From positions 1,463,061 through 1,527,060 of the forward strand of contig NZ_JAODIW010000006.1 of the NCBI RefSeq assembly GCF_026586625.1: a DNA stretch of 64,000 nucleotides. Reading direction: 5' to 3'. Source of the DNA: Halobium salinum. Lineage in GTDB: Archaea; Halobacteriota; Halobacteria; Halobacteriales; Haloferacaceae. The notes beneath the pieces were generated by a model that was given only the letters and a program-made list of their open reading frames with translations, had not been told where the DNA came from and did no database searches. Below, one piece after another: positions 1-64,000 of the stretch; positions within the stretch are counted from its first letter, which is position 1, and every line of letters starts with the position of its first letter. Position numbers and translations under genes: made by a program.

Positions 1-422
1 GTTGAGCCGTTTGAGTCGAATGGAACCGGGTCTGCGGACTGAGGATCGTAGACCACGCGTTCGCCGGAGACGATAGCAGTCCCTTCAACGAGTCCGAACC
101 GCAGGACAGCGTCACCATTAATTCCTGATAGCTTGCGACCATAATCAGGTGCGTCTGGTGGAGAAAGCGTAGGATGCGAGTGGTTATGCAGGTAGTCGAA
201 GGTGACTGTCTCAGGTATCTCAGTTGTATGGATGTCGAAATTAAACGTAGCTGCGTAGGTCTTGAGTGTCTCTATGTCTTCAGCGGCGATGCAGGTGTGG
301 AGTTGGTTCCGGGAAGAGACGATGCCCTCAGTAGCCGCAGCTGCTCGTACCCCTGAGCCGAAGAACGCTGAGTCGGAAGGGAACTGACACAGCTCGTGGT
401 ACGCGCCACCCGTGATTATCAT
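1..422 (-). CDS. PfkB/ribokinase-like kinase, N-terminal part; gene runs off the left edge
   Basis: About 140 N-terminal residues are visible, read leftwards from an ATG at 422. They open with a beta strand into GGAYHE, then a glycine/alanine turn (FFGSGVRAAAA), and later ETVTFDYLHNH. This order matches the sugar- or nucleoside-binding N-terminal half of PfkB kinases. The ATP-binding half lies outside the window, so the substrate cannot be named. The start overlaps the stop of the upstream acidic gene by four bases (ATGA), so the two are probably cotranscribed and translationally coupled. Family assignment is from pattern only. Confidence 0.6.
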   Translation of the reverse strand, partial: MIITGGAYHELCQFPSDSAFFGSGVRAAAATEGIVSSRNQLHTCIAAEDIETLKTYAATFNFDIHTTEIPETVTFDYLHNHSHPTLSPPDAPDYGRKLSGINGDAVLRFGLVEGTAIVSGERVVYDPQSADPVPFDSNGS

Positions 423-1507
423 TCGTCTATGGAGCCGTTCCGGATATTAACCGTACAAGAGTCCGGTGTTACGTCACGAACCTCTGCCCTGTACGACTTG
501 CCTTCATCAATACACTCGCTGAGCAGTTCCGCCCATGGATCAGGAACGTTACCGACTCGGCTGCCGTCAGCCATGACTACAACTACCTCTTCGGTAGTCG
601 CTTCGACTAGAAGGGAGAGTTCTGGGTGAAGCTGGTCTTGCACAGCCGTGTTAATGAAATATAAGTTGAAATTATGGTTTAGAAGGCACTTATTCGTTAC
701 CCGGACTTCGCATTTTCCCCCCTCGATGTCGAGAATCCGGGCGCGGTACTGTCGGCCCTCCTCAATACACTGCTTCAATGTGTCAATCCACGGTTCAGCG
801 ATTGCACCGATAGTTCGGCCCTGCGAATCTACGACACAGACCACCTGCTCTCGGAGGCATACCGAACAGATATCGCCTTCAGTTGCATCTCCCAGCGGTT
901 CTGGGTTTGGCGAGTGGAGAAGCGCCGATTCCGCAATTAAGCACTCGTCCTCCTCTTCTTCATCATCCTCATCGTCATTATCATCCTCCTCTTGGTCCTC
1001 TTCGTCGTCCGTCTCGTCTTCTTGGTCTCCTTCCTGCTCTTCCTCACGATCTTGCTGACCGTCCACTTGTTCATCTCTTCCAGAATTGGGCTCTTCGTGT
1101 TCGTCGTCCGTACCTGGGTCTGTCCGTTCCTCCTCCTCGGCCCCCTCGTCACCTACCGGATCGTCTGGGCTCTCTATTTCTTCCTTCTCACCGTTGTCAT
1201 CTTGTGGCGTTTCCTCTTCACCAGTCTCTGAACCATCGTCCTCAGGTGCACCATCAGTATCTCCTCCGGGACCAGCTACTGGTGCACCACCGCCTCCACC
1301 ACCCCTTGGCGGTGAGTCGTCTGGAGTCTCTTCTGGTTCGTCGGTTGAATCATCCGACTCATCAGTCTGGTCTCCAGTCGTCTCTTCCTCAAGCCCTGAC
1401 CCAGGGGCAGGAACACTATCTGGTTCATCCTGACCAGACCCCCCAGTATCTCCTCCTGATTCACCACCTCCAGACGGTCGATGATAACCGCCGCTCCCTC
1501 CGCCCAT
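419..1507 (-). CDS. Very acidic low-complexity protein with a duplicated C-terminal domain
   Basis: The 362-residue protein has a Gly/Ser/Asp/Glu-rich N-terminal half (about residues 1-185) ending in a nearly pure Asp/Glu run. Two related copies of a domain of about 55 residues follow (about 220-275 and 305-358). Each copy reads as a beta strand, a D-G/S-Q-G-R-like turn, IG or VG, a P-W helix (EPWIDTL and DPWAELL), then G-x-x-YRA and a final strand. The layout recalls HIRAN-type modules, but this is weak. The acidic half looks like a disordered linker or DNA mimic. It overlaps the downstream kinase start by ATGA. Antisense open frames here are shadows of the Asp/Glu codons. Confidence 0.7.
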   Translation of the reverse strand: MGGGSGGYHRPSGGGESGGDTGGSGQDEPDSVPAPGSGLEEETTGDQTDESDDSTDEPEETPDDSPPRGGGGGGAPVAGPGGDTDGAPEDDGSETGEEETPQDDNGEKEEIESPDDPVGDEGAEEEERTDPGTDDEHEEPNSGRDEQVDGQQDREEEQEGDQEDETDDEEDQEEDDNDDEDDEEEEDECLIAESALLHSPNPEPLGDATEGDICSVCLREQVVCVVDSQGRTIGAIAEPWIDTLKQCIEEGRQYRARILDIEGGKCEVRVTNKCLLNHNFNLYFINTAVQDQLHPELSLLVEATTEEVVVVMADGSRVGNVPDPWAELLSECIDEGKSYRAEVRDVTPDSCTVNIRNGSIDE

Positions 1508-1700
1508 AGTGTTGAATCGTTCGTAATTTAAAGCGCTTAAGAGTAACGAAAATAGCTATGAATAGCTCACCCAAACTACATCGCATATGAATGAACTCGG
1601 CTTCTGAAACTAGCCTTACCAAATCATCCCTATCTTCTTCGTCAAGGTGGAGAATGTCGCGGTGAATCCTCGAAATCATCCCGGTTACGTTTATACCCAT
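1461..1700 (-). pseudogene. Possible gene remnant upstream of the acidic gene
   Basis: The first 35 or so residues look protein-like (VTGMISRIHRDILHLDEEDR, then an acidic helix). The rest becomes basic and compositionally unlike its neighbours, and the frame overlaps the start of the acidic gene by 47 bases. I read it as the 5' remnant of a small helical gene, but it could be a short leader gene. The family is not recognised. Confidence 0.25.
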
Positions 1701-1785
1701 CCCAACCTTCCGAACTTATGTCAACTGGCCTCTAACTTCTTGGAGGCCGGCACCAGCCTTGATCGCTCAATTATGAGACAGAATA

Positions 1786-1796
1786 TTCAAATATAC
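1786..1796 (+). promoter_or_regulatory. TATA-like promoter of the GIY-YIG-like gene
   Basis: An A/T-rich box (ttcaaatata) is centred about 26 bases before the ATG at 1817. That is the usual haloarchaeal TATA-to-start distance and implies a leaderless transcript starting at or next to the ATG. Confidence 0.45.
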
Positions 1797-1816
1797 GGAT
1801 ATTGCTCGTCTATTTC

Positions 1817-2107
1817 ATGCCGATAAACAAGAACTGGTCCAAGGCGACAAAAAAGCATATCGAAGCGAATGTGCCGGCAAAGGGCGGTGTCTATGAACTG
1901 AAATCGTTCGGAGAACAAGTCTACGTTGGAAGCAGCCGGAATCTGCAGGAACGTCTGCTAACCCATCTCGAAAAACGAAGCCCGAACAAGTACCGCTTCG
2001 AAACTGCAGGATGGCTTCAAAGTCATCAGAAGCTCGAACGAAAACACTACACTCGGTTTGTAGACAAATACGGCAAACCACCACACTGGAACGACAGACG
2101 ACCCTGA
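1817..2107 (+). CDS. Small GIY-YIG-like protein
   Basis: The 96-residue protein contains GGVYELKSFGEQVYVGSS followed by RNLQERLLTHL. These match the first two strands and the helix of the GIY-YIG nuclease fold: G-V-Y for GIY, V-Y-V-G for YIG, and the helical Arg. The C-terminus has a Tyr/His/Glu-rich helix (QKLERKHYTRFVDKYGKPP). It has only the minimal domain and no DNA-binding appendage. ATG 1817 was chosen over an in-frame upstream codon at 1802 because it lies 26 bases after a TATA-like box. Nuclease activity is inferred from the fold and is uncertain. Confidence 0.65.
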   Translation: MPINKNWSKATKKHIEANVPAKGGVYELKSFGEQVYVGSSRNLQERLLTHLEKRSPNKYRFETAGWLQSHQKLERKHYTRFVDKYGKPPHWNDRRP

Positions 2108-2326
2108 CACCCATCGGGAAGTCATTGCTGACAGTTTCTGATCGATATCGTACTCGGAGTCTATCCTTTGTTTTCTGGCGGAGAGTGAAAATATGGAGAA
2201 CGCAGAACAGCGTTTAGTCGTTACTTGGAAATAACCCTTTCAGAGGCCTGTGGCTGGAGCCTATCGGGGAGAGACCGGGCCTGAGATAACCCTCTGGGTT
2301 CGGTGGTTCAGAACCCTGGCCGAACC

Positions 2327-4162
2327 CTATTTTTGTAGTCTCCTTTGTCGTTGTTCGAGGCTGTGGTGTGCGGACTGGAAGATGATGGATCCGAAGAACA
2401 GTTCGTAGGGTGCGTAGAGATACTGTTTGATCTGGGTGAGTGGTTGAAGGGTTTTCTGAGCATATGCTGCGGTAAGGATTTCTTGTAGCGGAGGGAGATC
2501 GGCTTCTCCCGGGCTGGTGTCTTGTGTGCGTTGGTGCTTCAGTTTCTCGAGTTCGAGTTTCTGTAGGGCGGATTTGAGGTGGTGACTGCCGACTGTGTGG
2601 GCGGCGTGATCATCGGCTTTTTGTTCTATCTCTGGGTAGCCGCGGAATACGAGCAGGGTGTTTCGGCCGAGGAATAATAGTGAAAATATTCCGGCGAGGA
2701 GGTTTGCTGCCCAGTCCCGGTTCTGGATGTGGTAGGCTTCGTGGGCTATGATTGCGTCCAGTTCCTTCTCGTTTAGTAGATCGACCATTGGCTGGTTGAC
2801 GGTGATGAAGTGTTTGAGGCCGAAGAATAGTGATCCAGAGTATGCAGCGGGGAAGCCACCGTCCTCTATGATTGCAGCATCGACCCTTCGAGGTACTGCT
2901 TCGGATCGCAAGGTTTCGCCGTGTTTGAGTTCTGAGTTTAATTGTAGTCGGGAACGAGCATGGTTTGCTACGCTGTAGATCCACATTCCGAGGAAGATGA
3001 GTACTGGTGAGAGGAGGATGGTATATATCGCAGTTGTGTAGTTGAGCGGGCTCCAATCTGGGGTCTCGGATGAAGCGAGGGATTTGGCCGCGGACGAGTA
3101 GATGTTCTCCGTGGGTTGGGATGAGAGAAATGCTGGGAGGAAGGAAGAGTTGGTAAGCTCGAGAGTGAGCTGGTTGAGTGAGATGAGGGTCCCTGTCACG
3201 ATAAGGGCAGTTGTAGTTATGTAAGCGGTGAGGGCGGCGTAGGCCAGCGTTCTATTTTCGAACCAGCTTGGTTCGCTTTGCTTCAGATTCTGTATCAGAA
3301 AGTTGCAGCCTCTGCAGACGTATCCGATGCCTGTGAACAGCGCCAGTATCGTAGTGACGATAAATACCCAAGAGACTATGGGTTGGAGGTACGCGGCCAG
3401 CAGGAAGTGAGGAGTCAGCCAACTTGTAAAGAGAGGGAATACGAAGAACGCCATGCTGAGGAATGGAATCAGGGTTAGTGCGGTCGGCCAATTTACAGAT
3501 TTGGATTGGCTCAAAGAGGTTTGAGCGAGGTAGAGTCCACCGACTACTACCAGGGAGAGAGGCAACGAAACTTTGAGCAGGAAGTTGTCAACGAATAAGG
3601 CGAGTCCGGCAACCCAGACGAGGGAGAATCGAGAGAAGGTTGCGATCTGTGAGTAGCGGTCCCATTTGATGGATTCGATTCTGGCGTCTTCAGGTATCTT
3701 GAGCCGGAAGCTGGTATCCGAGTTGAGTCCATATCCACCGGAGATTATATCTAAGCCAATCTGAGCGAGGAATCCGATGCAGTAGTAGAATAGAGCTGAA
3801 ATCAGAGCAGGTCGCTTCGGGAAGATGAAGGAGTGTGTATCGTTGAGCGTGGTGAGGACGATCGGGCGGTCGAGACTAAGGAAGAACGCTGTTGAGACAG
3901 TTATGGCGAGGGCAAAGAAGGGGGCGAGAGATTTTGTCCAGTCTGCCGTGTGGAGCTCCTCTATGATAATGCCATCTGCTGGGGAGTACCGGAATTTTCG
4001 TTGATGTATCCCGTTTTTTAGAGGTTGGGACCAGATTTCTTGGCCGTCGTTTTCCCAGTATTCGGTTCTTGATTCGTCGCAGCAATCATGGATTCTGTCT
4101 CGTACTTTACTGGCAGAGAGGGCTTGACCTTCGATACGCCATCTCTGCTCGCTGACTTTCAT
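2327..4162 (-). CDS. Integral membrane M48-family (HtpX/Ste24-like) zinc metalloprotease
   Basis: The protein has 611 residues. The zinc motif HEAYH is at about 474-478 in the context LDAIIAHEAYH, and a downstream E-Q-K-A-D at 513-517 supplies the third ligand. Both are diagnostic of M48 peptidases. Six or more hydrophobic segments precede the catalytic site, so the active site should face a membrane-proximal cytoplasmic surface. Known members clip misfolded or modified membrane proteins. The preceding gene ends four bases before this start, so they form one operon. It is longer than HtpX (about 290 residues) because of its multi-spanning N-terminal half. It sits divergently to the conjugation operon; a role in processing its envelope proteins is only a guess. 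Confidence 0.85.
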   Translation of the reverse strand: MKVSEQRWRIEGQALSASKVRDRIHDCCDESRTEYWENDGQEIWSQPLKNGIHQRKFRYSPADGIIIEELHTADWTKSLAPFFALAITVSTAFFLSLDRPIVLTTLNDTHSFIFPKRPALISALFYYCIGFLAQIGLDIISGGYGLNSDTSFRLKIPEDARIESIKWDRYSQIATFSRFSLVWVAGLALFVDNFLLKVSLPLSLVVVGGLYLAQTSLSQSKSVNWPTALTLIPFLSMAFFVFPLFTSWLTPHFLLAAYLQPIVSWVFIVTTILALFTGIGYVCRGCNFLIQNLKQSEPSWFENRTLAYAALTAYITTTALIVTGTLISLNQLTLELTNSSFLPAFLSSQPTENIYSSAAKSLASSETPDWSPLNYTTAIYTILLSPVLIFLGMWIYSVANHARSRLQLNSELKHGETLRSEAVPRRVDAAIIEDGGFPAAYSGSLFFGLKHFITVNQPMVDLLNEKELDAIIAHEAYHIQNRDWAANLLAGIFSLLFLGRNTLLVFRGYPEIEQKADDHAAHTVGSHHLKSALQKLELEKLKHQRTQDTSPGEADLPPLQEILTAAYAQKTLQPLTQIKQYLYAPYELFFGSIIFQSAHHSLEQRQRRLQK

Positions 4163-4166
4163 TCCT

Positions 4167-4643
4167 CTACAGTCCAGACAGGAATCCAGGCTGGTCTCTA
4201 ATCACCGTCTCCTCAAATTCTTCCTGATCTATATCTGGATCTTCCGGTAGGTTATCAACAGGTAGAAGCCGCCACGCTTGCACTTCCGACATTACGAAAG
4301 CCATCTGCTCGCCCTCAATATCGCCGTCTATGAAGAAGTAGACCGTCTGGCCGCTCTCTTGACTGAGCTGGGTATTCTCTGCGATTTCATCAGCGATAAA
4401 GATTCGGCCGTCGCTAACCTCGTACGTGCCAATTAGGACAGCGTCTTGCTCTATTCTGGGCGGCCAGGTCTTGGTGAGTAGGGCCAAAGAAAGATCAGGT
4501 AAGTAGCCCCAGAGTGAGGTAGGGTCATCAGGGTAGCCGACGCATAGGTGTTCGCGGCACTTCTCCGGGATTGGCAGCTTACTACCCTCCCTAGTCGTGG
4601 AGCTGAGCAGCAGACCCTCTGGTTCCTTGCTTCCTGAGCTCAT
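4167..4643 (-). CDS. Hypothetical protein, first gene of the M48 protease operon
   Basis: The protein has 158 residues, no membrane segment and a mixed alpha/beta pattern. It contains REGSKLPIPEKCREHL, which recalls the swapped-hairpin strand of AbrB/SpoVT proteins, and a Walker-like but non-canonical strand region (TVYFFIDGD). The C-terminus is acidic. It lies four bases upstream of the membrane protease and diverges from the transfer operon. The function is not recognised. Confidence 0.65.
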   Translation of the reverse strand: MSSGSKEPEGLLLSSTTREGSKLPIPEKCREHLCVGYPDDPTSLWGYLPDLSLALLTKTWPPRIEQDAVLIGTYEVSDGRIFIADEIAENTQLSQESGQTVYFFIDGDIEGEQMAFVMSEVQAWRLLPVDNLPEDPDIDQEEFEETVIRDQPGFLSGL

Positions 4644-4775
4644 CTACGAAACTCTAACCAGAATCAAATGCATAACTGTTAGGGACTACCACACCAGTTC
4701 TGACTTTAGTTCCATCCTCGACATTATCTGCGTTTCGAACACTACAATCGCAGCCAGATCTGTCTTTGGTGACGA

Positions 4776-4795
4776 AACATCCGAATTAGGATGTT
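4776..4795. promoter_or_regulatory. Inverted repeat in front of the conjugation operon
   Basis: Perfect 7-base arms AACATCC and GGATGTT flank a six-base spacer. They end six bases before the TTG start at 4801 and 36 bases before the alternative ATG at 4831. The position suits an operator controlling the transfer operon, or a leader hairpin. Confidence 0.45.
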
Positions 4796-4800
4796 GATTT

Positions 4801-5217
4801 TTGAGTATAGCTACAATCCAGAGTCAGGCCATGAAAGGTCCATTGCAGACCCTGGCTGAGAGGAGTAGAGGGGCGAAAGAGCCCGATACGAACGGTAGAA
4901 GTGCTGTCTACCAGGAGATCACGCATCTGGTAGCAGGTGCAGCAGGTTTTGTCCTTTCTCAGAGCCCTGTGCTGGCCCAGTCCGGTAGCGGGACGGGAGA
5001 CCTCCAGCAGATCGTGGACTTACTGAATAGGATCAGCCAGTTGCTGGAGAGCGTTGGCCTGGCGGCCGCGGTCGTCGGCATGGCCGCAGCGGGAATCATG
5101 TACATCATGCACAAACCGGGGGCGGCGAAGAGCATCGGAAAGTCGACGATCATTGGCGTCATCATCCTGCTTTCGGCAGGAGCCGCCATCCAGTTCATCT
5201 CCCAACCGCTCAGCTAA
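4801..5217 (+). CDS. VirB2/TrbC-like pilin of the type IV secretion (conjugation) system
   Basis: The 138-residue protein has a long N-terminal region ending FVLSQSPVLAQSG (a plausible processing region), then two hydrophobic helices (about 80-100 and 112-132). They are separated by a short positive loop (HKPGAAKSIGKS). This is the layout of VirB2/TrbC pilins. It is the first gene of an operon of VirB6-, VirB4- and VirD4-like genes. The start is uncertain: TTG 4801 lies directly after an inverted repeat, and an ATG at 4831 is also possible. Expected role: subunit of the mating pilus or of a membrane pore component. Confidence 0.7.
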   Translation: MSIATIQSQAMKGPLQTLAERSRGAKEPDTNGRSAVYQEITHLVAGAAGFVLSQSPVLAQSGSGTGDLQQIVDLLNRISQLLESVGLAAAVVGMAAAGIMYIMHKPGAAKSIGKSTIIGVIILLSAGAAIQFISQPLS

Positions 5218-5239
5218 ACGCCTTCATAGAGTTCCAACA

Positions 5240-6307
5240 GTGCCTCACGAATCTGACGACACGCCGGAGGCGGAGAGCGGAGGTGAGTCAAGCGGAGGGC
5301 CGGAGATCGAAGTCATCGACATCGACGAATTAGTGGACGATCTGCTGGACGGTCTTGAGGACTTGTTGCAGGAGGTGGTCGGCGAGACCGTTGATGAGGT
5401 GTTGAAAGCGCTAATCTTGGATCCAGTCCGGTTCCTGTTGACTCAATTGTTCCAGATCTTGCCGCAGATCCTAATGCATACGCCCAACGTCCATCCGAAC
5501 TCTGCGGTTCAGGAAGTCCACGGGGAATTGATGCCGGTTGCTCTCGGGTTCGCTACGGTAGCAGCCACCGCGACCGGTCTGCTCTACATCACCGACGGGG
5601 TGTTCCCGCTGGTCAGTTACGAGAAGCTACGGGCCACGCTTCCCCGGATAGTCATCGCGGTCGGGTTCGCGGCCGTCTCTCTCCCGGTGCTGCAGCTGTC
5701 GGTCGATTTGACGAATGCGTTGACTCAGGGCTTCGCTCCTGACAAGCTGATGTTCACGGAGACAGAACTATCCTCGGTTACGTTTCAGCTGATTATCCTG
5801 CTCGCGGCGAAAGCCGTGCTGCTGCTGGTGCTGATCGTTGCGTTCGCGATCAGAAACGTCTACCTGCTGTTCGTCGCGGCAATCAGCCCCTTGATCGCAG
5901 TTGCCTGGGCGTTCCCGACCAGCCGGAAGTACGCGGATGCGTTCATCAGTGGGTGGTGGACGGCATTAGCTATGGCTCCATTGGATATGCTGGTGCTGAA
6001 GTTCGGCTTGGCTCTCGCCGGTAGCTCGGGGAGCATTCAGGCCCTCGAGAACTGGGTGTACAGCTTGGCGGCGTTCACGCTGATGCTGCTGGTTCCCTAT
6101 CACCTGTACGGAGCCTCTCAGGCTGCGATCGGACAGGCGTACATTCTGAGCAATGGGGTAAAACGTAGCGCTCGGAGGCAGGTTCGGGATTTCAGATCCA
6201 GCGGTAGCTCCCGTATGGATCACTCGATGAGGCGGAGTTCCCGGTTCGGCGGTGAGAGTGGATCGAACAAGTTTGGTGATTTCGACTGGTCGGAGAACGA
6301 TGACTAA
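5240..6307 (+). CDS. VirB6/TrbL-like polytopic membrane protein
   Basis: The GTG start at 5240 lies 22 bases after the pilin stop; the frame also runs upstream inside the pilin gene but is implausible there. The 355-residue product begins with an acidic cytoplasmic region, then a hydrophobic core of at least six helices. These include LLYITDGVFPLV, VLLLVLIVAFAI and a W-rich segment (SGWWTALAMAPLDML). It ends in a basic, serine-rich tail. This is the topology of VirB6/TrbL inner-membrane channel proteins. The downstream VirB4 gene starts inside its last codons (8-base overlap). Confidence 0.75.
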   Translation: MPHESDDTPEAESGGESSGGPEIEVIDIDELVDDLLDGLEDLLQEVVGETVDEVLKALILDPVRFLLTQLFQILPQILMHTPNVHPNSAVQEVHGELMPVALGFATVAATATGLLYITDGVFPLVSYEKLRATLPRIVIAVGFAAVSLPVLQLSVDLTNALTQGFAPDKLMFTETELSSVTFQLIILLAAKAVLLLVLIVAFAIRNVYLLFVAAISPLIAVAWAFPTSRKYADAFISGWWTALAMAPLDMLVLKFGLALAGSSGSIQALENWVYSLAAFTLMLLVPYHLYGASQAAIGQAYILSNGVKRSARRQVRDFRSSGSSRMDHSMRRSSRFGGESGSNKFGDFDWSENDD

Positions 6308-8507
6308 GGATACCGTTCAAACCGGGATGCCCAGCCGACTGAATACTCCTATCCGGTTTTTCGGTTATTTCACGCCGAAGGACATCATCAGGATGGGAGT
6401 GCCGGCAGCTGCAGCTCACGCAGTTGTGCAGACAGCGCCGCCGGTTCATCCTGGTCTCGTGTATGGTGCAGCCGGTCTAATAGGGTTAGCGTGGTGGAGG
6501 CTACGGCCGTACAGGCAGACCCTGGACAACCTGATCGGAAACTTTGTGCGGTACCTCGGTGAATCACGCGGCTCTATCGAGGTTGAGGGCCGGGAACTCG
6601 GTTATTTCTCCGGTGCTGATAGCGCTCTAACCGCAGTCCTTGAGGTTGATCCGACGCACCTGGAGATGCAGAAACCGGGGCGGCAGAAGGCTCTACGAGC
6701 GACGTACCGGGATATATTCAAATCGGTTGATCATCCCGTGCACGTCTACTCGTGTCAACAGGATCTTGATCTCGATGACTACCGAGAGTACGTTGAGGAG
6801 AAGGCCACGGGTCATGGGGAACTGCAGGAGAGCTACAGCAGGTACGTGGATTCGCTCTCCGACCGTGGACTGACGGCGACTACTCACTACGTCGTAATCC
6901 GAGTTGAGAAGGGTAAAACCGGCTGGCTGTCGAGCTGGGTTCCTGATACCATCCGTAATCGAGTCGGTGATGATAATGAGCAGGACCATTGTAGTCAGGT
7001 CTCGGGGCTTATCCGGCGGTGCAAGCATCTACGCACCGAGTTAGAGGCCGCAGGTCTGAACGTCGATGGACTGGCTGGAGACCAACTTGAGGAATTCGTT
7101 GAGACGAATAGCCACAGCTTCTCGACCGGGGTAACGTGGACTCAGAAGGCTGGTAGCGACGCGGATGGGTACCGGAAGTCGGTCTACGTCCACGAGTTCG
7201 CGAACAACGTTCCGCTGGGATGGCCGCTGTCTATGCTCCGTATCGACGGCAAGGTCGATGTCACCCAGGTCATCGAGCCTCGGAAGACTGGGGACGCTGT
7301 GAAGACGTTGGAGAAGCTGAAGCGGAAGCAGGACGCTGAGCTCTCTACCCACATCTCGAACGGCCGCAGCACCAGCAAATTGCGGCGGATAGGCGAGGAA
7401 ATCGATCAGATTCAGGATCTGCTGGCGAAACAGGAGGACGTTGTCGTTGATTACGAGGCAGTTTTGACTGCCCATAGCGAGGACAAGCAGGAATGTCGCG
7501 AGACGTTCGAGAGGCTGGTCCGGCGGTTGGACACGCTTCAGATTGACTACCGGCAGCCGGTTACCCGGACCGATCTTGCGGCGAGGACTGAGAACCCGTT
7601 GACCGGTGACCCGCTTGATGAGTCGCTGCTGATGCCCGGTATCTCAGCGGCGGCAGGGTTCCCGTTCGCCACTCACGGGATTGAGGATATTGGGGTTGTC
7701 TACGGAGTTGATAGCAGCGACCGAACGCCGGTCGTTCTCGATAGATGGGGCTGGAAAAGTCATTCAATGGCTCGGATGGGAGTAACCGGTTCTGGGAAGT
7801 CGTACGCCGCGAAGCTGGAGCTGCTCCGACTCTTGCTCGTGCATCCAAATCTGCAGGTGTACGCGGTTGATCCGAAGCAGGAATACGCTGCGTTGATCAA
7901 TTACCTCGGCGGTACTGCGCAGACTCTCGGGAGTGACACCGAGTACAGTTTCGACTCGGATTACGCCGTGTTGGTCCCCGAGGACCGTGGTGATCTGGAG
8001 AGCGTTGAGCACATGGTTGACGGGTTGAAGCAGATGTACTCGGCTGCCAGCCGTGACGACCGAAAGACCCTGATCCTGATCGACGAGGCGAAGCGGCTGT
8101 TGGAGCATGAGGCCGGCCGCCACGCGTTCAACCAGTTTGTCTTGGAGGCGCGTGATACGAACACGGCGATTACGGCGATCAGTCAGAGTGCCCGACACTT
8201 CACCGACTACCGGGAGGGTAGGGACATCCTCGACAACATGCCGGGGAAGGTGCTGATGAACCACGATAACGTCACGGAGTCGATGCGTGACTACTTCGAT
8301 CTCTCTCAGCAGGAGGCTCAGAAGATTCAGGGCCTTGCCACAGGGGACGATGCACCGTACAGCGAGTCCCTGCTGAAAGTCTCGGATCAGGTTGACGCCA
8401 AGCTCCGAGTTCAATCTACCGACAAAGAGCACGACCTGATCATCAGTGCATCGGAGGCCCGTAGAACCGTTTCAGATTCATCCGCCGCTACCATCAGAAA
8501 CCAATGA
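6300..8507 (+). CDS. virB4: VirB4-like conjugation ATPase with N-terminal VirB3/PrgI-like membrane hairpin
   Basis: The protein has 735 residues. Residues 1-75 hold TPIRFFGYFTPKDIIRMGVP followed by hydrophobic stretches, as in PrgI/VirB3 proteins, so this appears to be a VirB3-VirB4 fusion. The ATPase core has Walker A GVTGSGKS at 494-501 and Walker B LILIDEA near 591-597, followed by a typical ISQSARHF strand-loop. VirB4 proteins power pilus assembly and substrate transfer at the inner membrane. ATG 6300 overlaps the VirB6 gene by 8 bases, and the 3' end overlaps the next gene by ATGA. Confidence 0.9.
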   Translation: MTKDTVQTGMPSRLNTPIRFFGYFTPKDIIRMGVPAAAAHAVVQTAPPVHPGLVYGAAGLIGLAWWRLRPYRQTLDNLIGNFVRYLGESRGSIEVEGRELGYFSGADSALTAVLEVDPTHLEMQKPGRQKALRATYRDIFKSVDHPVHVYSCQQDLDLDDYREYVEEKATGHGELQESYSRYVDSLSDRGLTATTHYVVIRVEKGKTGWLSSWVPDTIRNRVGDDNEQDHCSQVSGLIRRCKHLRTELEAAGLNVDGLAGDQLEEFVETNSHSFSTGVTWTQKAGSDADGYRKSVYVHEFANNVPLGWPLSMLRIDGKVDVTQVIEPRKTGDAVKTLEKLKRKQDAELSTHISNGRSTSKLRRIGEEIDQIQDLLAKQEDVVVDYEAVLTAHSEDKQECRETFERLVRRLDTLQIDYRQPVTRTDLAARTENPLTGDPLDESLLMPGISAAAGFPFATHGIEDIGVVYGVDSSDRTPVVLDRWGWKSHSMARMGVTGSGKSYAAKLELLRLLLVHPNLQVYAVDPKQEYAALINYLGGTAQTLGSDTEYSFDSDYAVLVPEDRGDLESVEHMVDGLKQMYSAASRDDRKTLILIDEAKRLLEHEAGRHAFNQFVLEARDTNTAITAISQSARHFTDYREGRDILDNMPGKVLMNHDNVTESMRDYFDLSQQEAQKIQGLATGDDAPYSESLLKVSDQVDAKLRVQSTDKEHDLIISASEARRTVSDSSAATIRNQ

Positions 8508-9469
8508 AAATTCGGAAGTCTCAGATCACGGCATCAGAGGAACAGGCTCAGCAACTCCAGCACAGCAACAAAGGCTGGTACAGCATCCAGGTCCGGCCAC
8601 CACGTGAGACTCCGCCAGCTCGACTTGACTCAGTAATTAGAGGAGCGACCGAGGCCAGTACAAAATGGTTCGGCCTGCGAAATGCGTCGCCGGTCATCGC
8701 TTACGAGATCCGGCGGCATCGACCAGGGCAGCTCCAATTCCAGTTCAGCACCCCTTCAGTTCGACTGGACCGAAAGCTTCGTAACCACCTCACAGATGCG
8801 GCTTCAACGACCGAAATCCAGGAAAGCAGTACCAATGGCCTGCCTGTCTTTGAGGATGAGACTATTGGCGTCGGCCAGGCTGAGCTGTTGAGGAGGGACT
8901 GGAACCCGTTGGAGACGGATTTCGATAGCCCGCCGGTGAACAAGCTGGTGGGTTCTCTTCACCAGAACGCAATGCAGGACACGAAGTTCGTCGTCCAACT
9001 CCTATTCCAACCGGTTGCAGGTCACCCAGTCCGACGGAGATGGAGTCGGCGGGAGGCGTTCAACCGAGGCCGGAAGCTCCGAAACAAGAAGCAGCTGTTG
9101 GTCGGTGAACGGACCGCAACTCCACTGGAGAAGAAACGTGCGAAGCTGCTTGAGGAGAAAGCCGCCGGACCATTGTACAACGTCCGGCTTAGAGTCGTAG
9201 CTATTGGGGCGGGTGAGTACACCGGTAGTCGGATTCGGGAGCTTGCAGGATGCTTCAACCAGTACAATCACTCAGAATCACGTCAGAAGCTCGGAGTCAA
9301 ACGTTTCAAATCGGTTCGTTCAGTGTCGATTTTCCGGCTGCTGAAAGCGGTGAGGGACCGTCAGCTGTCTGACCTTGATGCTGGGTTTCGAGCGTCTGTG
9401 GAGGAGGTGGGAGCGCTCGCATCGCTTCCCGACCGCAGTCAGTCGAATATCGTGGAGGCCCGTCCATGA
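8504..9469 (+). CDS. Coupling-protein companion, resembling N-terminal domains fused to VirD4-like ATPases
   Basis: The 321-residue soluble protein lies between virB4 and the coupling-protein gene, with ATGA overlaps on both sides. The segment LYNVRLRVVAIGAGEYTGSR followed by RELAGCFNQYNH resembles a strand-helix unit that precedes the ATPase in longer VirD4/TraG-like proteins. Since the next gene lacks that region and has no membrane anchor, I infer that the two polypeptides together form one coupling protein. A large basic middle (RRRWSRREAFNRGRKLRNKK) could contact DNA. Confidence 0.6.
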   Translation: MKIRKSQITASEEQAQQLQHSNKGWYSIQVRPPRETPPARLDSVIRGATEASTKWFGLRNASPVIAYEIRRHRPGQLQFQFSTPSVRLDRKLRNHLTDAASTTEIQESSTNGLPVFEDETIGVGQAELLRRDWNPLETDFDSPPVNKLVGSLHQNAMQDTKFVVQLLFQPVAGHPVRRRWSRREAFNRGRKLRNKKQLLVGERTATPLEKKRAKLLEEKAAGPLYNVRLRVVAIGAGEYTGSRIRELAGCFNQYNHSESRQKLGVKRFKSVRSVSIFRLLKAVRDRQLSDLDAGFRASVEEVGALASLPDRSQSNIVEARP

Positions 9470-11400
9470 AACCTGAAGATACCAAGCTGCTCGTGAAATC
9501 CTCGAAGAATAGTAATACCACCTACCTCGGTGTCCGCACCGATCAGGGATACGAGTCGGATATCGGTATTGACGATCCTCAACGGCTGAAGCACACGCTT
9601 GAAATCGGTGCTACCGGTACCGGAAAGTCCGCGGAAATGATGCACGCCGCGCTCCAAGACGCCGAGAAAGGCCACGGCTTCACCCTGATTAATCCGAAAG
9701 GTGATCTGATCAAGGAGCTTGTAGCTAAACTACCTGAGGACCGGCTGGACGACATCATCTACGTCAATCCCGCTGGCAAGAGCATTCCCGGCATCAACGT
9801 CTTGAAATCAGACAGCGCAGACAATCTCACCGAGCAGCAGAAGAATACTCAGCAAGGCCTGGTTGTCTCCTATCTAATCGGTTTGTTCAAGCGTCAGAGC
9901 GAGAACTGGGGTGACCGGTTCGGTCGTATCTTGGAGACGCTGCTTCGGGCGACTATCAATCAGAATCTGAAACACGATGAGGAGTACACTCTGCTGGATG
10001 TCTTCCGATGTATTACTGAGCAGGAGGCGCTCCAGGAACTGATCGACAAAGTGGAGGACCCGGTTGTTCGTGAACAGCTGAAAACGGTGCGTGACGACTA
10101 CGGGAAGAACGAGCTCGAGCCATTGCAGCGTCGGCTGAACGACTTCGTGATGGACTCCACTATCCGCGAAATCATTTCAGCTAAGCAATCGTCGGTCAAT
10201 TTCAAGCAGGCTGTTGAGGACGAGAAGATCATTCTCGTCGAGATTCAGAAGGGAGAAATCGGGAAACAGGTCTCCCAGTTAGTCGGCAGCTTGGTAATCA
10301 CAAAAATATGGGCGTCGATTCAGAGCAGGGTGAGTATGCCAGCAGAAGAGCGGGAGCCGTACTTCCTGTACGTCGATGAGCTGGATAACTTCGCCAGCGA
10401 GGGATCCGGGTTCGACGAGATCCTATCCGAGGGCCGCGAGTACAGGTTCGGGTTCTGGGGCGCAGTCCAATATATCGATCAGCTGCCGAAGCCGATGCGG
10501 CAGGCCGTTACTGGGAACTGCCGGACTAAGCTGGTGTTCGATCCTGCGGAGAGCGAGGATTTGACGAAGCTGTCGCGGATGCTCCGCGATGTGTCAAAAG
10601 AGGAGCTGCAGTCACTTGGTGACTACCGCGCAGCAGTGTCGAAGCCCAGCAGCAACGGTTCTCGAAAGGAGATGGCGTTTATCAAGACCCTGCCTCCGTG
10701 GCCGGCAGACCGTAGCCGTGACAAGGTGAAGCAGGTGCTCCGAGAGCAAAGTGCTTCGAGCGGTCGGACCAGTCATACCGAACTGGAGCAGTCTCTGGGC
10801 AGCAGTGCGAACGCTGGCGGGGAGAAACACCGGGAGCTACTAATTCAGGCGAAGGAGCAGTTGCAGCAACGTGACCTGGTGGGACGTGTGTCGCTCCTGG
10901 ATCAGCCGGAGGGAACGGAGAGACCGGACGGCCGAATAATCGATACAAGCGGTGAGACGGTCGGGTTCCTGGAGGCAGAGCACGGCACTCTGAGTCGGCC
11001 GGTCAAGATACTTCGGAATCTTGAGCGCGGTCTCGAAGCCGGTGTCGAAGTGTTCTACGTGGTTGAGGAAGGTAACCAGGCGAAGCTGGAGAATATAGTC
11101 TCTGACCCCGTCAATCGACGAGGAGACACGCATGAGGATGGGCAGGGCAGCTTTGATTACTACACTGATGAAGATGGAGATCCGCTTACTGATGTTGAGC
11201 GACTAGCGGACGCTGAGTACCGGGTGCTTGAAATCCGAGAAGACGATCTCGTTGAACATACGGATGGCGTAGATATTGAGTGCCCGGAGCTCGGCGAGTT
11301 CAGCGAAGAGGAATTAGAGGAGTACTGCATTCACCGTGAAGACGGTTATTGTAGCGCTCTCGGTCAGCCGTGTGTTCTTCTGGAAGGTGAAAGCGGATGA
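9466..11400 (+). CDS. virD4: VirD4/TraG-like type IV coupling ATPase with nuclease-like C-terminal region
   Basis: The protein has 644 residues. Walker A GATGTGKS is at 48-55, followed by TLINPKGDLI, the signature strand of DNA-pumping ATPases. Walker B is in YFLYVDELDNF, followed by a glutamine sensor strand (GAVQYIDQLPK). It therefore belongs to the VirD4/TraD family that feeds DNA to the secretion channel. There is no N-terminal membrane anchor. Beyond about residue 480 a separate region contains RPDGRIID and, 10-15 residues on, FLEAEHG. This Asp...Glu-x-Glu arrangement resembles PD-(D/E)XK nucleases. The C-terminus is acidic with three Cys residues (possible metal site). Confidence 0.88.
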   Translation: MKPEDTKLLVKSSKNSNTTYLGVRTDQGYESDIGIDDPQRLKHTLEIGATGTGKSAEMMHAALQDAEKGHGFTLINPKGDLIKELVAKLPEDRLDDIIYVNPAGKSIPGINVLKSDSADNLTEQQKNTQQGLVVSYLIGLFKRQSENWGDRFGRILETLLRATINQNLKHDEEYTLLDVFRCITEQEALQELIDKVEDPVVREQLKTVRDDYGKNELEPLQRRLNDFVMDSTIREIISAKQSSVNFKQAVEDEKIILVEIQKGEIGKQVSQLVGSLVITKIWASIQSRVSMPAEEREPYFLYVDELDNFASEGSGFDEILSEGREYRFGFWGAVQYIDQLPKPMRQAVTGNCRTKLVFDPAESEDLTKLSRMLRDVSKEELQSLGDYRAAVSKPSSNGSRKEMAFIKTLPPWPADRSRDKVKQVLREQSASSGRTSHTELEQSLGSSANAGGEKHRELLIQAKEQLQQRDLVGRVSLLDQPEGTERPDGRIIDTSGETVGFLEAEHGTLSRPVKILRNLERGLEAGVEVFYVVEEGNQAKLENIVSDPVNRRGDTHEDGQGSFDYYTDEDGDPLTDVERLADAEYRVLEIREDDLVEHTDGVDIECPELGEFSEEELEEYCIHREDGYCSALGQPCVLLEGESG

Positions 11401-11825
11401 CGGACATCTTCGATCAGATCCGTGAGAAGGACCGTACTGTCCTCCAGTATATCAGCGACGGTGACGACGATATTCAGTTGATCACCGATGCGACCACGTT
11501 GTCGAATGCGGAGGTGAACTACTGTTTCCAGAAACTGCAGGACCTCAGTCTGATCACAGTGGAGAAGCCGGACGGAATGGTGGAACGTGTTATCAACGGA
11601 ACTCTACAAAAGTTTGAGGCTCCGAAGCAAGCTGAACTGACTGATGCCGGTAAGAAATATTTGGAGAGAAATAGCGGGGAAGAGCTCACCCGGTACAAGG
11701 ATCTGAATGCTCAGGAGCTAGGCTGTACTATACGTGAACTGGAGAAGAGAGTGGATTCGTTAGAGAACGAGCTTACAGGTTTTAAGAAGTTCGTCAGGAG
11801 AAAGCTCGACCAACCAGACAACTGA
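11397..11825 (+). CDS. Winged-helix protein with C-terminal coiled coil
   Basis: The 142-residue protein has a winged-helix fold in residues 1-90 (LITDATTLSNAEVNYCFQKL as recognition helix, then a beta wing). A LTDAGKKYL motif typical of haloarchaeal wHTH proteins follows, then a heptad-rich coiled coil (about 105-140) ending in a basic patch. It overlaps the coupling-protein gene by ATGA, so it belongs to the transfer operon. It could be a transfer regulator or a DNA-processing accessory protein. Confidence 0.65.
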   Translation: MTDIFDQIREKDRTVLQYISDGDDDIQLITDATTLSNAEVNYCFQKLQDLSLITVEKPDGMVERVINGTLQKFEAPKQAELTDAGKKYLERNSGEELTRYKDLNAQELGCTIRELEKRVDSLENELTGFKKFVRRKLDQPDN

Positions 11826-11840
11826 GATAACTGTGATAGA

Positions 11841-12476
11841 ATGAGATTCCTTGACTGGTTTCACAACGGGGACGACACGAAGGACCATATTCCGGATGAG
11901 TCTAAGGAAATAGTTGACGACAAGTTCCTTCGACAGGCATTCGGATTTGACGATGAACAGATACGAGAACGAGCGGTTAGCCCAACCGGTAACAAGGTAG
12001 GAGATCAAATTGAATCAGAGGAGGCCGAGAATGACCCTTGCAGGACGAGTGAGGTAGATCTTCCTGAAATCGTCGGAGCTCGTAACCAACTCGAACAGAC
12101 TTGGAATTCTCTCGAATCTGAGCTTGATGGAAAACTGGATAACGAGGGTTTGAGATCCAAGCTTAGGAAGCTGGACGAGAAAGGCCAACGTTTCGTCGAG
12201 TTACGTGAGAAGCAAGAAGCGGAAGCGCAAATCCTTAGGCAGCAGTATCTCAGTGACCTCCAACAGATAGAACGCGCCCTCTGCGAGGTCATTGACGTTA
12301 GCGACGGATCAAGCTCAGGAGCCAGCACAAAAATAGTACAGAATCTTTCCGAATTGAACGATCAACTCGAAGAAGCCCTTCCCGACAACTATGAAGAGGA
12401 AATGGACCAGATGCAGCAAACCATAGATTGGGCGGAGAACGCCAAACCGTTATACCAGCCAGAACCAGACCGATAA
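11841..12476 (+). CDS. Hypothetical acidic coiled-coil protein, last gene of the transfer operon
   Basis: The 211-residue protein starts 15 bases after the preceding stop. From about residue 70 on it is almost entirely helical with heptad patterns (SELDGKLDNEGLRSKLRKL, REKQEAEAQILRQQYL). It has no membrane span and no known motif. A hairpin terminator overlaps its stop codon, so it closes the operon. A structural or accessory transfer function is inferred from position only. Confidence 0.6.
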   Translation: MRFLDWFHNGDDTKDHIPDESKEIVDDKFLRQAFGFDDEQIRERAVSPTGNKVGDQIESEEAENDPCRTSEVDLPEIVGARNQLEQTWNSLESELDGKLDNEGLRSKLRKLDEKGQRFVELREKQEAEAQILRQQYLSDLQQIERALCEVIDVSDGSSSGASTKIVQNLSELNDQLEEALPDNYEEEMDQMQQTIDWAENAKPLYQPEPDR

Positions 12477-12498
12477 ATCTGAGTGGCTCAGATTTTTT
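12475..12498 (+). terminator. Hairpin plus T-tract terminator after the transfer operon
   Basis: Perfect 9-base arms AAATCTGAG and CTCAGATTT are separated by TGG and run directly into six T residues. The structure begins within the stop codon of the last transfer gene. It looks like a bacterial intrinsic terminator; in archaea the T-run is probably the active part. Confidence 0.7.
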
Positions 12499-12568
12499 CG
12501 AGGCGGACAAAATGCTTCCTCAACGAGCTCTTATCCTCCCGCAAGTATCGAATCGCACGTCGTCCTCA

Positions 12569-12967
12569 TTAGCTCCCCTTATTTTGACGTCGTCTCTCAA
12601 TCTCGTCAAGTACCTCCTGGGGGATGATCTCCGGGTTCTCGATAAGGAATTCTTGTAGTTCGGTGAGGTCTTGGAACATTCGGTCCAGCTGTTCGAGTAG
12701 CTGATAGACTTTCTCTCCTTTCTCGGTGAACTGGTATTCTTTCCCGGAGACCTCTACTAGGTCAGCTTCTTTGAAGTCGGTGAGATATGGTTGGATAGCG
12801 CTTCGAGTCACATCTAGTTCGTCTGCGATATCTTTCGGAGCGGTGTCACTGTGGAGTTTGTTGAAGGTGTGAACTCGGTTTGGAGTATCCAGCGCAGATA
12901 AGATCTGGGCGACTTCCTCAGGGTGCTCAATACTCATTATCAGCTTGAGACAGGTTTCTCGGTCCAT
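12569..12967 (-). CDS. ArsR-like winged-helix transcriptional regulator
   Basis: The ATG at 12967 gives 132 residues. It shows an ArsR-type order: LSALDTPNRVHTFNKL, PKDIADELDVTRSAIQPYL (recognition helix), wing KEYQFTEKGEKV, and a helical dimerisation tail (LLEQLDRMFQDLTELQEFL). The frame also runs upstream to 13105, but that would translate through a TATA-like box and a palindrome. The perfect palindrome directly before the start suggests autorepression. It lies between the transfer operon and the ESCRT-like operon, so it may control either. Confidence 0.82.
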   Translation of the reverse strand: MDRETCLKLIMSIEHPEEVAQILSALDTPNRVHTFNKLHSDTAPKDIADELDVTRSAIQPYLTDFKEADLVEVSGKEYQFTEKGEKVYQLLEQLDRMFQDLTELQEFLIENPEIIPQEVLDEIERRRQNKGS

Positions 12968-12971
12968 TGTT

Positions 12972-12990
12972 GATATACACCCAGTATATC
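12972..12990. promoter_or_regulatory. Palindromic operator candidate for the winged-helix regulator
   Basis: Perfect 7-base arms GATATAC and GTATATC flank ACCCA, ending five bases upstream of the regulator's ATG. A TATA-like TTTATA lies about 30 bases further upstream on the same (minus) strand, so the palindrome would sit on the transcription start, a classic repressor position. Confidence 0.55.
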
Positions 12991-13262
12991 TTCGCCGCAA
13001 TGATTTGCGGTTTATCCTATAAATAAGCAAAAGTCTTAACATAGTTCGGCGGTATATTCTGCGTCGAGAAGTCGACCGAAGACTTCTCAAAACCATGCTC
13101 AACAATGAATCAACTAATAACCCGAAATCTCAGCCATAATCTACTGAGGAGCGTATTTTGGTCTCTCGAACCGGCAGCTTGTTCCGGCAGTTTTTCTCCG
13201 CTCAGCCGTGCTCTCAGGAACCAAACCATGTCGAGATACCCGGGTGAGAAATTGAAGAAACC

Positions 13263-13646
13263 ATGCAAATAGCTGAAGCCATGTTTCAGACCCAGCTGCT
13301 TCCAGTCACCGAGAACGGATTCCTACCTGAAATACTGGTAACGCTCGGAATCCACGGATTCGCAGGATTCGCTGGAATGCTCCTGGTCTATGGAGCGATG
13401 GAACGCCATTACGGCCTCGGAGTATTGACCGCAGTCCTCGGAATCGGTGTGTTCGGGTTTGGAGAGTACTGGCACCTGCAGAACCCGCCACCAGTTGTGT
13501 ACGACCTGGTTCAGCACCCAGAAGTCTACATGATCATCTCGTTCTGCGGAGTGCTACTTGGGGTATTCACAGTCTTCCTCGCAGTAGAACCCGAATTTAG
13601 CCGTCACACCCCCGAAAAGCCATCTGATAGTGAGATCAACCTATGA
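13263..13646 (+). CDS. Three-TM membrane protein heading the ESCRT-III/Vps4-like operon
   Basis: The 127-residue protein has three hydrophobic helices (about 27-46, 51-67 and 90-108), a short GEYWHLQNPPP loop and an acidic cytoplasmic tail. The family is not recognised. Its stop overlaps the start of the ESCRT-III-like gene by ATGA, so the two are coupled. A membrane partner or recruiter for the cytoplasmic filament protein is a natural inference but unproven. A second in-frame ATG at 13281 is an alternative start. Confidence 0.65.
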   Translation: MQIAEAMFQTQLLPVTENGFLPEILVTLGIHGFAGFAGMLLVYGAMERHYGLGVLTAVLGIGVFGFGEYWHLQNPPPVVYDLVQHPEVYMIISFCGVLLGVFTVFLAVEPEFSRHTPEKPSDSEINL

Positions 13647-14347
13647 AGTTCCGAAAACAGCTCCGCGAAAGCATTGGACTATTGAAAAGGCCGAACGGTG
13701 TGTTCGGCACGCGGTACACGCTCGAAGATATCGACACCGAACTGGATCATAGGGATAAGGTGATTAAGAAGGTCGAGCGGAAGGCGGACAAGCATCATCG
13801 ACAGAAGAAGAAGTACTTGCAGAAGGCCGTGGAGTCGAAGAATCAGCGGAAGCTGAGGTACGTTGCGAAGGCGAAAGAGGCGGAGATGCACAAATCGTTC
13901 TTCTCAGAGCTGTTCGATAATCTGATGGCTCAACAATTGTTTCTCACCAAGCTGAGTCTGAAGGCGAAGGAAAAGCGGATCTTCGACTCCCCGATGGAGG
14001 AGTTCGGCTTCGAGATCGATATCGGAGGCATGAACGCGGACGCTATCTCTAACGCCTTGCAGAGTTCGTCGTTCAATCAGGACGAGATCGGACAGACCAT
14101 GGAGGAGATCCAGATGGAGTTCGACATGATGGACGACTCCACCGGCATCAGCCTTGACCTGGATGACATTAAGAAAGAGGCCGAGATGCTGGAGGCCGAA
14201 GATATCCGATCGGACAGCTTCGAGCTCGGCGGCGATCTCAACTCTGCGATCGATGACCAGATCGAAAAGGAGCTGAATAACCTGGAAGCCGGAGGTAGTG
14301 CAGGCAGTTCTCCCGGGGAAGAAGGCCCTCCGACTGCCAATGACTGA
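13643..14347 (+). CDS. ESCRT-III (Snf7/CdvB)-like protein with MIM1-like tail
   Basis: The protein has 234 residues. A long, strongly basic helical region (about 30-113, rich in Lys/Arg) is followed by a short helix NQDEIGQTMEEIQMEF (145-160). A markedly acidic C-terminal region (170-216) ends in a disordered Gly/Ser/Pro tail. This charge and helix layout is that of Snf7/CdvB proteins, where the basic hairpin binds membrane and polymerises and the acidic tail autoinhibits. Residues 204-214 (D-xx-I-xx-EL-xx-L) fit the MIM1 pattern (D/E)xxLxxRLxxL except that Glu replaces Arg. It is directly followed by MIT-like and Vps4-like genes. An unrelated coiled coil is the main alternative. Confidence 0.55.
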   Translation: MKFRKQLRESIGLLKRPNGVFGTRYTLEDIDTELDHRDKVIKKVERKADKHHRQKKKYLQKAVESKNQRKLRYVAKAKEAEMHKSFFSELFDNLMAQQLFLTKLSLKAKEKRIFDSPMEEFGFEIDIGGMNADAISNALQSSSFNQDEIGQTMEEIQMEFDMMDDSTGISLDLDDIKKEAEMLEAEDIRSDSFELGGDLNSAIDDQIEKELNNLEAGGSAGSSPGEEGPPTAND

Positions 14348-14597
14348 ATCAAGCCGTGAACGGGTTGCAGAGATGAAGAAATCCGCCGACCGGTATGAAG
14401 GCCGGGGAGACCGATTGCAGAGATCTGATCCAGAACGTGCTCAGTACTGCTATAGCTGGGCCTCCCGGTTGAACAGCTATCTCGCCGGGAAGGAATCTAC
14501 CGATACTACGTACCGGATGAAGCAGAAGCGGCGTATAGACGAGAAGGCTGAGAGGGTTAGACGCCGCCAAGAACTGTTCGGAGGTGAGAAGAGGTGA
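14340..14597 (+). CDS. Small MIT-like helical protein
   Basis: The ATG at 14340 overlaps the ESCRT-III-like gene by 8 bases and gives 85 residues; the frame also runs upstream to 14298 but that adds an implausible leader. It is an all-helical, basic protein. RERVAEMKKSADRYEGRGDR followed by PERAQYCYSWASRLNSYLAG has the helix-turn-helix spacing of a MIT domain (A-x-x-Y-x-x-A type), like the N-terminus of the next ATPase. It could be an adaptor between filament and ATPase. The assignment rests mainly on context. Confidence 0.5.
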   Translation: MTESSRERVAEMKKSADRYEGRGDRLQRSDPERAQYCYSWASRLNSYLAGKESTDTTYRMKQKRRIDEKAERVRRRQELFGGEKR

Positions 14598-15733
14598 TGA
14601 GCGAAGAGGCGATGGAGATCCTGGAAGAACAGCTTGACGAGCACAAGATGGAAGCCCAGAAAGCACTAGGAGAAAACCCGAAGAGAGCAGCATTCCATTT
14701 CTCGAAGGCCGCTGAAATCCACGAGAGGCTTGCCAGCGAAGTACAGGGCCAACAAGTTGTGAAGGCCCACCTCTGCCAAGCAGACGATCTCAGAGCCAAC
14801 TCGCACCGTCTAATGCAGAGAATGGGGCTCATCGAGACAGAAACCCCCGACCCTACTGAAAACGATAGCGAGAAGAATACCGGAGACCAGTCTTCTTCGA
14901 ATCAAAATCCATCTACGTCTGATTCAAAGTTTTTCGACGATGTTCCTGATGTCGATCTCAGCGATGTCGGCGGGATGGAGGAGCTGAAGCAGGAACTCAT
15001 CGAGGACGTGAAGATGCCGCTGGAGAAGCCAGATTTCTACCGGAAACAGGCAATAGGCATGGAAAACGGAATCCTGTTCTTTGGTCCCCCGGGTACAGGG
15101 AAAAGCTATCTCGCGGAGTGTTTCGCGGGCGAACTCGGATTCGACTATGCTGAGATCAGTGCCAGCGATATCACCTCGAAATACGTTGGCGAGGCACCGA
15201 AGACAGTGCGGAAGCTGTTCGATGAGGCCCGAAGTCGTGAACCCTGCGTTGTATTCATCGACGAAATCGATTCATTGGCTTCCGACCGATCCACCGGTAA
15301 CAGGAAGACACAGACGGAGCGACAGATCGTCAACGAACTCCTCACCCAGCTACAAGATATCCAGGGCAGCCAAATCTTGGTGATCGCGGCCACAAACAGA
15401 ATCGAGGACCTTGACTCGGCGATCACTCGTACTGGTCGCTTCAACAAAAAGTTCCATCTCGGACCGCCGAACCGCGATGCACGAAAACAGATTCTCAAAG
15501 TCCAACTGGAGGAGGACGAGCGTGAAGTTGACTGGGAAGGTATCGACTGGGAGAAACTGGTTGACTGGAGCCAAGGCTACTCGGCTTCTGACTTAGAGGG
15601 CGTAGTCAAAGATGCAACTCGGCAGTCAGCCCTCGAATCCACAAAGAAAGGATCGATGGTACCGGTACAGTATCGGCATCTGCTCGGAGCGATGAAGGAC
15701 ACAGAAGCATCGCTAAAACACAATGAATCGTAG
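14597..15733 (+). CDS. Vps4/CdvC-like AAA ATPase with N-terminal MIT-like domain
   Basis: The protein has 378 residues; ATG 14597 overlaps the previous stop as TGATG (a GTG at 14594 is the alternative). Residues 1-80 form three amphipathic helices, the middle one NPKRAAFHFSKAAEIHERL, as in MIT domains. A Ser/Asn/Asp linker follows. The AAA core opens with VDLSDVGGMEELKQEL. It has Walker A GPPGTGKS at 163-170, pore loop SKYVGEAPK, Walker B VVFIDEID at 218-225, an Arg-finger region with RTGRF, and YSASDLEGVVKDA. The domain order matches Vps4/katanin-type ATPases, which disassemble ESCRT-III polymers. The RTGRF variant is closer to Cdc48-type modules, so exact clade placement needs a tree. Confidence 0.82.
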   Translation: MSEEAMEILEEQLDEHKMEAQKALGENPKRAAFHFSKAAEIHERLASEVQGQQVVKAHLCQADDLRANSHRLMQRMGLIETETPDPTENDSEKNTGDQSSSNQNPSTSDSKFFDDVPDVDLSDVGGMEELKQELIEDVKMPLEKPDFYRKQAIGMENGILFFGPPGTGKSYLAECFAGELGFDYAEISASDITSKYVGEAPKTVRKLFDEARSREPCVVFIDEIDSLASDRSTGNRKTQTERQIVNELLTQLQDIQGSQILVIAATNRIEDLDSAITRTGRFNKKFHLGPPNRDARKQILKVQLEEDEREVDWEGIDWEKLVDWSQGYSASDLEGVVKDATRQSALESTKKGSMVPVQYRHLLGAMKDTEASLKHNES

Positions 15734-15766
15734 CTCTGAATGGGTTGAAACGGAGGTGGACTTGTG

Positions 15767-15934
15767 ATGAGCCGGACCAAATACGTCGAGCTCGAATGCC
15801 CGAACTGCGGCCGCCACCAACCACTGAACCAGATAGAGTTCGACTCAATCAACTGCCTCGACTGTGACACCCAGCTCAAGACCAGTGAAAACGTCTCTGC
15901 TCTTCTCGAGAGAAAGCCGTTTGACCTACTCTAA
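15767..15934 (+). CDS. 55-residue zinc-ribbon protein closing the ESCRT-like operon
   Basis: The ATG at 15767 is preceded by a good ribosome-binding site (GGAGGTG, 15752-15758). The product has two CxxC knuckles (CPNCG at about 11-15 and CLDCD at about 30-34) and ends FDLL. It lies 33 bases after the Vps4-like gene and before a T-tract. Such tiny zinc ribbons are common haloarchaeal accessory proteins. The function is unknown. Confidence 0.65.
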   Translation: MSRTKYVELECPNCGRHQPLNQIEFDSINCLDCDTQLKTSENVSALLERKPFDLL

Positions 15935-15935
15935 C

Positions 15936-15946
15936 CACTTTTTTCT
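15936..15946 (+). terminator. T-tract terminator candidate
   Basis: A run of six T (15939-15944) follows the zinc-ribbon stop codon directly, with no strong hairpin. This fits a typical archaeal T-rich terminator for the ESCRT-like operon. Confidence 0.45.
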
Positions 15947-16406
15947 TCGGTCATAGATCTGCAGACCAATTGCCGAAAGTGTACAACCGTAATCGATATC
16001 GCCGATAGTGCCCAGGTAGACTGCCTTAGCCATACCCAGTCCAATCTAGAGTATTCGACGCAAAGACAGCTACCTTCGCCTATTAACCAAGAAGCGTATA
16101 GAAACTGCATCGTAGGCGGGCTGCGACCGACGTAGACATTACCGAGTCAACCACAACTTCCTATCCATTATCATTCTCCATCTCAACCTTGCGCTCAACG
16201 TTGGCAATTCGCTCGGTAGGAGGTAGTGAGATTTGAGAGACTTATATCCAAGGCTGTGACCCTGGAAAGTGGCCAAGGAGGTATTCTCTAGAATGGAACT
16301 CTGGTGTTCGGTCAAAACTGGAAGAAAAGCCCTCGTGTTGACCGCTCCAGAAATGATTTTTACTACGGTTTCCCGTTATGACTAAGGAAGAATTGTGAAG
16401 AGGCGG
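15947..16406. other. Intergenic stretch, possibly decayed
   Basis: No convincing gene is seen. A minus-strand frame of 35 codons (16033 down to 15926) reads like the hydrophobic C-terminal end of a small membrane protein and may be a remnant. The rest has no long frame, no clear repeat and no RNA gene that I recognise. Confidence 0.4.
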
Positions 16407-16838
16407 TTAAGGGCTAGCAGTTCTATTGCGCCCAATCCTACCACGCCATAACGTGTATTCTCCCAGAATGACAGCAAATAGACCTACAACCGCTGCTCCT
16501 TCGACAAGATAATTGCTCTGGGGGAAGAGATAATCTATCACCCCAACGCCGATAAAGACGCCTATTGTCCAGAATATTGCCGCGGTTGCAACCTCGTAAA
16601 CTACGTTAATTGTCGTCGAAACTGGAAGACCTTTCTTGATTGCAATGGGTTCAGTAAAGCTGATTACAATATAAACGATGGTTACTATTGCAAGATATGT
16701 TCCACCAAGGGTGTAGAGCCTCATCACGCCAGAGATCCCTATTGGTTCTAACGCTCCCCAATCAATAATCATTGTGAGAAAGAAGCCTACAATTAGGCTA
16801 ATAAGCCCCCTTCCTGACAGCGTGGTTTCTCGTTTCAT
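16407..16838 (-). CDS. Four-TM membrane protein of unknown function
   Basis: The 143-residue protein has four hydrophobic helices spread along its length (GLISLIVGFFLTMIIDWGA, LGGTYLAIVTIVYIVISF, VATAAIFWTIGVFIGVGVI, VVGLFAVILGEYTLW) and a short basic C-terminus (RGRIGRNRTASP). No catalytic motif is visible. It lies downstream of a gene for a Tat-exported protein on the same strand with a 42-base gap, so the two could be cotranscribed. Confidence 0.6.
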   Translation of the reverse strand: MKRETTLSGRGLISLIVGFFLTMIIDWGALEPIGISGVMRLYTLGGTYLAIVTIVYIVISFTEPIAIKKGLPVSTTINVVYEVATAAIFWTIGVFIGVGVIDYLFPQSNYLVEGAAVVGLFAVILGEYTLWRGRIGRNRTASP

Positions 16839-16880
16839 ACTATCTCTACAATATGAAGAAGTATAGATGTTGTGTGCAGA

Positions 16881-17846
16881 TTACCTACAAGATTGCCAGC
16901 TTAGACCCATGTTGTACATCTGGTGGTAACCGTTCCAGTCTGCTGGGTCGAGGACAGCCTCGTATTTATCGTCTGAGTCGGAGATGGCTTGCCAGCAGCC
17001 GATGGCAAGCGCTGTACTGTAGACCTTCGCGACGAAGAGGTAGCGTTTACCCGCCTCAACATCGAACTCAAGTGACTGGCTATAGGATTTATTCCTGTTC
17101 TTTGGGAATCCTGCAACCCCTACACCGAACTTCTCGATTGTTTGAGTCCCATTTGTCGGACCATCGACAACCTTTCCGTCAGTCAGGTTGTACCCCAGAA
17201 GATAGTAGTCGAGTTTGGCGTCAGCGTAGCCTGCACCGCATCCCTTGAGGTAGTTCTGTCCACGAACAAAGCCCTGAGAGGTACCCTTCACTCGACCAGT
17301 ACCTTTTGCGTCGAAAACAAGGCCGGTTTCTGCCCACGCCCAAAGATCGTCTCCTGCGACTGCGTCAGTAACAGCGAACGCTTTGTTTGTCAGCCCACTC
17401 TGCTGGGTGTACGAGTTGCTCCAAGAGCCTACTTGAGCCCACGTGGAGGAGTTACTGTTCACCCAGTTTGCTTGTTGAATTCCGACACTTCCGCCACAGT
17501 CCAGATCAGGGACTGTAGAACTACTGACGATGTCCTGCGTTGAGGGACCCCCAGAACCGGATCTCTGAGCATCCATCATCTTTCTGTGACGTTCTTGATA
17601 AACACGCTCAGAATCTTCTCGGATCTGCTTTTCTAGTGCCTTCTGTTTTTCCTTGATCTCCCTCCGCTCCTCCTCAGTGATTTCTGGCTCGTCACCCTCG
17701 GGACTGGAAGTAGGCGTGGCCGTTGAGGAAGAATTCGATTGAGCAGTAGTAACACCAGGGATCGTGAGAGCGCTAGTAGCTAGACCAGTCATTTTCAGGA
17801 CGCGACGGCGGTTGACGGGCTTCGATGTGTTGTTTCGGTCTGTCAT
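16881..17846 (-). CDS. Tat-exported protein of unknown function
   Basis: The 321-residue protein has a twin-arginine signal (VNRRRVLKMTGLATSALTI, then an A-Q cleavage region). A Ser/Thr linker and a charged helical segment (about 55-95, EEERREIKEKQKALEKQI) follow, then a Cys-containing, Gly/Trp/Tyr-rich beta domain (about 115-321) with paired Cys residues. It should be folded before export and act outside the cell. The family is not recognised. Confidence 0.7.
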   Translation of the reverse strand: MTDRNNTSKPVNRRRVLKMTGLATSALTIPGVTTAQSNSSSTATPTSSPEGDEPEITEEERREIKEKQKALEKQIREDSERVYQERHRKMMDAQRSGSGGPSTQDIVSSSTVPDLDCGGSVGIQQANWVNSNSSTWAQVGSWSNSYTQQSGLTNKAFAVTDAVAGDDLWAWAETGLVFDAKGTGRVKGTSQGFVRGQNYLKGCGAGYADAKLDYYLLGYNLTDGKVVDGPTNGTQTIEKFGVGVAGFPKNRNKSYSQSLEFDVEAGKRYLFVAKVYSTALAIGCWQAISDSDDKYEAVLDPADWNGYHQMYNMGLSWQSCR

Positions 17847-18076
17847 ACGGCATTGAGAGATTAGAGGCAGGCATCGTTACATTAACTACTGAATATACAG
17901 ACGGTGGATAGTATAACACCCACGTTTTGGTAAAATAACCGCTATCTGAAAACTTCATCAATTGAAGATAGCTGCTTACATCGAAAGAAAACTTGCTGTC
18001 CTGGAACGGTAATAGATATTATTCGATTCATAAGCGTTACATTTCCCGATGGTCATGCCATTATTCCATAACCAGG
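17847..18076. promoter_or_regulatory. Divergent promoter region
   Basis: An A/T-rich segment separates the minus-strand Tat-exported gene from the plus-strand UbiA gene. TATA-like stretches are seen near 17,880-17,900 (minus strand) and 18,010-18,025 (plus strand, aatagatatta). No gene is visible. Confidence 0.35.
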
Positions 18077-18102
18077 TCACCGGCCCCCGGTGATTTCACC
18101 GG
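18077..18102. promoter_or_regulatory. Inverted repeat plus third half-site upstream of the UbiA gene
   Basis: TCACCGG (18077-18083) and CCGGTGA (18087-18093) form a perfect inverted repeat with a CCC spacer. A third TCACCGG follows at 18096-18102. Three half-sites in 26 bases in front of the prenyltransferase gene, which is followed by a regulator gene, suggest an operator. Confidence 0.45.
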
Positions 18103-18149
18103 TAGGTGAGCTAATTTGGCTTGTTCGGCGAGTTTCACACGTCCCGAAT

Positions 18150-19070
18150 ATGTCATACATTCCCAATTCAAACGATGAATTCGCGACGATACAGACACTT
18201 CGTGCATTATTTGATATCAACCGCCTTTCCGAAACTCTCGGTTACAATGTTACGTACTTCGCTGTCGGACTCGGACTCGCCCCCTATCCGCTAGACGCTC
18301 TCGATGAGCACTTCTTCTCGATCGGTGTTATATTCACCGCGGTCATGCTATCGAAGATGCAGGCTTCCATCGCGGATGCACTTCATGACCAAGATCTCGA
18401 CTCTCAGAACCCGGAAAAGTCATACATCGCAAAGGCCGTGGCCCACCTCGGCAGAGACACTGCATTCACACTCCTCGTCTCTGAAATCACTTTGGGACTT
18501 GTCCTCTGGAGTTGGCTCACGGGCACGACTGGAACCTTCCTCTACATCGCCTGCGGGGCAACGATGACGTTTCTCGGATTTATTTACTCGTATCCACCAC
18601 GTGTCAAGGAGCGCGGCGTCTTCAACCATATCACGACGACGGGTGTTGACGTCGCCTGTGTCGTTCTCCCAGTCGCGATTCTCTCAGGGACGCCCCTGAC
18701 TCTCGAACTGGCGCTCACGCTCACCGCGATCATCTGCTACACGTTTGCCTATCATGTTCTACACCAAGCTGGCGATACGTTCTACGATCGAGAGTATGGC
18801 CTCTCGACATTCACGCAAACACTCGGCATTCCGCGAAGTATCCTACTTGCGTCAGTGTTCACTCTCTTTGCGAGTTTGCTCGTGTTCAATCAGGGATACT
18901 TCACCGGAGGCGTCCTGCTCTTAGTGGTGACCGGATGGTATGGACAACTCTACCGACTGATCAATGGACAATCAGAACTTGAACAGTCGGACTACGTTTC
19001 ACGATGGTTTCATATTGGGTGGGTCGCGACGTGCCTGAATGGCGGGCTCGCAGTAAGTCTCCTGCTGTAG
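18150..19070 (+). CDS. UbiA-family membrane prenyltransferase
   Basis: The 306-residue, strongly hydrophobic protein has about eight helices. The two aspartate-rich loops of the family are recognisable: ADALHDQDLDSQNPEKS (the NDxxDxxxD type) near residues 75-95 and GDTFYDREYG (the DxxxD type) near 210-220. UbiA enzymes attach or condense prenyl chains using Mg-bound diphosphates. ATG 18150 is preferred because the upstream GTG at 18090 would lie inside the inverted repeat. Next to a P450 gene it may make or modify an isoprenoid such as a lipid, quinone or carotenoid. Confidence 0.8.
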   Translation: MSYIPNSNDEFATIQTLRALFDINRLSETLGYNVTYFAVGLGLAPYPLDALDEHFFSIGVIFTAVMLSKMQASIADALHDQDLDSQNPEKSYIAKAVAHLGRDTAFTLLVSEITLGLVLWSWLTGTTGTFLYIACGATMTFLGFIYSYPPRVKERGVFNHITTTGVDVACVVLPVAILSGTPLTLELALTLTAIICYTFAYHVLHQAGDTFYDREYGLSTFTQTLGIPRSILLASVFTLFASLLVFNQGYFTGGVLLLVVTGWYGQLYRLINGQSELEQSDYVSRWFHIGWVATCLNGGLAVSLLL

Positions 19071-19151
19071 CACATGGCTCACAGTCAGAGGCGTTTCATT
19101 TGATTAATCGATGTGATTACATTTATTAGATTCGAACTAGAGACGTGGAAT

Positions 19152-19943
19152 ATGCCCAAATCGGGGGACAGTACTGAACTCCGGGCAACGCTCCACAAAC
19201 GACACAAAGTCCTCACCGCTCTTGCGACCACGCCTCAGACGAAGCCACAACTCATTGAGACTGTTGGTTTATCCCGCTCGACAATAGATCGAGCGATTAA
19301 CACGCTCGAAGAGATAGGTTGCATCGAACGACATAGAGGTGACTACCAGCTCACCCAAATCGGGCGTGTGAGCCTCACTGAACACGAACGTTACAAAGAG
19401 ACGATGGACGGCGCTGTCCGCGCAAGAGATTTCCTCAATGCTCTTCCTGATGACGCCCATATCGACCCTGTCTTTTTTAACGGAGTTACCGTACAGGCCG
19501 CCGCACCCCACGCCCCAGAGTCAGCACTCGAAGCGAGTATCACGCAGCTCGAAACCACCGATCGACTCGTTGGTCTCGCTCCCGTCATCCTTTCCCTCTA
19601 CACGGACGTTCTCACCAGTCTCGTCCGTGATCATGGGCTTCAATCGGAAATCCTTCTCCAGGAAAGCACGCTAGACTCCCTCCGCGAGTACTACCAAGAC
19701 CAATTCAGCGCGATGGATATGACTGACCACTTCGACTTCTACGTTACTGATCAAGAGCTCCCTTACGCGCTTTGGATCATGGAGCGCGATAAACACCCTC
19801 TCGCTGGCATCACAGTTCACGAGAATGGGGGTGTGCGCGGCGTGTTGACGAACGATTCTACGGACGCAGTCCGATGGGCTCGCGAAGAGTATACCCAATA
19901 TCTTGATCACGCAACGCGCGTCACGGTCGACGCTCCCCAATGA
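19152..19943 (+). CDS. Winged-helix regulator with FilR1-like ligand domain
   Basis: The 263-residue protein has an N-terminal wHTH (KPQLIETVGLSRSTIDRAIN recognition helix, wing RGDYQLTQIGRVSL) and a C-terminal alpha/beta domain (about 95-255). The second domain has the order seen in the many haloarchaeal regulators related to methanogen FilR1. An A/T-rich box about 30 bases upstream of ATG 19152 supports this start. Its stop overlaps the P450 start by ATGA, tying its expression to the enzyme, so local control is likely. Confidence 0.78.
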   Translation: MPKSGDSTELRATLHKRHKVLTALATTPQTKPQLIETVGLSRSTIDRAINTLEEIGCIERHRGDYQLTQIGRVSLTEHERYKETMDGAVRARDFLNALPDDAHIDPVFFNGVTVQAAAPHAPESALEASITQLETTDRLVGLAPVILSLYTDVLTSLVRDHGLQSEILLQESTLDSLREYYQDQFSAMDMTDHFDFYVTDQELPYALWIMERDKHPLAGITVHENGGVRGVLTNDSTDAVRWAREEYTQYLDHATRVTVDAPQ

Positions 19944-21283
19944 CCACACCCATCGACGGTCGGGGAAATCCATCGAACGCGGGCAATCCTCCCAGTCCGC
20001 CCGGCCAACCGGTTCTCGGCCACACAATCCAATTCTTCCGTGCGAACCCCCTCGACTGGTTCACAGACCTCACAGTAGAGTACGGTGATGTCGTCCAACT
20101 CGACGTTGCCGGACAAACCGTGATCCTGCTTTCGAATCCTGACGATATTGAACGCGTCCTCATCGCAAACAACCAGAACTACCGGAAAGGAGGTTTCCAG
20201 AAACTCGTGACGAACTCGCTTCTCGGCAACGGCCTCGTCCTCGCGGAAGGTGACGAGTGGCGGACTCATCGTCGGGGTCTGGAGCCGGCGTTCCACCCTG
20301 ACCGGATGCCAGGCTACGCGCGTCGGATTCGCTCGCACACCGAACGCCTCCTGAACAGCTGGTCGTCCGGCGATGTCATCAACCTCGAAGAAGAGATGAA
20401 ACGACTAACCCTCCGTATCATCGCGGACGCGTTGTTCGGCGTCGATCTTGCCGAGGATGCAACTGAACTCGAAATCGCGTTCACACGGGTTCTGAGACAC
20501 TTTGAGCGCATCAGCCAGACCTATGTTTACCTCCCGGAGTGGATTCCAACTCCGGAGAACATGAGATATCGGCGTGCGTTAGACACGCTGGAGGCTGCTG
20601 TGCAGAAGATTATCGACGCGCACCGGACCGGAAAGATTGGGCGTCGAACCGTCGTTACTCACTTGCTCGAAAATGAAGGTGGGTGGAGTGAAGACGAGAT
20701 GCGGGACGAGATTGTGACGTTGCTTGTGGCGGGGCATGAGACGACGGCGCTCGCGCTGACGTTCACGGGGTATCTACTCGGACGGAATCCTGGTGTGGCC
20801 GCGCGGATCACGTCGATGGTTCGCGGGCTCGACGACGGCTTCGTCGATGGTGTCGCGGAGTGCGTAGAGCTGGACCGAGTCGTGAAAGAGTCACTGCGAC
20901 TGTATCCACCGGTGTACGGAGTTTTCCGAGAACCAATCGCGGATGACGTCCTCGGAGGATATCGAATTCCATCGGGTTCGATTCTTGCGCTCAACCAGTG
21001 GGTCGTCCATCGCGACGACCGATTCTTCGATCAGCCGGACGAGTTCCGTCCGGGTCGGTGGACGGAGAAGTTCGAGGACACGTTGTCTCCAGGGGCATAT
21101 TTTCCGTTTGCGGCAGGGCCGCGTCGATGTCTCGGGGATCGGTTCGCGCTGTTGGAAGCGAAGCTCATCTTGGCGATGATCCTCCGAGAGTATCAGTTTG
21201 AGTTAGTTTCGGAGGTGCCACTGGAAGTCGTTCCGTCGCTGACGACGCAACCGAAGGACCCAGTCCGTATTCGACTCGATTAA
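19940..21283 (+). CDS. Cytochrome P450 monooxygenase
   Basis: This is a full-length P450 (447 residues). The oxygen-binding I-helix motif AGHETT is at 264-269, the K-helix ExxR appears as ESLR, the PERF-like segment as FRPGRW, and the heme loop as PFAAGPRRCLGD with the cysteine ligand at about 397. There is no membrane anchor. P450s hydroxylate hydrophobic substrates using electrons from a ferredoxin; no redox partner is encoded nearby. The ATGA overlap with the regulator and the neighbouring prenyltransferase point to an isoprenoid substrate. Confidence 0.95.
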   Translation: MTTPIDGRGNPSNAGNPPSPPGQPVLGHTIQFFRANPLDWFTDLTVEYGDVVQLDVAGQTVILLSNPDDIERVLIANNQNYRKGGFQKLVTNSLLGNGLVLAEGDEWRTHRRGLEPAFHPDRMPGYARRIRSHTERLLNSWSSGDVINLEEEMKRLTLRIIADALFGVDLAEDATELEIAFTRVLRHFERISQTYVYLPEWIPTPENMRYRRALDTLEAAVQKIIDAHRTGKIGRRTVVTHLLENEGGWSEDEMRDEIVTLLVAGHETTALALTFTGYLLGRNPGVAARITSMVRGLDDGFVDGVAECVELDRVVKESLRLYPPVYGVFREPIADDVLGGYRIPSGSILALNQWVVHRDDRFFDQPDEFRPGRWTEKFEDTLSPGAYFPFAAGPRRCLGDRFALLEAKLILAMILREYQFELVSEVPLEVVPSLTTQPKDPVRIRLD

Positions 21284-22251
21284 ACCCAGCATTGGCAGCT
21301 ATGTGGTGATTTTCGGAAGATGGGTGCCCACAACCGTGGAGGATAGATTTGTCTCGTGACCTCTTTCCGGGGGTGCCTGTAAAGACCTCAACTCAGCTCG
21401 AAGATCAACTGATGCTCATCAGCGCGCCTTTTGAATCTCCCCCGTTTGAGTGGGTGGTTCTTTTTTATACGCCCGTATCTTGGATTGGAAAACGTGTCGT
21501 TCTATCGCAGACCTCGTCTCGAATTAGGTGATGTGTGTCGCTTCAAAATATGTGACCACCTCTTCCGTGGCTTCGGTGGTGACCTTGTCGGTGAGCTGGC
21601 CCTGATAATCATCCTCTGGGATGTCGTTGGGAATGCTATTGAGGCGAGCGAGGAGGTCATCAGTCGTATCCAAGAACCGATGTTGAATCGCGGAAATGAA
21701 CCACGGCATTATTGACGATCTTCCGGCGCGCCGCCTTCTACTCAGCTCTCCATCAAAAGGGAATCGACTCATCGTGCCACGTCCGTGTCATGAGCGTGAG
21801 ACAGAGCTACTGCTCAGGGTAGAACGGGACAGCATCAGGACTGATAAACGGCCACGGACGTGGTGCGACACCTCCATCGTCATGCGATGACTCGGAGTTT
21901 AAATCCGAATCTTGTTTGAATTGATCGAATTCTGCAGGATTTCTGTCACTCCGGCAATTTTCACTGGTCGGAACGCCTGATCAGCGTGCGAGGCAAGGAA
22001 CGACAGGACGTGCTCCGATTTTCAGTAGCTATCCTAATCAGAATTGGAGTCGCCATCCCAACTTTACTGTCGAATGCGTACCGCATCAGCTGAACTCACC
22101 TTCTCTTTGCTGGAACTGAATCACGACGGTTTAGGTTAAAAGAAAGTCGAAGTCATTCTACGATATTGGTAATTTCGTATAGGATAATTGCAGTTGGTAG
22201 CAAGGGAATTGCGGTGTCTCTTGTCTGATTACACCGAGTATCTCCAATTCT
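21284..22251. other. Gene-poor, probably decayed stretch
   Basis: There is no convincing intact gene in nearly 1 kb. A minus-strand frame at 21524-21772 (82 codons) has a plausible acidic helical second half (LDTTDDLLARLNSIPNDIPE) but an arginine-rich, unconvincing start. It may be a fragment of a larger gene. The segment lies between the P450 cassette and a frameshifted gene, consistent with a recombination scar. Confidence 0.4.
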
Positions 22252-23288
22252 ATGAGTAGAAGGGTGATCCACCGATTACTGAAAAATACGACTTCGACGA
22301 CCTTTACGAACTTGAGAAAATCTCTGAAGACAGTATCCAACGGGTTCACCGGGCCGAAATCCACGGTTATGATGGAGAGACCGATAGCTGGGTGAAATGG
22401 CCGTACCGTTCCGCGTTATTCACCGAGGATGGACGGATGGCAGGCGACGTCTCCAAGAACAAGGACTTCTACCAGGTAATCCAGTACGATGACATCCTCA
22501 ATGATACTGCTGACGCGATCAGACGGAAGCAACAGACCGACGACCTGAACTTCGGCGTATCCGGCTATGTAGAGCTCGCAGATGACTACCACAAGATGAC
22601 CGCGAACACCATCTTCGACGGCGACGAAACCACTCTCCATCTCGAAGACGATGACGCGATCCAAACCGGATTAAACATTCGCTCCGGGCACTCAGGCTTC
22701 CACGGTCTCAAAATCCAGCCGTCCGCGCTACGCCAGATCTGCAGCAACGGCATGATGGGCTGGGTCGCGGACAAAACCTTCGAGCAAACACACAGCGAAG
22801 AATACCAACCCGCATTAATCCATCACGGCGTCGACGCAGTCATTGACGGAGCCGAAGAGCTTGAACAACGCTTGGAAGCAGCTCAAAACGAATACCTCCT
22901 CGGTGGGAAAGACGAACTCCGCTTACTGATGCATGAAATGATCGGGGACTACCTCGATACACCGATCGGAGATATCCCGCTGTCAATCGAAGCAGAAACC
23001 CAAGCAGACGATATCTCGCTATACGATGCGTACCAGTCGATGACACGAGCACTCAGCCACCATGCAAAGGATGATGTCCCTCAGTACAGACTTGACAGAG
23101 GTTTCGACGAGGCAGCCCGGCTACTCGACACAGGCTACAACCAGTTACCGGATGCGGAGCAGTTCGGCGAACAGGTCATCGAGAGACGTGCCAACCAAGT
23201 AATCGAAAACCAAGACATCGAGCGGTACTGGGATCAGGAGGACGAAACCCTTCAGGAGCTGATGGCCCAGCACGGTCTGACCGCGTAG
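22252..23288 (+). pseudogene. DUF932-like plasmid/phage protein with an apparent frameshift just after the start
   Basis: The main frame is open from 22260 to 23288 and clearly coding from its first codons (DLYELEKISEDSIQRVHRAE). The only in-frame start is an internal GTG at 22392, well inside the coding-like region. An ATG at 22252 lies one base out of frame, so a one-base change in the AAGGG run at 22260-22264 would restore a full gene. The body has the DUF932 hallmark ALRQICSNGMMG preceded by SGHSGFHGLKIQ. DUF932 proteins are common on haloarchaeal plasmids, with unknown function. It is either a recent pseudogene, a sequencing error or a GTG-initiated short form. Confidence 0.65.
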
Positions 23289-23289
23289 T

Positions 23290-23603
23290 AGTGGTGGTGC
23301 AGCCATCGATCGACGGGAAGAACACTGGTACTGGCAGGACCGAAACCAGAAAGAAGGCACACTCACCACCACGGTCCTCGAAAAAGATGGTATCCAGCTC
23401 ACGAACCCGTTCTTCGATTCATTGGAGGATGCGGAACGGTTCCTCGAAAGCCTCTACGAACTTCATCCGGGCTCGACGACTACCTACCTGACGGAGGATA
23501 CTCGATCCATGAAGAATATTCTGAACAGTTACTGGACCACGACCATCAATTGAGCGCCGCTGAAGCTTACTACTGCAAGGGACCGGATGACCAAGAGCTG
23601 TAA
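23290..23603 (+). pseudogene. Frameshifted small gene downstream of the DUF932-like gene
   Basis: One frame reads IDRREEHWYWQDRNQKEGTL and continues to FLESLYELHP. A second frame takes over near 23,470 with GLDDYLPDGGYSIHEEY and runs to a stop at 23,603. Neither frame is complete and no start codon is evident. The pattern is a decayed gene of about 100 codons of unknown family. Confidence 0.4.
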
Positions 23604-23734
23604 AGACGATTCTCCCCCCCATTGATTTTTTCCCACCCATAGAAGGAATCCTGGAGCCAGTAAATGGTCCGGATCCAGTACCGCCATATACGCGGATAGT
23701 TTTTTCAGCGACCATATGTATTAGAGGCTCAGGT

Positions 23735-25186
23735 ATGGATATTCTGGCGTTCTCTGACTGGCGTGTACAGCCGATCGATGATCTATACAGATTAGTTGAG
23801 TCGATCAATACGAATCTGGATCTAATACTCTACAGTGGTGACGATCTCAGCCGGTTTGTTGAGGAGGGTTCTAACTATCTCGATGAGTTAGCAGATCGAG
23901 CTGGTGCAGATCTCGGCTTCGTCCGTGGAAACGACGATCTTCCGGCAGCTGTAGGCCCTGAGCTTGAGACTGATCGCGTTCACGATTTGCACCGAAATCC
24001 GTACCAGCATGGCAATTACGTAGTAGTTGGTCAGGAAGGAGCGATCGGGTCTGAGGCGATCGGACCGCTCACTTACTCAGAGCAAGAGGTTCGAGAACAT
24101 CTCCGAGAGTTCTCTGAGAGCTACCAGAGGAAGCGTATAATTCTCGTGACTCACACACCTCCGTACGGTATTCTTGATATCGGACAGCGATTCGGGGAGC
24201 GACACCTTGGTTCGAAAGCAGTCTACGAGTTCATAGAGTCAATGAGTCCAGAGCTCACCGTCTGCGGGCATGTACACCAGTTCGGCGGACAGACCGAGTT
24301 CAGTAAGTTCGGACCTATTGTCAATGTGGCTTCGCACGACGACCCGAATGCTGACGGACGGTTCGCGACAATCCAATTATCGAGCATCCGATCAGAGATC
24401 AACCACTCTACTATCAATCAGCGGCTCGCGGACCCTCTGACTAAACTCAATCAGGTGGGAAATTCCCGTGCAAAACTTCTGCGTGAAGCCGGCTTCGAAG
24501 AACTCAGACAATTCACACGGGATCGACGTGAAGAACTCCTGAGAATCGACCACGTCTGGGAGGATATAGCTGACAAAATACTCATCCACGCCGAAGCCTA
24601 CCGAACAGGCCAGCCTCTTGTGGTCACACCAGAGCCGTTCGCTGCTCTACAGAGCCGTAAGCCCGTACTGGTCGATATCGAAACCAATCTGAGGCAAGAT
24701 CGGATTTGGCTTATCGGAGCATACAGCTACCGAGATGTGGAATTCACCCAGTTTCTTGAACCCGATGACGAAGCAGGGCTCTGCAAATCATTCTACGAAT
24801 ATCTTCAAGCCCAGAGCCAGCCAGTTGTAGCATACTATGCTGGTCAGGGATTCGACGAACGGATCCTGCAGGACCGAATGGAATCTCACGACATCAATCT
24901 ATCCGACGTAGTTGAAGAATGGGTGGATGTCTGCCCGATCGCCCGGAAGAATATCTTCGTTCCAGCCCCCAGCCATCGCCTCTCCACAATAGCAACCAGT
25001 CTCAACTACGAATTCACCTACCCCGATATCTCAGGATTCGAGATTGGGGGCGCGTACTCAAGATATCTCACAAGCGGCGAGCCCCCGGACTGGGAAAAGT
25101 ATCAGGAGTACAACCGCGACGACGTAATGGCACTCAAACATATCCTCAGCGCAGCCGCCGCGGACAATACGAACCCGTCAGATTAG
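23735..25186 (+). CDS. Metallophosphoesterase fused to a YprB/DnaQ-like RNase H-fold domain
   Basis: The protein has 483 residues. Residues 1-215 carry calcineurin-type motifs in order: FSDW, SGDD, GNDD, VTHTPP and CGHVHQFGG. A helical linker with helix-hairpin-helix character (KLLREAGFEELRQF) follows. Residues 305-475 carry D314-x-E316 (VDIET), then YYAGQGFDERIL, and YNRDDVMALKHIL. These are the acidic residues of RNase H-like 3'-5' exonucleases of the YprB type. Fusing a phosphoesterase to an exonuclease suggests nucleic-acid repair or defence. It converges on the recombinase gene, overlapping its 3' end by four bases. Confidence 0.8.
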   Translation: MDILAFSDWRVQPIDDLYRLVESINTNLDLILYSGDDLSRFVEEGSNYLDELADRAGADLGFVRGNDDLPAAVGPELETDRVHDLHRNPYQHGNYVVVGQEGAIGSEAIGPLTYSEQEVREHLREFSESYQRKRIILVTHTPPYGILDIGQRFGERHLGSKAVYEFIESMSPELTVCGHVHQFGGQTEFSKFGPIVNVASHDDPNADGRFATIQLSSIRSEINHSTINQRLADPLTKLNQVGNSRAKLLREAGFEELRQFTRDRREELLRIDHVWEDIADKILIHAEAYRTGQPLVVTPEPFAALQSRKPVLVDIETNLRQDRIWLIGAYSYRDVEFTQFLEPDDEAGLCKSFYEYLQAQSQPVVAYYAGQGFDERILQDRMESHDINLSDVVEEWVDVCPIARKNIFVPAPSHRLSTIATSLNYEFTYPDISGFEIGGAYSRYLTSGEPPDWEKYQEYNRDDVMALKHILSAAAADNTNPSD

Positions 25187-26418
25187 ATTTGATCCAGCTT
25201 CTCCAATACACCCTTCTCTTCGAGTTCGACGAGTCTGTCTATGACCTCTTGTTTCGACCTCTGCTCGTTCTTTTGTTGGAGGCTGAGTGGTCTGCCGCAG
25301 TTCCCGCATTCCGAGTGGTGTGATTGGTTTGTTTGACCACAGAAAGGACAGTCCACAGTCTCTGATTCGTTGTTATCGGTGTTGAGACCGTATTCTTGTC
25401 GGATGGCTTGGTTGACGTCGTCGTTGTTGAGGTGGACGTAGACTTTCGCCCTATCACTACCTGGTTTCCAGCCTGCAAACTTATTCAATTGCTCGTAGCC
25501 CATGAACTTCGCTACCTCGGTCAAACGGGTGTGCCGGAGGTTGTACGGCCGCTGCTTGTTCTCAGGGATTTCAGCGCGTTCACACGCATCCTTGAACCGT
25601 CGACGTAACGCATCGTAGTTCATCCGGTCACGAGGATTCGGAACGTACTCCGTGCAATCATCGGTGTGGTTATGCGGTATGTTGCCACAGTTCTTACACG
25701 CCTGTTGCTCTCGTTTCACGAACAAGGGCGCAGACGAGTCCTCGATATCGCCCATGGTTCCTCCAACAGGGTGTTCAAGCAGCCATTCTCGGAGTGTTCT
25801 TCCGGCCCGGATCAACTGGTTCGTGCGATCAGGTGTTCCTTTGAGTCCCTGGAGGAAGATGAAGTCGCCTTTGCCGTTCGAGGTGAAGTCGGCGATGCTG
25901 GTATTGATGATTTCTCCGGGTCTTCCGCCTGATTCGTACATCAGTTTGAAGAACGCCCGGTCACGTGTGCTTCGGAAGCCCTGAAACAAGCTTTTGAGTT
26001 CTTCTTCGGTGAAGAGGTCGTTTCGTGTGACGGGTGAGGCCTTAGCGCCTTTCTTGTGGACTGAGAAGAACTCGACCTTCTCAGGGTGTTTCCCGCCGTT
26101 TTCGATCTTGTAGAACTTCTTCACCGCGCAACGGAACTTGTGCTTCGATGCTTCGGCGTAGTCGCTCCGGTTAACACGGGCGATCACGGTCTTCAGCTCA
26201 GATTCAGTGGCTCCCCGTAGTTCGAAGTCGTCTGGAGCGAATTTCTTCAGCAGGGTCTTGAAGGCGTAGATCATCCGGACCTGCTGGGAATTCCCGACTC
26301 CTTCCGCAGCTGAGGCATCGATATAGGTCTCTACCGCCTCGATGTTTCCCTGGGAAATGGGTTCGTCTCGTAGATTTTGAAGACTGCGCTGTACGTCGTC
26401 GTACTTTGTGGTTGACAT
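25183..26418 (-). CDS. int: Tyrosine recombinase/integrase with C-terminal zinc ribbon
   Basis: ATG 26418 gives 411 residues; the frame continues upstream but without recognisable sequence. An N-terminal SAM-like core-binding domain (about 1-125) precedes the catalytic domain. The catalytic residues are R166 (SGGRPGEI), the NLRHTRL box near 293, W/H position FAGWKPG near 315, and nucleophile YVHL near 327. A zinc ribbon (CPFCG...CGNCG, about 357-374) follows. An internal CKNC...H...C cluster near 240-255 is an unusual extra metal site. It is a candidate integrase of the element, although it lies 30 kb from the tRNA-Glu scar and could belong to a nested unit. Confidence 0.9.
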   Translation of the reverse strand: MSTTKYDDVQRSLQNLRDEPISQGNIEAVETYIDASAAEGVGNSQQVRMIYAFKTLLKKFAPDDFELRGATESELKTVIARVNRSDYAEASKHKFRCAVKKFYKIENGGKHPEKVEFFSVHKKGAKASPVTRNDLFTEEELKSLFQGFRSTRDRAFFKLMYESGGRPGEIINTSIADFTSNGKGDFIFLQGLKGTPDRTNQLIRAGRTLREWLLEHPVGGTMGDIEDSSAPLFVKREQQACKNCGNIPHNHTDDCTEYVPNPRDRMNYDALRRRFKDACERAEIPENKQRPYNLRHTRLTEVAKFMGYEQLNKFAGWKPGSDRAKVYVHLNNDDVNQAIRQEYGLNTDNNESETVDCPFCGQTNQSHHSECGNCGRPLSLQQKNEQRSKQEVIDRLVELEEKGVLEKLDQI

Positions 26419-26490
26419 AATTCTTTGATTCAGTAGTTGGTTGGAGAAATCGAGCGGGGAAAACAAGGATTCGTTTGGTAGTCGGTGACC

Positions 26491-26518
26491 ACCGTTCACT
26501 TGGAGTCCAGTGAACGGT
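26491..26518. repeat. Strong inverted repeat upstream of the integrase gene
   Basis: Perfect 10-base arms ACCGTTCACT and AGTGAACGGT flank an 8-base loop (TGGAGTCC), 73 bases upstream of the integrase ATG. A TATA-like gtaaataac on the minus strand lies just beyond (about 26,546-26,554), so the repeat would fall at the start of the integrase transcript. It could be a recombinase arm site, an operator or a leader hairpin. Confidence 0.5.
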
Positions 26519-26946
26519 TGGTGGGAGTGGACCCTCAGTCCCTGTTATTTACTGTCTACAGGTCTGTTCCGTCTTACTTTTCCCTAAGCCCGATTTCGCT
26601 TGGGTTGATTTTCAATACAATATGTCTGAACAAGATTTATTAGTATATGTATACTCATGTCGCACTCAATCGAAACAAGGCCGCAGAAATCGAATGAAGA
26701 TGTGGTATCTCGCTAAAACCATGACTCATCAATAAATAATCTCACGAACCAGCGATTCAAGCGGTATGAGCAGTAATTTGGCGAGCTCGGCGGAATTCAA
26801 AGTCGAAGCAGGATTTGAAATCAGGTGTTTGAAATTTCTTCTTGTCAAGTAGTCAATTAAAATTACACACATTTGATTATTGAAATTTCTACTGTAATCT
26901 TGTGAACCAGTTTCTGTTAGTTCTCCAGTAGAATTATTCCTCAACT
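26519..26946. other. Intergenic, A/T-rich
   Basis: It holds the likely integrase promoter and a second small palindrome (AGTATA-TG-TATACT, 26642-26655). A 19-codon frame from ATG 26657 and a minus-strand frame at 26729-26944 have no supporting features. I see no convincing gene. Confidence 0.4.
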
Positions 26947-27639
26947 ATGCGACTACCGATATATCTACTAAGTATGACCGAGACTGGCCGCAATGAATAC
27001 GAAAGAATAGACAATACGTACGGATTCGGTCAGCAAGAGTATCAACAGCGGAGTCAATTACACGACCAAGCATGTAATAGAAAAAACTCGTTGTTTTGGA
27101 CCTACAAGCGGATGTTCGTTGCCGCGGAATGGGTCGGACGATTTGGATGGGGTCTCGACCTGTTTACGGCAATCATCGGGTCCGTATTACTCTACGCGTT
27201 GACTCGAGAAGGATCTCCTACAAATCAGCTTCTCAATTCCCTAATAGAATTCGCTCCAGCGGATTTAGCAATCATCATCTTGGTCGGATCTCTCTTGAGT
27301 GCTTTCTACGGGCCGAAACTACGATCTAGAGTCTATTACAATGCGGGACAAGAGATTCAAGAGCTGCACGACCAGCTGGATGACTTCATCGAGATGGAGA
27401 TTATTGACCAAGAATCGGAATTTGATGATTTGAAACAGAAGTACCAGCGCTTGAACCGAAGGAGGCACCGTCTGAACCAATCGACACCTCAATTAGGCGG
27501 GTATTGGTATCGATTGATGAAGGCCAAAGAGAAGTACCAAAAGACCGTCCCTTGGGAGGAGTATTCCGAATATGAGGAGGAAACATTCGAAGAAAAAATC
27601 AAGCGGCTAAACGGAGAAGGTAGTGAAAATGATAGCTGA
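26947..27639 (+). CDS. SLATT-domain two-TM membrane protein (first copy)
   Basis: The 230-residue protein has an N-terminal helix ending LFWTYKRMFVAAEW. Two transmembrane helices follow (about 70-88 and 98-118), then a long cytoplasmic helical region (QEIQELHDQLDDFIE, YQRLNRRRHRLNQSTPQLG). This is the pattern of SLATT domains (SMODS/SLOG-associated two-TM effectors), thought to form pores when a nucleotide signal is made. A CD-NTase-like gene lies 2 kb downstream. ATG 26974 is an alternative start. Confidence 0.7.
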   Translation: MRLPIYLLSMTETGRNEYERIDNTYGFGQQEYQQRSQLHDQACNRKNSLFWTYKRMFVAAEWVGRFGWGLDLFTAIIGSVLLYALTREGSPTNQLLNSLIEFAPADLAIIILVGSLLSAFYGPKLRSRVYYNAGQEIQELHDQLDDFIEMEIIDQESEFDDLKQKYQRLNRRRHRLNQSTPQLGGYWYRLMKAKEKYQKTVPWEEYSEYEEETFEEKIKRLNGEGSENDS

Positions 27640-27749
27640 GGATAACATTATATGATAAACGCTATCGCACTACGTCGAAAATTTCTTCACATCTACCGAA
27701 ATCTGCCACACATATTATGACTTTCACACGGTGAGTGGGTTTGTCACAC

Positions 27750-28640
27750 TTAATTTCTTCTAAAATGTGTCTCTACCCAGAGTTCACCTATTGTTGAGAG
27801 CCGGGTTTCGTGGCCACCGCTCTTCTCAGTTCTACGGATATAGCCCTCATCCTCGAGCTGTCTCACATTGTACTGGACCTTACTCCGCAGAGACTGGTAC
27901 TTCTCTTCGCGTTGCTCCGCCAACAGACGTGCTAAAGCTGAGGTCGAAGAAGCTGGCCCATTTTCATAGAGACAGTATAGAATCTCCCGCTCAAACTCTC
28001 GTAGATCGGATAGCGGCGCTGCCGGGAATTCTACGAACATCTGTCCATTACCTAATCGGCTTGCGCCCTTCGTCACTCCGCTTTGGTCAACCTCCTCAAG
28101 TAGAGTATCGACCGCTTGAAGTCGATCCTGGATTCTGTCATCGTTATAATCTTCACCCAGTTCCTGAAGCATCTGTTTCTGCTCGCGTAGCTCCCCAATC
28201 ATCTCAGTAACCAGATACTCCTCAGGTGAGACATAGTACGTGTGAATAGATTCACGGAGTTCAGGGCGCTCTACGATCAGAGAATTAGCCGCAGTAGCGA
28301 ACGCAAACGCGACCGTCCTAGGCATTGACGAAATATTCACCCAGACATCATTCCCGCTGTCAACCTCCTCCCTGATTTGACGATGAGCTTCTCGATAGAG
28401 GCTCTTGTAGTCGTAGATGTCTTTGACCGGCTGGATTTCAACTTCCTTCCCGAGTACAGTCCGAAAAGTATGCTCAAGCCGGTCAACCATTGTCTCGATA
28501 ACTGCCTCGGCGGATTCACCGCTATCCTCTGAGGATTGAAGGAGTAGAATTCGGTCCGCTTCTAAACCCCCTTGGGAGATAGGTAGTAGCAGTCGTTCGT
28601 AGTCGAATCCGACCGGAATTATATGAACGGTCTCACTCAT
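27750..28640 (-). CDS. CARF-wHTH regulator, HFX_2341-like
   Basis: ATG 28640 gives 296 residues starting SETVHIIPVGFDYERLL. The N-terminal Rossmann-like CARF domain (1-150) ends with WVNISSMPRTVAFAFATAA, the ligand-loop strand and helix of this family. The C-terminal winged helix (about 225-296, EREILYCLYENGPASSTSAL and a wing) binds DNA. CARF domains sense cyclic oligonucleotides. It diverges from a gene pair containing a CD-NTase-like enzyme, so it may respond to that enzyme's product. Confidence 0.8.
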   Translation of the reverse strand: MSETVHIIPVGFDYERLLLPISQGGLEADRILLLQSSEDSGESAEAVIETMVDRLEHTFRTVLGKEVEIQPVKDIYDYKSLYREAHRQIREEVDSGNDVWVNISSMPRTVAFAFATAANSLIVERPELRESIHTYYVSPEEYLVTEMIGELREQKQMLQELGEDYNDDRIQDRLQAVDTLLEEVDQSGVTKGASRLGNGQMFVEFPAAPLSDLREFEREILYCLYENGPASSTSALARLLAEQREEKYQSLRSKVQYNVRQLEDEGYIRRTEKSGGHETRLSTIGELWVETHFRRN

Positions 28641-28820
28641 CGAGCTATCTTCCCTTCCACTCCCGACTAAGCCATCAATTGAGGTAAAAGGATTCGGAAC
28701 CGGGCCTACTGACAAACTATTTTGCTCACACTCAGGTTTTGGCCGACCTAGAGCAAACACTTAAGTTTCCGTGTCTGTTTTGTTTACGCGTACGGGAGAC
28801 GTGCGAAAACACAGAACAAC

Positions 28821-29645
28821 ATGATCCCCAACGAATCACACCCGGGATCCAACCCCGCAGAGCTCAACGAGAAGAATAGCGGCCTGATTCTGCTTGCTGA
28901 AAGGCAGAACGCCCACGAGGAGTTCATCGAGGGCTACCCAGGACAGCTCACGATCGTGCTCCGGATCAACCACGTGCAGACGCTGCTGAACAAGGACCAC
29001 ACCGCGGAGTCATTCTACGGCCCAGATGTGACAGTAATCACCACAACAACCGTTTCCGACCAAGTCCTTGCAGATCTCACCTGGGAGAAGGAGCGGGATT
29101 TGATTCAGCGGTTCAACCCTGACTACCATGTCCCGTGTGACTATCCGGTCTACAAGTCAGATGACGGTGGTCGACGAAGAGACCATGTCGAGAACTATCT
29201 CAGAGGTTTGCTCTGGCTCTCTCCTCGACTACAGAGAGTCGAGCTAATCCCGCTAGTCAAGGGGGAGACACCTGACGAGCGTCTTCGATGTTACAAGGTC
29301 TTCCAGAGCCTTGGCGCTGGTTACGTAGTGTTCTACGGTACGCAGTACTTCACGTCGAGGAAAGGTTTCAAGCCGCTGCGGCAGGACATCTGCCAGGTCG
29401 TTTCCGAGCAGCCGGATCTCAACATCATGCTGTTCGGTCTGCAGTCACCTCGACTCCTTCGGAAGCTGCCGCCTCAGGTCGTCGCGGCAGTAGGTCGGCG
29501 CTGGATTGGCGAGATACAGCTTCGTGACCGTTCAGTCGTTGAGAACAATTCACTTTACGATAGCATGAAAGAGAACGTTGAATCAGAGCTGGGTCAGGGT
29601 CAGATGCCTCTCGGTGTTTGGAGCTCGACGGAGGTGATGGCGTGA
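28821..29645 (+). CDS. Conserved-looking protein of the CBASS-like operon, perhaps TGT-barrel-like (DUF6610 type)
   Basis: The 274-residue soluble alpha/beta protein contains IPLVKGETPDERLRCYKVF, then LGAGYVVFYGTQYF, then LNIMLFGLQSPRLLRKL. These successive strand-helix units recall the C-terminal half of TIM-barrel tRNA-guanine transglycosylase-like (DpdA-type) proteins. No zinc or catalytic Asp signature is certain. Its last codon overlaps the nucleotidyltransferase start (TGATG), so the two are tightly coupled. It could be a CBASS accessory protein. Confidence 0.6.
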   Translation: MIPNESHPGSNPAELNEKNSGLILLAERQNAHEEFIEGYPGQLTIVLRINHVQTLLNKDHTAESFYGPDVTVITTTTVSDQVLADLTWEKERDLIQRFNPDYHVPCDYPVYKSDDGGRRRDHVENYLRGLLWLSPRLQRVELIPLVKGETPDERLRCYKVFQSLGAGYVVFYGTQYFTSRKGFKPLRQDICQVVSEQPDLNIMLFGLQSPRLLRKLPPQVVAAVGRRWIGEIQLRDRSVVENNSLYDSMKENVESELGQGQMPLGVWSSTEVMA

Positions 29646-30697
29646 TGGGTGGCGGATACCGGACCTCGATGACGCAGCAGTCTCATGCCGGCAGAGCACC
29701 GGTCGAAACCCCGGAGGTCGATAGAACCCTGGACCAAATTCTCTCGACAGAGAACGAGGTCGAGGACTGCTACGAGAACTACGCCGAGGGGTCGAAGATC
29801 ACCGACCGTCAAGGGGAACGGATCTCTGATCGGCGTGACCGACTGGTGAACATTCTGGAGGAGAGCATGGAGGTTGAGGATAGCCGGTTGATTGGTTCCT
29901 TCACCCGAGATACGATGGTGGGTCCGCTCAACCAGGACTCTGATGCGGATATCATGGTCGTGCTTGATGCCGACCGTCATCGCGAATGGATTCATCAGGA
30001 GAACGGTCCCCGGAACTGCCTGAATGCAGTCATGCGGCAAATCCAGAATGACCCACGGTTCTCCGATACAGAGGTCCGTGTCCGTCGGAATGTTGTGCAG
30101 GTCCGGTACCACGACTCCACGATCGAGATCGCGCCCGCGTTCGACTACAGTAAAGTCCCGCAGGCAAAACACCCGAAGCAGGACGGCTGGAACCTGTTCA
30201 ACGATGCGAGCGACGGGTATGCGATTCCGGACACCCACGGGAAGCAGTCCTGGCAGGGTACGAACCCGCGGAGGTACAAGCAGATGTTCGAGGTACGGGA
30301 CGAGGCGAACAACGGTCGGGTTTCAGGTCTCACCCGGACGATGAAAAAGTGGTCGGAAAACAACGATGTGCCGGTCCGTTCCTACCATATGGAGATTATG
30401 GTGTACAACTACTTCGCTGAGAAGTCCAGAACTGGCGAGCCTGTCCCGAGTTCGTATGAATCTCTTACACGGGATTTCGTCAATACTCTTCCCAGTCGGG
30501 TGAAGAATACTACTCGTGAGCCAGTCTACGATGAAGCCGTAGATAGTGGGACGAGTCGGGAGCAGAAGGACCGGGTGGCGAAGAAGGCGAAGTCTGCGGC
30601 TGAGAAGCTGAAGCGGGCTAAACAGCTGAAGAAGCAAGGCGAGACCGAGAAGGCGAAGGAATTGCTCCGAGAGGTTCACGGAGAGGGATTCAATTGA
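29645..30697 (+). CDS. CD-NTase-like nucleotidyltransferase (CBASS oligonucleotide cyclase candidate)
   Basis: ATG 29645 gives 350 residues. The polymerase-beta-fold signature is present: helix-turn IGSFTRDTMV (G84-S85), catalytic D100-A-D102 in DSDADIMVV, and the third acid in STIEIAPAF (E161). The C-terminal helical region continues to a lysine-rich tail (EKLKRAKQLKKQGETEKAKE). Such enzymes make cyclic di- or oligonucleotides on phage sensing. It is translationally coupled to the preceding gene and lies 25 bases before a SLATT membrane effector. This is the minimal cyclase-effector pair. Confidence 0.85.
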   Translation: MGGGYRTSMTQQSHAGRAPVETPEVDRTLDQILSTENEVEDCYENYAEGSKITDRQGERISDRRDRLVNILEESMEVEDSRLIGSFTRDTMVGPLNQDSDADIMVVLDADRHREWIHQENGPRNCLNAVMRQIQNDPRFSDTEVRVRRNVVQVRYHDSTIEIAPAFDYSKVPQAKHPKQDGWNLFNDASDGYAIPDTHGKQSWQGTNPRRYKQMFEVRDEANNGRVSGLTRTMKKWSENNDVPVRSYHMEIMVYNYFAEKSRTGEPVPSSYESLTRDFVNTLPSRVKNTTREPVYDEAVDSGTSREQKDRVAKKAKSAAEKLKRAKQLKKQGETEKAKELLREVHGEGFN

Positions 30698-30722
30698 GCC
30701 CGTACAGAGAGGCGATGAAGGG

Positions 30723-31352
30723 ATGAAGTCGCAGGAGGCTGATTTCGATTACGAAGTCCACGAACGTTTGCGGTCTAGGGTGGCTAATGCTGCAGATAGC
30801 GTTCTCTGGACATTCAAGGCCTTCTACAGGGCAGCCGATTTCTACCGCAAGGTAGACTTGGCGTCCGACTGGATAGTCTTCGGCATTTCTGCTCTGCTCA
30901 CAACTGCTTTGATTTGGGGATCAACACCTCGGATCTGGTTGATCGGGTTGGCGATTTTAACCGCAGTTCTCTCGGGATTCAGGCGCATGATCAAGCCCGG
31001 TAAGAAAGCCGACGAGTATTACCGGGCGGCGAACGCCTACCACCGCTTGTTCGATGACTTCCGAGACTACATCGAACTCGATCTCGCGGATGAGAGCACG
31101 GGGTTGGAGACTATGCAGGAGAGGTATCGGGAGCTGGCCGAACGCCGGCAGGACCTGAACGAGAACCAGCCGGACGTCACCAGCCGTTGGTACCAGAAGC
31201 TCGACGACAGTGTCTACGACGAGATAGGAACTACTGACGAAGCGAAGGAGAATCTTACCGGGGACGCCTGCCTCTCAGATACTGAGACTGAATCATCAAC
31301 TGGTGAAGATCTGGCGGACAGCGCTCGACTCGGGCGCGATAAAGACAGTTAG
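30723..31352 (+). CDS. SLATT-domain membrane effector of the CBASS-like operon (second copy)
   Basis: The 209-residue protein has an N-terminal helix with SVLWTFKAFYRAADFYRKV, two transmembrane helices (about 50-67 and 72-88), then cytoplasmic helices (ADEYYRAANAYHRLFDDF, YRELAERRQDLNENQPDVT) and an acidic tail. This is the same architecture as the SLATT protein at 26947-27639. It starts 25 bases after the nucleotidyltransferase. Expected role: membrane disruption after binding the cyclase product, leading to dormancy or death of infected cells. Confidence 0.75.
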   Translation: MKSQEADFDYEVHERLRSRVANAADSVLWTFKAFYRAADFYRKVDLASDWIVFGISALLTTALIWGSTPRIWLIGLAILTAVLSGFRRMIKPGKKADEYYRAANAYHRLFDDFRDYIELDLADESTGLETMQERYRELAERRQDLNENQPDVTSRWYQKLDDSVYDEIGTTDEAKENLTGDACLSDTETESSTGEDLADSARLGRDKDS

Positions 31353-32029
31353 GACACATTCAGTAGCGTTTTCGTTGTATAATCGTTCTACAGAAGCGCC
31401 CTTGTCGGTGAGCACCCAGGTTGTCGGTTGAATTCAACATCCTGTTCTATGTGTGCCATTATTTCTCTCACCCAGTTTTGGACAATGAGTTGAATGATGG
31501 TGGCTGCTGGCAGCTAGAGAGTTCTAAGCAGTTTTTCGGCGAGTTCGGCCGTATCCGGAGCTGGAGTAATCTTCCAGAGGAGGTGTTCGGCTTGTTCGGG
31601 TTAGCGGAATATAGGTGTAGACAAGTGAAAATCATGATTGGACCATTACTATTAACAAATCTCGTGCCTTAGAAACCTCTGACTCGTTGGGTGGGTTGGC
31701 GGCGGACACTGACTTATTTGGCGAGTCAACGGCATTCCGGCAGGACACCCGAACTCACACCCGGGTGCTCCCTGTTCCAGGGATTGCCATCCTTTCAAAT
31801 CCAGCCAAGCGGACAACTCAGAAAAATCAATTGTTCTCAAGCTTGAGTTTGGCAACACCATCCTAAATTGTTATAAGCCTTCATCACCCGTTATATCGAA
31901 TAAGCCACGCAGCTGCCGGTTCTAATGAACTACGATGTTCAGTTTGATTGATGCAGACAACCAGGACAAGCTAATAGGTACAAACCCCAGAGAAAGGAAA
32001 CGGCCTCAGTTAATCTAATTACAGAGATA
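31353..32029. other. Gene-poor stretch with a possible wHTH gene remnant
   Basis: No intact gene is seen in 680 bases. On the minus strand, short segments in different frames look protein-like, including WVLTDKGASVERLYNEN near 31,350-31,410, which resembles the end of a haloarchaeal winged-helix protein. This suggests a decayed gene. TATA-like A/T tracts are near 31,865-31,880. Confidence 0.35.
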
Positions 32030-33361
32030 TTATTTGAATAGACTAGTTAACCAGTTAACAAAGTTATTGAAAAACCCTTTGTTAGAGTCTGAGTTATTTG
32101 ACGAAGTACTATCAGGACGTGCTAAGGGTTCAGATGTGTTATTAATAGTGGATTGAGAGGTAGTAGGAGTTGCTGCAGTAGTTGATTCGGAAGTAAGTTC
32201 TGAGGTATTTGAGCTCGGTGATTGGGGTGAACCTCTCGGTTCCGCAGTTTGAGTTGGTTCCACCGAATTAGTGGTGCTTGTACTCTGGTCTGCGGTCTTG
32301 GTGCTTGTTGGTTTATCAGTAGTAGAAGAGCTACTTGTGCTTGTTGACGTATTCTCCTCTGAAGAATCTTTGGTAGAGGTCGTTGATTCGCTGGGTGAAA
32401 ATTCAGATTTTAGTACCCCTTGGTCCTCAAAAGCTTCAGTCAGTGTTACTATCTCTATATCGCGCTTCTGGGCTTCTTGAATAGCGAGTCGGATCCGGTC
32501 CTCGGTCAGATCTTGATACCAAGTATGGGCGGCGAACATGCCTAAAAGACCGTCCTCTTCAACAGTATCAAGGAACTCTTTCAATCTCTCTTCGGACATC
32601 TTGTCCTTCCGATAATACGATCGACCGACCTCATATGGGTCGATTCCTTGACCAGGATTGAGACCCTGATAATTGAAGTTAGCGACCCCATCATAATGAT
32701 CTTTGATTATTTCGTTAGAACGAGGACCATGACGACCGAACGGATACACGAAATTATTGATTTCTAATCCCATCTCTTCAAGTCGATTTTTTGACTCTGC
32801 GATGGCAGTTTTCAGTACATCATCGGTTAGTCGCTCCTGCGCTCCGTTCTCTACCGAGTAAGAGTTTTCGACGGGGTTCTCAAGGAGCAAGTACTCACCG
32901 CTCTGGTCACTTTCTCCACCAATCACCGTAGCTACCTCTTCTGAATTCTCATCAGAGATAAGAATTGTATCTCCTAGATTCCAGGCGTGGAGATCGGTTT
33001 TTACGTAAATTTTCTCATCGCCGGGTGAGATGTCTCTCGTTATTTCGATGGGACCGAGCGCTCTGTGATCCATTGTATGAGAGAGAATCTCCCAGCCTGC
33101 ATCCTCCATTTCGAGTAAGTGTTCACCGTCGAGATCATCTTCCGCCTTTACAAGATTAACAACTGCACCAACACACGCAGGAGCGTTTTTCTCTTGATGG
33201 ATCGGAAACGCTTTTGAATAATCGGTGATCGGACCATCGTCGTACACGAACACCAACTGACCATTTGACCCTTGGCCTGAGACGCTGGGGAGGGCTGTAA
33301 TGCTGATGCCGGCTGCAGCGGTACGGAGGTAGTGGCGTCTATTGACTCTGAATGAACTCAT
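32030..33361 (-). CDS. Tat-exported polysaccharide deacetylase-like protein with Ser/Thr-rich stalk
   Basis: The protein has 443 residues. A Tat signal (NRRHYLRTAAAGISI) is followed by a NodB-type barrel with VYDDGP (metal Asp), SHTMDHR (H-x-x-x-H-type motif), NFVYPFGRHG and FAAHTWYQ. An insertion of about 60 residues (about 105-165) interrupts the early barrel. From about residue 325 it is almost pure Ser/Thr/Asn, a probable O-glycosylated stalk, ending in a short hydrophobic segment (FFNNFVNWLTSLF). It would act on surface or extracellular glycans. Two more exported beta-rich proteins follow upstream on the same strand. Confidence 0.82.
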   Translation of the reverse strand: MSSFRVNRRHYLRTAAAGISITALPSVSGQGSNGQLVFVYDDGPITDYSKAFPIHQEKNAPACVGAVVNLVKAEDDLDGEHLLEMEDAGWEILSHTMDHRALGPIEITRDISPGDEKIYVKTDLHAWNLGDTILISDENSEEVATVIGGESDQSGEYLLLENPVENSYSVENGAQERLTDDVLKTAIAESKNRLEEMGLEINNFVYPFGRHGPRSNEIIKDHYDGVANFNYQGLNPGQGIDPYEVGRSYYRKDKMSEERLKEFLDTVEEDGLLGMFAAHTWYQDLTEDRIRLAIQEAQKRDIEIVTLTEAFEDQGVLKSEFSPSESTTSTKDSSEENTSTSTSSSSTTDKPTSTKTADQSTSTTNSVEPTQTAEPRGSPQSPSSNTSELTSESTTAATPTTSQSTINNTSEPLARPDSTSSNNSDSNKGFFNNFVNWLTSLFK

Positions 33362-33461
33362 GGTCTATAACAACCTTCTCTCATAGCGGGACCTTATTAT
33401 ATGGTAGGTAAACCCGATTCCAACGCTACCGAGCGAAGAAAATAATTATGTTTTCTAAGTT

Positions 33462-34628
33462 TTACTTCAGCTTGCTTAGGTTGGATCCTCCGGTATATAT
33501 TCTTCCGTTTGCAACAGTCGGTGAAGATGTGTCTCGGTCAAACGTGTAGAGTTTTTTCCCAGTATTCTGGTTGAGAGCTGTGTTCCCGAAGAAGAGTTTT
33601 CCGCTTCCTTCTCCTTTTCCAACTGGAGCAACCGTTGGGTCATAAACGCTTGGTAGTGCTGCAGTGCTTTCCCAGACAGTAGATCCGTCTGAAGCGCTTA
33701 GAGCAACCACAGGAGCACTATCTCGATCAAGTCCGGATCCACCGATTGCGCCGACAAAGACTTGATCTCTGATTACTGTAGGCGCGGACCAAGTTTCCGT
33801 CTCGTCTGCCGGCGCCTTTTTCCACCTCAGAGAGCCATCGGACTTGTTTAACGCCACAACCTCGCCAGTATACCCGCCTCCAAGGAAGACGGTGTTACCA
33901 GTTACGATCGGAGGTGAGAGAATTCTGTTATTCTTGAAACTGCTGGAACCAGCTTCTGACACCCAAGTAGCCTCTCCGGAGCTCAGGTCAATCGCGTGCA
34001 CATCATTAGCAGCCAAATAGACAGTTCCATCACTTATCCCGACCGGAGGTGCGTGCGCATGCTCGAGTCCCCAAGCAATTCCAGCATCGTATGTCCACTT
34101 CACCTTTCCTGTTGAAGAGTCGAGAGCATAGAGGCGGTCTCGAACCGCAGATTCGCCATCCCGAGAGATAGAATTGGGGTTCCCATTTTCTACTACTAAT
34201 ATCGTGTCTCCCGCGATCACAGGGTGACTATACCCCTGCTTTACCCCTTCAATAACGGAGTTGAGTGGATTTTCCCATACTTCTTTTCCATTGCTTCTGT
34301 CAAGTGCTCGGATACCCTGTCCCTCAGTTCCGAAGAACACCAAGTCTTCATTCACTGCAGGTACCGTAAGACCTGTCCCCTCAATATTCACCGGGAACTC
34401 CCACCGAAGGTCCCCGCTTTTTATATTTACTGAGAAGACTGACGATGGCCCAACGGTAAAACCACTGTTCCCGGATACGACTGGTGTCGTTAACGCTCCG
34501 CTCCCTAAGTCAACAGACCAACTGGGACTTGGAGGCATTCCGAATGAGGCGCTTACCTGTGTGGTACTACCTACTGTGCTTGCGATTCCGACTGACGTGA
34601 GGAGTGTACGGCGATTTAGTTCTGGCAT
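33462..34628 (-). CDS. Exported PQQ-like beta-propeller protein
   Basis: The 388-residue protein has a Tat-like N-terminus (NRRTLLTSVGIAST). At least six repeats follow of the type V-x-A-L-D/N-x-x-x-G-x-x-x-W (ALDRSNGKEVWE, ALDSSTGKVKWT, AIDLSSGEATWV, ALNKSDGSLRWK, ALSASDGSTVWE). This is the sequence repeat of quinoprotein-like eight-bladed propellers. No cofactor-binding disulfide is evident, so a scaffold or binding role is more likely than dehydrogenase activity. The beta-helix gene ends one base before it, indicating one transcription unit. Confidence 0.82.
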   Translation of the reverse strand: MPELNRRTLLTSVGIASTVGSTTQVSASFGMPPSPSWSVDLGSGALTTPVVSGNSGFTVGPSSVFSVNIKSGDLRWEFPVNIEGTGLTVPAVNEDLVFFGTEGQGIRALDRSNGKEVWENPLNSVIEGVKQGYSHPVIAGDTILVVENGNPNSISRDGESAVRDRLYALDSSTGKVKWTYDAGIAWGLEHAHAPPVGISDGTVYLAANDVHAIDLSSGEATWVSEAGSSSFKNNRILSPPIVTGNTVFLGGGYTGEVVALNKSDGSLRWKKAPADETETWSAPTVIRDQVFVGAIGGSGLDRDSAPVVALSASDGSTVWESTAALPSVYDPTVAPVGKGEGSGKLFFGNTALNQNTGKKLYTFDRDTSSPTVANGRIYTGGSNLSKLK

Positions 34629-34629
34629 T

Positions 34630-35826
34630 TTAAATTGTATCTACGATATTGTTTCGGTGAAGATTCATCTGGTCACTAGTACTCCACTCGCTTGGCGTCT
34701 GCTTAGGCCGAACAAAGGTGTTATTCTCTACGTTGAATACTGGGTTTGGAGGATTCCCACGAACGTTTACCTTCCAACTGTCGAATATTTGATTACGCTC
34801 CAAGCTAGTGTATCTCGCGCCCGAGAACAAGGGCATTTCAGTACCAAGCTGAAAGTGGCAATTCTGCACGTGTAGTGATTCACATGTGGGATGGGCGTCT
34901 AAAATCTGAAGTGTAGACGTACCCAAGACGCAGTCTTCGACCGATACGTTACGGGATTGGCCAAACCTATTTGTTCCGACTGAGAGGCCATGACGACACT
35001 CGTTTAAATGTGAATCTTTAATTGAGACGTGGGCACTTGCATTGTAGACGACCACCCCGTATCCAATACCATCCTTCTTACACTTCTCAAACTTCGAGTC
35101 TGTTATATCGATATTGTAACACTCGTCAATTTGTAGTCCGATACTCGAACAATTCCTTACCGTGACATTCTCTAGTGTGCTATCTTTACACCACTTAAGT
35201 TTTATACCTTCAAAGAAGTCCTTGTATCCATCTCCATCGATATCTTTGTCCACTGCGCTAGGACCGTCGAGCTCAACATTTTTTAGGTGGAATTCCACCG
35301 GTTCAATTACTTCTACTTTTGCATTCCGGCTGGTTAGATAGTCATAAATTAGTGATTCTTCAACCCTCACGTCACCATTTTCGGCTTCGTCTTGAACAAC
35401 GTGAGATTCACCTCGGTGGTAGCTGTTGTCAGACGACCAATATGCGTCGTCGTGAATAACATTCAGATCGCCTGGTACAGTAAGGCTTGCAGGATAATCC
35501 AGATGATCGGCTTGATCTGAACTATCATCATACGTTCCCCCAGCTTGCGTATCGGAATCAAGTGATTCTGTAGAACGTTTCGATCCTTTAATTACAAAGA
35601 GGTACTTGTACGCCCAATCATCCCAATCAAATCTAACATCCCCTGACCCTACTATAGTGAGATCTTTGTTTATTTCTACAGGAGTAGTGTCATTCGTAGG
35701 TTGATAGGCCGAGCCATCAGATTTTTCATGAATCGTAACTGTTGCCCCTGGTTCAGCGTTTTGGATTGCCGTTACAACATCCGACCAAGTTCCTTGGACG
35801 ACTGTTTCGTTATGGGGTGTGACCAT
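34630..35826 (-). CDS. Right-handed parallel beta-helix (pectate-lyase-fold) protein
   Basis: The 398-residue protein has repeating short strands with N-V-x-V/I and asparagine-ladder features. Examples are KDLTIVGSGDVRF, STLENVTVRNCSSIGLQID, YNIDITDSKFEKC and AHVSIKDSHLNECRHGLSVG. These are typical of single-stranded right-handed beta-helices that bind or cleave polysaccharides. No Tat or Sec signal is obvious at the chosen ATG. It lies upstream of the propeller with a 1-base gap. A glycan-related role fits the deacetylase in the same cluster. Confidence 0.75.
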   Translation of the reverse strand: MVTPHNETVVQGTWSDVVTAIQNAEPGATVTIHEKSDGSAYQPTNDTTPVEINKDLTIVGSGDVRFDWDDWAYKYLFVIKGSKRSTESLDSDTQAGGTYDDSSDQADHLDYPASLTVPGDLNVIHDDAYWSSDNSYHRGESHVVQDEAENGDVRVEESLIYDYLTSRNAKVEVIEPVEFHLKNVELDGPSAVDKDIDGDGYKDFFEGIKLKWCKDSTLENVTVRNCSSIGLQIDECYNIDITDSKFEKCKKDGIGYGVVVYNASAHVSIKDSHLNECRHGLSVGTNRFGQSRNVSVEDCVLGTSTLQILDAHPTCESLHVQNCHFQLGTEMPLFSGARYTSLERNQIFDSWKVNVRGNPPNPVFNVENNTFVRPKQTPSEWSTSDQMNLHRNNIVDTI

Positions 35827-36234
35827 TGTATTTAGTCTTGCACTACAATTATACCGTTATAAATCGTATGAATTAGTAGTGCGATTCCACTATTGATTTA
35901 GCATCTTAAAGCACTTCTGGTATAGTATTTTTAATATAATTGATAGTATATCTGAAGCTAAATGAAGTATGAAGATGAAGTCATTGTGGTGGCTATCGTT
36001 TCTGGACGCTCGACGCCTTCCTCAGCTAATAATTAGGCTACATGATTTATAGTATCAAATTATATAATTAAATTTTAATATATCTGTTATTAATATTTTA
36101 CACTATATACAGTATAAATTCCTTTGGAATATCTGGGTAAGGGATAGAGAGAAGCGGCATAGGGTACCTTGATTTGGAGACCTTGCTTAGATATTCAGGT
36201 GAATAACTCAGCAACATCTCATCAGACCCAATTC
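35827..36234. other. Very AT-rich intergenic region next to Orc1/Cdc6-like genes
   Basis: No gene is visible. About 36,030-36,125 is almost entirely A and T with many short TATA-like words. It serves as promoter for the leftward beta-helix gene and could also be an unwinding element, since two Orc1/Cdc6-like ATPase genes follow immediately. I saw no clear iterated origin-recognition boxes. Confidence 0.4.
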
Positions 36235-37083
36235 CTAAGTAAGGATCTGATCCAACAACTCCTGACTCACCTCAGTCAGACCATTATTATCTGCTTCTCT
36301 GCCGAGCCTTCGGAGTAAGTGTATTGCTCTACGGCAGTCACCTCCATCTCTAACTGCGGCTTCAGCCACCTTTCGAATCACGTCTTCGTCGACGGTGCCA
36401 GGGTAGAATGCTTGCTCTGCACGTTGCTTCAGAATCTGGGTCAGTTGTTCAGCGGTGTAAGTGGGGAATTCGATACCTTCTATCTGGACTCGGCTTCTGC
36501 TTCGACGATTAAGCTGGAGTCTGCTTGGCTGCTGGTTCGAGATCATCACCAGGCCGAATTTGGATTTAACTTCTCTGTTGAGTCTTTGTATGTCGTAGAT
36601 CACTTCTGATTTCTGTTTGAGTTGGTCGAACTCGTCGAGGATTATTGCGTAGCCTTTCGGTGCTCTGAGGCCCCGGCTTTTGTCGGCCCATTCCTCGAGT
36701 TTATTGAGCAGTTCGTCGATGGGTTTGCCTTTTCTTGGTGCCGGGTATCCGAGTTCGATGAGAAGCTGTGTGAGGAGTGATGGCCGGGTGTTGTACTGCC
36801 AGCAGTTGATAGAGATCGGCTTGATACTGGTTTCGTCTTTTAGCCGGTTGGAGACGTGTTCTATACAGGTTGTTTTCCCGGTTCCTGCTGGGCCGTACGC
36901 GAGCACGTTCACCGGTTCTACTTGGTCGGTGAGTGGTCGGAGGGCATCGGCAATTTTCTGGATCTCGGAGTCCCGGTTGAAGGGTTCCTCTGGTTGATGT
37001 TCCGATGTCAGGACTGATTCGGATTGGAATACGGTTGCGTTGTTGCTTGTTCTGTCTTTGAACACTATGCTACACCTTTGCAA
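36235..37083 (-). CDS. Orc1/Cdc6-like AAA+ ATPase lacking a clear winged-helix domain
   Basis: The protein has 282 residues. It opens with a segment like the Cdc6 start (IVFKDRTSNN), then FNRDSEIQKIADAL, Walker A GPAGTGKT, Walker B AIILDEFDQL, a sensor-1 strand (GLVMISNQQ) and a sensor-2 helix (DGGDCRRAIHLL). That is the Orc1/Cdc6 ATPase core. It is about 120 residues shorter than chromosomal Orc1/Cdc6 because the DNA-binding winged helix is missing. It diverges from a second ATPase gene. It may act in replication of the excised element or as a regulatory ATPase. Confidence 0.82.
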   Translation of the reverse strand: MQRCSIVFKDRTSNNATVFQSESVLTSEHQPEEPFNRDSEIQKIADALRPLTDQVEPVNVLAYGPAGTGKTTCIEHVSNRLKDETSIKPISINCWQYNTRPSLLTQLLIELGYPAPRKGKPIDELLNKLEEWADKSRGLRAPKGYAIILDEFDQLKQKSEVIYDIQRLNREVKSKFGLVMISNQQPSRLQLNRRSRSRVQIEGIEFPTYTAEQLTQILKQRAEQAFYPGTVDEDVIRKVAEAAVRDGGDCRRAIHLLRRLGREADNNGLTEVSQELLDQILT

Positions 37084-37232
37084 TGCATCTACTGTATTTA
37101 TGGCAACTATCTAATGGTTGGTCAGACAGAGGAGTTCGTATGAGCTATCCTACAACGTTATAGGCCTGCTTGACCCGGATAATGGGCTTTCCTGTGATAG
37201 TGTATATGAAATCTGTTGAAGCAGCTTTAGCC

Positions 37233-38294
37233 ATGAGTTGTATTGAAAACTTTCAGCCCTTGGAAACCCGGCATCTTCCAACCCAACTGAAGAACCGCAA
37301 TGAACTGAAATCAGCACTGAATCAAGAGTTCGGCTCAGATCTCAACTCGGCATCAAACATGTTCATCTTGGGTCCTCGTGGAACCGGAAAGACCCACTTC
37401 ATACGGAAATTGCTCGAAGACCTACCCCACAACGATGTCGCCTCGTGCTACGTCAACTGCCGTCAGTCGAACACCCAGTACAAGGGATTGAGTCAGATCC
37501 TGAGTGTTCTCACCGATGAAGAGATAGATACCGGTCATCACGTCTCTTCGTTACAGCGCCAGCTACAGAACCGGGTCGGGATTCAGCCCTTGCTGGTTGT
37601 ACTCGATGACCTCGAGTTCTTGGTACAGAATGATGGAAGCGATCTACTCTACTTCCTCTCAAGACTATCTGATTCAGTTCGACTGATTCTAACATCGTCA
37701 TCACCGTCGGCTCTGAAACAGGTTGACGGCCGGGCGATCAGCTCTCTACTACCACGCAGCCTTGAACTGTCGGAGTACTCTGAGAAGCAAGCGTTTTCGA
37801 TTTTAGCTGATCGAGCAGAAGCCGCGTTAGCCTCACACTCGCTTCACAACGACGCGCTTCAAAGCATCGTGGACACTACTCGGAATATCTCGATCGGGCT
37901 CTACTGGCTTCAGGTCGCGGGTCAGCGCCGGAATACAATCACGACTACAGTTGTTGAAGATGTGAAGCCGGACGCCTTCCGCCGATATCTCGACGACCAG
38001 CTACAGGAATTCTCTGTCCATCATCGGCTGGTGCTCCAAGCTGTGATGGAGCTATTGAAGGAATCCCCTGGAACTGTGCGGACCGGAAAAGTCTACTCAC
38101 GGTACAAAGCACTCTGCGACGTATACTCCGAGGACTCAGTTAGTCAACGCAGCATCAGCGACGTACTCACCGAATTAGAGCTACTGCAATTTATCGACGC
38201 CGAGTACTTCCGAGGAGGCCAACACGGGAAAACCAGAAAAATCAGTCTGAGCCAGCCATTCACCGCAGACTCAGAGCCTATCGTCCACTCGTAA
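37233..38294 (+). CDS. AAA+ ATPase of the Orc1/Cdc6-like group, divergent variant
   Basis: Starting at ATG 37233 (a TATA-like gtatatg lies about 30 bases upstream; the frame also opens at 37170) the protein has 353 residues. It has Walker A GPRGTGKT, Walker B LLVVLDDLEFL, sensor strand LILTSSS and a C-terminal helical/winged region (about 270-345, LVLQAVMELLKESPG). The order is that of Orc1/Cdc6 proteins, but the sequence is quite diverged, and STAND-like ATPases are an alternative. It pairs divergently with the shorter ATPase at 36235. Confidence 0.7.
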   Translation: MSCIENFQPLETRHLPTQLKNRNELKSALNQEFGSDLNSASNMFILGPRGTGKTHFIRKLLEDLPHNDVASCYVNCRQSNTQYKGLSQILSVLTDEEIDTGHHVSSLQRQLQNRVGIQPLLVVLDDLEFLVQNDGSDLLYFLSRLSDSVRLILTSSSPSALKQVDGRAISSLLPRSLELSEYSEKQAFSILADRAEAALASHSLHNDALQSIVDTTRNISIGLYWLQVAGQRRNTITTTVVEDVKPDAFRRYLDDQLQEFSVHHRLVLQAVMELLKESPGTVRTGKVYSRYKALCDVYSEDSVSQRSISDVLTELELLQFIDAEYFRGGQHGKTRKISLSQPFTADSEPIVHS

Positions 38295-38394
38295 TCTCCA
38301 AGGAGAGAAGATAACAGACCCCACCGCTTCCAATCGGCAGTCGTAACCGTTGATCAACGTAACCACTACACGTTTGAGTCCGTTAGCTGAGCCA

Positions 38395-39225
38395 ATGACC
38401 GATGATATCCCCACCGATTTTGATGGCCTTGATTGTAAGAAGTATGAGAAGCTCGTCGCAGGGCTAATCGCAGGGAAGCTAAAGCATGCAGACAATGACT
38501 ACAAAGTAACCCATGACGAGAAGAACTTCGAATACGAATTCCATACCAAACAAATCGATGTCTTAGTGGAGGACTCAGATGGGACAACGACTCTTATCGA
38601 GTGCAAGTTCCAAAAAGACAGAATCGAACAAGACGTACTGGCGAGCTTCGGATTCTATTTAGATCACTCCGAGGCTGACAAGGGGGTTCTCGTCGCGAAG
38701 AACGGGTTTCAAACCGGTGCGAAGAAAATCGCAAAGGGGATGGGGGTCAGACTTCTTGTCCTGGAAAGCATTCAAGGTTACGAGAAAGAGCTTCCTATTG
38801 ATGAGATATCGATCTCATTGCAGTATCCGGAGTTCCGGCATAGAATTGTAGTAGACAATCCTCAGACTGATTCTTGGAGCCGGTTGCGGGATATTCCTAA
38901 GGTCCGTGCAGATCAAGTCCTGATTCGATCATCTGAGGGGACTGCCCTCAGAAAGACAGTACGGGAGTGGGCGGACGAACAAGCTCGAGAATTCGGACCT
39001 GGAGAACGAGATCTCGATGGTCAGACAGTAAGGGTAGATGGAGAACTGCGTGAGCTACTCCTGATCAAGTCCGGACGAAATCCGAATTCGCCAATTGAAT
39101 CTACCCACTGGATCGATCTTGCAGATCACGTCGATCTGAGGATCTCCGATGCATTATCTGATGGGGTCCAATACGGAACATTCGACGAAGCCAGGGAATC
39201 GCTTAGCCTTGTTGAGATGGAATAG
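38395..39225 (+). CDS. Mrr-like restriction endonuclease-fold protein
   Basis: ATG 38395 gives 276 residues. The N-terminal domain carries the PD-(D/E)XK core: YEKLVAGLIAGKL (Mrr-type first helix), QIDVLVED (catalytic Asp) and TTLIECKF (E-x-K), followed by a Q/D helix and strand GVLVAKNGFQ. The C-terminal half (about 150-276) is unassigned. It could be a solitary type IV-like restriction enzyme or a DNA-processing nuclease of the element. Its 3' end overlaps the convergent HerA-like gene by 23 bases. Confidence 0.78.
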   Translation: MTDDIPTDFDGLDCKKYEKLVAGLIAGKLKHADNDYKVTHDEKNFEYEFHTKQIDVLVEDSDGTTTLIECKFQKDRIEQDVLASFGFYLDHSEADKGVLVAKNGFQTGAKKIAKGMGVRLLVLESIQGYEKELPIDEISISLQYPEFRHRIVVDNPQTDSWSRLRDIPKVRADQVLIRSSEGTALRKTVREWADEQAREFGPGERDLDGQTVRVDGELRELLLIKSGRNPNSPIESTHWIDLADHVDLRISDALSDGVQYGTFDEARESLSLVEME

Positions 39226-41002
39226 CATCCGATTCAGTGAAGTCGTAGAGCAGACGAAAGGCAACATGATCCAATGAAGTATCCGAGTTCTTCAACCTCT
39301 GTTTTAATCTTTCTCGAACGCTCTTGTCCGGGGTTAGAATCCAGACTTCGAAGTTCTTCGAGAGATGTTTATCTACGTGTTCGATCTCTCTTGCGTTGTT
39401 GCCCATCGCGATTTCTACTGCCAGCTCGAAGTCGTCCATATGGACGTAGATATCGGTGTCGAAGACTTCAATTTCAGCGGTCCAGCCGGCTTTTTCGAAG
39501 AGCTGCTTGATGTGATGTTGCCAGTATCGGTGGACGACCCCTCCACGACCTTCTTGCTTGATCTCTATCCCCTGGCTTTCGAGATAAGTGCGTCCCTTGT
39601 CGGTGAACTCCAGTAGTTTGAGCCGGCCGTCGCTAGTGGAGAGATTTCGTTCGATTGCGACGCCGTTGTCGAGGAGTTCGTTTTTAGCGTTGTTACCTTT
39701 GTATCGGCTGGAGAACTTCTCGTATCTCTCTGTGAGTGGTTTGAACGGGTTGTCGACTACGTCTTGGAGGAACCGCTTTGCGTCGTCGGAAAGATCTACT
39801 TCCTGTGGATCCTCGACGATGTTGGGTTCCTGTGGTTCGTTGGATCGGCCGGGCGCGACGTACTCTTTGAACCGGATCGGTCGCTGCCGTTCCTCAAACG
39901 GTAATTCGCTCCATTTCTCAGCCATTCTTCGTTCCAGGTCCTGGTCGGTGATGTCTTTCTGGAGTGGGTAGTTCCGGAGATTTACTGGGACAGGGCTACC
40001 GTTTCCTGACTGGTAGACCGCTTCGCCGACATCGAGCTGTTTGGCGTACTCTGTTTGAAGCTCTGAGAGATTCATCGCCTTCGTAACCGCGTTGAACTGG
40101 TTTCGGTCACCTGTAGAGAGCAAGAGTTTGGTGTAGGTATTCGCCCGGATCGACTCGGTCAGCTTCGAAGCTTCCTGATCACCGACTACAAGTGCTTCAC
40201 CGAACTCCCGCATCTTCGCAGTAATATCATCGATCTCCGGGATACCAGCCGCATCCTGACGCTCCTTGTAGACGCTGAAAACTTGCTTCGCCTCATCCAA
40301 GAAGAACACATGATTCAATCCCTGATCCCGGTGAGCCTGTGAAAGCCGGTACTCGTAGACGTACGCGAACAGGATCTCGGTGACGAAGTTCTGTACATCC
40401 CGATTCAAACCATCAAGCTCGAACACCACATTCTGATTCAACAGCTCAGGTACTGGGTATCCGGTGCTGCAGTCGAAGATAGTGCCCGCAGACAGGTTCA
40501 TCGCCTCCAACCGGTTGAGAACCGTATCCCGATAATTCGAAGTCTTCCGGACGTAGTTCACCTTCTCCTCCTTGACCAAGAGCTCGAGTTCATGCAAGCT
40601 AGGATACGGCGGCGAGTTCTCATTGAACAACTCATAGAGCTTGTAGAGCTGAATAACCTGCTTCAGCAGGTAGTTCGTTGAACCCGATAGCAGGCTTGTG
40701 GAGTGACTGAAGAGTTCGGAGAAGACCTGCGCCCAACGCCGTGGAGCCACACCCTCTGGAGGCTTCAACGGATTAAATCTGAGCTGACTCCACGGCAACA
40801 CTACAAGGTCGCTCCGCTGGTTCAGCAGGTGACGGTAGTCCTGCTTCCGATCAAAAGCCCAGAATGGAACGGGAAGCTGGCTCATCAAATTATAGAACAA
40901 GGTAGTCTTCCCGGACCCCGACTGACCTACTGCAAGCAAGTGCTTCGCCAGGTCATCGATTCTAAGCGACACACGAGCGCCTGTAGCCGAAGTTCCCAAC
41001 AA
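39203..41002 (-). CDS. HerA/VirB4-like DNA-translocase ATPase with nuclease-like C-terminal domain
   Basis: From the TTG at 41002 the product has 599 residues: Walker A VGQSGSGKTTL, FWAFDRKQDYRHLL, and Walker B HVFFLDEAKQVF with a VVGDQEASKL sensor strand. This is the HerA/FtsK-like translocase core. The C-terminus (about 480-599) has a winged-helix-like stretch. A PD-(D/E)XK-like pattern follows (TDIYVHMDD, LAVEIAMG, FEVWILTPD). The coding frame continues upstream to 41227 with convincing sequence (HRTPEGYGYDHLLLG) but no ATG, GTG or TTG there. The true N-terminus is probably further upstream, beginning at an unusual codon or via a frameshift from the coiled-coil gene. Confidence 0.85.
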   Translation of the reverse strand: MLGTSATGARVSLRIDDLAKHLLAVGQSGSGKTTLFYNLMSQLPVPFWAFDRKQDYRHLLNQRSDLVVLPWSQLRFNPLKPPEGVAPRRWAQVFSELFSHSTSLLSGSTNYLLKQVIQLYKLYELFNENSPPYPSLHELELLVKEEKVNYVRKTSNYRDTVLNRLEAMNLSAGTIFDCSTGYPVPELLNQNVVFELDGLNRDVQNFVTEILFAYVYEYRLSQAHRDQGLNHVFFLDEAKQVFSVYKERQDAAGIPEIDDITAKMREFGEALVVGDQEASKLTESIRANTYTKLLLSTGDRNQFNAVTKAMNLSELQTEYAKQLDVGEAVYQSGNGSPVPVNLRNYPLQKDITDQDLERRMAEKWSELPFEERQRPIRFKEYVAPGRSNEPQEPNIVEDPQEVDLSDDAKRFLQDVVDNPFKPLTERYEKFSSRYKGNNAKNELLDNGVAIERNLSTSDGRLKLLEFTDKGRTYLESQGIEIKQEGRGGVVHRYWQHHIKQLFEKAGWTAEIEVFDTDIYVHMDDFELAVEIAMGNNAREIEHVDKHLSKNFEVWILTPDKSVRERLKQRLKNSDTSLDHVAFRLLYDFTESDAIPSQQG

Positions 41003-41213
41003 CAGGTGGTCGTACCCGTATCCCTCAGGAGTTCGGTGGAACGGATACTGTGAGTGCTGAGACAGCCTCAGCTGAATCAGCTTCTGAATCCGATTCTGGA
41101 GGGAAGGACTGTTGGTTGCGATACCAGCCTTGAGCAGTTTCTGAATTCGGTCATCGTCTTGAAGCCCTGCCTGGTTGATTTGGCTGAGTAAGTTTTCCCA
41201 GTTGGGTTCGATA

Positions 41214-41603
41214 TCAGAGGAAATCGGTTAGATCACCGTCTTCAAGCTCGTCAAGTTCTGATAGCAGCTCTCGACGAGATTCTTCGAGATTTTCCCGGTC
41301 ACGCCAGTTCTCACGTCGCTCCTCACGCAGCTCTTGGTAGAACTTCCGCAGGCTCTTCTTCAACTTCTCTACCTGGCTTGGATTCCTTGTCCGCTTGTAA
41401 ATTAGCCCGAGACGTTCTACGTACCAGTCAATCTTCGACTCCAAGTCTTCGATAATCTCTTCATGGATCTGTTCTCTGCTCTTCAGCTCTTTGTTGACTC
41501 GTTCAAGCTCATTCTCTATCCGTTGCTCCTCTCTTTCCTGAGATCGCTCCAGCAGCGTCTCAATGTCGTCAGTAGTCCTGTTGAGGTAGTCGAAGTAGTC
41601 CAT
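41214..41603 (-). CDS. Coiled-coil protein upstream of the HerA-like ATPase
   Basis: The 129-residue protein is almost entirely charged heptad helix (ERSQEREEQRIENELERVNK, EELREERRENWRDREN) with a short tail EDGDLTDFL. Its 3' end overlaps the extended reading frame of the ATPase gene, so the two are linked in expression. It may be the ATPase's regulatory coiled coil. A frameshift near the stop would join them into one protein. Confidence 0.65.
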   Translation of the reverse strand: MDYFDYLNRTTDDIETLLERSQEREEQRIENELERVNKELKSREQIHEEIIEDLESKIDWYVERLGLIYKRTRNPSQVEKLKKSLRKFYQELREERRENWRDRENLEESRRELLSELDELEDGDLTDFL

Positions 41604-41646
41604 CCTGCCGCCCCGTAGATCGTATCGTGGCGAAGTGGGTAGTGAG

Positions 41647-41793
41647 TTATTCTTGACCAGTGTTCGTTAGACGGCGGTACTGCTCGGCCTTCTTTCGGTA
41701 GAGCTGTGGAAGCTGTTCGACTTCCTCATCAGACCACGACCTGATCTTCACAAGGAGCTGTTCTACCTCTGCCAAATCTTCTGAATATTTCAT
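41647..41793 (-). CDS. 48-residue helical protein heading the HerA-like operon
   Basis: ATG 41793 to stop at 41647 gives a compact helical peptide (YSEDLAEVEQLLVKIRSWSD, then LYRKKAEQYRRL). Its amphipathic composition and haloarchaeal codon use look real. It lies 43 bases upstream of the coiled-coil gene on the same strand. No family is recognised. Confidence 0.5.
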   Translation of the reverse strand: MKYSEDLAEVEQLLVKIRSWSDEEVEQLPQLYRKKAEQYRRLTNTGQE

Positions 41794-41924
41794 TAATGAA
41801 CATACTCGCACAGATACATATGAGGTTCAGGAGTGGTCGTGATTCGTTTGCTTCAGGGGTGAATGAAACCTTGAGAAGCGTAATTGCACAACGGTTTTCA
41901 ATAGTTCGACGAGTTTGTTGCAGT

Positions 41925-42248
41925 ATGAGTCCAGTTCCCAAGCTGGAAGTAGAGGACGCCAACACGACTGGATGGAAAAACTTGGTGTCAACTAATGGAC
42001 CAGGGGTTCTGAAAGGAATTGGAGTCACTCACGCATACGCTGCGGTTCCAGTTGTTCGGATTAAAATAGATGGCAACATCGATCAGAAGGGAGAGATCGG
42101 ATCTGGATGGGGAAGTAACTACGGGAATGTTGGAATGAGCTTGGGTCTTCCATTCAATGATAACCTCCAAATCGAAATAAAGAACCGTAACAGCAAGAAT
42201 CCAGTAACCAAATTCTGGGCATCGGTTGTCCTTGGTCAACATCCCTGA
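41925..42248 (+). CDS. Small beta-rich protein of unknown function
   Basis: ATG 41925 gives 107 residues; the frame runs further upstream but through a basic, unlikely leader. The sequence alternates short strands and Gly/Asn turns (GIGVTHAYAAVPVVRIKIDG, GNVGMSLGLPF, LQIEIKNRN), suggesting a single beta-sandwich. It has no signal peptide. It is followed 17 bases later by a small membrane protein on the same strand. A virion- or pilus-like structural role is possible but unsupported. Confidence 0.55.
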   Translation: MSPVPKLEVEDANTTGWKNLVSTNGPGVLKGIGVTHAYAAVPVVRIKIDGNIDQKGEIGSGWGSNYGNVGMSLGLPFNDNLQIEIKNRNSKNPVTKFWASVVLGQHP

Positions 42249-42265
42249 ACACGCCCAATCAGCTT

Positions 42266-42469
42266 ATGAGCGATATAGTAGTCTCGCTTGGATTTCTGCT
42301 GCTCTCATTAGCCGGACCATCAGCATTTGCAGCAGAATACACGTACGACCCCGATCCTAACGACCCGAGAGGTTCAGAACAAAGTTTGGAACGACGAAAG
42401 CTGATAGCTCTATCAGTACCCTCCGTAATCGGGGCGCTTCTCGTGGTATCCGGCTCTGTTTTCCTGTGA
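42266..42469 (+). CDS. Small two-helix membrane protein
   Basis: The 67-residue protein has an N-terminal hydrophobic helix (VVSLGFLLLSLAGPSAFA, possibly a cleaved signal with an A-x-A site). A short polar loop (EYTYDPDPNDPRGSEQSLERR) follows, then a C-terminal hydrophobic helix (LIALSVPSVIGALLVVSGSVFL). This resembles minor pilin or holin-sized proteins. It is downstream of the beta-rich protein gene. Confidence 0.5.
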   Translation: MSDIVVSLGFLLLSLAGPSAFAAEYTYDPDPNDPRGSEQSLERRKLIALSVPSVIGALLVVSGSVFL

Positions 42470-42476
42470 ATATCTG

Positions 42477-42905
42477 CTACGCATATCGATCTTCGAGATA
42501 AAAAACCAGCATCTCTAAAGTCTCACCGACAGAAGTCGACGCTGGCTCACCAGTAGAATCAATTGGTTCCTCATATCCTCCAAGAGGTACTGACTTCGAC
42601 CGGTGAAAGGTCGTGCCGAAAGCACTTTTGTATAGAAATCCTCCTTCAATTTCCTCCACTTTCTGCGCTGCGACTGCATTAGAATCACCTTTGGGATTAG
42701 ACGGCTCAAACCCATCTCGCTCTTCTAAAAGATCTTCGAACCGGTCTGTATCAAACTCCTCAGTCAGGACAACGTAGACACCATCCTCCTGATCTTCTTG
42801 GAGCTTATAGCCTTCAAGTCCATCTGGGAACAAGGTATAATTCTGCTCAAACCAGTCATCTAATCGCTCCGCGGCGTCTTCCGGAAGATCGTTATCTGAG
42901 GTCAT
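42477..42905 (-). CDS. Acidic hypothetical protein
   Basis: The 142-residue soluble acidic protein has a mixed alpha/beta pattern (ERLDDWFEQNYTLFPDGLEG, GVYVVLTEEFDTDRFEDLL, GETLEMLVFYLEDRY). It has no known motif. It converges on the small membrane protein gene, with an 8-base gap, and appears to be monocistronic. Confidence 0.6.
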   Translation of the reverse strand: MTSDNDLPEDAAERLDDWFEQNYTLFPDGLEGYKLQEDQEDGVYVVLTEEFDTDRFEDLLEERDGFEPSNPKGDSNAVAAQKVEEIEGGFLYKSAFGTTFHRSKSVPLGGYEEPIDSTGEPASTSVGETLEMLVFYLEDRYA

Positions 42906-43054
42906 GTGTGTTATAGTCTCTCACTCATTTAAGTTTGTTTTGGGTTGGGGTTGGCGTCACGCATACTACCTGGTTCTAGGTGCTTTGTTATCATCTAGCT
43001 AAAGAAGAATGTTCCGATGAGATTCAGGCAATGATACATTAGATGTTCTATGAT

Positions 43055-43495
43055 TCATAACGGAGGTGATGTTCGACACTGCCGATCCGGGTTCCATGGC
43101 AGAGGTATGCTGAACAGCTTTCTGCCCAGAATCTGGGAGTCAGTAATTCTCTGTTCGAACCAGAACTGTTTCCGCGCCAAGTCACCTTTCGTACCTACCG
43201 TACGATTTCTCTTCTCGACTACTCGGTGGATTACCAAGGTACCAATCGCTCTGAAAGCCACTATATCGCCTTTGCTGAGATCTGAAGTGCTGGTTGGTTC
43301 CAGTATCACGATTTCGCCGGGTTCCAAAGCAGGGTACATTGAGCACCCCGATACCTCCACAGAAGGATGCATCCAGTTAACTGGAGCAGCTAAGAGGACT
43401 CCAAAAAGGACTGAAATGGAAATTATCCAACCTGCCACCTGTCTATGCGATAGCCGCATATCTATCTTGAGGGATGAATCAAAAAACGGGCTCAT
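43055..43495 (-). CDS. Type I signal peptidase (S26, archaeal Ser/His type)
   Basis: ATG 43495 gives 146 residues. One transmembrane helix (about 20-38) is followed by the catalytic serine in SGCSMYPALEPGEIV (Ser52), KGDIVAF, and LVIHRVV with a His (about 90) where bacterial enzymes have Lys. A later TKGD box matches S26B peptidases. It removes Sec signal peptides outside the membrane. It is divergent to the large pilin-like surface-protein gene, so it may be a dedicated processing enzyme for the element. Confidence 0.85.
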   Translation of the reverse strand: MSPFFDSSLKIDMRLSHRQVAGWIISISVLFGVLLAAPVNWMHPSVEVSGCSMYPALEPGEIVILEPTSTSDLSKGDIVAFRAIGTLVIHRVVEKRNRTVGTKGDLARKQFWFEQRITDSQILGRKLFSIPLPWNPDRQCRTSPPL

Positions 43496-43560
43496 ACCGT
43501 AACACCATAAGAAAGAATTGACGCATCCGATTTTAAATACCGAATTCCAAAACATTCTAC

Positions 43561-45297
43561 GTGGAATTCGGAAATCGGAAAGGAATGGGCATCAACACTA
43601 TTCTCGTCTTAGTTGGCGCATTAATGTTCGCCGGCTTGATAGGCACCCTGTTCACCAACAGCCCGCTCGAAAAAGCAATCTGGCAAGGCCAAGAGATCAC
43701 CAAAAAGAACTCCGACTTCACAATAGAGATCAAGGGGGACGGCGATATTACACCTGATCAGCAGTTGTCGGATCTTGCATTGTATGTGTATCACCGGGCA
43801 TCAAACGATGGCTGCGCCGAAGGTCCGTACAAGAAATCTCTGGGGTTGAAAGGACCTACAGTCTGGAAGCAGAACAATAACAAGATCAAGAAGTGGAGGA
43901 ACGGCGTTCCACAGACCGCTAACGACGGGGAAGGGCAGGCAGGATACCCCGGTCTCAAAGGTAGTTATCTAACTCAGTATCCGAAGTGCTACGGCGCAGA
44001 AGACACCGGGATAAGAGTTACAGAGGGATCAGCCACCGGCAAGCTCGGCCAAGACATGGAAGGCATCTACAGCCGAGAATACTTCGAAATCAAAGGGAAA
44101 AAGAAGGTCGTGCTGATCGCAGGCAACGAACAAAGCTCAGGCAGTCAAATCACCGGCAGCAAACCCTCAAAAGACAGGGGAGACACCTGGCTCGAGAAAA
44201 ACTTCATATTAGCATCAAAAACCAGCTTCAAGACTAGAACCGCCTCCTGTCAGAGTGATGAAAAATTCCATGGCACTCGGCAGAATTTCGCACTATACTT
44301 CAACGGAGACGTACCCGACAACCGAGCCGGAGTCTGGATGAGCGACTCACCGAAGAAGGGTGGGATCGGCGATAAACAGCCCTACTGTGGTGATAAAACT
44401 AAAAAGAAGCCTCATGTCGACCCGTTCTTGGCTGGTTCAACCGATAAACCGGCTTCAGTCATTCTCTGTCCTGGTGACAAGGGCTATATTCAGATGAATA
44501 AGGGGAAGGACCCTACCAACGACGGAGAAGCCGGAGAAACTGTAGGAAGTTCGATCGAAGAATCGGGAGAGGCTGCGAAGTACGGGTTCATCCAGATAAC
44601 GGAGCTTGGGAAAAACTGCGCTGATGACCGAGCGATCAGCATAGAGAACGCGGTCAACATCTACAGCAGCAAGCAAACTCAGCGCGGCCGGCTTCTAACA
44701 GAGGTCTCCGTAGAAAGCACATATGGAATTCCGAAAGAAGTCGAGCTGGTTGTCATAGATTCGAAAGGCAATCAGATCAAAGGGGCGCAGGCAGAGATTC
44801 CTGCTGCCGGCCAGAAAACATTGACTGCAGCGAACGGGCCGTTCAAAGCCTCTCTCTGCTCCGTCGATGTCGAAATTAGACAGGGAGGAGCTACTGTAGA
44901 CAAGGTCGAGGATTTGACTCCGGTTCAAGCACCTCAAGAATGCGATGACGCATTGAGCGAGTACGACGCGAAGCTTCGGACGGTGTCGAAGGAGATTGTG
45001 ACAGACCTGTTCGGTACTGAAAAGCTCCGAGTCCACGCAAGGATCGCTAATACCGGGAGAAAAGGCGGGAGCTACTACAACCTGCGAATGCAGTACACCT
45101 CAGACAAACACAGAGAGGCCAGATTCTCCAACATGGATTTAGAACCAGGCCAAACCACCACTAACCCGCTCACAGTCACCAAGAAATTCGGTGCAATGGA
45201 TGACTGCAAAGTAGAGATACAGGCATGGGTGGAACCCGTCGGCGTGACGGACACCCACACCATCGATCTATCCACAATGGACGTAGACGGCTGTTGA
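43561..45297 (+). CDS. Large surface protein with a type IV pilin-like N-terminus
   Basis: From a GTG at 43561 the protein has 578 residues. The start NRKGMGINTILVLVGALMF followed by AGLIGTLF has a basic residue, Gly, then a hydrophobic helix, like archaeal class III prepilin signals. The remainder is lysine-rich and polar with at least eight cysteines and Gly/Asn loops. Towards the C-terminus are two beta-sandwich-like regions (VSVESTYGIPKEVELVVI; ARIANTGRKGGSYYNLRMQY). The lysine richness is unusual for haloarchaeal surface proteins, which are normally acidic. It could be an adhesin or tip protein for mating. Confidence 0.7.
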   Translation: MEFGNRKGMGINTILVLVGALMFAGLIGTLFTNSPLEKAIWQGQEITKKNSDFTIEIKGDGDITPDQQLSDLALYVYHRASNDGCAEGPYKKSLGLKGPTVWKQNNNKIKKWRNGVPQTANDGEGQAGYPGLKGSYLTQYPKCYGAEDTGIRVTEGSATGKLGQDMEGIYSREYFEIKGKKKVVLIAGNEQSSGSQITGSKPSKDRGDTWLEKNFILASKTSFKTRTASCQSDEKFHGTRQNFALYFNGDVPDNRAGVWMSDSPKKGGIGDKQPYCGDKTKKKPHVDPFLAGSTDKPASVILCPGDKGYIQMNKGKDPTNDGEAGETVGSSIEESGEAAKYGFIQITELGKNCADDRAISIENAVNIYSSKQTQRGRLLTEVSVESTYGIPKEVELVVIDSKGNQIKGAQAEIPAAGQKTLTAANGPFKASLCSVDVEIRQGGATVDKVEDLTPVQAPQECDDALSEYDAKLRTVSKEIVTDLFGTEKLRVHARIANTGRKGGSYYNLRMQYTSDKHREARFSNMDLEPGQTTTNPLTVTKKFGAMDDCKVEIQAWVEPVGVTDTHTIDLSTMDVDGC

Positions 45298-45304
45298 ACA
45301 AAGC

Positions 45305-46348
45305 TTAGGTATAAGAGTTATCGAATCCGCAGTCGTAGTCTTTCGCCAGTTCGTCGACAGGAGTCTGTGACGGTGACCCATCCTCAACAAAGAACTCGTA
45401 CTCTCCATCCTTCTCAATAATCGCGCCAGTTGTACTAAGATACGATTCTTCAGACCAATCACCCATTCCATATGGGGCTTGGATATCGCCCTCAGACTCC
45501 TGAGCCCTGATTACGAATCCAAGGTCATCTTTTTCATTCGGGAAATGGGCCTGAAGAGTTTTGACTATCTTTGGTCCGTAGCCGTTGGCGTCAATGATGG
45601 ATTCCCTGTCGCCGGCTGCTGTGTTTTCGAGTACTTCGTAGCCGGTTTCGAGGTCTCCGAGGAAGGGAGGGCTAACCGATTCGTCGGGTCGGTCGGCTGC
45701 CCAGATCAGGTTGGAGCCGTTCTGACCGATGATGACCTCGTATTCTTGTTCTCGGCCTTCATCCTGGAAACTGCCTCTATAAGTGGTTCTGTTCCCGATA
45801 CCTGCGGATTCAAAGTTCTCCTCAAGTAGTCCGGTGATCTCGTCCGGCGATTTCTTGAGGTCGAGCGCTCCGAGCTCGCCAAGTCCTACGACGACTTTGG
45901 TACCTGTTTCGCTCCAGTCGGCATCGACAAATCCTCTGCCTGTAACCCGTGGAGCGTTCTCGTCGAGATATTTTCGAGTGTCTTCGTCGATTGCGTCGAC
46001 GATATCATTGTTTCTGTAAATTTGCCATGGAACACTTGCAAGGACTTCTTCGTAGGCTTCGTCGCCGCCGTATGCTTGTTCCCGGATCGCGTTTTCTTGT
46101 GTTAGTACCCGAGGGTCGATGAACCAGTCGAACTCTTCACCTTTCTTGATCTGAGATTCGTAGCCGGGCTCCGATGTTGAGGTGCTGGTTTCAGTAGGGG
46201 TATCTGTTGGCGTGGAATCGTCGTCGTTTGGTGGGGTTGTAGTATTGTCGTCGGTTTGTCCGCTGCCGTCGGTGCAGCCTGCGATTCCGGTGATTCCGGT
46301 GGCTGCTGTGGCTTTCAAGAATTGGCGTCTGTTCGGTGTTTTGTTCAT
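45305..46348 (-). CDS. Tat-exported lipoprotein of unknown function
   Basis: ATG 46348 gives 347 residues. NRRQFLKATAATGITGIAGC is a Tat signal with a lipobox; Cys at about 20 should be lipid-modified. A Thr/Asp/Pro-rich linker (about 21-60) is followed by an acidic alpha/beta domain (about 65-347). The domain has a strand TKVVVGLGELGALDL and a helix (PDEITGLLEENFESAGI). No known catalytic motif is seen. It converges on the pilin-like surface protein gene with an 7-base gap. Confidence 0.72.
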   Translation of the reverse strand: MNKTPNRRQFLKATAATGITGIAGCTDGSGQTDDNTTTPPNDDDSTPTDTPTETSTSTSEPGYESQIKKGEEFDWFIDPRVLTQENAIREQAYGGDEAYEEVLASVPWQIYRNNDIVDAIDEDTRKYLDENAPRVTGRGFVDADWSETGTKVVVGLGELGALDLKKSPDEITGLLEENFESAGIGNRTTYRGSFQDEGREQEYEVIIGQNGSNLIWAADRPDESVSPPFLGDLETGYEVLENTAAGDRESIIDANGYGPKIVKTLQAHFPNEKDDLGFVIRAQESEGDIQAPYGMGDWSEESYLSTTGAIIEKDGEYEFFVEDGSPSQTPVDELAKDYDCGFDNSYT

Positions 46349-46556
46349 CGAGGGAGGGCACCTATTACTGTTTAGTAACAAAAATTTTATATGTTCTGTG
46401 GTGGTCCAGCCCCAAAATCTCCAGTCCATGCTCACACCGTTAGTGTCCACACCACAATAATTCTGACTCAAACTGGCTCATTTGAGCCACTATTAGTCAG
46501 TTCAATTTTATATCGAGGCTGTCAAAAACAGGTACCGACCAATCCTCACTCGAAAC

Positions 46557-46820
46557 ATGCCTCAGCGGAAAACCTGGATGAACGACGCCTCCATCCCGGT
46601 ACTCGAAACACTCCACAAAGCCGGGATAGCCATCTCCGCCGGGGCAATCCAGTACGAACTCGAGAGAACCATGAAACGACCGCCCTCCCGATCAACCATC
46701 ACACGAGCACTCAGAGAACTCCAAAACCACGAACTCGTCACAAAACCAGACGAAGACAAAATCTACTACGAACTCACCGACAAAGGCCGCAAATCGATGA
46801 CTGAGAACTCAACCCAGTAA
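46557..46820 (+). CDS. phiH1-repressor-like winged-helix protein
   Basis: The 87-residue protein opens with WMNDASIPVLETLHKAG and continues with SRSTITRALRELQNHELV and KIYYELTDKGRKSM. This is the single winged helix typical of haloarchaeal phiH1 repressor-like proteins, which are common on viruses and plasmids. The upstream 80 bases are A/T-rich. It is probably a local repressor; targets are unknown. Confidence 0.78.
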   Translation: MPQRKTWMNDASIPVLETLHKAGIAISAGAIQYELERTMKRPPSRSTITRALRELQNHELVTKPDEDKIYYELTDKGRKSMTENSTQ

Positions 46821-46835
46821 CCATCAAGAAAACAG

Positions 46836-47075
46836 CTACTCCAAATCCCTCCGACTCAACAAAAGCTGGCGAGCATCCCGCAGCTGAACCAGAATCTCCT
46901 CCAACTCTATCTTCATCTCAGAACTGTCTGTTTCTCTATATACTAATTGAATTCGCTTATCAAGATTGTCCAAGAGCCGATTTACCTCATTTATAGCCTT
47001 GACTTCGTCCTTCGACCAGGAACTTACATTCGAGAGTAACTTCTCGTCTTCATCTAAATTGTTTGAAGACTCCAT
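46836..47075 (-). CDS. Small coiled-coil protein
   Basis: The 79-residue, charged, helical protein (KDEVKAINEVNRLLDNLDKR, KIELEEILVQLRDARQLLL) has heptad spacing. It converges on the repressor-like gene with a 15-base gap. No family is recognised. Confidence 0.5.
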   Translation of the reverse strand: MESSNNLDEDEKLLSNVSSWSKDEVKAINEVNRLLDNLDKRIQLVYRETDSSEMKIELEEILVQLRDARQLLLSRRDLE

Positions 47076-47235
47076 AGAGGAAATTGATGGGCTAGAAAAA
47101 TATGAGAAGAGGTTTGGTGTACTTCATATGAAGCGATATGCTTCGCTTCTGATCGCTAGTTGAATTCTCCCGGATCTTCAGAGAACGAACTCTGGCTACA
47201 CCACTCATCTTCGTTCAGAAACTCGATTTTTGTAG

Positions 47236-50200
47236 TTACAGATGGTCATCCAAGAATTCACGATCCGTTTCGTACCCTTCAGCTGCGAACTGGTTTGCAA
47301 TCCAAAGTGCTGATTGAATCGATTCTTCGCCTTCCTCAGCAGCCTTCTCATAGATACGTTTGCGATTTGAATCCTGACTTGTACGAGCCAACGAGGACCA
47401 CTTTTCATCGTTGACCGATTCAACCATCGTCCTATACAGATCCACAGAGGTTGCTGAATACGAATCTGATTGTTCTGCCAACCAGTCTTCAATACGCCGC
47501 CAGTTCAAATCGCTTAAAATCACAATAGGTAGTGAGCGCTGTATCCGGCCCTTTTCGAGCGTCAAGTCGATTGTAGACGACTCATGTACACAGTCCAAGA
47601 ACTGACGTAGCTCATCCGCATATTTTTGTTCTGGTGTAGTCCCGGCATTCTCAATTTGGTCTAGACGCCAATCCCAGAGATTTCTAATTGCGTCCCAGCG
47701 GTCTTCGACCTCCGGATTATCGAAGGAGTCCGCAAGGCTGATAGCCAGCTCTGTCGCCTCCTCTGGTGAGGCCGCATCGTAGTATCTCCTGATAAGGCTG
47801 TTATCGTCGGCGATCGATGCATCTCCAAATAAGTAGTCTGATAGGACATGAGTGGCGGTTGAACGGGTATTGATTTCGTAGATATCATCATCACTAGTGT
47901 CCAGCAGTTGAATGGCGTGGCGGTAGTACGGTCGAAGGGCATCGTATCCCCACATGACATTGTGGCGTACGAATGAGTTCCATGCAGCGGTAAACCGACG
48001 CTGTTCTACTGTCATCTCACCCCTCGGAAAGACATCCTCAAGACACCGTTCAATTCGATCCGAATCGAGCTCCCATAATGTTCCGAATCGGCGGCCAATC
48101 ACAGTGCGAACAGCGAGCGCTGGGTCATCGGTCATTCGCTTTTCGACGGCATCTAAGAGCGTGGGGTCGAGGTTACCTCCTTGTTGTGTAGTCCACCAGA
48201 GAAATGTGATGAAGGCATTGAGCGCCATCGGGCGAACAGAATTTATTGCGACCTGAACCGGGTCACCGTGGCCCATCACACCTTCTTCGGGCTGGTCCCG
48301 CTCCGGATCGGGGTCTGGGTCACCCAGAAGTACCAATAAGATTGCGCGGACTTCGTCAGCATTGTCTCGGGGGAACGGTGTTTCATCGGCGGCTATTCCT
48401 TTGTTCAACAGCATCGCGAGATTTGTCCGGCAACTGGAAGTCCACTCTGTTGGATCCTCGGTGATGGCTGTTGCGAGTGCGACGATAGAGTTCCAAGGAA
48501 ATGTCTGCCCATCATCGAGGAGGTTTCGGAATGCGCCGAAGGCTGCGTCAGCATACCGAGGATTGGCGTCTTCAAGAATCGAGATTTCGTGAGCGTAACG
48601 GGTTGGGTGTTCTCTGATCAGCTCACTAAGTTGACGCGAAAACCCGAGATGGTTCCGTTCTTCAAAACGGCCATGTTCGTTGGTATCCCATCCTGTCGCT
48701 TCGGGTGGTTCCCATTCGACAGCAGATTTGAGAACTTCTTCTGCAGGCCAGTTCTGGTATTCCTCAATCTGTTCGGGTCCCCGTTGGTTAACAAATCCAC
48801 CAGTCGTCCTCGAGATGGGTGATTCTGTGGGTAGGCGGTCTGGCTCTCCATGTTTTTCGATCAGACCAGGAAGGACGTCCGCATAGGGAGCAGGCAATTC
48901 CTCGCGGATAAGGTAGAATCGGTCTCGCCGCCATGTCTCCTCAATCCGTTGCTCAAAATAACTGGCTGGTTCTTCCTGCTCTTCAGCGAGCTGTTCGGCC
49001 CATTCTTCATAGGCGGTGTAAGGACCCCCGCTAATAATTTCACAGATGCGTTCCTGAGCAGCCGTATCCAACTGGGTAAACCCGGATTTCAGGAGCTGAT
49101 AGAACTCGTACCCTGCCGGGAGGCTGCGGTAGTTATCAACCTCCTGTAACGTGATCTTGACGGTATCACGAAAGGATTCTGGGTGTGAGGCCAGGAGTAC
49201 AAAGCCGACGCGTCGGAACACGATCGGCCCATCCAACAATTCTTCAATGAGTTCCCGACGCTCGGTACCATCTGGATCGTCACTAAGCCATTTTGTGGAC
49301 GCGCGGGTGAAATACTCCAGTAATAGCTGCTGTAGGTTCCCGCGGTTCTCGTCCGCATAGTTGAGATCAGTAACTGCGAAGTGGTTTTCAATAACCTCGT
49401 GATCAACCTGACTCTCTTCTTCAATGCGAAGTGCAGCTTCGAGATTGGTTTTTAACAGGTCTATGAATGCGGTGCCTCGCTCGGTGAGGAGTATATCAAA
49501 TGTCTCGTCAAGCGTTTGGATAAGGTTGTAGCGCGTCATGCCCTGCGCGCCTTCCAGCTGGCCCTCGCTGTTCCCTTGGCGCGGGGTGAGAATAGTGTTC
49601 AGCAGTTCCAGAGCAGTATCGAATGCGTTTTGCTCGCAGAGATAGGTAACTAACTCCAGTCCTGGTCTTGCGAGTTCGTGGTACTCCGTTGTATCCTGAA
49701 TCCACTCGATTGCTTGTTCGGCTACGGCTATAGCGTCCTCAGCGGGGAGTTCGGTGCCGAGTGAGATGAGGTATCGGTGTGTCCGGGGATTCTCTGTTGT
49801 CGTTTCCACGATGACTTCTGAAACGAACGAAGGATAGGTGTCGGAAATTCGATTGAGATAGCTAAGTAGATTGCCGGATGGGTCTTCGAATGACCCTTGG
49901 TTGAACTGGTGTTTCGCCCAAGAGAGGTGAAGCTGATCATCGTAGAAGTCTTTAGCAATCTTCTGCCGGACATTGATGTTGGCTACAACGGTCTTGATAA
50001 CCTTGTCCGGCAGCTCAGTTGTGTCACGTGTTTTTATGTCGGTTAGTAGTAATGAGGTAGGGTAGAAACTGAGTTCTTCCTCTGTAAGGATCTGTTCAAT
50101 GAGATGAGATAGTACCTCAGCCTTGGCCTGAATAACTGGGGTTGAGAGAAATTCGAGGCATAAAGTAATATATTTAACTTCCCTTTCAAGCGACAAATCA

Positions 50201-51279
50201 TGGCCGGCCTGTTCAATAACGGTCTCAGCGTAGTACTGGAACGCTTTTTGTTCGGTCTCTTCTGTATGATCCCAACGGCTCTTGAGGAAGTCGCGGAAAA
50301 CATCGTGGACTTTGAATATTCTGAGACCGTTATGGGTACGTCCGATGGTCTGGACGATGATGCGGTTGCTAAGTGAGTCAAGGATGTCAGCTACATCGAT
50401 GCGGTCGAGGTCAAAGCCTTCGGGCAGGACGTATGTGCAGATGGCTTCATTCAGTTCGCTCAACGGGGCCGTCGCCCGGAGAAGGCGGCGCTCGTCGGGT
50501 GAAAGAGATTGAAGATATCGCTGTTCAATCTCACGGAATACATCGTTGTCCGGAAGGTTCAATGAGGTGCTGTCATCGTTCGAATCGATTAGTAAGCCGA
50601 GATAGAGGGGATGGCCGTCTACCTGATTATGGATATCATGGATCTGCACGTCGGTGATATCTTCGAATGCATTTCGTAACAGCTGCGCAGTTTGTTCTTC
50701 GGTAAAAGTATCAAGGCAGACCGATGTATCTAAACTTTGGTATGTGAGTCGTCCTGCAGTAACTAGAAGGACATTTGGTGGCAGGGCGTCGGCTGCTTCT
50801 TCCATTGCGCCTCTAATCGCACGATCATCGTCCCCTAGTTCGTGGACATCGTCGACGCAGATCAGCAGGCGCTGGTCGTCCGGGAAGGCTGCTGCGAGTC
50901 GTCGAAGAATATCTCTGTGACCGGACTGGGGTCTCTTCACATCGGCTGCATCAGAATCCCATGAAACGCCCCCTACCGGACCAACGCTGATGCCAGTAAG
51001 TTGCCGTCCCTCTTCTGTGAGGTCATCTGGGAGACGATCAAACAAGGCATGATTGATCTCTCGAAAAAGATCGGTGAGTTCGTGGTTCGGTCGGATATTC
51101 CGGATATCAACATTATATCCGTCGTCAACTGCGGCCGCGATTTGATGTAGTGTCGTTGTCTTACCGATTCCTGGTTCTCCGGCGATATGAATGTGCCCGA
51201 CCCCATTGTTGATATATTCGGCTATTACCTCTACAACAGGGCGTTGTATAGGCTCGTTTGAGGAACTGCTATCGGGCAT
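47236..51279 (-). CDS. Giant STAND-type P-loop ATPase with helical-repeat C-terminus
   Basis: The protein has 1347 residues. Walker A GEPGIGKT is at 34-41 and Walker B LLICVDDV at about 138-145. TAGRLTYQSL sensor and winged-helix regions (RIFKVHDVFRDFLKSRW near 320) follow, as in AAA_16/NACHT-like STAND ATPases. The remaining 1000 residues are helical with TPR/HEAT-like pairs (AVAEQAIEWIQDTTEYHELA, ALELLNTILTPRQG). They contain no enzymatic effector motif that I can see. STAND proteins of this size often act as phage sensors (Avs-like). Here the effector could be the C-terminus or a partner. Confidence 0.8.
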   Translation of the reverse strand: MPDSSSSNEPIQRPVVEVIAEYINNGVGHIHIAGEPGIGKTTTLHQIAAAVDDGYNVDIRNIRPNHELTDLFREINHALFDRLPDDLTEEGRQLTGISVGPVGGVSWDSDAADVKRPQSGHRDILRRLAAAFPDDQRLLICVDDVHELGDDDRAIRGAMEEAADALPPNVLLVTAGRLTYQSLDTSVCLDTFTEEQTAQLLRNAFEDITDVQIHDIHNQVDGHPLYLGLLIDSNDDSTSLNLPDNDVFREIEQRYLQSLSPDERRLLRATAPLSELNEAICTYVLPEGFDLDRIDVADILDSLSNRIIVQTIGRTHNGLRIFKVHDVFRDFLKSRWDHTEETEQKAFQYYAETVIEQAGHDLSLEREVKYITLCLEFLSTPVIQAKAEVLSHLIEQILTEEELSFYPTSLLLTDIKTRDTTELPDKVIKTVVANINVRQKIAKDFYDDQLHLSWAKHQFNQGSFEDPSGNLLSYLNRISDTYPSFVSEVIVETTTENPRTHRYLISLGTELPAEDAIAVAEQAIEWIQDTTEYHELARPGLELVTYLCEQNAFDTALELLNTILTPRQGNSEGQLEGAQGMTRYNLIQTLDETFDILLTERGTAFIDLLKTNLEAALRIEEESQVDHEVIENHFAVTDLNYADENRGNLQQLLLEYFTRASTKWLSDDPDGTERRELIEELLDGPIVFRRVGFVLLASHPESFRDTVKITLQEVDNYRSLPAGYEFYQLLKSGFTQLDTAAQERICEIISGGPYTAYEEWAEQLAEEQEEPASYFEQRIEETWRRDRFYLIREELPAPYADVLPGLIEKHGEPDRLPTESPISRTTGGFVNQRGPEQIEEYQNWPAEEVLKSAVEWEPPEATGWDTNEHGRFEERNHLGFSRQLSELIREHPTRYAHEISILEDANPRYADAAFGAFRNLLDDGQTFPWNSIVALATAITEDPTEWTSSCRTNLAMLLNKGIAADETPFPRDNADEVRAILLVLLGDPDPDPERDQPEEGVMGHGDPVQVAINSVRPMALNAFITFLWWTTQQGGNLDPTLLDAVEKRMTDDPALAVRTVIGRRFGTLWELDSDRIERCLEDVFPRGEMTVEQRRFTAAWNSFVRHNVMWGYDALRPYYRHAIQLLDTSDDDIYEINTRSTATHVLSDYLFGDASIADDNSLIRRYYDAASPEEATELAISLADSFDNPEVEDRWDAIRNLWDWRLDQIENAGTTPEQKYADELRQFLDCVHESSTIDLTLEKGRIQRSLPIVILSDLNWRRIEDWLAEQSDSYSATSVDLYRTMVESVNDEKWSSLARTSQDSNRKRIYEKAAEEGEESIQSALWIANQFAAEGYETDREFLDDHL

Positions 51280-51477
51280 CGAACTGAATTTAGCTTAGCG
51301 GGAGACGTTTATAATCTTGGTTGTGGCTTTGGCAAGGCGGAAACCACTCCTGGAAGTTAGAAGCCCTTTCTAAACCTCACTTAGTAGTCTTGTTGTAAAA
51401 TAATTAATCTATGAAATTTTCCTCTGGCCGGTCCGAGCGATTGATTGATATAGACAGGTTATTACTCAATTCTAAAG

Positions 51478-52299
51478 ATGAGAAATCGAAGGACAGCTAT
51501 CCTGGCGTTGGCAATTATCGCAACCGTTGTTGTTTCTGTACTTCTCACAATTGCCTTTGAGAGTATATTACATCTGAGTGTAAGTCCAGTTCTTACCTTT
51601 CCTCTCAGTCTTGTCAGTACGATGTTGGCAGTCCATCAATACGTGGAGCAACCAGGGAAGGGTACACGCGTTCAACTGATCCAACACAAGACTGTCTCGG
51701 CAGGGAGTCCGGTCGAGAGGGCAGACGGTGGCCGAGACTGGTCGGAATTAACTGATAAAGAGGTGATGGAAGAAATGGAGACCAGCCCAGACTGGCGGAG
51801 TTACGAGGATAATGCTTTTGAGAGCTATAGATCGCTCGGGAAGGTATTCGATTGGCTGTCTTCAGTTGCGTTGGGATCACCGCATATCACCCGGAAGCGG
51901 ATAATGTTACTCCTCTTCGCTATCTCAGCTACCGGAGGGATGTGGCTGTTCTTGATACTCGCAGAGGTCATCGGGTCATCCGGGTTGAAGCCGAATTATA
52001 TGACATTTATCTCTCAACTATCTCCGCTGTCAGTAGATACCGGAGCTGCTATTGTTTCGATTTTCCCTGCGGTTGGGCTTCTGTTTGCCCCTCTAGCCTA
52101 CCTCCAGTTTGAGACGGATTATACGTGCCAATGTTGCAGACAGCCGTTCGCCCTGGCGAGCGAGGGCCGGTATTATCGCCCGAATCTGGACATCCAGCAA
52201 ACGAGGAGCGGACGTAAGGTGAACGGCTTCCGGATACTGCGCTGTGAAAAGTGTGGGGAACTTGTGAAGAAAGAAGCTGATTGGTCACTCAGAGATTAA
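51478..52299 (+). CDS. Four-TM protein with C-terminal zinc ribbon, divergent to the STAND ATPase
   Basis: The 273-residue protein has two N-terminal hydrophobic helices (about 8-28 and 34-52), a cytoplasmic helical segment, and two more helices (about 140-160 and 183-205). A cytoplasmic metal-binding domain then has CQCC (about 221-224) and CEKCG (about 258-262). It begins 198 bases from the STAND gene's start, so the two may share a control region. A membrane effector partner is conceivable but there is no direct evidence. Confidence 0.6.
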   Translation: MRNRRTAILALAIIATVVVSVLLTIAFESILHLSVSPVLTFPLSLVSTMLAVHQYVEQPGKGTRVQLIQHKTVSAGSPVERADGGRDWSELTDKEVMEEMETSPDWRSYEDNAFESYRSLGKVFDWLSSVALGSPHITRKRIMLLLFAISATGGMWLFLILAEVIGSSGLKPNYMTFISQLSPLSVDTGAAIVSIFPAVGLLFAPLAYLQFETDYTCQCCRQPFALASEGRYYRPNLDIQQTRSGRKVNGFRILRCEKCGELVKKEADWSLRD

Positions 52300-52320
52300 A
52301 ATTCAATAATTCTGGTTTTA

Positions 52321-52908
52321 TTAGTCGATGTTCGAATATCGTTCCAAGACAGTTAAAAGAAAATCAATCGTGTGGATAGCGTTTCGGGATTGATTTCGGT
52401 CGATCTGGTCTAAGTATCGATTCCGTTCTGGATCTGGTGTCCGATGGCTGAGCGGGTTTCTAATCGCTAAATACGCACCGGCAAACAAGTACATCAACCC
52501 TTTCTGTTCGCTATTCTCTGAGGCAAGCCGGACTGGACCGCCATCGGGAGAGAATGCTTGATGCATCAAATTCGTCCCCCCAAAATTCTCTAGAGACTCA
52601 ATAGGAACATCATCCACACGCTCTTCCAAAATTTGTCCAGCGAGACGAGCAGCCTCAGGATATTTTCCCTGCTCAAAGAGCGGCAGACACCGTTCTATCA
52701 GTTCCCCATCGTGAAGAGAGTCAATCGTATTTCCTTTCTCGGCACCCTGTCTAACCTCATCAAGAAAATTCAACAGCTTTTCACCATTCTTCCGATCCTG
52801 AGGACCATCCTCATCCGCTGTCTCATGAAACCGGATGCTCGGATTCATCGAACCCCAAGGACCGAATGAAATACCCTCCGAGTTCGCCTCAATACGAAGA
52901 TGGTCCAT
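52321..52908 (-). CDS. TIGR02391-like (Ymh) HEPN-type protein
   Basis: The protein has 195 residues. It shows helix LFEQGKYPEAARLAGQILEE, then NLMHQAFS, then the hallmark GLMYLFAGAYLAIRNPLSHR, in which R-N-P-L-S-H matches the Rx4-6H motif of HEPN ribonuclease folds and the TIGR02391 family signature. A second helix (DFLLTVLERYS) ends it. These proteins are scattered in defence and mobile islands. Ribonuclease or abortive-infection activity is inferred, not shown. Confidence 0.78.
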   Translation of the reverse strand: MDHLRIEANSEGISFGPWGSMNPSIRFHETADEDGPQDRKNGEKLLNFLDEVRQGAEKGNTIDSLHDGELIERCLPLFEQGKYPEAARLAGQILEERVDDVPIESLENFGGTNLMHQAFSPDGGPVRLASENSEQKGLMYLFAGAYLAIRNPLSHRTPDPERNRYLDQIDRNQSRNAIHTIDFLLTVLERYSNID

Positions 52909-52938
52909 CCCCTCAACTTCTTTCCTATCTCTTCCATG

Positions 52939-53244
52939 TCATGAATTAGCCTTCTTGCCTTCTACAAGCGGGATCTCGATTGATCGCCGGATTTCATCGT
53001 CTTTTATCAGGTGATTTGACAGGAATTCATGGATGTCATCGATGACCTCGCGATCCGGTAAAACCACCTCCAGATAGGAGCGCCTACAGTTGGTTCCCAC
53101 CGGATCGCAGTCGAAAAAGAACGTGTTTTTAGCAAAAGTGCTATTCTCGGAGAGGACAGCCTGAATGTGAAGATCTACTGAATCGTCCCAATCCACATGC
53201 TTATTCACGGATTTCAACCGGATTTCCAGTTCGTCCGAAGTCAT
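52939..53244 (-). CDS. Hypothetical protein
   Basis: The 101-residue protein alternates strands and helices (DELEIRLKSVNKHVDWDD, DLHIQAVLS, SYLEVVLPDREVIDDIHEFL) with two Cys near the middle (DCDPVGTNC). No family is recognised. It lies 30 bases upstream of the TIGR02391-like gene on the same strand and is probably cotranscribed with it. Confidence 0.55.
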   Translation of the reverse strand: MTSDELEIRLKSVNKHVDWDDSVDLHIQAVLSENSTFAKNTFFFDCDPVGTNCRRSYLEVVLPDREVIDDIHEFLSNHLIKDDEIRRSIEIPLVEGKKANS

Positions 53245-53378
53245 TCTCTTAAGCGAGACAGCCCCTGATTGATGAAATCACCGTTGATCTCTCGCTACCT
53301 GGAAAGCGTCGAATGTACAAGAGACGAGATATTCTATTGCTCAGAAGACTTATACAGGATAGTTGAAATCGTTCGGAT

Positions 53379-54188
53379 ATGGAGAATGTCGACCGAAGAA
53401 CAGTCCTGATGGGTGCCGGGGCAGCATTGTCAGTCAGCTTGGCTGGATGCAGCGGTGATGAAGGCAGTGTAGAAGGGAGTGATGGGTCGAACGGAGTGGA
53501 GCCGCCGAAGGTGAACACTCTAAATGGGACCTGGAAAAAGCAGGACGAGGGCACTATCGAGAGGAAAATCAAGAAAACAGTCACACTAGGGACGGTACAC
53601 GGGAAAACGCAGACCTTCACTCATTCGCCTGCAGCTAATCAAGTAAAGAAGAAAACTGAGGGAGAGTTCGGTCAGGCCGTAGGAATTGGGTTTGCAACTC
53701 GGTTCGAGCTCGAAGGAGCGTTACTCAGTAGTATCCCAGTCGATTGGATGATGGGTAATATCGGGTCGAGTTTCAAGGACCAGCTGAAACAGAAAGGGAT
53801 TACTCAGGTGCGACAGAGCGAGTTCTCCGGCAACGAACCGAATCCCAAAGGAGCGAAGGAGGTCCAGACGCAGGGATTCTCTGGCCGATTTTCCACAGGT
53901 CCGTTCAGTATCGAGGTCGAGGTGAAGAAGGGTACGGAGCGTACGTTCGAATTCGATGACGTTCGGCTGCAGATCAACTCAGTTCTCTCGGTGTGGAAAA
54001 CCGGCGAAGCACTATTTGCGGCAGGAGGAGCCTGGCCTGCCGTATCGTATAACCAGCAGACGGATTGGGTGAGTGTTACCGGCGGTGGAACAGGCGATGG
54101 AGCTGACGTCAAACTCAGAATCATCCTTCCCTTCATGCGTTCCCGCATCCGGTCAGATGTCCTCAAACTGGTCGAATCTACTCGTTAG
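53379..54188 (+). CDS. Tat lipoprotein, DUF6517-like
   Basis: The 269-residue protein has DRRTVLMGAGAALSVSLAGC, a Tat signal with lipobox (Cys at about 24), then a Gly/Ser linker. A lysine-containing beta-rich domain with aligned strands follows (ERKIKKTVTLGTVHGKTQTF, FDDVRLQINSVLSVW). It resembles haloarchaeal DUF6517 lipoproteins, a surface family of unknown function. It stands alone between two minus-strand genes. Confidence 0.7.
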   Translation: MENVDRRTVLMGAGAALSVSLAGCSGDEGSVEGSDGSNGVEPPKVNTLNGTWKKQDEGTIERKIKKTVTLGTVHGKTQTFTHSPAANQVKKKTEGEFGQAVGIGFATRFELEGALLSSIPVDWMMGNIGSSFKDQLKQKGITQVRQSEFSGNEPNPKGAKEVQTQGFSGRFSTGPFSIEVEVKKGTERTFEFDDVRLQINSVLSVWKTGEALFAAGGAWPAVSYNQQTDWVSVTGGGTGDGADVKLRIILPFMRSRIRSDVLKLVESTR

Positions 54189-54209
54189 ACCTCAAAACCA
54201 AGATTTACA

Positions 54210-54752
54210 TTATAGTTCTATCCCGCTGATGAGCGTAATCAGACTGAAAATAAACAATAGTAGTTGATATCGAGCGGAAAACCAGATACTACCCCACTCC
54301 TTCGAGCCAACTAGGATCTTTCCGTCCTCCTGTTCTTTGACCGCTCCGGAGATCTCTGCTAAAGCGAGGAACCCGATTATAAGGGCGAATACAAGTGAGG
54401 CGAATGCCACAATAATCAGTGAATTGATTTCTGTATCTCCGAAAAACGCTCCAGAACCGAGAAGGGAAATGAAGATACCAACGACTGTAATTAGATTGGT
54501 AGAAAGAGAACGTATTGTAGAAAATTGGTCTGGATATCGGGTTAGCGTCTCTTCCGCGACCTCGTTGTTCAAGCGTAGGGCGTACTCTACTGAAAGAATA
54601 AGGCTATAAATTATCGCAATGATCGAACCGGCAATCGAGAGATTGAGATTGGCGTCAGAGAATAGATACAATAGCCAAATAAGCAAAATCGGGAATATCA
54701 GAAAGAAGGTAGGTATCGGCCAGTAGCTCATTATAAATGTGCGGTAATTCAT
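54210..54752 (-). CDS. Membrane protein, SLATT-like or unknown
   Basis: The 180-residue protein has five hydrophobic helices: FFLIFPILLIWLLYLFS, SIAGSIIAIIYSLILSV, LITVVGIFISLLGSGAFFG, LIIVAFASLVFALIIGFLAL and LLLFIFSLITLISGI. An acidic loop (RLNNEVAEETLTRYPDQFS) separates the first pair from the rest. No catalytic motif is seen. It diverges from the next gene, with 63 bases between start codons. It could be an effector-like membrane protein but no link is shown. Confidence 0.6.
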   Translation of the reverse strand: MNYRTFIMSYWPIPTFFLIFPILLIWLLYLFSDANLNLSIAGSIIAIIYSLILSVEYALRLNNEVAEETLTRYPDQFSTIRSLSTNLITVVGIFISLLGSGAFFGDTEINSLIIVAFASLVFALIIGFLALAEISGAVKEQEDGKILVGSKEWGSIWFSARYQLLLFIFSLITLISGIEL

Positions 54753-54815
54753 ACAGAGTTCTCGATAGGATTGCTCGTAGCAAGGATTAAAGCCTTACGC
54801 ACGTTATCAGGTCGC

Positions 54816-55364
54816 ATGGCAGATTCATATTCGGCAGTTGTCGATTTTCTTCAGGAGCGTGGAATAGCTGTAACCCCTGAAGCGGAAGAATACGCTCATA
54901 GATACTCTTCAAAATTCCTGTATACGATAGAGGGAGTCACAGAGGAAGACGCGGAGAGGATTCAAACTATTTCGGTATTAAGAGGAGCGGAGGCAGCTGT
55001 CACCAATAGTATGGATCTCCAAGTCAATGACGGAGGTTATCAGGAATCACTTCAACTGAACTCTGACCATCTACGAGTGGCTGCAATTACCTCTCTAAAT
55101 AACTGTATACTTACACCTCCTTGTCTTGATGGCCCAGAAGAATTGAATAAGGTCCCGTATTTGACGGTTTTCTCAGGGGATGCAGAGCGGATCAGAAATC
55201 TTGGAGTAGAAGATGCTGTAGCCCTCACCGAGTATGATATAGAAGAATTCTCTGAAATATACACAGAGAGCTACGAGCTGAATACGAACCAGCTTGAGAG
55301 CTGGACCCAGCTCAAAATCGATATCTGGTTCGAGCTTTCAGATCAAATATCAGAACTAATTTAA
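54816..55364 (+). CDS. Hypothetical acidic protein
   Basis: ATG 54816 gives 182 residues (the frame also opens 45 bases earlier). The soluble, acidic alpha/beta protein has a helix FLQERGIAVTPEAEEYAHRY and repeated acidic helices (DAERIQTISVLRGAEAAV; DAERIRNLGVEDAVALTEYD) that look like a duplication. The family is not recognised. Its 3' end overlaps the convergent neighbour by four bases. Confidence 0.55.
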   Translation: MADSYSAVVDFLQERGIAVTPEAEEYAHRYSSKFLYTIEGVTEEDAERIQTISVLRGAEAAVTNSMDLQVNDGGYQESLQLNSDHLRVAAITSLNNCILTPPCLDGPEELNKVPYLTVFSGDAERIRNLGVEDAVALTEYDIEEFSEIYTESYELNTNQLESWTQLKIDIWFELSDQISELI

Positions 55365-56233
55365 TCCTCATCGTCTTTCCAAAGTTTGACTGCGGTCTCC
55401 AAGGTCTCCATCTTTGACTGAAAATTACCTGGGGGAACAGAGAACTCTAGGGCGTAACCGTCGCTGTTCTCATCAGCAGTTACCTCCATCACAAAGTGGT
55501 CTTGATACTGTTCATACTCCTCTCTATCTACCAAAGAATCAATACGTTGGTCAATAGAAGAGGGTAGCCAATCATCGGTGCTTTCCAAGTCATCTTGTAA
55601 AACAAAACTGAACATCGTGACAAGTTTCTGGCCGGGCCAGTTGGAAGATACTTCACGGCTAAAACTCGAGACAAGCGGCCAAGTATCATCGGGAGCAAAA
55701 ATTCGTTCGTCTAAATCTTCGTCGTTGATCTCTTCAAGTCGCAAAGTATCGTCAGTAGTGGGATTCAAACTAACGCGGTCAACGTATTCCAGATCAGACT
55801 CTTGAATCCTCATTATGTAATTACGTATATCATTCTTATCAAAATCCGTCTCAAACCGTATATGTGGATAGTTTGGGATGGGGAAAATCACATCTTTGAA
55901 AGTGCCGTCACAGAGGACATGAAAGGCCTCGTCGGAGACATATTCTCCTACGTCGCTTGCTCCCTCACTTTCTCCTAGCTGCTCGCGGACGCGTTCATAC
56001 GCTTCCCAACACTCTTTCTCGGAAGGTCGAGAAGATACCGCGTCAGGCCATACGTCATTAAATTCGTCCTCCATAGCATATGATTGCCGAACGTCATATA
56101 TTCGAGCGTCTCCGGAGCTTACAAACGAACCAATCTCTTCGTCTAATGACTCGAGTTCGTCGTGATAACTAATTACTGCCTGATGAAAATTATCGACTAG
56201 CCCACCATTCTCCTCCGTCCTTCTCACGATCAA
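55361..56233 (-). CDS. Hypothetical acidic protein at the element's right end
   Basis: The 290-residue soluble acidic protein has a helical N-terminus (NFHQAVISYHDELESLDEE). Later strands include IFPIPNYPHIRFETDF and HFVMEVTADENSDGYALEFS. No known motif is seen. It is the last gene before the tRNA-Glu scar, about 270 bases away. Confidence 0.55.
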   Translation of the reverse strand: MIVRRTEENGGLVDNFHQAVISYHDELESLDEEIGSFVSSGDARIYDVRQSYAMEDEFNDVWPDAVSSRPSEKECWEAYERVREQLGESEGASDVGEYVSDEAFHVLCDGTFKDVIFPIPNYPHIRFETDFDKNDIRNYIMRIQESDLEYVDRVSLNPTTDDTLRLEEINDEDLDERIFAPDDTWPLVSSFSREVSSNWPGQKLVTMFSFVLQDDLESTDDWLPSSIDQRIDSLVDREEYEQYQDHFVMEVTADENSDGYALEFSVPPGNFQSKMETLETAVKLWKDDED

Positions 56234-56501
56234 TATAAATAGGGGAATCCAACTGTTTTAAAGCATTGGTTTGGAATCTGTCATTTTAGCTGAAGACTAC
56301 AGAGGTACGTTCCGATAAAACAGCTTCCATTTATATCCGATTTTCATTTCAACCATTCAGTTCAAGAATTATAGATTCGGCGTTGGGCCGATTGGCCTAG
56401 GCTGTCACGAGTCTTTATAAGTACAGTCCGAGTTGTACAGGCTGATTGGGTCAGAAACCGCGTTACGGAGCCAAAATCCGGAATTCAGTCAGATTGAACT
56501 T

Positions 56502-56548
56502 ATCGGCCTTTCGAGCCGATGACACGGGTTCAAATCCCGTACCGAGCA
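56502..56548 (+). tRNA. 3' half of a tRNA-Glu (TTC) gene, integration scar
   Basis: An anticodon arm is present: ATCGGC (56502-56507), loop CTTTCGA with anticodon TTC at 56510-56512, and GCCGAT. A short variable region follows, then the T-arm ACGGG / TTCAAAT / CCCGT (56524-56540), acceptor strand ACCGAGC and discriminator A (56548). The matching 5' acceptor strand GCTCGGT and the D-arm are absent upstream, so it is not a complete gene. A 3' tRNA duplicate is the typical attachment site left by a tRNA-targeting integrase. It lies where composition changes from lower GC to GC-rich. Confidence 0.8.
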
Positions 56549-56587
56549 TTCTGCGAGGAACGTAGTGACGAGCGGAAGCGGGACGTG

Positions 56588-56631
56588 CGGGATTCGAAGC
56601 AGGGAACGACGCGAACGTAGTTCGAATCCCG
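56588..56631. repeat. Inverted repeat with tRNA T-arm-like word
   Basis: Perfect 11-base arms CGGGATTCGAA (56588-56598) and TTCGAATCCCG (56621-56631) flank 22 bases. The right arm resembles a tRNA T-loop 3' half. It lies downstream of the leftward lamin-tail gene, so it may also terminate that transcript. Confidence 0.4.
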
Positions 56632-56681
56632 TATCAGTTCCCACTAGCTGGACACGATACGAGCCACCGAAAGCGATTAGA

Positions 56682-57560
56682 TTAGTTCGGCGTGTCGTCG
56701 GCGTCGTTCGGGTCCGTTCCGAAGATGTTCACTTCGCGGCAGTCGTTGACGCCGTCGCCGTCGCTGTCGGCCTCGGTCGGGTCGGTACCGTACTCGTCGA
56801 CTTCCTTCCCGTCCCAGATTTTGTCGCCGTCCGTATCGGGGTCGTTCGGGTCCGTTCCGAGTTCCTTCTCCTCGGCGTCGGTCAGGCCGTCACCGTCGGA
56901 GTCGACGGGCTCAGGCTCGGGCTCCTCGGTCGTCGGCTCGTTCGTCGTCTCGGGGGTCTCTGCCGTCGTCTCCTCTGGCGTCTCCGTCGTCTCTTCAGCC
57001 GTAGTCGGCTCCGGGGTCGTCGTCTCCTCGGGTGTCTCGGTAGCCGTCTCCGTCGGCTCGGCTGTCTCGGTCTGTTCGGGCGTCGCCGTCTGCGTTTCGG
57101 TCGGCTCTGCGGTCGGGGTTGCCGTCGGCGTCGACGCCTCGGTGTTCTCGTCGACGACCGTCCGGGACCGGTCGGGCGTCTCGATGGCGATGAGGTCCTG
57201 GTCGTCGTTGTTCATCACCGGGCCCTCGTAGTCGAAGACGACGTCCCCCGTCTGGTCCTCCGCCCCGGTGGCGATTTTGATGCTCCCGTTCGCGGGAACG
57301 ACCGTCCCCGAGGGGAACGACTTGGTCTGGTCGACCTCGGGGTTGTTCGCCTCGAAGTTGATGACATAGTTGCTGAGGTCGAAGTCCTCGTTCGAATAGT
57401 TCGTGAGGACGACGTACTCCGCATCGTTGTTCACCTCGGTGAACTCCAGAAAGTCGGGCTGGTCCTCCTGAGCGAGTGCCGTCCCCCCGAGTCCGAGCGC
57501 ACCAACTGCTGCCATTCCACCGAGTCCTGCGAGTATCGAGCGACGCTTCTGCATTGTCAT
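56682..57560 (-). CDS. Tat-exported lamin-tail domain protein with thrombospondin-3-like calcium repeats
   Basis: The protein has 292 residues. A Tat signal ([20 protein letters not shown]) and a beta-sandwich like lamin-tail domains (about 35-135, [28 protein letters not shown]) come first. A Thr/Glu/Pro-rich stalk follows (about 140-215). Three acidic calcium-binding repeats of the [12 protein letters not shown]...[12 protein letters not shown] type end the protein. It is a surface-anchored or secreted chromosomal protein. GC-rich codon use sets it apart from genes left of the tRNA scar. Confidence 0.85.
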
Positions 57561-58007
57561 TTATCGCACTACATCAGAGTCAAAAAGAACTGTTGGCCAT
57601 GTATCAGGTATCGTGAGTGAACTGTGAGTTTAAGAACAGCGTCACATCCCGCTGGGACCGAGTCCGTAGTAGATTCCCTCGCCGTGCATCGCGTGCGCAA
57701 ACCGGAAAACGCGGCACGTTCACGTGTGAACGAAGCGACGAGTAGGGGTACAAGAGAGAGTTTCGAACCAGAGAGCGGGGTGAGCGAAGCGACTGCGGTT
57801 CGAATCCTATCCCGACCATCCTCTCCCTTCTGTGGACCGTTGTATATGGGAGACCGGCAGAGCCGTTCAGTTCGGCCTCTCGCCGACGTTGCGCGTCGCC
57901 AACTCACACGCACCTGAGAGGTAAGCCGCCCTCCGTTATACGGCCGGACCGACCAAGCAGTAACTCGTTACCGGTAGCCTCGTCACGGACAAGCGGAGCC
58001 CGAGAGG
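57561..58007. other. Intergenic region with a TTCGAA hairpin
   Basis: No gene is seen. TTCGAACC (57762-57769) pairs with GGTTCGAA (57797-57804). The right arm continues as TTCGAATCCTATCCCGACCA (57799-57818), which looks like the last 20 bases of a tRNA without the rest. The remainder holds the promoter of the rightward DUF7344-like gene. Confidence 0.35.
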
Positions 58008-58445
58008 ATGACTCGAAGTCCGATAGAAGAGGGGCGGGACGAGTGGGGAGAACTGTACCGCATGCTCGCGGAGTCGCGGCGTCGCCACGTGCTCGACCAC
58101 CTGTATCGCCGGGGGGAGTCGGTCGGGGTGGGCGAACTCGCGACACAGGTCGGGAAGCGGGAGCACGCCTCGTCGGCGGCGTCGGTGGCGGACGACCGAG
58201 TACGAACGATTCACGTCAGCCTCCAGCACGTGCATCTGCCGGCGCTCGACAACGCCGGACTCGTCGACTGGAGGCGCGAAGCGGGGGTCGTAACCCTCGG
58301 GGAACGCGCACACGAGCTACCGCTGTTCAGTCCGGTCGGCGGCGGCCTGGTCGACGTCTCTCGGCCGGCCGGGCCGAAGAAGGTCGACGCACCGAGCCCG
58401 GAAATCACAAGCGGGGCCGACGACGATTGCCCGCGACCGTCGTGA
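58008..58445 (+). CDS. DUF7344-like winged-helix protein (copy 1)
   Basis: The protein has 145 residues. The helix LYRMLAESRRRHVLDHLYRR, an ELATQV helix, and RTIHVSLQHVHLPALDNAGL followed by VDWRREAGVVTLGERAHEL give the winged-helix order of haloarchaeal DUF7344 proteins (with the conserved HxHLPxLxxxG). A disordered acidic tail follows. It is probably a DNA-binding regulator. Two relatives lie within 2 kb (58751 and 59698). Confidence 0.75.
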   Translation: MTRSPIEEGRDEWGELYRMLAESRRRHVLDHLYRRGESVGVGELATQVGKREHASSAASVADDRVRTIHVSLQHVHLPALDNAGLVDWRREAGVVTLGERAHELPLFSPVGGGLVDVSRPAGPKKVDAPSPEITSGADDDCPRPS

Positions 58446-58513
58446 GTCGGTCGACGGCCGACCTTGCAAATACAGCCTCAAAGACGGTCCCAGTAGGGGG
58501 AGTACCGACGTGT

Positions 58514-58621
58514 ATGTCGAGCATCGTCGGAACACTCCGGAAGTTCGCCTCGGAGGCGATCAGTATCGTCATCCAGATTATCACGTTCCCGCTTCGACTG
58601 CTCAGGAGCCTCATCAGTTGA
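58514..58621 (+). CDS. Possible 35-residue amphipathic membrane peptide
   Basis: ATG 58514 gives SSIVGTLRKFASEAISIVIQ and a hydrophobic, Arg-flanked C-terminus (TFPLRLLRSLIS). It is short but has the look of a membrane-active micropeptide. It has no clear ribosome-binding site and may be chance. Confidence 0.3.
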   Translation: MSSIVGTLRKFASEAISIVIQIITFPLRLLRSLIS

Positions 58622-58750
58622 AGTCGGAACCTCGCTCTACGACTCGGAGCGCCCGCCGGAACCGCGCGTAGCTAAAGTAGACCATGATTCCTAAAGCATC
58701 GGGACGATGCGTACTGCACGGTAACTAGCGACGCAGGGAGGAGGAACGAC

Positions 58751-59107
58751 ATGGCCACAGAGGGGGTTAGTAAACGGATGGTGCGGCGGGCGCTCGAAGC
58801 CCCGCGACGGCGACTCGTTCTCGACTACCTCACGGGGTGTGAGGAACCGGTCAGCGTCGAGGAGCTCGCGGTCGGCGTCGTCGTCGAGGAGACGGGTGCC
58901 AGTCCCGAGCGGGTGACGCCCGAACAGTGCGGGCCGGTGCGAATCAGCCTCGAGCGGTCGCACCTCCCGGCGCTTCACGGGTTGGGGTTCGTCGACTGGG
59001 ACAGTCGAGCCGGGACGGTCCAGTCGACGACGCGAGCCGACGACGGGGAGGCCGACGGCGAGGTCGGCGAGTCGGAGTGGCCCCCGGCGCTGGCGAACGA
59101 CGACTGA
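58751..59107 (+). CDS. DUF7344-like winged-helix protein (copy 2)
   Basis: The 118-residue protein has ALEAPRRRLVLDYLTG, VSVEELAVGV and RISLERSHLPALHGLGFVDW, matching the copy at 58008 in order and spacing (S-H-L-P-x-L-x-x-x-G-x-V-D-W). A short acidic tail follows. The DsbB-like gene begins 90 bases downstream on the same strand. Confidence 0.75.
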   Translation: MATEGVSKRMVRRALEAPRRRLVLDYLTGCEEPVSVEELAVGVVVEETGASPERVTPEQCGPVRISLERSHLPALHGLGFVDWDSRAGTVQSTTRADDGEADGEVGESEWPPALANDD

Positions 59108-59196
59108 GCGAGTTCTCGGAGTCGGCCTCCCCGACCGCTCGGTCGGCTCCGGTATCCGGAAAACTCATCACGTACGCCAGTGAGACGTTCGCAGGG

Positions 59197-59619
59197 ATGG
59201 ACCGAACCCGCGCTCTCCTGGTGGCCGCGACCGTCGTCGCCGCCGTCGCGACGCTCGGGAGCCTCGGGTTCAGCCTCGTCCTCGGGCTGGTCCCCTGTGA
59301 ACTCTGTTGGTACCAGCGTATTCTGATGTACCCGCTCGTGGTCGTCCTCGGTGTGGCGGCCGTCGACCGCACCCCGACGGTGTGGCGGATGGCGCTCCCG
59401 CTCTCGACGTTCGGGACGGTAGTCGCGGCGTACCACGTCTACTTGCAGGTCACTCCGAGCGGCATCACCTGTTCGTTCGGCGGCGCGTGTGCGGCCGTGC
59501 TCTACCCGATGGCCGGTGGCCTGCTCACGATTCCGCGGCTGTCGCTGCTCGCCTTCCTCCTCGTCTCCGGCGGGTTGGTCGTCCTCGCCCGAGGTCAAGA
59601 GTCGTCGCCGACGCGGTGA
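59197..59619 (+). CDS. DsbB-like disulfide bond formation membrane protein
   Basis: ATG 59197 gives 140 residues (the frame continues upstream through the DUF7344-like gene, which is a shadow). Four transmembrane helices surround the active-site loops CELCWYQRILMYP (the C-x-x-C in the first loop) and CSFGGAC (second loop cysteine pair). DsbB passes electrons from a periplasmic-side thiol oxidase to quinone. It lacks the long N-terminal segment of E. coli DsbB, as haloarchaeal forms usually do. Confidence 0.88.
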   Translation: MDRTRALLVAATVVAAVATLGSLGFSLVLGLVPCELCWYQRILMYPLVVVLGVAAVDRTPTVWRMALPLSTFGTVVAAYHVYLQVTPSGITCSFGGACAAVLYPMAGGLLTIPRLSLLAFLLVSGGLVVLARGQESSPTR

Positions 59620-59697
59620 GGGGGTGAAGCGGACGGGGGAGGTGGAGGGTGGGGAACGGGAGGCGGGGTGGGGCGCGTGGTGGTCACGCCGCGAGTC

Positions 59698-60255
59698 TCA
59701 GCGGTCGCGCAGGCGGTGTAACAGCGAACTGCGCTGGGTCGTCACGTGGTACGCCGCGGAGAGCGCGACCAAGGTGAGAAACGCCCCGCCGATGAACGAT
59801 GCGTCGAGCCCGCTGATAAGGGGGACGCCGACGCCGTCGGCGACCAGTAGGAGCAGTCCGAGCGTCGCCAGCGCGAGGTAGAACTCCCCCCAGGAGAGCC
59901 CGTACTTCGGGACGACCTCCATGTACACCGTGAGTTCGTCCGCGTGCTCGGCGAGCGAGACCTCCTTCCCGTTCGAGTCGTACGTGACGATACCGAGGTC
60001 GTCGAGTTTCGGGAGGTGGGTCTGGTGGAGCGAGACGTACACGCTCTGGCGGACGTTCCGGGGTGGCGGGGTCTCGCCGGACTCGATGCTCGCGATGTGC
60101 TCTGAGAGGTCTCGAACCGTCTGTGCGTCCTCGGTCTCCCGGAGTCGCTCGAGCACGAGCCGACGCCGGGCGTTCCGGAGGACGTCGTGAATCTGCCCCT
60201 GGTCCAGCTCGCGGTCGGCGTCGGAACTGGTCCGGGGAATCGATTCGAGACTCAT
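59698..60255 (-). CDS. DUF7344-like protein with two C-terminal TM helices (copy 3)
   Basis: The protein has 185 residues. The winged-helix part (about 20-110) has IHDVLRNARRRLVLERLRET, QSVYVSLHQTHLPKLDDLGI and VTYDSNGKEVSLAEHADEL, matching the two nearby copies. Residues about 125-165 add two hydrophobic helices (YLALATLGLLLLVADGVGV, SFIGGAFLTLVALSAAYHV) and a basic tail. It is a membrane-tethered version, probably a one-component regulator at the membrane. Confidence 0.8.
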   Translation of the reverse strand: MSLESIPRTSSDADRELDQGQIHDVLRNARRRLVLERLRETEDAQTVRDLSEHIASIESGETPPPRNVRQSVYVSLHQTHLPKLDDLGIVTYDSNGKEVSLAEHADELTVYMEVVPKYGLSWGEFYLALATLGLLLLVADGVGVPLISGLDASFIGGAFLTLVALSAAYHVTTQRSSLLHRLRDR

Positions 60256-60461
60256 TCGAATGTTCCTGGAACCTGATGTGACATGAATCTATCCAAAAAT
60301 TGTGGCTCGCGTGAGCGTCGTTTAATCTGTCGTTACCTCCAGAAAGACGGCCGTTGACGTTCACATCCCACGAACGTTTAAGTATTCGAGAAATTTACTC
60401 GTTCAGGTAGTTCGGCTCCGCGCGCTCCGTTCTGTCTCCGATATCGGCGGCCGACGGGGCG

Positions 60462-62495
60462 CTACGCCAGCCAATCCTCGGGCTTGGTGTCGTAGTCCAC
60501 GTCGGTCGCCGCAATCAGCTCCTCGAGGTCGGCGTCGAGTTCGTGTACCTCGAAGGACTCCCCGTCGTAGCGGACCCGCTTGCCCGCCTCCGTCGGCTCC
60601 GGCTCGCGGTTGCGCCGGCGGGCGATTTCGAGGTCGTGTTCGTCGTACTCCTTGACGATGGTCATGAGGTTCACCGGTCGGCCCCAGAGGTCGTACGTCC
60701 GCTCGAGCACGCCACGGGCCTGCTTCAGGTCCAGCATCACGCCGTTGTACTGGTGGCCGAGGAGGAGCTCCCCCCGGTTGTCGAAGTTGTCGTCGTAGAC
60801 GGCGACGGACGGTTTCCCGAAGTTGGTGAACTGGAGCAGGAGCTTCTTCTTCACGTCCTCGTACTGACTCGAGGTGACGCGGAAGTCGCCGCTGGCGCGG
60901 GTGTACTCGTACGTGAAGTAGTGGTTCTCGGTGACGAACTCCTCGGTGAGGAACGCGTCGAGAAAGGTCACGTCGTTGTGGCTCTCGCGAATCTCGCGCA
61001 TCCGGTCCCAGCCGGCGCCGTAGTCCACGTCTTCGAGCGCGGCCTCCACGCTCGCGTACTTCTCGTCGTCGAACATGTACCGGGTGAGCCGCTCCAGCTC
61101 CGACCGGCGAACCCGCCGGAGGAACCCGCGGTTCTGGCGCTTGTTGAGCGAGAAGTGCCGCTCCGCGAGCCCCTCGTAGGTGAGCACCTTCCAGGGGTAG
61201 CGGTCGGCGTCGACGTAGTCTTCGTCTTCGGGGTCGACCTCGCCGTCCCGCGACGCGATGGCTCGTTCGAGGGCGTCGTGGTCGACCCGCGGGTCGTCGG
61301 GGCCGAGTTCGAGCAGGTCCTCGAGCGTCGCCGCGGTGACACCGTCGATGGCCGGGTGGGGCTTCAGCAGCGCCTCGACCGCGTCGAAGTCGACGGCGTC
61401 GTGGAAGTTCCGCCACGTGATTCCCTCGACCCGGAGGAGTTTGTCGGCGACCTCGCGGCGGTTGGTGGAGTTCTCGACGTACTCCCAGAGGTCCATTCCT
61501 AAACTGTAGGGGTTGAGCCCTGGCGACCCCAGGACGCGGGACTGGTGGTCGGCGTAGGTGACGAACTCGTCGGTACCGGCGAAGCGCTCGTCGCCCATCA
61601 TCAGCGACTCCCAGTACGCCGCCCACCCCTCGTTCATCACCTTCGTCATCTTCTGGGCGGCGAAGTAGTACGCCTCCTCGCGGAGCATGTCGAGTACGTC
61701 CTTCTGCCACGGCTCCATCTCCTCGGCCCGCTCGGTCTCCTCGTCGTAGCGCATCCCGTGTTCACGGAGGAACGCGAGCACGTCCTTGCGTGGCTCCTCG
61801 AGGGTCGGCTCCGCCGACTCGGTCTCCTGTCGTTCGAGCCACGCCTCGTCGAACACCTGCCGACGCACGTCCTCCGAGATGTTCATCCCCGAGAGCTTCT
61901 CGCGGATGTCTTCGACCTCGTCGCTCCCGCGGGGGGAGCCGGCTTCAGAGAACGGGCGGTGCTGGTCGATGGTGTCCTCGAGGCAGAGCACGGCGTCGAT
62001 GAACGCCTCTACCTCCCCCCGGTCGATTTCGGGGTCCTCCATGTAGTTCGCGATGGCCTCGGCGTGGCGTTCGAGCATCGCCGCCGCGTCCGGGGAGGCG
62101 GCGTCCTCGACGAACATGCCGAACCACTCGTTGTTCGCGAAGAAGTCCGCGTGAGCCTCGACGTGGGTGATGACCGCCTTCTGGTCGGCCAGCGAGTTCG
62201 ACTCCTGGAGGAAGGCGTGCGAGGGGTTGTCGTTGTTGACGATTTCGAACGCCTTCCCCATCCCGAACTGGTCGGTCTTCTGCTGACGGTCGTACCCCAT
62301 CCCCCAGCGCCAGTGCGGGTACCGGCGCTGGAACCCGCCGTAGGCGATGAGCTGGTTCATCTCGTCGTGGTCGACGATCCAGTAGTTGACCGGGTACGGT
62401 TCGAGTCCGAGTTTGCGCGCGAGCGCGCCGGCCTCGCGGACCGGCTCCTCGAGGCTCGCCGCGACGCGTCTGGCTTCGACTCTCTTGTCTCTCAT
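60462..62495 (-). CDS. SpoVR family protein
   Basis: The 677-residue protein has the conserved start of the family (LGLEPYPVNYWIVDHDEMNQ, AYGGFQRRYPHWRWGMGYDR). It continues with SLMMGDERFAG and the C-terminal segment RVLGSPGLNPYSLGMDLWEY, all typical of SpoVR/YcgB. Family function is unclear, but it is nearly always encoded with a PrkA-type kinase and a DUF444 protein, as here. It follows the DUF444 gene with a 1-base gap, so the three are one operon, linked elsewhere to stress and starvation. Confidence 0.95.
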   Translation of the reverse strand: MRDKRVEARRVAASLEEPVREAGALARKLGLEPYPVNYWIVDHDEMNQLIAYGGFQRRYPHWRWGMGYDRQQKTDQFGMGKAFEIVNNDNPSHAFLQESNSLADQKAVITHVEAHADFFANNEWFGMFVEDAASPDAAAMLERHAEAIANYMEDPEIDRGEVEAFIDAVLCLEDTIDQHRPFSEAGSPRGSDEVEDIREKLSGMNISEDVRRQVFDEAWLERQETESAEPTLEEPRKDVLAFLREHGMRYDEETERAEEMEPWQKDVLDMLREEAYYFAAQKMTKVMNEGWAAYWESLMMGDERFAGTDEFVTYADHQSRVLGSPGLNPYSLGMDLWEYVENSTNRREVADKLLRVEGITWRNFHDAVDFDAVEALLKPHPAIDGVTAATLEDLLELGPDDPRVDHDALERAIASRDGEVDPEDEDYVDADRYPWKVLTYEGLAERHFSLNKRQNRGFLRRVRRSELERLTRYMFDDEKYASVEAALEDVDYGAGWDRMREIRESHNDVTFLDAFLTEEFVTENHYFTYEYTRASGDFRVTSSQYEDVKKKLLLQFTNFGKPSVAVYDDNFDNRGELLLGHQYNGVMLDLKQARGVLERTYDLWGRPVNLMTIVKEYDEHDLEIARRRNREPEPTEAGKRVRYDGESFEVHELDADLEELIAATDVDYDTKPEDWLA

Positions 62496-62496
62496 G

Positions 62497-63813
62497 TCAG
62501 TCCTCCCCGTCCTCCGTGCTGAGGATGCGGTAGATGGCGTCGGTCACGTCTTCGGGGCTCTTCACGTAGGCGACGACGACGTTGCCCGTATCCGACAGCG
62601 CCGACTCCACCTCCTCGGCGTGGGTCGCGTTGATGGCGTTGCCGCCGGGTTGGGTCTCCACGTAGGCGTGGAGGTTCGCCGGAATCTCCTCCATCAGCGG
62701 GATGACGCGCTCCTTGGTGTCGTTCGAGGAGTTCTCCGAGTCGCCGGCGGCGAACACGTAGCGGTTCCACTCCGCCCACGGGTACTCCTCCTCTAAGATG
62801 GCCTTCGCGAGTTCGTACGCCGACGAGATTTTCGTCCCGCCACCCGAGCGGATGCCGAAGAACTCCTCGCGCTCGACGCGCCAGGCCTCGGCGTCGTGGG
62901 CGATGTAGACGAACTCGGCGTTGTCGTACTTGCCCGTGAGATACCAGTCGAGCGGCGTGAACGTTCGTTCGACGAGTTCGCGCTTCTGCTCGCGCATCGA
63001 CCCGGACACGTCGCGGATGTTCACGACGACGACGTTCTTCTCCTTCTTCTCGACGACCTCCGGGTGGCGGTAGCGCTCGTCCTCCCGGCGGAACGGGACG
63101 CTCTGGAGTCCGTCCCGGCGGATGCGCTGGAGCGTCGTGGTGCGCTCGACGTTCTCCATCATCTCCTCGAAGCTCCCCCACGTTCCTCGTTCGTCCTCGG
63201 GGACGTCGGAGAACGCGTCCTCTATCCAGGCCTGCGAGACGAGGATTCGCTCGCCGCGGGCCCACTCGAACACCTCTCGGGGGGTGACGCCGGCGACCTT
63301 GCAGGCCTCGCGGACGTAGTCCTCGTCGAAGTCCATCGCGAGCTTGCGCTTCAGCCCCCGCTTGAACAGCTGTTCGAAGTCGAGGGTGGAGTTCGGCCCC
63401 GCCCTCGTCAGTTCGGTGAAGTCGCCCTCGACCTCCTCGACGACCTGCTTCCCCTTCGGTTCCAGGTCCAGTCCGAGTTCCTCGTCCAGCTCCTGGGCGA
63501 ACTCCTCGGGGTCCATCTCGTAGTACTCGTGCTCGCCACCTTCCTCGCCCGGCTTCCCCTCCTCGTCGCCGTCGCCGGGCTGTGGGCGGCCGACGGGCTG
63601 GCCCACGTCGGGCGTCCCGCCCTGCCCCTGGCCGACGCCGCCCTTGTCGAGCTGGTCGTAGGCGAACTCCGGCAGGTCGACGATCTTGATGGGAATCTGG
63701 ATGCTGTCGGGACCGGAGCCGCCGAGGTTGCCGTGGCGGATGAACTCCTTCAGGTCCTGTCGGCGTTCGTCGCCGACCTCCCTGAACCGCTCTAAGTCCT
63801 CTCTCAGTCCCAT
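62497..63813 (-). CDS. DUF444 (YeaH/YhbH-like) VWA-domain protein
   Basis: ATG 63813 gives 438 residues. The N-terminus ([20 protein letters not shown], then [13 protein letters not shown]) is the YeaH/YhbH signature. A Gly/Glu-rich linker precedes a von Willebrand A domain with MIDAS residues in NIRDVSGSM (D-x-S-x-S) and the downstream [12 protein letters not shown] (Thr ligand). It sits between the PrkA gene (overlap of 10 bases) and SpoVR. It is a partner or substrate of the PrkA kinase in the conserved module. Confidence 0.95.
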
Positions 63814-64000
63814 TTGTACGCCACCTCGCGCATCACGTGTCGCGAGGCCAACTCCGCGGAGGCCTCGCTGTAGCCGTGGTCGGTCATGTAGTCTATCGTG
63901 GCGCGCTTGACGCGCGCGGTTTCGGTGTTCGCCGGCGGGTCCTCCCACTGGCGCGGGTCGAAGTCCTCGAACAGCCGTTTCACGTCGGTCCAGGAGTGCG
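63804..64000 (-). CDS. PrkA-like serine protein kinase, C-terminal end only
   Basis: About 64 C-terminal residues are visible, including [20 protein letters not shown] and [20 protein letters not shown], up to the TGA at 63804-63806. This matches the conserved C-terminus of archaeal PrkA-type AAA/kinase proteins. The gene continues beyond the right edge. Its stop lies inside the start of the DUF444 gene, confirming the operon order PrkA, DUF444, SpoVR. Confidence 0.85.

What the first reader, a model, noticed from the sequence alone, without database searches (positions are those of the whole stretch)
13263..15934. Mobile ESCRT-III/Vps4-like membrane-remodelling operon in a haloarchaeon
Five genes in a tight, overlapping operon: a 3-TM protein; a basic-then-acidic helical protein with Snf7/CdvB layout and a MIM1-like D-xx-I-xx-EL-xx-L at residues 204-214; a small MIT-like protein; a Vps4-like AAA ATPase with its own N-terminal MIT-like domain; and a zinc ribbon. 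Established knowledge: Vps4/CdvC disassembles ESCRT-III polymers through MIT-MIM contacts, and haloarchaea divide with FtsZ rather than the Cdv system. Inference: this is an element-borne membrane-scission system. It sits right behind a conjugation operon, so it might seal mating bridges, bud DNA-containing vesicles or protect the envelope. The ATPase is secure, the ESCRT-III assignment moderate.
Basis: partly seen in the sequence, partly recalled or inferred. Interest (0 to 1): 0.9.

Follow-up and report, generated by a model that had tools for sequence, protein, structure and literature searches.

The report
Mobile mini-ESCRT cargo in haloarchaea
Salt-loving archaea carry, as cargo on integrating mobile DNA, a three-gene set (membrane anchor, ESCRT-III-like protein, Vps4-like motor) that is a cut-down copy of a membrane-remodelling system known from haloarchaeal chromosomes; what the element gains from it is not yet known.

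Summary
The five-gene operon is real (13263-15934). Its core is TM protein, ESCRT-III-like protein, Vps4-like AAA ATPase. I found the same triad in seven other haloarchaeal genomes. ESCRT is not foreign to haloarchaea: the triad is homologous to the core of the 'Main' ESCRT loci described in 2024 (profile-profile E 1.4e-15; the small TM gene also precedes ESCRT-III in ten of those loci). It lacks that clade's partner genes (arCOG08177/09748, kinase, phosphatase). The ATPase has a confidently modelled N-terminal three-helix bundle, a flexible linker and intact AAA motifs. A MIM1-like C-terminal motif occurs in 7 of 8 mobile ESCRT-III proteins and 1 of 13 chromosomal ones. Six of the eight triads lie on integrative elements: four within 12 kb of a distinctive conjugation coupling gene, two on elements sharing backbone genes. 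Twenty relatives of that conjugation locus lack the triad, so it is accessory cargo, not part of the transfer machine; one near-identical backbone lacks it. The Snf7 hairpin was not demonstrated (single-sequence model, low confidence), the 85-aa 'MIT-like' protein is weakly supported, and the zinc ribbon is window-specific. Function (defence, dissemination or envelope repair) is undecided.

The parts
13263..13646 (+). small membrane protein, three hydrophobic segments, probable membrane anchor of the system
   Evidence: hydropathy; homologues directly upstream of ESCRT-III in all mobile loci and in 10 chromosomal Main-type loci
13643..14347 (+). ESCRT-III-like helical protein, basic first half, acidic second half
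   Evidence: homologous to haloarchaeal Main-clade ESCRT-III: hhalign A4 v A8 prob 98.6%, E 1.4e-15; A4 profile hits G211 ESCRT-III 1.3e-13; charge layout; single-sequence AF2 model low confidence
14252..14284 (+). MIM1-like motif D-D-Q-I-E-K-E-L-N-N-L (residues 204-214)
   Evidence: conserved as [VIL]D..[ILF]..[ED][LY] in 7 of 8 mobile homologues, 1 of 13 Main
14340..14597 (+). 85-aa helical protein, weakly MIT-like; only in this locus
   Evidence: hhalign to MIT alignment A9: prob 32%, E 5e-4
14597..15733 (+). Vps4-like AAA ATPase (MIT-type bundle, linker, AAA)
   Evidence: AAA 1e-41; AF2 pLDDT 82, helices 3-23/28-48/52-75, linker 82-110 under 50, then AAA; tree with Main Vps4
14597..14836 (+). 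N-terminal MIT-type three-helix bundle of the ATPase
   Evidence: profile A9 against PDB: archaeal Vps4/CdvC MIT entries 2w2u (0.017), 2v6y (0.17), 4lcb (0.28) among the listed hits, below significance
15767..15934 (+). zinc-ribbon protein, 55 aa, window-specific
   Evidence: weak matches to several Zn-ribbon families; no homologue found in the other mobile loci (blastp)
12569..12967 (-). divergent winged-helix/coiled-coil gene; element backbone regulator rather than an ESCRT part
   Evidence: PF25213 2e-11; a related wH occurs in G070 at the same backbone position without the triad
9466..11400 (+). TraG/TrwB-like conjugation coupling protein (context)
   Evidence: TraG-D_C 7e-7; close subfamily in 27 of 391 haloarchaeal genomes
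4831..8507 (+). VirB2-like pilin, membrane protein, VirB4-like ATPase (context)
   Evidence: TrbC/VIRB2 1e-8, AAA_10 1e-7, DUF87
25183..26499 (-). tyrosine integrase (context; the element may extend further)
   Evidence: Phage_integrase 8e-13

Best explanation
A minimal, mobile ESCRT module: TM anchor + ESCRT-III-like polymer + Vps4-like disassembly motor, derived from the core of the haloarchaeal 'Main' ESCRT system and carried as optional cargo on integrative (often conjugative) elements. Shown: homology, conserved gene order, MIT-linker-AAA architecture, conserved MIM1-like tail, element context, accessory status. Inferred: the TM protein recruits the ESCRT-III-like protein to the inner face of the membrane, it assembles there, and the ATPase binds the MIM1-like tails through its MIT bundle and pulls subunits out, constricting or renewing the coat. 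Inferred and weaker: it acts as a stand-alone membrane-remodelling or sealing device benefiting the element or its host, most likely at virus-damaged, virus-budding or mating-damaged membrane; the cargo slot is shared with defence systems.
For: Triad in 8 genomes of 3 families. ESCRT-III homology to Main clade E 1.4e-15; TM gene shared with 10 Main loci, partner genes arCOG08177/09748/STK/STP not found in the window or the mobile loci. ATPase model, AAA motifs intact in the window protein, grouped with Main Vps4 away from Cdc48/PAN (87/86 for the branch; Cdc48+PAN 100/100). MIM1-like tail 7/8 v 1/13. Context: 4 of the 5 triads in an even draw of 391 genomes lie 2.2-11.2 kb from a coupling gene present in only 27 genomes (hypergeometric 9e-5 for shared genome alone); G458, G499 on elements with the same 661-aa gene, wH, LOG-like gene and integrase as triad-free G070 (83/74% identical backbone gene). 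FtsZ intact in five of the hosts.
Against: No hairpin fold shown: the single-sequence model has pLDDT 60, pTM 0.28 and one long helix 27-109. No detectable similarity to Snf7 or to a TACK CdvB. The AAA core scores higher with CDC48 than with CdvC profiles (188.9 v 148.6 bits). The MIM motif pattern was partly defined after seeing the sequences. Monophyly of all mobile ATPases is not supported (AU p 0.062 against one clade). No functional data.
Confidence: 0.7

Rival explanations
1. Anti-viral or superinfection-blocking cargo: the module acts when viruses inject into or bud through the membrane, and is carried because it protects the element's host.
For: It sits in a variable cargo slot of an element family whose other members carry CBASS, Mre11/Rad50/HerA sets and other defence-like ATPases; a CBASS cyclase with 2TM/SLATT-type effector genes lies at 26.9-31.3 kb of the same window; G485's triad lies near TGT and 7-deazaguanine genes.
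Against: No PADLOC model covers the triad; IetA hits are general AAA similarity. Chromosomal Main ESCRT homologues are not known as defence. Slot analysis is not a controlled enrichment test.
Confidence: 0.35
2. Transfer accessory: seals or remodels mating junctions, or buds DNA-carrying vesicles that spread the element.
For: Tight physical link to a conjugation locus in four genomes; Sulfolobales vesicles depend on ESCRT (literature, cited in PMC10936438).
Against: 20 loci with the same coupling gene lack the triad in the stretch read; two triad elements (G458, G499) have no coupling gene in the roughly 13-16 kb read on each side.
Confidence: 0.25
3. Not membrane scission: a membrane-anchored AAA unfoldase with a coiled-coil substrate or adaptor, e.g. 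turning over T4SS or envelope proteins.
For: AAA core closest by profile to CDC48/PAN; other haloarchaeal conjugation-type operons contain a different membrane-anchored AAA ATPase (own genome C12, plasmids); no hairpin shown.
Against: MIT-type bundle plus MIM1-like tail plus homology to published ESCRT-III/Vps4 loci; the T4SS-linked AAA form their own group.
Confidence: 0.2

Closest known systems
Haloarchaeal/euryarchaeal 'Main' ESCRT loci (Makarova et al. 2024, mBio, PMC10936438)
   Same: ESCRT-III followed by Vps4; homologous proteins; same small TM gene upstream (seen here)
   Different: no arCOG08177, arCOG09748, kinase or phosphatase genes; on integrative elements; MIM1-like tail instead of the Main tail; more divergent ATPases
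Thermoplasmata minimal ESCRT (Vps4 + ESCRT-III + beta-barrel arCOG07400)
   Same: three-gene minimal set
   Different: third gene is a TM protein, not a beta-barrel; mobile; hosts keep FtsZ
CdvABC of TACK archaea
   Same: ESCRT-III plus MIT-AAA ATPase
   Different: no CdvA or winged helix on ESCRT-III; not the division machine (FtsZ present, accessory gene set)
Bacterial PspA/Vipp1 membrane-repair proteins
   Same: helical membrane-associated polymer superfamily (by literature, PMC8281802)
   Different: no sequence comparison made here; those have no dedicated MIT-AAA motor (own knowledge)

Membership tests
ESCRT-III | sequence homology to established archaeal ESCRT-III | tested here: met
   A4 v Main ESCRT-III prob 98.6%, E 1.4e-15; Main assignment itself from PMC10936438, locus identity inferred from arCOG08177/09748-like neighbours
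ESCRT-III | match to Snf7 profile or TACK CdvB | tested here: inconclusive
   no Snf7 match, hhalign to CdvB not significant; but Pfam Snf7 reached its cut-off in none of the 14 control genomes, Sulfolobus included
ESCRT-III | alpha1-alpha2 helical hairpin | tested here: inconclusive
   single-sequence AF2, pLDDT 60, one long helix; fold search uninformative
ESCRT-III | C-terminal MIT-interacting motif | tested here: met
   MIM1-like in 7 of 8 mobile copies, with an acidic residue where eukaryotic MIM1 has Arg; binding itself untested
ESCRT-III | membrane-bound polymer | not testable with these tools
   needs biochemistry
Vps4 | N-terminal MIT domain | tested here: met
   three-helix bundle, block pLDDT about 76-95; archaeal Vps4 MIT among sub-threshold PDB hits; not compared fold to fold
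Vps4 | active AAA core | tested here: met
   Walker A/B, sensor 1 and Arg finger present
Vps4 | AAA core nearer to Vps4/CdvC than to Cdc48 | tested here: inconclusive
   CDC48 188.9 bits, CdvC 148.6; groups with Main Vps4 at 87/86; Main G211 shows the same profile ranking
Main ESCRT clade | arCOG09748 and arCOG08177 partners | tested here: not met
   no homologue in the window or in the stretches read around the mobile loci
CdvABC division system | divides the host in place of FtsZ | tested here: not met
   two FtsZ genes each in G000, G035, G173, G458, G499; accessory distribution
IetAS defence | IetA above cut-off with IetS protease partner | tested here: not met
   130 v cut-off 510 bits; no protease gene in the operon

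The most novel reading that the evidence does not exclude
A mobile ESCRT used as a selfish or immune membrane device: the first ESCRT-based cargo on conjugative elements that either blocks virus entry or exit or protects and spreads the element, with an acid-adapted MIM1-MIT contact.
Probability: 0.3. Interest if true: 0.88.

Novelty: new variant of a known kind. Interest (0 to 1): 0.62.

Why it matters
ESCRT is usually treated as cellular housekeeping inherited vertically. A stripped three-gene ESCRT found as element cargo in several haloarchaeal families points to the minimal set that selection keeps, gives a genetically tractable ESCRT (haloarchaea can be manipulated and keep FtsZ, so loss should be viable), and offers a route for ESCRT gene transfer in archaea.

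Tried and rejected
Genome-contig scan with the ATPase returned only general AAA proteins. Viral contigs: no ESCRT-III relative with three different queries; A4 too divergent for pattern search. Plasmids: no ESCRT-III match; the haloarchaeal plasmid ATPase hits that I opened showed no ESCRT-like gene by annotation, and those in conjugation-type loci are a different, membrane-anchored AAA group. Phages: FtsH-type and other AAA only. PDB profile searches for ESCRT-III found only coiled coils. Structure search of the ESCRT-III model uninformative; of the ATPase model dominated by the AAA domain. Idea that the divergent winged-helix gene is an ESCRT-II-like partner rejected: a homologue sits at the same backbone position in G070 without the triad. 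N-terminal amphipathic helix: moment not significant for most members.

Full report
Observation. The first has three hydrophobic segments; the second is basic then acidic with DDQIEKELNNL at 204-214; the fourth is a AAA ATPase. The region lies in contig C11 of G000, a haloarchaeal genome (inferred from its relatives and plasmid matches).

What it is. The ESCRT-III-like protein was searched in haloarchaeal genomes. Strong relatives occur in G035, G069, G173, G332, G458, G485 and G499, each between a small TM gene and a Vps4-like ATPase in the same order. They are rare: 5 of 391 evenly drawn genomes. The profile of the first five also hits the ESCRT-III gene of G211 (1.3e-13), whose locus contains Vps4, genes that look like arCOG08177 and arCOG09748, kinases and a phosphatase: the anatomy of the 'Main' ESCRT clade of Makarova et al. 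2024 (PMC10936438). The arCOG identities are my inference from that description and gene position. A search with G211's protein found 22 genomes with related ESCRT-III genes. Profile against profile the mobile and Main proteins match over about 196 columns (98.6%, 1.4e-15). The small TM gene is also directly upstream of ESCRT-III in ten Main loci. Main partners were not found in the window or in the stretches read around the mobile triads.

ATPase. The N-terminal profile of 14 haloarchaeal ATPases finds, below significance and among designed proteins and TPRs, three archaeal Vps4/CdvC MIT structures. In a tree the mobile and Main ATPases lie on one side of a branch (87/86) from Cdc48, PAN and the T4SS-linked AAA. 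By profile scores alone the AAA core resembles CDC48 more than CdvC, and the Main ATPase of G211 does likewise, so the Vps4 label rests on MIT and neighbourhood, the criteria of PMC10936438. One clade for all eight mobile ATPases is neither supported nor clearly rejected (AU p 0.062).

Tail motif. [VIL]D..[ILF]..[ED][LY] in the last 50 residues occurs in 7 of 8 mobile proteins and 1 of 13 Main proteins; shuffles give it in 0.04-1.6% of tails. The pattern was chosen after seeing the sequences. It matches MIM1 in the hydrophobic positions with an acidic residue at the usual Arg (MIM1 consensus from own knowledge).

Mobility. A close subfamily of the window's coupling protein is in 27 of 391 genomes; four of the five drawn triads lie 2246, 3189, 6184 and 11223 bases from it. 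Twenty fetched stretches next to that coupling gene in other genomes, two of them short, show no ESCRT-III profile hit. G458 and G499 have [661-aa gene][Vps4, ESCRT-III, TM][winged helix][LOG-like][integrase]; G070 has the same backbone (661-aa gene 83 and 74% identical) without the triad. This is the clearest evidence of optional cargo and shows the winged-helix gene belongs to the backbone. G069 and G485 were not tied to this element family. The slot in other members carries CBASS, Mre11/Rad50/HerA-like and other sets; the gene names are partly by eye and there is no control for enrichment.

What is not shown. The hairpin, polymerisation, the MIT-MIM contact and any function. The 85-aa protein is at best weakly MIT-like (32%). 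The zinc ribbon has no counterpart in the other loci.

Mechanism and verdict. Anchor, polymer and motor suffice for a minimal ESCRT cycle: recruitment, assembly, MIM-guided extraction (inference from the known families). Since the hosts tested keep FtsZ and most related elements do without the triad, it is neither a division system nor a needed transfer part. I rank defence or membrane protection slightly above a transfer role, with low confidence. Literature searches in the held library found no report of ESCRT on haloarchaeal integrative elements; that library is incomplete.

Noticed in passing
window 26947-31352: CBASS-like set (oligonucleotide cyclase, TGT-type gene, 2TM/SLATT-like proteins) just past the integrase; the same type of set sits in the cargo slot of another element (L184).
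   Followed up: partly
window 39203-40972: Homologue (45%) of the 661-aa backbone gene of the ESCRT-bearing elements, so the mobile element may reach 41 kb and hold both ESCRT and CBASS cargo.
   Followed up: partly
L002 952-2370 (own genome C12); L123, L125 plasmids: A distinct membrane-anchored AAA ATPase within conjugation-type operons of haloarchaeal chromosomes and plasmids such as pHTUR03.
   Followed up: partly
L181, L185, L183, L188, L197: Different large ATPase or nuclease gene sets (Mre11/Rad50/HerA, SMC-like, 1506-aa protein, PHP-type) occupy the same slot behind the coupling gene: a haloarchaeal cargo hot spot.
   Followed up: partly
L148 11481-11939; L149 7907-8275: Transglutaminase-like gene downstream of the ATPase in G035, and a possible one in G069 (by eye).
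   Followed up: partly
L228 5013-12619: TGT-domain gene with QueC/D/E-like genes (7-deazaguanine pathway) on the same contig within 12 kb of the G485 triad.
   Followed up: partly
window 47236-51279: 1347-aa STAND/NACHT-type protein with weak Dsr1 similarity.
   Followed up: no
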